From: a virus
Virus record (IMG/VR): IMGVR_UViG_3300025141_000877
Coordinates: 1 to 21,977 of that record
Length of the DNA stretch: 21,977 nt
Direction: 5' to 3' (one strand)
Part shown: positions 1 through 21,977 of the stretch, one piece after another
How positions within the stretch are numbered: position 1 is the stretch's first letter
Layout: every line of letters starts with the position of its first letter
Program-made: the position numbers and the translations under genes
Notes under the pieces: model-generated
Seen by the model: the letters and a program-made list of their open reading frames with translations, nothing else
Databases searched by the model: none
Told to the model about the DNA's origin: nothing

Positions 1-2
1 CC

Positions 3-119
3 GCACCCGCGGTTAAAGTAACGGAAACCGAAGTAACCACGCCGACCAAAAACACAACAAAAACGACCACCACGGCCACATTTAAGAAGACAAAGAGCGT
101 TAAAAAGAAGACATCATAA
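3..119 (+). CDS. C-terminal end of an upstream gene (partial), Thr/Lys-rich tail
   Basis: An open frame runs in from the left edge and ends at the TAA at 117-119, followed at once by a second in-frame TAA. The visible 38 residues are low complexity: an Ala/Val/Thr/Glu stretch, then a Thr-rich run broken by lysines, then a strongly basic end (FKKTKSVKKKTS). No domain can be named from this piece. The gene lies immediately before the neck genes, so it is probably another virion or head gene. The basic tail could contact DNA or be a flexible extension, but that is inference. The reading frame is supported by codon continuity and by the tandem stops just before the next leader. Confidence 0.6.
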   Translation, partial: APAVKVTETEVTTPTKNTTKTTTTATFKKTKSVKKKTS

Positions 120-148
120 TAAAGTGGTGCCATGGTCGGTATTTGTAC

Positions 149-164
149 TTGATAAAACTATTTA
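149..164 (+). promoter_or_regulatory. Candidate phage late promoter element, copy 1
   Basis: The sequence TTGATAAAACTATTTA lies 20 bases before the GTG of the first neck gene. A very similar 16-base element occurs before the sheath gene (3014-3029), and a variant with a 3-base longer spacer before the tape measure gene (10888-10906). The shared core is TTGA plus an A-rich spacer plus ACTATTTA. It does not fit a spaced sigma-70 -35/-10 pair and is not the exact T4 late motif TATAAATA. Promoter function is inferred only from repeated placement before major transcription blocks. Confidence 0.4.
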
Positions 165-168
165 TCAA
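149..168. repeat. Perfect 8-bp inverted repeat overlapping promoter-like element 1
   Basis: TTGATAAA (149-156) and TTTATCAA (161-168) are perfect reverse complements around a 4-base loop, ACTA. The right arm ends 2 bases before the Shine-Dalgarno sequence. As DNA this could be a dimeric-protein binding site over the candidate promoter. As RNA it would be a weak AU-rich hairpin. Confidence 0.5.
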
Positions 169-170
169 AT

Positions 171-177
171 AGGAGGG
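171..177 (+). promoter_or_regulatory. Strong Shine-Dalgarno deciding a GTG start
   Basis: AGGAGGG sits 7 bases before the GTG at 185-187. It selects this GTG over the GTG at 181, which is in another frame, and over an upstream ATG at 132 whose frame stops after a few codons. Confidence 0.75.
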
Positions 178-184
178 CCCGTGT

Positions 185-1459
185 GTGCCGACAAACCTTA
201 GTCCCAAATCTCAAGCTAGCGCCATTGTCCTAACTTCTACTGGCAGCACAGATTTGGTTACCGGATCCTTGCCTTTCGGCATGTACTCCGGTTCTGCCGA
301 ATTCATTAGCGGTGCCTCCGCGCAAGTAGCTTATGTATATAAAAAGTTGGGCGGCGATGTGGTTGACATTGAGCTTACACCTTCAAACGTTTATTCTGCA
401 TACGAAGAGGCGGTTTTAGAGTATTCATATATTGTTAATCTACATCAAGGAAAAAATGTGCTTTCGAGCGTGTTGGGAAACACCACGGGCTCCTTTGATT
501 ATAAGGGCGAGCTAACCGACGGCCCAGCAGGTGTGAGTTTAAAATATCCTCGTTTTCAAATTGGGTATTCTAAGAGAGTTGGCGATACTATGATTTCAAT
601 GGGTGGTCTTGGTGGTGCTGTAGCACAATATTCAGGATCATTTAAGCCGCAGAGCAAAAAACAAGATTATGACCTGCAGCAAATTATTGAAGACGCATCC
701 TCTAGCGGTGTGGATGATGGGGGCACAACAGTCGCCTTTGCCGGCAAAGTGGGCACCAAGCGCATCATCATTACCCAGGTGTTCTACAAGACCCCGCGCG
801 CCATGTGGCGCTTTTACGGCTATTATGGGGGCATTGGAGTGGTGGGCAATATGTCAACGTATGGTCAATTTTCTGACGACTCTACTTTTGAGCTTATTCC
901 GACGTGGCAAAACAAACTACAGGCCATGATGTACGAGGATTCTATTTTCACGCGCACTTCCAATTTCTCGTATGAGGTCATCAATAACAAGCTGCGTCTT
1001 TATCCCGATCCTGGCTATTGGGACTTTAGTGGTATTGATAGAATGTGGTTCCGGTTTTATATAGACGATCAAAACGCGTGGGAAGAAAGTTCAGACTTCA
1101 CTGATGGAACACAGGGCATCAATAATATAAACACGGTGCCATTTGGCAATATTCCTTATGAGAACATCAACTCTATGGGCAAGCAGTGGATCCGCAAGTA
1201 TGCGTTAGCGCTGTGTAAGGAGATGTTGGGCCAAATTCGAGGAAAGTTTACCCAAATACCCATTCCTGGCGAATCGGTTACGTTAAATCATGCAGATTTG
1301 CTCTCGCAAGCCAAAGAAGAACAACAAAACCTCAAGGATAAACTCGCAGAGATGCTCAAAGAGGTTGAATACAAAGAGTTGGTTAAGTATGACTCAGAAA
1401 CTGCTGATGCCACCGCAACAGTATTTAAGGGGTCGCCTTTGCCGATCTTTGTGGGGTAA
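185..1459 (+). CDS. Virion structural protein, putative neck/head-completion protein (T4 gp13-like position)
   Basis: A 424-aa protein starting at GTG behind a very strong ribosome binding site. The N-terminal part (about 45-85) reads as a compact helical segment (YVYKKLGGDVVDIELTPSN, then an YEEAVLEYSYIVN stretch). The middle is aromatic- and Gly-rich, suggesting beta structure (about 120-320). The C-terminal part (about 335-400) has a conserved-looking helix with a KYALALCKEMLGQIRGKF stretch, an IPIPGE turn and a charged coiled-coil-like helix. I recognise the general pattern from structural proteins of large marine-type myoviruses. Placement immediately before gp14-like and gp15-like genes suggests a neck or head-completion role at the portal-tail joint. 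The family is known to me only as structural, so the gp13-like label rests mainly on gene order. The next gene starts 5 bases after its stop. Confidence 0.5.
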   Translation: MPTNLSPKSQASAIVLTSTGSTDLVTGSLPFGMYSGSAEFISGASAQVAYVYKKLGGDVVDIELTPSNVYSAYEEAVLEYSYIVNLHQGKNVLSSVLGNTTGSFDYKGELTDGPAGVSLKYPRFQIGYSKRVGDTMISMGGLGGAVAQYSGSFKPQSKKQDYDLQQIIEDASSSGVDDGGTTVAFAGKVGTKRIIITQVFYKTPRAMWRFYGYYGGIGVVGNMSTYGQFSDDSTFELIPTWQNKLQAMMYEDSIFTRTSNFSYEVINNKLRLYPDPGYWDFSGIDRMWFRFYIDDQNAWEESSDFTDGTQGINNINTVPFGNIPYENINSMGKQWIRKYALALCKEMLGQIRGKFTQIPIPGESVTLNHADLLSQAKEEQQNLKDKLAEMLKEVEYKELVKYDSETADATATVFKGSPLPIFVG

Positions 1460-1464
1460 CTTAA

Positions 1465-1953
1465 ATGTCAAATGAATGGAACAGGCCAGCACAGCCCCCG
1501 CCGCCACTCTTCTTGGGGGAGAAAGAGCGTAACCTAGTTAAGCAGGTAAACGATGAGCTTATAGAAAAAGTCATCGGACAGCAAATTCTCTATTATGCCA
1601 TTGACATGAAAACTACCGATTTTCATGAATTGTACGGTGAGGCAATGGAAAAAACCTATCTCCCTCCAATTCGCATATACGCCCTGGTTGAGTTTACAGA
1701 TTATTCAACGGAATATCTAGAAAATGTCGGAATTGACAAGACTTGGGAGATAAATGTACACTTTCATGAACGACGACTTACCGAAGATCAAGATATGTAC
1801 ATTCGAGAGGGTGATTTTGTGCTCTATGGTTCTTATTATTATGAGATCGTGAAATTGGCTGCAGCGCGTAAGCTTTTTGGGCAAGTAGGCCACAGTTTTG
1901 AAATTTCTGCAAGATGCAGAAGAGCAAGAAAGGGACTTTTTGATGCTACCTGA
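1465..1953 (+). CDS. Putative neck / head-tail adaptor protein (T4 gp14-like position)
   Basis: A 162-aa protein with ATG 5 bases after the previous stop and only a GGGG ribosome site inside the preceding gene's end, so translation is probably coupled. Residues 1-16 include a Pro-rich leader (PAQPPPPLF). The following helix contains GEKERNLVKQVNDELIEKV, then a beta-rich body with an REGDFVLYGSYYYEIV segment typical of small beta-barrel head-closure or adaptor proteins. The end is basic (ARCRRARKGLF). Between a gp13-like and a gp15-like gene, the likely job is joining the head to the tail terminator. The head-closure reading comes from the GDF-x-YG-x-YYEIV pattern and the context, not from a verified family match. 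The last 11 bases overlap the next gene's start. Confidence 0.5.
   Translation: MSNEWNRPAQPPPPLFLGEKERNLVKQVNDELIEKVIGQQILYYAIDMKTTDFHELYGEAMEKTYLPPIRIYALVEFTDYSTEYLENVGIDKTWEINVHFHERRLTEDQDMYIREGDFVLYGSYYYEIVKLAAARKLFGQVGHSFEISARCRRARKGLFDAT
1929..1935 (+). promoter_or_regulatory. Shine-Dalgarno deciding the start of the tail terminator gene
   Basis: AAAGGGA lies 7 bases before the ATG at 1943 and inside the end of the upstream gene. It favours ATG 1943 over a longer in-frame reading that begins with TTG at 1898, which has no ribosome site and would overlap the upstream gene by 56 bases. Confidence 0.65.
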
Positions 1954-2929
1954 TGATTTTAGTTTTGCAATGCTGCCACCTGGCGCCACAAGCACCACTT
2001 TGGAAGAATTGGGATTGCTTTCCTCTACGATTGAAACAATCGATTTTGCTTTGGTGTCTTGGGTCAAAGAAGATTTAAACCTCAGCGCCAAAAGCAACGA
2101 GGGGTTCACCCAAGTACCCGTTCTGTGGCAAACGCCGGAACGCTCTTACCAAATTAAGAACAATGAGGCACTCCGAGATGACGGGGGCGCCCTGAAGTTG
2201 CCCCTGATAAGCGTCGAGCGCACCAATATTGCCAAAGACCCCTCTCGCAAAGGCGCATACCAGGCACAAACTTATTCCACTGATAAAAATGGTCGCACTG
2301 GCCGCATCGTTTTAGCAAAGCGCATCAAGCAAGATAAAACACGCAATTTTGCTGTTGCCGCTGGGACGAGAACATCCACCGAAGCCGCAGAACAATATTA
2401 TTATCCGAGAGTGAACCAAAAACTTGTCATTCAATATCTATCGATCCCAATCCCTGTTTATATTAATGTGGATTACAAAATAACGATAAAAACTGAATAC
2501 CAGCAGCAAATGAACGAGTTGATGACGCCGTTTATGGCCCGAACCGGCCAGATTAATTCGTTTGTAATGCGTAGAAATGGTCACCTATATGAAGCATTCA
2601 TTGATCAAGATTTTACTCATAATAATAATGTTAGTAATCTTGACGAAGATATGCGTATGTTTACCACTGAAATTATAATTAGAGTATTGGGATATCTCAT
2701 CGGTGAGGGCCCCAACGATGACCGCCCCATTGTTCGCATCGATGAAAATTTTGTAGAGATTACATATCCTAGCGAGACAATCGTAACGGGAGAGGATTCT
2801 TTCTTCGGTGCCGCATCTATTCATGAAGACTCTTTTGCCAATGACGCCGGCACAACCATGTCAAACGACTACTTCCAACAGAATATGCCGGGCTCAGGGT
2901 CGGGACCTACTGGGTTTAAGAGATTTTAA
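1943..2929 (+). CDS. Tail terminator / sheath-stabilising protein, T4 gp15-like
   Basis: A 328-aa protein taking ATG 1943. The order of segments matches what I know of T4 gp15. First comes a VPVLWQTPERSYQ-type strand (about 58-70), then a LP-x-IS-x-ER segment (about 86-93). Next is an IPIPVYINVDYKITIKTEY strand followed by a QQMNELMTPFM helix (about 168-198). Last is an SNLDEDMRMFTTEIIIRVLGYLIG segment (about 231-254). gp15 forms the ring that caps tube and sheath at the head-proximal end and joins the tail to the neck. The C-terminal 60 residues are acidic then Gly/Pro/Asn-rich and probably flexible. The gene overlaps the upstream gene by 11 bases and is followed by a hairpin before the sheath gene, so it closes the neck module. 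Longer than T4 gp15 (about 270 aa). Confidence 0.65.
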   Translation: MLPDDFSFAMLPPGATSTTLEELGLLSSTIETIDFALVSWVKEDLNLSAKSNEGFTQVPVLWQTPERSYQIKNNEALRDDGGALKLPLISVERTNIAKDPSRKGAYQAQTYSTDKNGRTGRIVLAKRIKQDKTRNFAVAAGTRTSTEAAEQYYYPRVNQKLVIQYLSIPIPVYINVDYKITIKTEYQQQMNELMTPFMARTGQINSFVMRRNGHLYEAFIDQDFTHNNNVSNLDEDMRMFTTEIIIRVLGYLIGEGPNDDRPIVRIDENFVEITYPSETIVTGEDSFFGAASIHEDSFANDAGTTMSNDYFQQNMPGSGSGPTGFKRF

Positions 2930-2957
2930 GGCCCTAAGTGGCGAAAATCACGCACTT

Positions 2958-2993
2958 CCTGAACTGAAAGCCATATTATCAGTTTAGTTCAGG
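2958..2993 (+). terminator. Stem-loop terminator candidate between neck module and sheath
   Basis: Arms 2958-2968 and 2983-2993 (core CCTGAACT / AGTTCAGG) form an 11-bp stem with one G-U pair and a 14-base loop, followed by AGTTTTA and then CCTTTT a few bases on. This looks like a rho-independent terminator with a weak T tract, placed 29 bases after the tail terminator stop and before promoter-like element 2. It could instead be an RNA processing or stability hairpin. Confidence 0.5.
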
Positions 2994-3013
2994 AGTTTTA
3001 GCGCCTTTTGAAA

Positions 3014-3029
3014 TTGAAAATACTATTTA
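3014..3029 (+). promoter_or_regulatory. Candidate phage late promoter element, copy 2
   Basis: TTGAAAATACTATTTA matches element 1 at 14 of 16 positions with the same spacing and lies 57 bases before the sheath ATG, just after the terminator-like hairpin. A terminator followed by a promoter is the expected arrangement for a new transcription unit that begins with the very highly expressed sheath. Confidence 0.4.
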
Positions 3030-3086
3030 AGGTTGATGGCAAAAAACAATGTATAGCATTTGTTTTAAGAAGAAAGGGAGTAAGGA

Positions 3087-6071
3087 ATGTCAGTAAAAGA
3101 TTTCAAGTTTGTCTCTCCTGGGGTTTTCATCAACGAAATTGATAACTCCTTTGTACCGAAAACAGCAGACACAATTGGACCCGTTATTATTGGGCGCGCG
3201 CAGCGAGGCATTGGAAACCAACCGATTAAGGTTCAATCATATTCAGAATTTGTAGAAGTATTCGGCGATACCGTGCCGGGCCGCGCCGGCGGGGACGTAT
3301 CTCGCAATACGGCACACCTGCAGTCACCGATGTACGGCACATACGGCGCCAAGGCGTTTTTAAATGCCAATGTGGCTCCTCTTACATACGTGCGCTTGCT
3401 TGGAGAGCAGAGCACCAACAAGGACGGCACCACAGCCTCAAAGGCCGGCTGGAGAACAGATCAACTTCAGAGCGGAATCGCCAGTGGCGGTGGCGCCTAC
3501 GGACTTTGGATCGCCAAGTCCTCCTCGGCAGATGCTGCCGATCCGGTGTTTACCGGTACTGGCTCATTCCAATTAGCTGCTATTTGGTATACTGATAATG
3601 GCGGCATTAATCTTTCCGGAACACTTTTTGGGTCGATGGACAAGGGCACCACCGAACAAGACACGTGGCTGGACGCGTATAGCGACAGTCAATGTCCCTC
3701 TCAGGGCGCCATGGTGTGTTCAGACGCTTCAGGAGTTTTCACGCTTCTAGTGAGTGGGTCCAAGAACGCTACCAGTCCTGAAAAAATCTCCTTCACTCTT
3801 AATGATTCTAATTCTGACTTCTTGCGCAAGAAGTTTAACACAAGCCCCCAATTACGTGTAAGTGGGAATTTCTATCCCACTTCGGCTGAAAAAGATTATT
3901 GGCTGGGGGAATCATTTGAGCAAGAATTGCGCGATAGTGGCCTGGCCAGCGCCACCACTCTGGTCGGCATCATCGCGGGAATTCAAGAAAGCGGATCCAC
4001 ATCGGGCACCCCGCCGGGCCCCGCCAACATGCTCGGGCAAGCGACCCGCGAGGCTGTTACCGGGTGGTTTATTGGCCAGGACACGGGCACTGCGACGTCA
4101 TTTAACGCGGAAAATGCCACTAAGCTTTTTCGTCTTCGCGATCGAGGCCATGGCCAATGGCTAAGTAAAAATTGCAAAGTTTCTATTGAAAGAATTCGCC
4201 AGTCAAATACAACTATTAGTGATTATGGCACTTTCTCTGTTGTTATCCGCTCAATTAATGATACTGACAACAATGTTCAAGTTATGGAGCGTTTTGACAA
4301 TTTGGATCTTAATCCGAATTCGCCCAACTACATTGGAAAGCAAATCGGCGACACCTATCAAAAGTGGAACGAATCCGATCGCCGTCTTGCGGAGTATGGC
4401 AAATATCCCAATCGCTCCAAGTTTGTTTGGGTGCAGGTTAACGCGGCCATTGATAATGGCGGTGGAGAAGGGCTAGAAGCACTGGTTCCTTTTGGCTATC
4501 AAGGCCCCCCGATTCCCACAACTCCTACATATTATCAAAGCGGCGCCGCAGGTGATCATCCCGCCGGCGCTACGTACACCCCCAGCTCTTCTGTATATGC
4601 TAACGTTGGAAAAACTCTTTCCAATTTCTGGAATGCCGCCGGCGAAACGATGGCACTCACCGCTGCGATGGGCGGCCTTACTGCATCATTGGCGTGGCCC
4701 TCCGTGCGCCTTCGCCATTCTGCATCCAACGGCGGCTTAAGCAATTATACGCGCGCTTACTTTGGCTATCAAACTACTCGCGCTTCTGGCAGCACCTCCG
4801 GAGATCCTAGTGTTAAGGACTTTGGAATGTTGTGGACCCAACTTGCAAGCGGGTACGATCCAAGCGAATCGAGCACCACTGGACTTGATGCCTTTTCATA
4901 TATCTTTACTATGGATGATATCATCACAGGCAGTGGTGGCTATGCTAGCGCATTTTATAAGTCAGGCTCTCGCGCCGGAAGCGGTCCGGGACGAAGTGTG
5001 TCCGCTCTTGGCTCTTACACGGATCTTCTGGATAATGATCTTAATAAATTTACTGCTCCTTTCTGGGGCGGAACTGATGGGTTTAACATTCGAGTACCCG
5101 ATCCCACATATAATAGTGGAATGAGCGCCACAACTTCGACGAATACTAATGATTCGATATATTTTACTTGGAAACGCGCCATTGACACGGTGGCTGATCC
5201 CGAAGTCATAGATATGAATATGTTGGCAGCCCCTGGACTAGGTTTGGACTCCCTCACTGGTCATATGATTAACACGTGTGAAAGCCGCGCCGACGCATTG
5301 GCATTAATTGATATTTCCAATGCTTATAAGCCGCCCGCTGAGGGCTACGAGTCGGACCCAGCCGCCCGCCTCCCCTACACTCCCATCCAGATTGCAAACA
5401 ACATGATTGCCCGCCGCGTAGATTCTTCTTACGGCGCCACCTTCTATCCGTGGGTTCAAACTCGCGATGCAACTACTGGCCAGCTTCTTTGGGTACCACC
5501 CAGTGTGGCCATGTTGGGTGTTTTGGCTAGCTCTGAGCGTTCCGCTAAGATCTGGTTTGCTCCTGCTGGATTTAATCGCGGCGGATTGACTGATGGCGCT
5601 GCGGGGATCCCCATTACGAATGTCGTTACGCGCCTTACTTCGCGGAATCGCGACACCCTTTACGATGCCCGCGTTAACCCGATTGCTTCGTTCCCCTCTA
5701 GCGGGATTGTTGTGTTCGGCCAAAAGACGCTTCAAGAGCGCGCCTCTGCACTTGACAGAATCAATGTCCGGAGATTGGTGATTTATTTGAAGAAGCAAAT
5801 TTCAATTCTCTCTACTAAGGTTCTCTTTGAACAGAACGTCCAAGCGACTTGGAATAGATTTAAGGGCCTCATTGAGCCATTCTTGGCGAATGTCAAGACG
5901 GACTTTGGGATCACCGATTACCGACTCATCTTGGATGAATCAACAACTACGGCAGATTTGATTGACCGCAACATTTTGTATGCCAAGATCATGATCAAGC
6001 CAGCCCGCGCCATCGAGTATATTGCGATTGACTTCGTAATTCTTTCAACCGGCGCATCATTTGACGACTAA
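3087..6071 (+). CDS. Contractile tail sheath protein 1, T4 gp18-like
   Basis: A 994-aa sheath subunit. The N-terminus (FVSPGVFINEIDNSF, then GPVIIGRA) is the standard linker start of phage sheath proteins. The C-terminal 107 residues (from ALDRINVRRLVIYL, through VLFEQNVQATWNRFKGLIEPFL, to AIEYIAIDF) form the conserved sheath core that meshes with neighbouring subunits. Sheath proteins assemble as helical rings round the tube and contract to drive injection. T4 gp18 is 659 aa; the extra length lies in Gly/Ser/Thr-rich segments between the conserved ends, probably surface-exposed domains. Strong ribosome site AAAGGGAG, 6 bases before the ATG. A second full-length paralogue follows 48 bases later. 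Identification as sheath is secure; the function of the extra domains is unknown. Confidence 0.93.
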   Translation: MSVKDFKFVSPGVFINEIDNSFVPKTADTIGPVIIGRAQRGIGNQPIKVQSYSEFVEVFGDTVPGRAGGDVSRNTAHLQSPMYGTYGAKAFLNANVAPLTYVRLLGEQSTNKDGTTASKAGWRTDQLQSGIASGGGAYGLWIAKSSSADAADPVFTGTGSFQLAAIWYTDNGGINLSGTLFGSMDKGTTEQDTWLDAYSDSQCPSQGAMVCSDASGVFTLLVSGSKNATSPEKISFTLNDSNSDFLRKKFNTSPQLRVSGNFYPTSAEKDYWLGESFEQELRDSGLASATTLVGIIAGIQESGSTSGTPPGPANMLGQATREAVTGWFIGQDTGTATSFNAENATKLFRLRDRGHGQWLSKNCKVSIERIRQSNTTISDYGTFSVVIRSINDTDNNVQVMERFDNLDLNPNSPNYIGKQIGDTYQKWNESDRRLAEYGKYPNRSKFVWVQVNAAIDNGGGEGLEALVPFGYQGPPIPTTPTYYQSGAAGDHPAGATYTPSSSVYANVGKTLSNFWNAAGETMALTAAMGGLTASLAWPSVRLRHSASNGGLSNYTRAYFGYQTTRASGSTSGDPSVKDFGMLWTQLASGYDPSESSTTGLDAFSYIFTMDDIITGSGGYASAFYKSGSRAGSGPGRSVSALGSYTDLLDNDLNKFTAPFWGGTDGFNIRVPDPTYNSGMSATTSTNTNDSIYFTWKRAIDTVADPEVIDMNMLAAPGLGLDSLTGHMINTCESRADALALIDISNAYKPPAEGYESDPAARLPYTPIQIANNMIARRVDSSYGATFYPWVQTRDATTGQLLWVPPSVAMLGVLASSERSAKIWFAPAGFNRGGLTDGAAGIPITNVVTRLTSRNRDTLYDARVNPIASFPSSGIVVFGQKTLQERASALDRINVRRLVIYLKKQISILSTKVLFEQNVQATWNRFKGLIEPFLANVKTDFGITDYRLILDESTTTADLIDRNILYAKIMIKPARAIEYIAIDFVILSTGASFDD
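5041..5104 (+). repeat. 64-bp tract identical in both sheath genes, copy 1
   Basis: Bases 5041-5104 are identical to 8062-8125, encoding the NKFTAPFWGGTDGFNIRVPD segment in both sheath proteins. Flanking DNA is clearly diverged at synonymous sites, so this block stands out as a likely gene-conversion tract. Confidence 0.9.
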
Positions 6072-6085
6072 TACCACTATTAATT

Positions 6086-6103
6086 ACTAATTAAAACAAA
6101 CAC
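6086..6103 (+). repeat. Duplicated intergenic leader, copy 1
   Basis: ACTAATTAAAACAAACAC lies 15 bases after the stop of sheath 1 and before the start of sheath 2. An 18-base near-copy with one difference is at 9107-9124 after sheath 2. The shared spacer shows that the duplicated unit includes the 3' intergenic sequence. A role in translation or RNA processing is possible but not shown. Confidence 0.7.
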
Positions 6104-6119
6104 GATAAGGAAATAAAGA

Positions 6120-9092
6120 ATGTCAGTAAAAGATTTCAAGTTTGTATCTCCCGGAGTTTTCATTAATGAAATTGACAACTCTTTCGTGCCAAAATCCGCT
6201 GATGCGATTGGGCCCGTTATTATTGGCCGCGCGCCCCGCGGCCCAGCCGGACAGCCTGTTAAAGTACAATCCTACTCAGAATTTGTAGAAGTATTTGGAG
6301 ATACAGTCCCCGGCAATGCCGGCGGTGATGTATCGCGAGACACAGTTAATCTTCAATCGCCAATGTATGGAACGTATGCTGCTAAAGCTTTCTTGGGTGC
6401 CAATGTGGCTCCTCTTACATACGTGCGTGTGCTCGGAGAGCAAGACACAAATAAAGACGGAACTGCCGCGTCCAAAGCCGGCTGGCGTACTGATTGGTTT
6501 CAATCCGGCGCATATGGCGGCGGCGCTTTCGGCCTTTGGGTTGCTAAATCCTCATCCGCGGGACCCTTCACTGGCAACACAGCTATGCAGTTGGCCGCTA
6601 TTTGGTATAATGACAATGGGGGTATGGCCCTTTCAGGGTCGCTGTGGGGTGAAGCATCCTCCTCCGCGAACAGCCCATCCGCATGGTCGGATTGGACGAA
6701 GACCTATACCGACAGCCAATGTCCCACTAACGGGGCCCTCATTTGTTCGGATACGAGTGGGATATTTACCGTTGTGATCAGCGGATCAAATAATGCATCC
6801 ACGCCGGAGAAAATATCCTTTAGTTTAAATGATGCAAACGCTAATTTCCTCCGTAAAAAGTTTAACACAAATCCTCAATTGCGCGTGAATGGGGACTTTT
6901 ACCCCACTTCGGCCAAGAAAGATTATTGGCTTGGAGAATCCTTTGAACAAGAGCTTAGAGATAAAAATCTTACCGATGCCACCACACTGGTAGGTGTGAT
7001 CACAGGAATCCAACTGAGTGCCTCATCCAATTACGAAGGCCCAGCTAACATGCTTGGGCAAGCCTCTCGCGAGGCGGTTGCGGGCTGGTTTATTAGCCAA
7101 GACACCGGCACTCCAACTGCTTTCAATCCCGAGACAAGCCCAAAGGGGTTATTTCGACTTCGTGGCCGCGGCCATGGCTCGTGGTTGAGTCGAAATTGTA
7201 AAGTTTCTATTGAAAACATTCGCCAATCTACGACCACCCTTAACGACTACGGAACATTTTCAGTAGTTATCCGATCAATTAACGACACAGACAATAACGT
7301 GCAGGTCATGGAACGCTTTGATGGCTTGGATCTCAATCCTGCCTCTCCAAATTATATTGGGAAGCAAATCGGGGATATGCGTCAAGTATGGTCTGATACC
7401 GATCGTCGTCTTGTGGAATATGGCCAGTACCCTAACCGCTCTAAATTTGTTTGGGTGCAGGTGGTCGACGCAATTGACTCTGGTGGTGGAGTTGGCCTTG
7501 AAGCCCTTCTCCCCTTCGGATATCAAGGCCCCCCGATCCCCACGTCCCAGCTGCTCTCCGCGCCTAGCTATACAAGCAATTCCGCCGGCACACAGGCGTC
7601 GGGTAGCAACTACGTCAATATTGGCGCCACATTGCCGAATTGGATTGCGGCCGCCGACCATGGCAATCTTTCGGCCTCTTTGCCTGTTTCATGTTCTTTT
7701 GAGTTCCCATCCGTGCGCCTCCGCCAATCAGCATCTGACGGAGGCATGAGCAGCTATCGTGATGCTTATTTTGGCTATCAAACTACTCGCACTTCTGGGA
7801 GCAGTCAAAATGGCCCTAGTGCCAAAGATTTTGGCATGTTGTGGACACAGCTAGCCAATGGGTACGATCCCGGTACAGGATCTGTGGTGACGGCCACGGG
7901 TCTTCTCGGCTATTCATACATTTTTACCCTCGACGATGTTGCCACAGGGAGCGCGGGGTATGCAAGTGCTTATTATAGCTCAGGGTCACGATCGAATTCG
8001 AGCCCCCACCAGAGTAGCGTAACGTTTCATGATGGTTACGAAGCACTTCTTAATAACAGAATTAATAAATTTACTGCTCCTTTCTGGGGCGGAACTGATG
8101 GGTTTAACATTCGAGTACCCGATCCTCTGTGGAACGGAGCAATGGATACATCCACTTCAACCAATATTAATGATTCGGTATTTTATACCTGGAAACGCGC
8201 GATTGATACGGTGGCGGATCCCGAAGTCATAGATATGAATGTCCTATCGGCACCGGGCCTAAGCACCAACTCTCTTACGGCGCACATGATTAATACTTGC
8301 GAGAGCCGAGCCGATGCACTCGCATTAATTGACATCGCCAACGCATATAAGCCCGCATCCGAGGGGTACGAATCCAGCCTATCAAATCGACTCCCCAACA
8401 CGGCGAGGCAGATTGCCAACAACATGAAGTCGCGACGTCTTGATTCGTCATATGGGGCAGCTTTTTACCCATGGGTTCAAACACAAGATGGTGCGGCCGG
8501 CCAGCTTGTGTGGGTTCCGCCCACGGTAGCCATGATGGGCGTTCTGGCAAGTTCCGAGCGCAAGTCAAAGATCTGGTTTGCTCCTGCTGGATTTAACCGC
8601 GCAACCCTCTCTGACGGCGCCGCCGGCATTCCGATCACAAAGGTGGTCACGCGCCTCACCTCAGATAATCGTGACACACTTTATGATGCGCGTATCAATC
8701 CAATTGCCTCCTTCTCCAGCACGGGAATTGTTGTGTTCGGGCAGAAGACTTTGCAGGAGCGCGCATCTGCACTTGATAGAATCAACGTGCGGCGCCTGGT
8801 GATTTACTTGAAGAAGCAGATCTCCATCCTATCAACCAAAGTTCTTTTCGAGCAGAATGTTCAGGCAACTTGGAATAGATTTAAGGGTCTTATTGAGCCC
8901 TTCTTGGCAAATGTCAAGACAGACTTCGGGATCACCGATTATCGATTAATTCTTGACGAGAACACCACCACAGCAGATTTGATTGATCGCAACATTTTAT
9001 ATGCTAAGATTATGATCAAGCCTGCGCGCGCTATTGAATATATTGCGATTGATTTCGCGATTCTCTCAACTGGTGCATCTTTTGACGACTAA
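6120..9092 (+). CDS. Contractile tail sheath protein 2, T4 gp18-like paralogue
   Basis: A 990-aa second sheath protein that aligns with sheath 1 over its whole length. The last 107 residues differ at only two positions, and the N-terminal 140 or so are also close. Differences concentrate in two regions: about residues 130-210, and about 500-670 in the Gly/Ser-rich part. No stop, frameshift or loss of the core is visible, so both copies look functional. Ribosome site AAGGA, 8 bases before the ATG. The DNA differs at many synonymous sites even where protein is identical, so the duplication is not recent. A mixed or layered sheath, as in contractile injection systems with several sheath paralogues (Afp and PVC), is one explanation. 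Alternative use under different conditions is another. Confidence 0.92.
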   Translation: MSVKDFKFVSPGVFINEIDNSFVPKSADAIGPVIIGRAPRGPAGQPVKVQSYSEFVEVFGDTVPGNAGGDVSRDTVNLQSPMYGTYAAKAFLGANVAPLTYVRVLGEQDTNKDGTAASKAGWRTDWFQSGAYGGGAFGLWVAKSSSAGPFTGNTAMQLAAIWYNDNGGMALSGSLWGEASSSANSPSAWSDWTKTYTDSQCPTNGALICSDTSGIFTVVISGSNNASTPEKISFSLNDANANFLRKKFNTNPQLRVNGDFYPTSAKKDYWLGESFEQELRDKNLTDATTLVGVITGIQLSASSNYEGPANMLGQASREAVAGWFISQDTGTPTAFNPETSPKGLFRLRGRGHGSWLSRNCKVSIENIRQSTTTLNDYGTFSVVIRSINDTDNNVQVMERFDGLDLNPASPNYIGKQIGDMRQVWSDTDRRLVEYGQYPNRSKFVWVQVVDAIDSGGGVGLEALLPFGYQGPPIPTSQLLSAPSYTSNSAGTQASGSNYVNIGATLPNWIAAADHGNLSASLPVSCSFEFPSVRLRQSASDGGMSSYRDAYFGYQTTRTSGSSQNGPSAKDFGMLWTQLANGYDPGTGSVVTATGLLGYSYIFTLDDVATGSAGYASAYYSSGSRSNSSPHQSSVTFHDGYEALLNNRINKFTAPFWGGTDGFNIRVPDPLWNGAMDTSTSTNINDSVFYTWKRAIDTVADPEVIDMNVLSAPGLSTNSLTAHMINTCESRADALALIDIANAYKPASEGYESSLSNRLPNTARQIANNMKSRRLDSSYGAAFYPWVQTQDGAAGQLVWVPPTVAMMGVLASSERKSKIWFAPAGFNRATLSDGAAGIPITKVVTRLTSDNRDTLYDARINPIASFSSTGIVVFGQKTLQERASALDRINVRRLVIYLKKQISILSTKVLFEQNVQATWNRFKGLIEPFLANVKTDFGITDYRLILDENTTTADLIDRNILYAKIMIKPARAIEYIAIDFAILSTGASFDD
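8062..8125 (+). repeat. 64-bp tract identical in both sheath genes, copy 2
   Basis: Partner of 5041-5104, with no mismatch over 64 bases. Shorter identical blocks also link the two genes: 3087-3112 with 6120-6145 (26 bp), 3365-3394 with 6398-6427 (30 bp), and 5547-5575 with 8568-8596 (29 bp). Confidence 0.9.
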
Positions 9093-9106
9093 TATTCATA
9101 TTAAAC

Positions 9107-9124
9107 ACTAATTAAAACAGACAC
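9107..9124 (+). repeat. Duplicated intergenic leader, copy 2
   Basis: ACTAATTAAAACAGACAC, one base different from 6086-6103, lies between sheath 2 and the tube gene. It precedes an AAGGAG ribosome site, as copy 1 precedes AAGGA. Confidence 0.7.
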
Positions 9125-9144
9125 AACTAAGGAGTATCCAACAA

Positions 9145-9735
9145 ATGCCATTCTGGTCAACAAATTTCGGAGAAGAAGGGGCCGAATACAAAGATCCTAA
9201 AAGAAAGTTTAGGTTTACCGTGGAGTTCCAAGGCCTGAGTGCCGATCCCGGCGGCGCCGCCCTCTGGTACGCGAAAACCGTAACAAAGCCATCATTTACC
9301 ATTAATACTGCGGAGCACAAGTACCTTAACCATACATTTTATTACCCGGGCTCTGTCGCTTGGCAAGATGTCACATTGACCCTTGTTGATCCCGTTTCTC
9401 CCGATATGACCGCCACGTTCTCCGATATTCTCCAGTTGTCAGGGTACAAACCCCCCACCGATACCAGCACCGACAGTATGGGCACGATGTCTAAGGCCAA
9501 ATCATCCAGTGCACTCGGAACAGTTCTAATTGCCCAGATTGACGCCGACGGTAACCAAATTGAAACCTGGACCCTGTGGAACGCATTTATCTCCGAAGTG
9601 AAGTATGGAGATCTGGGCTACGGCGAAGATGATTTGGTTGAGATGTCAGTAACCATGAAGTACGACTGGGCGCGCGTTGAGACGACCAATGCCTCCGCAG
9701 CGGCCGGTGGTGGTACCGAGTTCTTCAACGTATAG
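9145..9735 (+). CDS. Tail tube protein, T4 gp19-like
   Basis: A 196-aa protein directly after the sheath genes, the normal place for the tube subunit. The N-terminus (MPFWSTNFGEEGAEYKDPKR) leads into a beta-sandwich with the tube-type features: KFRFTVEFQG near the start, AKTVTKPSF at about 44-52, a YYPGSVAWQDVTLTLVDP segment at about 67-84, and an ISEVKYGDLGYGEDDLVEMSVTMKYDW segment at about 149-175. Tube subunits form stacked hexameric rings round the tape measure and make the channel for DNA. Length matches the gp19 family (about 160-200 aa). The C-terminus has a short Ala/Gly tail. Ribosome site AAGGAG, 10 bases before the ATG. Identification is firm from sequence pattern and order. Confidence 0.9.
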   Translation: MPFWSTNFGEEGAEYKDPKRKFRFTVEFQGLSADPGGAALWYAKTVTKPSFTINTAEHKYLNHTFYYPGSVAWQDVTLTLVDPVSPDMTATFSDILQLSGYKPPTDTSTDSMGTMSKAKSSSALGTVLIAQIDADGNQIETWTLWNAFISEVKYGDLGYGEDDLVEMSVTMKYDWARVETTNASAAAGGGTEFFNV

Positions 9736-9759
9736 ATTTACATAAAATAGAGGTGTATA

Positions 9760-10629
9760 TTGTCACGAAATAAAAATCGATTAGGTTCGACACAGAAAGA
9801 CGCAAAACTCCCTCCCCAAACTATTCTCCAAGACACCGAAACAGCACCCGCCACGGGCCCGCTATCGTTCGTTGTTCCGACAGAATTTGTTGATTTGCCC
9901 TCGGGAGGAAGATTTTATCCAGAAGGGCACCCCCTCCATGGTCAGGAGTGCATTGAAATCAAGCAAATGACCGCCAAAGAAGAAGATATTCTCACTTCGC
10001 GCGCATTACTCAAAAAGGGCATTGCACTAGACCGCATAATTGAAAGTGTTATTGTCCACAAGGGCGTTAATCCTCAAGATTTGCTCATTGGCGATCGAAA
10101 CGCCATTATTGTTGCTACCCGGGTTTCGGGATACGGGCAGGAATATGTTACAGGCGTAACGTGCCCCAATTGTTCACATAGTCAGAAATATGCTTTTGAT
10201 TTAAATGAAGGTATGGTCTACCGCGGCGAAGATGTGGAAGACCTTGATGTCACCGATCACGGCGATGGCACTTTTTCCACCACCCTCCCGAGAAGCGGGT
10301 TTGAGGTGGGTTTTCGCCTTCTAACCGGCCGTGATGAAAAAAAGTTAGCTGCGTATGCAGAGCAAACACGCAAGCGCAAAGGTCCCGATCGCGTCATTAC
10401 TACGCAATTAGCCAGTATGATCGTTTCGATTAACGGAGAGGCCGATCCGGCCACCATTTCACAAGCAATTAATGTATTGCCGTCTATGGACTCCCGCCAC
10501 CTACGCGCAGCTTACAAGTTATCAGCCCCCAATGTCGATCTGTCGCAACATTTTGAGTGCGAAGAGTGCGGTCATGAAGAGACCATGGAGGTGCCGCTTA
10601 CAGCGGACTTTTTTTGGCCTGACCGGTGA
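9760..10629 (+). CDS. T4 gp26-like baseplate hub assembly protein / tail assembly chaperone, with zinc ribbon
   Basis: A 289-aa protein starting at TTG 9760 with a GAGGTG ribosome site 4 bases before it. After a 35-residue polar leader come the typical segments of the T4 gp26-like baseplate family: VPTEFVDLPSGGRFYPEGHP (39-58), EIKQMTAKEEDILTSRALLKKG (66-87), then LLIGDRNAIIVATRVSGYG (108-126). Two CxxC pairs (C135/C138 in CPNC and C267/C270 in CEEC) could form a zinc ribbon, split by a helical insert. The gene lies between tube and tape measure, where tail assembly chaperones are found, and ends in TTTTTTT at 10609-10615 followed by WPDR and a stop. The next gene is open in the +1 frame across that run, so a frameshift fusion is possible. 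Confidence 0.75.
   Translation: MSRNKNRLGSTQKDAKLPPQTILQDTETAPATGPLSFVVPTEFVDLPSGGRFYPEGHPLHGQECIEIKQMTAKEEDILTSRALLKKGIALDRIIESVIVHKGVNPQDLLIGDRNAIIVATRVSGYGQEYVTGVTCPNCSHSQKYAFDLNEGMVYRGEDVEDLDVTDHGDGTFSTTLPRSGFEVGFRLLTGRDEKKLAAYAEQTRKRKGPDRVITTQLASMIVSINGEADPATISQAINVLPSMDSRHLRAAYKLSAPNVDLSQHFECEECGHEETMEVPLTADFFWPDR
10609..10615 (+). other. Possible programmed frameshift site (T7 run)
   Basis: Seven T lie four sense codons before the stop of the gp26-like gene (GAC TTT TTT TGG). The downstream small gene is in the +1 (equivalently -2) frame, and that frame is open from before the run through to 10867. A +1 or -2 slip here would produce a fusion of the two proteins, as tail assembly chaperone pairs do in many phages. 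No experimental evidence; no clear downstream pseudoknot was seen. Confidence 0.35.
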
Positions 10630-10633
10630 ATAT

Positions 10634-10867
10634 ATGGAGAACGTGTATGAGCAGTTTTTCTTCCTGCAGTATTCAGGGGGTTGGTCATTCACCGAAGCAT
10701 ATAACCTGCCGGTTGGCTTAAGGACGTGGTTTGTCGAACGTCTCGTCAGGCAAATTGAAAAAGAAAACGAGGCTATGCAAGGTGCATCTAAGGGCCAAGG
10801 CCAAACACAAACGCTCACAGCACAAAATCAGCCTTCACAACAGCGATATCGTTCAGGAAAAAACTGA
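10634..10867 (+). CDS. Small conserved phage protein following gp26-like gene (tail assembly chaperone partner)
   Basis: A 77-aa protein, taking ATG 10634. A GGTGA ribosome site overlaps the stop of the upstream gene (10625-10629), so translation is probably coupled. The first 50 residues (MENVYEQFFFLQYSGGWSF, then TEAYNLPVGLRTWFVERLVRQIEKENEAMQ) are a helical pattern I recognise from the short gene that follows gp26-like genes in T4-type phages. The tail is Gln/Thr/Ser-rich and probably disordered. The frame is also open upstream to 10472, but those codons overlap the gp26-like gene and read like shadow sequence. Likely works with the gp26-like protein in baseplate or tube assembly; the role is inferred from position. 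Confidence 0.65.
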   Translation: MENVYEQFFFLQYSGGWSFTEAYNLPVGLRTWFVERLVRQIEKENEAMQGASKGQGQTQTLTAQNQPSQQRYRSGKN

Positions 10868-10875
10868 AAACTCAT

Positions 10876-10906
10876 TAAATAGTATTTTTGATAGGCAAAC
10901 TATTTA
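10876..10906. repeat. Inverted pair of ACTATTTA motifs before the tape measure gene
   Basis: TAAATAGT (10876-10883) and ACTATTTA (10899-10906) are perfect 8-bp inverted arms with a 15-base spacer in the 65-base gap. The left arm, read on the minus strand, also carries an A-rich block before ACTATTTA and matches promoter-like element 2 at 14 of 16 positions, so this gap may hold two divergent copies. Confidence 0.5.
10888..10906 (+). promoter_or_regulatory. Candidate phage late promoter element, copy 3
   Basis: TTGATAGGCAAACTATTTA lies 26 bases before the tape measure GTG. It has the same TTGATA block and ACTATTTA core as element 1 but 3 extra spacer bases. It would start the long transcription unit covering tape measure, baseplate, polymerase-like and tubulin-like genes. 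Confidence 0.35.
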
Positions 10907-10932
10907 TTTCTGAGTGAAAAGGGAAAATTTCC

Positions 10933-13599
10933 GTGGCCGATGACATAACACCAGAACAGATAGAACTAAAAGAAAAACTTCTCGACATGATTCGACGGGG
11001 GATTCGCCTCACTGAAGATCAAAAAGATCAGCTTAAAGAGTTGCTTGATTTGGGCGAACGCCGCCTTGCAAGCTTGGTGGAAGAAAGCGGCGCTCTTGAT
11101 CGCCAACTTGGCAAATATGCCAAACTCAAAGATTCCGAAGACAAGCGCATCTTAATGGCCGAAACTGCTAAAACTTTAGCGGAGACAAACCTAAGAATTG
11201 CCAAACAACAGTTAGCCAACGCTACGGATATCGGCATCAAGGAGCAAGAGCAGTTTGACACCGCAGTCAAAAACTTAAAGGTAGCGGAAAAGAACCTTGA
11301 AGTAGCCAAGGGGACCACGAAAGCCATCCAAGAAGGCGCCCAAGCCGGCCAACAACTCGGGGCATCCATGGCCTCGATGTTTGATGCATATGGCCAACAC
11401 CCGTTCTTTAACGCCAAGAACATAGTCCTTTTAGGCAAGGTAGTGCGAGGCCTGGCAGACAAGAACATGAAGCCTTTAGACAATTTGATTGGTGGCATGG
11501 TTGGAGGCTCCCTGGCCGCCATTGCCGGCTCCTTTATCAATCTTATCTTCTTGACTGACAAAACTCAAAGCACCTTCCGTCGAGCCACCGGCGCCGGCAA
11601 GGAATATGCGTCCTCGATTTCGAGCGTTTATGAGCAAACGCGTGAATACGGAGTCGAGCTTGAAGATATAAATGCAACTATGCAGTCCCTCTATACAACG
11701 TATTCGGACTTTACCATGATATCAAAAACCCAGCGCGACGATCTCATTGAAACAGGTGCTCTTCTCAAAGAATTAGGTGTGTCTAGCGAGGACTTTGCGC
11801 AAGGGGTCCAAACGCAAACAAAGATGTTTGGCCTAAGCACACACGCAGCTGCCGCCAATTCTCGCGAGCTAGCTGATTTTGCACAACAGATAGGTGTGGC
11901 TCCCGCTCAGATGGGCAAGGACTTTGCTGCAGCCGGCACCGGTATTGCTAAATTAGGCGATGACGGTGTGCGCGCATTTAAACAGTTGGCCATCGTGGCT
12001 AAGACCACGGGCCTGGAAATCAATAAATTGCTCAATATTGTCGACAAGTTTGACACTTTCGAAGGCGCCGCAACACAGGCCGGAAAACTGAACGCAGCAT
12101 TGGGGGGCAACTTTGTTAATGCCATGGACCTCATGACTGCCACAGATCCAGTTGAGCGTTTTGAAATGATCCGCGATTCAATTTTAAACGCTGGATTGTC
12201 ATTTGACGAAATGTCCTATTACCAGCGTCTTTTCTATAAAGACGCTGTTGGCCTCGACAGCGTGGGCGATTTAGCCCTTATGTTATCGGGGGATATGAGC
12301 AAGCTATCGGGCGCGACCCGACAAAATACCGCTGATTATAAGCGTCTTCAGAAAGAATCTCAAGATATCATGTCCGTCACCGAAAAATTCAAAGCTTTAA
12401 TGGTGAGCTTAATTCCCACTGCTAATGACATTATAAAAAGAATTCAAGATTGGACTACCGAATTACAGGGTAATGAGAAAATGCAAGAAGACATCGCGAA
12501 TAAAATCCAGATGGTTACCGACGTCGTTATTAAACTAGGCGAGGGCATCGTCGTCTTAGCTGAGAACTGGGGAAAGCTCATCTGGGCCTGGGCCTTCTTT
12601 AAGGCGGCCGGCCTTTTATACAAGCTTGGCCTCCTAAGCACGTGGTTTGGCGTCACAATGCCCACCGCGGCCGCCGGCGGCAGCGCTGCATTTAATGGCG
12701 CGGCCGTAGAAATGGGCGCCGGCATCGAACTATTAGGAGGCGCCGCAACATCGGTTGCAGGCGGCCTGTGGACATTGGCTGCGGTTATTGTGGCGATTGG
12801 TGTTTCCATAGCCATTGCCTCCGTGGGGCTGGCGTATTTGGTCACCTCGTTTCAGGGCATGGGCTGGGAAGCCGCGGCAGCCGCAATTGCCATCGGGCTG
12901 GTGGCGGGAGCGTTCTATCTGATGATCCCTGCACTGACCGGCCTGGTAGCCGCCATGGTGCCTGGCACGCCGGCGCTGTGGTCACTTGCCGGCGCAATTG
13001 TGGCCCTGGGGGCGGGAGTATTTCTGGCTGCAGGTGGAATGGCGCTCTTGGCCCTCGCGGTTGGCGAAATGTTTAAGAGCATCGACTGGAAAAAGGCGCT
13101 CGCTCTGGCAGCGCTCATATCCGTGACCGCCATATTCGGCTCGCTTCTCATAGTTGCCGCAGCCGGCATGACGGCGTTTGCCGCGGCCCTCGTAGTCTTC
13201 GGGGCAGCCCTGTTGCTCTTCCCCACGAGCGACTTGGAGCCAATCACAGAGTTCTTAACCTCCGTGTCCGCGGCCGGCGCAGCGGCCATCAGTCTAGGTC
13301 TCGTTGCGCTTGCCATTCGCGAGATTGGTGACGAAATTGAGTTATTGCCTGAAATGAAGGATTTCCAGACCACAATGCGAGTAATGGCGCAAGCCTCGTA
13401 CGCAACTACCGAATCTGCCAAATTGCGCGGGCCCGCCGCTGCAGTGGCGGCGGCTGCAAATGCAGGCGGTGGCGCCGGCGCAACTCAGACCCCCTATCAC
13501 CTTACGGTAGAACTCAAAGTGGATCGCGAGGTATTAGGCAAACAGGTACTTACTTTGGTGGATGGCCAGTGCAGGCAAGCAGGGTTCGGCCAGGCATGA
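10933..13599 (+). CDS. Tail tape measure protein
   Basis: An 888-aa protein starting at GTG behind an AAGGGA site. Residues 1-135 are charged and heptad-like (LKEKLLDMIRRG, DQLKELLDLGERRLASLVEE), consistent with long coiled coils. Residues about 165-205 hold a Gly/Ala-rich segment. About 215-500 is a helical repeat-like region with many Gln/Asp/Leu, typical of tape measures. From about 538 to 795 come several long hydrophobic stretches (about 613-641, 645-675, 678-707, 719-762 and 775-791) that may insert in the host membrane during DNA entry. The protein sits inside the tube, sets its length and leaves ahead of the DNA. At roughly 0.15 nm per helical residue, 888 aa would fit a tail of about 130 nm, which is an estimate only. 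Large size and position after the chaperone pair support the call. Confidence 0.85.
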   Translation: MADDITPEQIELKEKLLDMIRRGIRLTEDQKDQLKELLDLGERRLASLVEESGALDRQLGKYAKLKDSEDKRILMAETAKTLAETNLRIAKQQLANATDIGIKEQEQFDTAVKNLKVAEKNLEVAKGTTKAIQEGAQAGQQLGASMASMFDAYGQHPFFNAKNIVLLGKVVRGLADKNMKPLDNLIGGMVGGSLAAIAGSFINLIFLTDKTQSTFRRATGAGKEYASSISSVYEQTREYGVELEDINATMQSLYTTYSDFTMISKTQRDDLIETGALLKELGVSSEDFAQGVQTQTKMFGLSTHAAAANSRELADFAQQIGVAPAQMGKDFAAAGTGIAKLGDDGVRAFKQLAIVAKTTGLEINKLLNIVDKFDTFEGAATQAGKLNAALGGNFVNAMDLMTATDPVERFEMIRDSILNAGLSFDEMSYYQRLFYKDAVGLDSVGDLALMLSGDMSKLSGATRQNTADYKRLQKESQDIMSVTEKFKALMVSLIPTANDIIKRIQDWTTELQGNEKMQEDIANKIQMVTDVVIKLGEGIVVLAENWGKLIWAWAFFKAAGLLYKLGLLSTWFGVTMPTAAAGGSAAFNGAAVEMGAGIELLGGAATSVAGGLWTLAAVIVAIGVSIAIASVGLAYLVTSFQGMGWEAAAAAIAIGLVAGAFYLMIPALTGLVAAMVPGTPALWSLAGAIVALGAGVFLAAGGMALLALAVGEMFKSIDWKKALALAALISVTAIFGSLLIVAAAGMTAFAAALVVFGAALLLFPTSDLEPITEFLTSVSAAGAAAISLGLVALAIREIGDEIELLPEMKDFQTTMRVMAQASYATTESAKLRGPAAAVAAAANAGGGAGATQTPYHLTVELKVDREVLGKQVLTLVDGQCRQAGFGQA

Positions 13600-13626
13600 T
13601 AAAAACGTTTTCCAAGGAGATAGGCC

Positions 13627-14730
13627 ATGGCCGAAAATAAACTACCTGCCGGATATTTCAATGCTTTCAAATATGAGGGAAAGCCGGGATCATATGTAGA
13701 TCCCACCATCTCGTTGGCAAACACCTCTGAGATGGTGGTGTCGGTTCAGCACGAACCCACCGGCCGAGCGGTCTTTTTCAAGGCGTTCATCTCTGCTTTT
13801 AATGAATCATATAGTAGCGACTGGGTATCCGAAACAGTATTTGGGCGGTCAGATCCCATCCAGCACTTCAAGCAAACATCCAGAAGGATATCCTTGGGGC
13901 TTATCATTCCTGCGGCAACAGCAGGCGAGGCATACGAACAGCTAGGACGAGTGCAACAGCTTGTTCAGTTTTTGTATCCCAACTATACAACACGCAACGC
14001 GGCGACCACATTGACTCAAAATCCTCTTGTGCGCCTCAAGGTGATGAACCTTGCGCAGCGTTCTGATGTAGATGGATCTTCACCCCCGCCCAATCCCGCG
14101 CTACCAAACAACAAACTGTATGAAAGCTACGTTTCGACTTCAGATGCGGATAGGGGTCTGTTGGGAGTGATCACGAACTTAAACATAGCCCACAATTTAG
14201 AAAATGCAGATATGGGTGTCATTGCCAAGGGCGCCAATACGATTCTTCCCAAAATGATAGAATTAAATCTGGATTTTGTCGCAATTCACGAAGCCACACT
14301 GGGGTGGATCCAAGAAGACGGTAAGAATACTCCATCATTCGGCGCCGAAGCATTTCCGTACGGAATTCGACTTGGAGATGACACCACGCCCGACCCAGAC
14401 AAGAACGTTTCTCCCGATGAGCAAGCTCGAAACGAGCAGGCGCGCCAAAACGCTGATCGTCGCTATGGGGTTGCATTTGCTCAGGCGCGCTTTAACAAGG
14501 ATAAAGAGTGGCTGAAGGCCTACCACGACCGCCTGAACAAGGTCGACAACCTGGATGCAGCCAATAGAGCCTCCCAAACTGGCGACATGACAGGCCTCTC
14601 GCGTGACGAAAAGTACCTCGCCAAGAACTGGGCCAACTATGAATATCTTGCTTCAGCCCAGACCGGCGCAGGTCTGGAGGGCTACAAAGGCCAAAAAGGC
14701 AAAAAAGTGCAAGATTTTGTCGGCGATTAA
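13627..14730 (+). CDS. Putative baseplate protein / tail tube initiator
   Basis: A 367-aa protein with an AAGGAGA site 6 bases before the ATG. Residues 40-125 carry the most telling pattern: a beta hairpin (GRAVFFKAFISAFNESYSSDW), VFGRSDPIQHFKQTSRRISLGL, IIPAATAGEAYEQL, and VQFLYPNY. I have seen this shape (F-x-A-F, then GR-x-DP, then T-x-R-x-I-x-x-x-x-x-IPA, then YP-x-Y) in baseplate proteins that lie between tape measure and a LysM protein. After a second beta-rich segment (about 150-240, ending ILPKMIELNLDFVAIHEATLGW) the last 110 residues are highly charged helix. It probably nucleates or caps the tube at the baseplate, in a job comparable to T4 gp48/gp54, but no sequence match to those is visible. 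Confidence 0.55.
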   Translation: MAENKLPAGYFNAFKYEGKPGSYVDPTISLANTSEMVVSVQHEPTGRAVFFKAFISAFNESYSSDWVSETVFGRSDPIQHFKQTSRRISLGLIIPAATAGEAYEQLGRVQQLVQFLYPNYTTRNAATTLTQNPLVRLKVMNLAQRSDVDGSSPPPNPALPNNKLYESYVSTSDADRGLLGVITNLNIAHNLENADMGVIAKGANTILPKMIELNLDFVAIHEATLGWIQEDGKNTPSFGAEAFPYGIRLGDDTTPDPDKNVSPDEQARNEQARQNADRRYGVAFAQARFNKDKEWLKAYHDRLNKVDNLDAANRASQTGDMTGLSRDEKYLAKNWANYEYLASAQTGAGLEGYKGQKGKKVQDFVGD

Positions 14731-14760
14731 TGGCAATTAATGACCAGAGGGAGGTAAACA

Positions 14761-15099
14761 ATGGGACGATATATACATACAGAAATTTTAGACAATGACA
14801 GCGAATATTATCGCTTTCTGAGAAGCAAAAGACAAAACCAAAAGAACATTCGTCAATATGCAACTCCTCGATTGGTAAACCCGGGCCAGCTGCAACGCAT
14901 GTTGCTGACTGTAGATTCTTACATTTGGAAACTGGGAGATCATTTTTGGAAAATATCAGCTGAATATTACAACGATCCAACATATTGGTGGGTAATCGCT
15001 TGGTATAATGGCTACCCAACCGAGGGCGACATTGCTCCCGGGGCCCTAATTGACATTCCTACTAATTTAGCAGAGATCCTAGAAGCATTGGGGTATTAA
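14761..15099 (+). CDS. LysM-like baseplate protein, T4 gp53-like
   Basis: A 112-aa protein with a strong GGGAGGT site. Residues about 58-107 form a LysM-type domain: DSYIWKLGDHFWKISAEYYND, then PTYWWVIAWYNGYPTEGDIAPGALIDIP. The order of starting strand, helix with YY-D-PTYWWVIAWYN, and final IDIP strand is the form seen in phage baseplate LysM proteins. T4 gp53, a baseplate wedge subunit, has this fold and is 196 aa; this one is nearly the bare domain plus an N-terminal arm rich in Arg/Gln. In phages this domain mostly makes protein contacts in the baseplate rather than binding peptidoglycan. It sits between the putative tube initiator and the hub-like gene, which starts only 4 bases after its stop. 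Confidence 0.75.
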   Translation: MGRYIHTEILDNDSEYYRFLRSKRQNQKNIRQYATPRLVNPGQLQRMLLTVDSYIWKLGDHFWKISAEYYNDPTYWWVIAWYNGYPTEGDIAPGALIDIPTNLAEILEALGY

Positions 15100-15103
15100 T
15101 AAT

Positions 15104-18100
15104 ATGACTAAGAAGTGTGAATTTACCACAGACGATCTAGGCGACCACGGAAGTAATGTTTCCACGTGGCTGACGGATAATTGCGCCAAAATCGGCGAAG
15201 CTATTGATGCGCTGGTGAATGAGGACTTAGTTGGTTCCGGAGGTGCTCAATTTGGGGAACAGGTAGACACGAACAGCCTGGGGTATGTTGGCCTTGTCGA
15301 AAACAAAGATAATCAATTCAAACAACTTTTTCAAAAAGTTGGCAAACCGGCAATAGATAGCTTTTATCAGCGCCGCGATCCACAGCCGGCCTGGATTCCG
15401 CGCATAGGAAGTATTGCGACTTCGGCCGGCTCAGAAAGTTTCACGGGGATATACAAAGAACTTCTAAATACGAAAGAACTTCATAAAAATCAGAAGAATA
15501 TGGAGATTATCACCAAGTCCGCCACCACCTTAAATAAACAGCTAACGACAGCCGAACAAGATTTGAACGCCGTCAAGCAGCTGGTTAAGGCCGTCAAAGC
15601 TGACAAACCCGCCGGCGGCATTCCCACTCCGGACGATGCCCACCTCGGCTGGCTAGCCGTCCACGCTGGCGACGGTGTCCAGAGTCTTGCATATCTCGAA
15701 GAGCAAGTGACCAATATGGAGGCCCACCTCTCCAATACGCGGCTGGCGGTTGATCAGCTGCTGGAACTCCAGAAGAGTTGGCAAGCCCTGATGGACAGGA
15801 ATGCCAAGGCGGCAGAACGCTTGCACAATCTCCTTCAGCTCAATATAAACAACAAATATATAGATGACACAGAATGCCTTAAGAAGTATGGAAAGACCTG
15901 CATCGAGAAATTAAAGGATCGACACGCGCTCAAAGAAAAGTGGCTCGACCTGAAGATGAACGCAGCGCTGAGTCTGAATTTGTTCGCCGACATGGCCGCG
16001 AAGGTACTCACCCCAGCACAAGCCGGCGCCGCCATTACGCGGCCTTTTAAAGAGCAGTGCCTACTCCTGTCTAATATATATAAATTAGCGCAATATAAGA
16101 TCAACTATCTAGAAGATCCGTATGGTGACCACAAGCGCATAGCTAAAAAGCTTCCTTATGTGGAATCGGCCATCCCCGAAGGGTTCTCCGACCCGGACCC
16201 CGACGGCGGAGCCCCTCCGCTGCCCCCCACGGTAGGAAATGCTTGCTTGATGGCGCAAGGAAATCCTTGGGGATTCATCAACATATTAACACAAGATAGC
16301 AATTACGCAACTTTGTTGGATATTCCTAATTCATATTTGTCTCAGCTTGCACCTAAAATTAGCTTGTTCAAAGTTGTATCAGTCAAACAGGGCGCTTCCG
16401 AAGGTGTGCTGCCCATCACGTTTGATACTCATTATGATTCAACCAACGACTTAGAAAACATATTTAAAAACCAAGACAAGCGGGGGTTTGGTGTTGGCCT
16501 TAAAAGCTTCAATTTTTCATATGAAGGCAGCAATCCATTTGCAGTTAAAAAAAGCATCAAAGCTAAACTCGTTATTTTTGCAAGCTCTTTTGATGATCTT
16601 TTGGTTGATCGTGGTGGTTGGCGATATGCCGATCTTGCTCTTAAAACAGGTGGCAATTTGCAAGAATTTTTGGAGCGTAGCAATCAAACAGCAGATGCTA
16701 TCGTGGCCAATGTCACTAAATTGAATTTTCGCCTAAGAGTCGTGGTTGGTTGGCAAATGCCTATAGGACGCTGGGAGGGTGGCAAGGCCGCCGGCAGCGA
16801 TATCAAGAGCGCTGGAACGCCGCTTCAAAAAGCGGTGTATAACTCTTTTTTTACTTTAAATTTGACTCCTACAATTCATGAATTTGACATTGACGATCTG
16901 GGTCGCGTGGTGTTTACAATTAATTATTTGGCTTATACTGAGGATTTCTTTGATCAGCCAAGCTTTAATATTTTCGCCAATCACAAAAACCATATCGAGT
17001 CCATGAAGCGAAAAATGAAAGTAGCCGCATGGAACGAGGGGTGCACCCCCGAAGCCGCCAGAGACTTAAAAGAAAAGGAAGCGCAAAAAGTAGAAAAGGA
17101 GAAAAAAGAGAATCTAAGCACTGTTCTGGGACACCTCTTGAAAAGAGACAAGATCATGTTCGTGCCTATTCCGAGATCTGATCTTGCGGTGTTTAATGAG
17201 AAAGGCCCTTATTATGATATTCCCTTGCTCAGCGATAAACCACAATTTGGAAATGTTGCCGACAGCGACAAGATCAAGAGGGATTTTAAGGATGCCCTCG
17301 ACGCCACTTATAAACAATTCAAAGACGGAAAAGATCTCAGCCAAACTCCAATTGCCAATATGAGCCAAACAGAATATGTCTCGTTTTTTTATGTAAGCGA
17401 CTTGGTGGATATTGTGTTAGAAAACATTGAATTAAGTTTAGATAAGTTAATTGACGCGCTAACTAAAGAAAAAGACCCACCCTCCGAATTAGATAACGCC
17501 AAAGAACACTGGGAAGCTCTTAGGGTTGTGGAACTGGAACGACTTCATCGGTTGAAATTTAATTTTAAACACTTCCGCGTGCTATTGGGCCCCATGGAGT
17601 TGTTTGATTTTAAAACAGGCGCCGTTAGGGACACCAACTTGGGAGATGTTCCCATATCGGTTTCTTATTTTATGGATTGGCTTACGCAAAAAGTGCTCAG
17701 CAAAGACGTGACGGTTTACACGTTGCCCAACTTTTTAAACGATTTGTTTAATGGTCTCGTTCGCATCTTCCTCAACAATGACACGTGTTATGATATCAAC
17801 ATTAAACAAAAGACAAGAGTGTTCCAGTCGGTAGTGACCAGCTATGCGTGGCAAAAAGCTACCTACGATGAAATTACCGAATACATATTGGCCCAGCGCA
17901 AAAGCAAAACGGGAGCCAAGAATCTCTCGCGGATGCTCGTCGACAAGCAGAAGTTCGATCCAGGCCGCACAAGCGGAATATTAAATGTGATGGGTGTTCG
18001 CGATATGCCGATTAACAAGCGCGATCCGGCCCTTGAGTATAACTATTTGATTTACTATGCCGGCCGAACACAACCCACAGAAAGAATGCAGGGAAATAAA

Positions 18101-18604
18101 GCCCAAGACGCTGCCAGTGGTATTTTTCACTATATGATTGGTAAGCCCGACGGACTTGTGAAGACAATCAAGCTTACGCGCACAGATTCGCCAGGGTTGA
18201 AAGAAGTGCGCTTTGAGCAGGAGGGCTATGACGGGTTAGCACAGCTTAGAGAAACGTATGATGCCACTATTGAGTGTTATGGTTCTCCCAACATTGTGCC
18301 AGGAACTTATATTTACATTGATCCGCGAGGGTTTGCACCCAAAAATAAGGGCACCCAGGGCCGGTATACATTTAAAGATCGTAATGGCGCGGATGTTGTA
18401 ATTGATAGATTTTTATTGACGCGCTATGGTATCGGGGGTTATTATATGGTGATAAGAACAGAAAACAAGTTGGCCGCGGGAGAGTTTAACACTACCATCA
18501 TAGCCAAATGGGTGGCCGAACTGGGGGATCCCAATGATCAGCGTCCTTATGCCGGCCCACGGCCGAGTAAGTGCGCAGTTGAGAAGCCGGCGCTTGTAGG
18601 CTGA
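15104..18604 (+). CDS. Large baseplate hub-like structural protein
   Basis: A 1166-aa protein starting 4 bases after the LysM gene with only a weak GGGG site, so probably coupled. Residues about 120-250 are charged helix, likely coiled coil. A Pro/Gly/Asp-rich linker is at about 363-376. A beta-rich core follows (about 415-620) containing KISLFKVVSVKQG, GFGVGLKSFNFSYEGSNPF and FDIDDLGRVVFTINYLAYTE. A Lys/Glu helix lies at about 650-670. The C-terminal region (about 1030-1155) has a VRFEQEGYDGLAQLRETYDA run, then GTYIYIDPRGF, then LTRYGIGGYYMVIRTENK. This last part reads like the hub domains that link tube to spike. Position after the LysM gene fits a hub role (T4 gp27 place). No lysozyme or peptidase motif was seen. 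Base composition is uneven, with GC-rich patches near 15550-15800 and 16170-16240. Confidence 0.55.
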   Translation: MTKKCEFTTDDLGDHGSNVSTWLTDNCAKIGEAIDALVNEDLVGSGGAQFGEQVDTNSLGYVGLVENKDNQFKQLFQKVGKPAIDSFYQRRDPQPAWIPRIGSIATSAGSESFTGIYKELLNTKELHKNQKNMEIITKSATTLNKQLTTAEQDLNAVKQLVKAVKADKPAGGIPTPDDAHLGWLAVHAGDGVQSLAYLEEQVTNMEAHLSNTRLAVDQLLELQKSWQALMDRNAKAAERLHNLLQLNINNKYIDDTECLKKYGKTCIEKLKDRHALKEKWLDLKMNAALSLNLFADMAAKVLTPAQAGAAITRPFKEQCLLLSNIYKLAQYKINYLEDPYGDHKRIAKKLPYVESAIPEGFSDPDPDGGAPPLPPTVGNACLMAQGNPWGFINILTQDSNYATLLDIPNSYLSQLAPKISLFKVVSVKQGASEGVLPITFDTHYDSTNDLENIFKNQDKRGFGVGLKSFNFSYEGSNPFAVKKSIKAKLVIFASSFDDLLVDRGGWRYADLALKTGGNLQEFLERSNQTADAIVANVTKLNFRLRVVVGWQMPIGRWEGGKAAGSDIKSAGTPLQKAVYNSFFTLNLTPTIHEFDIDDLGRVVFTINYLAYTEDFFDQPSFNIFANHKNHIESMKRKMKVAAWNEGCTPEAARDLKEKEAQKVEKEKKENLSTVLGHLLKRDKIMFVPIPRSDLAVFNEKGPYYDIPLLSDKPQFGNVADSDKIKRDFKDALDATYKQFKDGKDLSQTPIANMSQTEYVSFFYVSDLVDIVLENIELSLDKLIDALTKEKDPPSELDNAKEHWEALRVVELERLHRLKFNFKHFRVLLGPMELFDFKTGAVRDTNLGDVPISVSYFMDWLTQKVLSKDVTVYTLPNFLNDLFNGLVRIFLNNDTCYDINIKQKTRVFQSVVTSYAWQKATYDEITEYILAQRKSKTGAKNLSRMLVDKQKFDPGRTSGILNVMGVRDMPINKRDPALEYNYLIYYAGRTQPTERMQGNKAQDAASGIFHYMIGKPDGLVKTIKLTRTDSPGLKEVRFEQEGYDGLAQLRETYDATIECYGSPNIVPGTYIYIDPRGFAPKNKGTQGRYTFKDRNGADVVIDRFLLTRYGIGGYYMVIRTENKLAAGEFNTTIIAKWVAELGDPNDQRPYAGPRPSKCAVEKPALVG

Positions 18605-18621
18605 TAAGGGAGAATATCGAC

Positions 18622-19887
18622 ATGTCAGATGATTACGCAGAAGGAAACGATGAAAGCACGATAGCATTGTTTTTTAAGCGCGCCATCTATTTTCAAGACG
18701 CCAACAACGATCAGTATTATAGAGATGGCAATCAAAATCTAGTGGACTTTGGGTTCGCAGAAAAACGCCTGTATGGGCGTGTTGATAGGAAATATGTTCC
18801 CATAATATTAAATGATCGGATACTCCCCCTGAAAGACATAGCTTCACGACCATCTAAGCTCAGCGGCTTTCGCTTAGCCTCGTTTGCCGCAGACGCATTT
18901 AAAGATTTACAACTACAATTTCAAAAAAGTGTTTTGGCGCGCCAAATCCGCCCCAATGAAAAATACCTAAGCGAAATCGTCCCAGCCAAGGCATACGAGA
19001 ATCCACAACAATTATATTACCAACATTCAATCAAGCTTGAAACAGTGCTGTCAGCCCATTCTGTGGCAAATAATATTACTTTCCGTACTTTTGATGAGTT
19101 TCTATTGTACTACCGCCAAATGATTCATAAAATGGCGCCTAATTTCCCGTTTACCCTTCCGGCATATATTAAAAGCTGGCGCTGCCCTATGACGGTTACA
19201 GGCCTGGTAGTGGAGATAGCAGATTTAAATCATGCAAATGATCAAGAAAAAATTGATTTATTTGTTAATAGTCCAAATTGGTCTTTTTACCTAAATGCTT
19301 GTCGTACCTATGGTTTTTCCGTCGACAGGAACTCTCCATGGCGAATGGTTGCAGACATAGCGTCACAGCCAATGTTGGAATATGCGAGAGCATACGGAGC
19401 AAACAGCACAGAGGAAATTTTAACTCTGGGGTATAGGCCTGGCACTGCTCGATTTTATGCTGGATTTAAATCTTATTTGTTGCGGAATTATAACAAGCTT
19501 AAGCCCAAGCAATACCTGCAAACGGAGTATTGTGAGAATACGGGCAAAGCTCTGGTGGAGACGATTACCCCAGAGTCGTACACGCAGGAGGTCCTCACAC
19601 ACAGATACCCAGAAGAGTTTTTTTTAGAGTTATATTTCGACATGAGGTTTGCAGAAGAAGAGCACTCACTTGCTCTAAATCAGCAAAAAAGAATTGTGGC
19701 GGAGGCGCTGGATTTATATCGTCTTTATCACACATTAAAGGATTTCTCTCGAATGGACGCAGCACAGCGCGCCGTAGAAAGATTCGAGACCATAATAAAT
19801 AAGACCTATGATTACTCCGGGTCCTTGACAGACGTGACTAGTCGTGCTATGATTAGAGAAACAGCCAATTTAGACGAAATGGAGTAA
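18622..19887 (+). CDS. Conserved phage protein of unknown function, probably structural
   Basis: A 421-aa protein with an AAGGGAG site 9 bases before the ATG. The N-terminal 75 residues are acidic and aromatic (YFQDANNDQYYRDGNQ). The central part has the segments LPAYIKSWRCPMTVTGLVVE, FVNSPNWSFYLNACRTYGF and VDRNSPWRMVADIASQPM. The Trp-Arg-Met-Val-Ala-Asp element and the following MLEYARAYG helix feel conserved and I believe related proteins occur beside baseplate genes of other large myoviruses, but I cannot give a function. The C-terminal 100 residues are mostly helical with many Glu/Arg/Leu. It follows the hub-like gene by 17 bases and ends 2 bases before the polymerase-like gene, so it links the structural and polymerase parts of the operon. 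Confidence 0.6.
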   Translation: MSDDYAEGNDESTIALFFKRAIYFQDANNDQYYRDGNQNLVDFGFAEKRLYGRVDRKYVPIILNDRILPLKDIASRPSKLSGFRLASFAADAFKDLQLQFQKSVLARQIRPNEKYLSEIVPAKAYENPQQLYYQHSIKLETVLSAHSVANNITFRTFDEFLLYYRQMIHKMAPNFPFTLPAYIKSWRCPMTVTGLVVEIADLNHANDQEKIDLFVNSPNWSFYLNACRTYGFSVDRNSPWRMVADIASQPMLEYARAYGANSTEEILTLGYRPGTARFYAGFKSYLLRNYNKLKPKQYLQTEYCENTGKALVETITPESYTQEVLTHRYPEEFFLELYFDMRFAEEEHSLALNQQKRIVAEALDLYRLYHTLKDFSRMDAAQRAVERFETIINKTYDYSGSLTDVTSRAMIRETANLDEME

Positions 19888-19889
19888 TA

Positions 19890-21077
19890 TTGCTTTTTCA
19901 AACTCTCGATGACAAACAGGAGTGTGTGGGGGTCTACGCCAATGGTAATTTATATTTTGATAAGATTCCGCCAGATCTAAGCAAAACATGGAAATATACG
20001 GGCTCTATCGAATCCGACGAGGTTGAGTATGCCTGGATTTATTGCCATGGCAAAAGCATTTCTGAAGCCTGCCCCGAGCGCCTACAGGGCACCTGGGAGC
20101 GAGTTTTCAAGAAGCTCACAGCATACAAGAAAGCATTCACAATCGCCAAATTGGATTTACGCGAACATTGCTTTTTTGACCTTGTGCCTGATGATGCTTT
20201 GGTTGAGTTTTGCGAGGTTAAAAATCAAATTACCGAACATATTTTTGAAAATTATGAAAAACCCGAGAACTATGATTATTTGAATGATGCGGCCAAATTG
20301 CTCTATAAGATAAAGCACCGAGATTTGCTTTTAGAGCGCAAGGACTGGCGCCACCACTTTAGAAGCCACAGTCTGCTTGCCGGCGCCAACAAGATCGTCA
20401 ACGGAAATCATCATATAGATTATAACCTCTTTGGGACCGTCACGGGGCGCCTATCGACCCACCCGGGCTCGTTGCCCATCCTCACGATGAAGAGAGAATT
20501 ACGTAGAGTTATTAAGCCCCGGAATGATTGGTTCTTGTCATTAGATTACAATGGGGCCGAAGCACGAACAGTGCTGGCATTGTCGGAACAGACACAGCCG
20601 CCAATTGATATTCACGAATGGAATATGCGTCATGTGTTTGAAGAAAGCACCCTTGTGAGAGAAGAGGCGAAAACCCTGTTCTTTGCATGGCTTTATAATC
20701 CTGATTCGCGCGCTATCCGGACAAATTACTATGATCGTCAAAAAGTACTTGACAGGCACTACGATGGTGATTATATTAATACTATATTCGGGAGGGATAT
20801 TCAGGTCGATCGCCGTAGAGCGTTCAATTATATTATCCAGAGCACCACTGCTGATTTGGTAATTGAGCGCGCAATTGCAATTGACAATTTTTTGGAAGGG
20901 AGAGCATCGTTTGTTTCTCACATCGTTCATGATGAAATCGTCATTGATTTTTCAGACGACGAAAGGGACCTGATAGTGGAAATTAGGGATCTATTTGCCA
21001 ACAACCGATTGGGGCACTTCATGGTCAACTTAAAGGCCGGCAAAGATTATTATGACCTGAAGACATTAACAATATGA
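19890..21077 (+). CDS. Compact family A DNA polymerase-like protein
   Basis: A 395-aa protein starting at TTG, with GGAG 5 bases upstream inside the previous gene's end. The key family A residues appear in order with the spacing of E. coli Pol I: TGRLS with R187 (R668); motif A DYNGAEAR with D219 and E224 (D705, E710); O-helix R257, K261, F265 and Y269 (R754, K758, F762, Y766); IQSTTAD with Q317 (Q849); motif C HDE 347-349 (H881-D882-E883). Palm and fingers thus look intact. The O-helix glycines are replaced (FFAWLYN) and the finger region is short. Only about 180 residues precede TGRLS, too few for an exonuclease plus thumb, and no DxE exonuclease motif was seen. It probably fills or copies DNA without proofreading, but primer use and activity are unknown. 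A place among baseplate genes is unusual; virion packaging is possible. Confidence 0.75.
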   Translation: MLFQTLDDKQECVGVYANGNLYFDKIPPDLSKTWKYTGSIESDEVEYAWIYCHGKSISEACPERLQGTWERVFKKLTAYKKAFTIAKLDLREHCFFDLVPDDALVEFCEVKNQITEHIFENYEKPENYDYLNDAAKLLYKIKHRDLLLERKDWRHHFRSHSLLAGANKIVNGNHHIDYNLFGTVTGRLSTHPGSLPILTMKRELRRVIKPRNDWFLSLDYNGAEARTVLALSEQTQPPIDIHEWNMRHVFEESTLVREEAKTLFFAWLYNPDSRAIRTNYYDRQKVLDRHYDGDYINTIFGRDIQVDRRRAFNYIIQSTTADLVIERAIAIDNFLEGRASFVSHIVHDEIVIDFSDDERDLIVEIRDLFANNRLGHFMVNLKAGKDYYDLKTLTI

Positions 21078-21940
21078 TATCGATAGTTGGAATTGGCAAC
21101 GGCGCCTCAGCAGTTGCTGGAAAATTTCTTGAGTTTTCGCAATATAACGTATACTTGCTGAATGATAAAATTGAAAAATCTGCGGGACGTAGGCGCCGCC
21201 TAAAGTCGTTCTCTTCTCCTGAAGAATATGAGAGCAATATCCCTGACTTAAAAAAGTTTTTTTCTAAAATTGACGATCATGTTCAGGTGTTTGTGATAGG
21301 ATCCTCATATAGCTCCAATTATACCCTAGGGATTCTAGAACAGATTAAGGACAAGAAAATTGATCTATATTATATTAAGCCCGATACGACCCTTTTAACT
21401 GGCACTCCCCGCTTGATGGAGCGCGCCGCTTTCGGGATTCTGCAGGAGTATGCCAGATCTGGTGCTTTCAACTCTATCACGCTGCTGTCCAACAAGAATC
21501 TAGAAGAAGCCCTGCAGCGCGTACCGATTAAGAAGTTCTATGACCACCTTAATGGCTCTATTGCCTCTACCGTTCATTATCTCAATTATTTCGCCCACAA
21601 TGAGCCCGAAATTGGCATTGTGGCACCACCTTTAGATGCAGCACGCATCCGCACAATTGGCATTTTGGAGACCAAAAGTATTCAAGAAAAATGGCTTTTT
21701 GACCTTGACACCCCTCGCCAACTGTGTTATTATTTATGTATAAATAAGGAAAAACTTGAGACCGACGGAGGGCTTCATAAGCGCATTGTAGACACACTAA
21801 AGCAAAAGCCAAGAAATGCTTTTCGCAACGTGTCATATGCTATTTATGAAACTGAGCACGGAAAAGACTTTGGGTTTGTCGTGGCCCATACAAACGCGAT
21901 ACAACAACAAAATACCCTTGACAAGTTAGATCAAGGGTGA
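21074..21940 (+). CDS. Divergent FtsZ/tubulin-like protein (tentative)
   Basis: A 288-aa protein whose ATG overlaps the polymerase-like stop (ATGA). By eye it follows the FtsZ/tubulin order: first strand and T1-type loop IVGIGNGAS (4-12); a segment in the place of the Gly-rich T4 loop, VIGSSYSSNYTLGIL (74-88); strand and turn DLYYIKPD (97-104); a helix RAAFGILQEYARSG (117-130); strand and T6-type loop ITLLSNKNLEE (135-145); a helix LNGSIASTVHYLNYF (159-173); and a strand after the T7-type loop, LDAARIRTIGI (187-197). The usual GGTGSG glycines are missing. In a visual alignment the E. coli FtsZ D212 position is Arg191, while D209 may be kept as D188. It may therefore not hydrolyse GTP. A Rossmann-type enzyme is the main alternative, because GIGNGAS also fits that fold. 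Confidence 0.45.
   Translation: MISIVGIGNGASAVAGKFLEFSQYNVYLLNDKIEKSAGRRRRLKSFSSPEEYESNIPDLKKFFSKIDDHVQVFVIGSSYSSNYTLGILEQIKDKKIDLYYIKPDTTLLTGTPRLMERAAFGILQEYARSGAFNSITLLSNKNLEEALQRVPIKKFYDHLNGSIASTVHYLNYFAHNEPEIGIVAPPLDAARIRTIGILETKSIQEKWLFDLDTPRQLCYYLCINKEKLETDGGLHKRIVDTLKQKPRNAFRNVSYAIYETEHGKDFGFVVAHTNAIQQQNTLDKLDQG
21914..21938 (+). repeat. Hairpin spanning the stop codon of the tubulin-like gene
   Basis: ACCCTTGA (21914-21921) and TCAAGGGT (21931-21938) are perfect 8-bp arms with a 9-base loop, and the right arm runs into the TGA. No T tract follows, so it is not a standard intrinsic terminator. It may be an RNA processing or stability element. Confidence 0.5.
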
Positions 21941-21948
21941 TACATTAG

Positions 21949-21969
21949 ATATCGAGGAAAGCTCGATAT
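21949..21969 (+). repeat. Second hairpin in the 3' untranslated stretch
   Basis: ATATCGAG (21949-21956) and CTCGATAT (21962-21969) are perfect 8-bp arms round GAAAG. It follows the stop-codon hairpin by 10 bases and enters the last 8 bases of the window. A GAGGA sequence lies at its left arm and loop and would be partly paired, but the next start codon, if any, is outside the window. Confidence 0.5.
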
Positions 21970-21977
21970 ACTTTACA

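Follow-up and report, generated by a model that had tools for sequence, protein, structure and literature searches.

Near the end of the viral contig that we analysed (IMG/VR record IMGVR_UViG_3300025141_000877, 21,977 nucleotides, called the window here), a gene at 19890..21077 (+) encodes a family A DNA polymerase of 395 aa. Judged by its sequence, this protein is a member of divPolA1, the group named by Yutin et al. 2024 (Virol J 21:200; PMC11348598), and not a new family. We predict with moderate confidence, from sequence, structural model and gene context, that it is an accessory gap-filling polymerase beside a Pol III-type replicase. A large T4-like phage would then use divPolA1 as a proofreading-less, low-processivity accessory polymerase alongside its own Pol III-type replicase. 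What looked like the puzzle of a polymerase among tail genes becomes an accessory polymerase that appears fixed in place while the main polymerase swaps among families A, B and C. We refer to the short polymerase and its homologues as mini-PolA.

The polymerase gene and its fold

The gene starts with a TTG directly behind the stop of the preceding gene, and a GGAG that resembles a ribosome-binding site lies 5 nt ahead of this TTG (19881..19884, +), within the 3' end of the upstream gene. The protein matches Pfam DNA_pol_A (PF00476) with an E-value of 4.5e-16 and a score of 59.2 bits (cut-off 34.3), and it matches PHROG 17, 'DNA polymerase', at 8e-20. Its sequence matches in the PDB are Taq and Klenow. 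The AlphaFold2 model has a mean pLDDT of 93.1 and a pTM of 0.91, and its best PDB matches with Foldseek are the Taq, Bst and Klenow polymerases (E about 1e-11). VIA-align places the model on Bst large fragment with Z about 25 and an rmsd of 4.0 over about 350-370 residues (Z 25.3 with 354 residues aligned in one such pairing), Klenow likewise gives Z about 25, and the palm and fingers fold of Pol I is present. A preliminary description of the window had proposed a family A DNA polymerase here and named structure prediction and a profile search as ways to check it. Both bear the proposal out: the model has a palm and overlies Bst/Klenow Pol I, and the DNA_pol_A score is above the cut-off.

Relatives of the polymerase in IMG/VR are 36-99% identical to it. 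The search of IMG/VR with the alignment as query returned at least 501 candidate relatives, and the best 80 of these were kept and read. Compared with one relative, L003, the gene has a dN of 0.16 and a dS of 1.30 (dN/dS about 0.12), and purifying selection acts on it. Because of these relatives and this ratio, the reading frame is not a chance one. A tblastn search of deposited phages with the window protein gave no match at 1e-5, and cultured relatives were reached only via a profile and Microcystis phage Mel-JY01.

Over its last ~90 codons the polymerase gene is near-identical between the window and L003 (95-1279), with a pS of 0.23 and a pN of 0.03, whereas pS is 0.62 for the whole gene. 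This mosaic suggests recent recombination at the 3' end of the polymerase gene.

Catalytic positions

Thirteen catalytic positions were read across 60 relatives (alignment A2), and 11 are invariant or nearly so. R187, which corresponds to E. coli R668, is at 20448..20450 (+) and is found in 60/60. Motif A (DYNGAE, 20544..20561, +) runs from D219 (D705) to E224 (E710, the steric gate), and the Asp and the Glu are each present in all 60. In motif B, the O helix (20658..20696, +), the equivalents of R754, K758, F762 and Y766 are R257, K261, F265 and Y269, conserved in 60/60 except for the Phe (59/60). Q317 (Q849; 20838..20840, +) is again found in 60/60, and motif C, H347-D348-E349 (20928..20936, +; D348 being the D882 equivalent), in 60/60, 60/60 and 58/60. 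Looser positions are R309 (46/60) and N313 (51/60). All of the Pol I active-site residues named in the preliminary description are where it had put them, each conserved in 58-60 of the 60 relatives, and this includes the Phe at the F762 position. With motifs A, B and C intact, the window polymerase is predicted to be catalytically competent. F762Y has a known effect on dideoxynucleotide discrimination in Pol I, from which we would expect such discrimination by the window polymerase as well.

Reduced domains

The distance from the pre-thumb motif to R668 is 41 residues in the window family versus 123 in E. coli, and that from Y269 to Q317 is 48 residues versus 83 (Y766-Q849). By these spacings the thumb is mostly lost and the fingers are shortened, with the thumb the more strongly reduced of the two. 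The short finger region had been recognised in the preliminary description; the thumb reduction had been missed. The same description had called the enzyme exonuclease-less, with no room for proofreading. A protein of 395 aa with its exonuclease motif residues replaced agrees with this, in that there is no working 3'-5' exonuclease, but the term needs a correction since the ~100 N-terminal residues are probably what is left of one.

These residues (1-100; 19890..20189, +) were aligned by MAFFT with E. coli Klenow, LR756508 and gp001 of Flavobacterium phage immuto. The N-terminal FQTLDD is aligned with FDTETD, motif I of the Klenow exonuclease, and Q4 and L6 stand where Klenow has D355 and E357. 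The structural alignment begins where MAFFT puts this motif, with model residue 1 on Bst 316, and it extends to residue 391 on Bst 876. In LR756508 and immuto gp001 the exonuclease-like domain is more complete and likewise without D355 and E357, and the remnant in the window protein is far shorter than theirs. Sequence and structural alignments together make it probable that the first ~100 residues are the scaffold of an exonuclease domain that has shrunk. Klenow and Bst large fragment (PolA1) share the fold and the catalytic residues with the window protein, which differs from them in being without the exonuclease motifs, about 80 thumb-region residues and about 35 finger residues. Pfam found no fused 5'-3' nuclease domain of canonical Pol I in the 395-aa protein.

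Gene neighborhood

On the tail side of the junction is a gene for a gp53-like baseplate wedge (14761..15099, +; PHROG 7145, E 8.8e-6). Between it and p421 lies the gene for a 1166-aa protein (15104..18604, +), which is conserved by synteny, presumed to be a baseplate protein by its position, and had no convincing family match in Pfam or PHROG. p421 (18622..19887, +) is immediately upstream of the polymerase, is syntenic in all loci with upstream DNA, and is spaced -26 to +38 nt from the polymerase (77 loci). For p421 there was no Pfam or PHROG match with the window copy, only weak and sub-threshold ones with the copies in relatives, and no match to a tail family.

The window record is a fragment that ends one gene past the polymerase. 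L002, a relative whose polymerase is 99% identical, has the order p421-POL-p288-SSB-RecA-5' nuclease, and this order is found in about 85 loci, followed by DnaB and RNR in contigs long enough to include them. In these loci the gp53-like gene and large baseplate-side genes are on the opposite side of the polymerase. Replication genes are downstream of the polymerase in L002 and in all relatives with enough flank. Pfam identified a gp32-type SSB (PF08804), RecA (PF00154), 5_3_exonuc (PF02739) and DnaB_C (PF03796) in the relatives' block, where the 5' nuclease is a separate gene, unlike in Pol I (PolA1). Read across these gene orders, the polymerase is the hinge between a tail module and an SSB-RecA-5' nuclease-DnaB-RNR module.

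The preliminary description had linked the polymerase to the tail genes and not to the replication genes. This was an artefact of the contig end: only tail genes were visible because the fragment stops one gene after the polymerase, and the replication block follows in L002 and the other relatives. With the polymerase as the hinge in relatives, at the head of the replication block, its place can be explained without two of the suggestions made there, a virion-borne enzyme, which is unsupported, and a replication gene that has moved.

The tubulin-fold gene p288

The gene that follows, p288 (21074..21940, +), starts within the stop of the polymerase gene: the two share 4 nt (ATGA) in 75/77 loci. 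Its AlphaFold2 model has a pLDDT of 87.8. Foldseek matched the model to TubZ (E 7e-13) and to TubZ/FtsZ at about 1e-12, and VIA-align with CetZ gave Z 24.2 and an rmsd of 3.3 over 265 residues. According to the model, p288 has the full tubulin/FtsZ-superfamily fold; it had no convincing match in Pfam or PHROG, and a search among deposited phages did not find it. The first glycine-rich (T1-like) loop is retained as GIGNGAS. Where the GGGTGTG signature loop would be, the window copy has GSSYSSN, as placed by eye in the alignment, and because of this replacement p288 is probably not a normal GTPase.

We know of no precedent for a polymerase tied to a cytoskeletal fold, and the conserved coupling of the two genes is a new lead. 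A wider picture, which we consider speculative and rather unlikely, would be that in a widespread, mainly marine phage lineage Pol I has become two proteins, a stand-alone 5' nuclease and a near-thumbless divPolA1, the latter complexed with a GTPase-dead p288.

Relationship to divPolA1 and other known polymerases

The 14 phages in which Yutin et al. described divPolA1 include immuto as well as three genomes from the Global Ocean Virome; MK892584 and LR796625 are published examples (PMC11348598). The marine origin of the group rests on those Global Ocean Virome members. The phages additionally encode a regular family A, B or C DNA polymerase; divPolA1 itself has a truncated thumb, an inactive exonuclease and replication genes downstream, and the genes around it are more replicative in character than those around the regular polymerase (PMC11348598). 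Our direct comparison was made with immuto gp001, which has in common with the window protein a short family A sequence, conserved palm residues, a truncated thumb, an inactivated exonuclease, downstream replication genes, and its occurrence alongside a regular PolA, PolB or PolC.

The marine profile built from A2 matches immuto gp001 at 2.5e-18 and LR756508 at 5e-21, and an immuto-type profile places the marine proteins, among them the window protein at 6e-15, far above E. coli Pol I at 1e-6, all E-values being for small sets. In a tree, the marine, immuto-type and regular PolA groups join at one node with very long branches. To the question raised in the preliminary description, whether compact versions form one group, the reciprocal profiles answer with a recognisable family, the one already published as divPolA1 (PMC11348598). 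It is common in viral metagenome contigs and far more abundant than the 14 originally reported phages.

Two features distinguish the window branch. It is coupled to a tubulin-fold gene, which is a difference from divPolA1 as published. It also retains E710, H881 and E883, whereas immuto gp001, Mel-JY01 and LR756508 replace all three, with His at E710 and YDA for HDE, the Tyr standing for H881 (L106 8567-9793, L131 1-1326, L136 4917-6275). Ribonucleotide discrimination and activity may differ between that branch and the window branch, and given these substitutions activity may not be equally conserved throughout divPolA1.

The divPolA2 of barbaviruses and Vibrio phage 1.063.O is an accessory family A polymerase without exonuclease and with a variable neighborhood (PMC11348598). 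It shares the accessory status and the missing exonuclease with the window polymerase, but profile comparison showed no similarity between the two (AUR84708; 0.4 bits, E 0.11; hhalign probability 0.9%). RM378 was considered as a precedent for a split PolA and rejected; its p092 is unmatched by the A2 profile (E 0.4) and has a family B-like DFTSLYPS stretch.

The probable main replicase in the same phages

In nine of the 11 longer records, a Pol III alpha of the DnaE type (PF07733, E about 1e-54) is encoded 13-18 kb downstream of mini-PolA. The remaining two contigs end before that distance, and the window contig is likewise too short to include Pol III. In the relatives' Pol III alpha, the polymerase domain is accompanied by PHP, finger and HHH domains. 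The 11 records, which are up to 194 kb long, gave no further family A polymerase and no Pol B, although the A-family profile missed mini-PolA itself in two of them. A separately encoded proofreading subunit was also looked for and set aside; PF01612 and PF00929, for DnaQ-/PolA-type exonucleases, had no match in the 11 records, from which a divergent one could escape. The PHP domain of Pol III alpha might proofread. In L117, a 194-kb relative, Pol III alpha (10517-13951, -) has a PHP domain with HAH, TDHG, GCE, AC and DSH motifs that look by eye like metal ligands, and this Pol III alpha may proofread by itself.

Two cultured phages have other main polymerases. In immuto, gp001 is the homologous mini-PolA in the same slot, and a 777-aa PolA is encoded elsewhere. 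In Mel-JY01, WWT39333 (annotated as hypothetical) is the mini-PolA, again in the same slot, and elsewhere are a PolB and the clamp loader that adjoins it. As far as these genomes can be read, mini-PolA is constant while the main polymerase varies among the A, B and C families, and an accessory role is therefore favoured. As a cultured member of divPolA1, immuto is usable for genetics.

Near the Pol III gene of L117 there also appear to be, judged by eye, genes for a GroEL-like chaperonin (2267-3847, -), two ClpP-like proteases (3904-4566, -, and 9904-10509, -) and an IMP dehydrogenase/GMP reductase-like enzyme (6381-7427, -).

Proposed role and alternatives

In the divPolA1 of the window the active site and the steric gate are intact, and it would be a distributive enzyme, as is expected because proofreading is absent and the thumb nearly gone. 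It would fill short gaps. Together with the nearby stand-alone Pol I-type 5' nuclease, it would provide the functions of bacterial Pol I in two proteins. On the lagging strand, the RNA primers would be removed and the gaps then filled by this split pair, and divPolA1 would also fill gaps in RecA/SSB-dependent recombination. Nicks would be sealed by a ligase, perhaps one from the host because no ligase family was found in the phages (PF01068 and PF01653 had no match in the 11 records, whose completeness is uncertain). In bacteria without canonical Pol I, stand-alone 5' nucleases replace the Pol I nuclease domain almost without exception (PMC12926913). A phage with a replicase of its own, of the Pol III type or PolB, may have to supply a split Pol I as well for maturing the lagging strand. 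The repair or end-filling enzyme of the preliminary description remains plausible, and we consider gap filling the most likely job.

Several points speak against the gap-filling model: mini-PolA is not adjacent to the Pol III gene, no ligase family was found in the 11 records, the immuto/Mel-JY01/LR756508 branch has the substitutions described above, and recombination or lesion bypass would suit the neighboring SSB and RecA no less than Okazaki processing. The main rival is a recombination or damage polymerase that would work with the phage RecA and SSB in D-loop extension or lesion bypass and not in Okazaki maturation. We regard this as possible, if somewhat doubtful: SSB and RecA are the nearest conserved replication neighbors and a lack of proofreading with a reduced thumb would suit a distributive, error-tolerant enzyme, but the 5' nuclease is conserved in the block to an equal degree, and the catalytic residues and the steric-gate Glu are of the ordinary Pol I type. 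The replicative context of divPolA1 (PMC11348598) leaves room for a central role, and mini-PolA could be the true phage replicase, with Pol III alpha serving otherwise. It does have the more constant replication neighborhood, which is remarked on in the same paper. However, an enzyme with no proofreading domain and almost no thumb would be poor for copying 190 kb, and the family of the main polymerase (A, B or C) depends on the relative while mini-PolA stays constant, with the PolB of Mel-JY01 next to the clamp loader, so we hold this reading to be improbable.

A polymerase that is carried in the virion and injected with the genome, as the preliminary description had suggested, would go with the tight packing against p421 over the 77 loci. 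The packing is equally tight against p288 and the replication block, p421 lacks a tail-family match, and packaging is unsupported by the data, which makes this option very unlikely. We give hardly any more weight, if not slightly less, to a scaffold that has lost catalysis, such as a partner of p288. The near-invariant overlap with p288 and the loss of some catalytic residues in the immuto/Mel-JY01 branch would suit a scaffold, but nine catalytic positions are 60/60 in the window branch despite identity down to 36%.

Tandem sheath-like genes

Among the tail genes, the window has two tandem tail-sheath-like genes (3087-6071 and 6120-9092) of 994 and 990 aa, which are 74% identical and have near-identical C-termini. 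The pair appears to be a duplicated sheath gene, its sheath identity being judged by eye and from the neighboring tail-tube gene.
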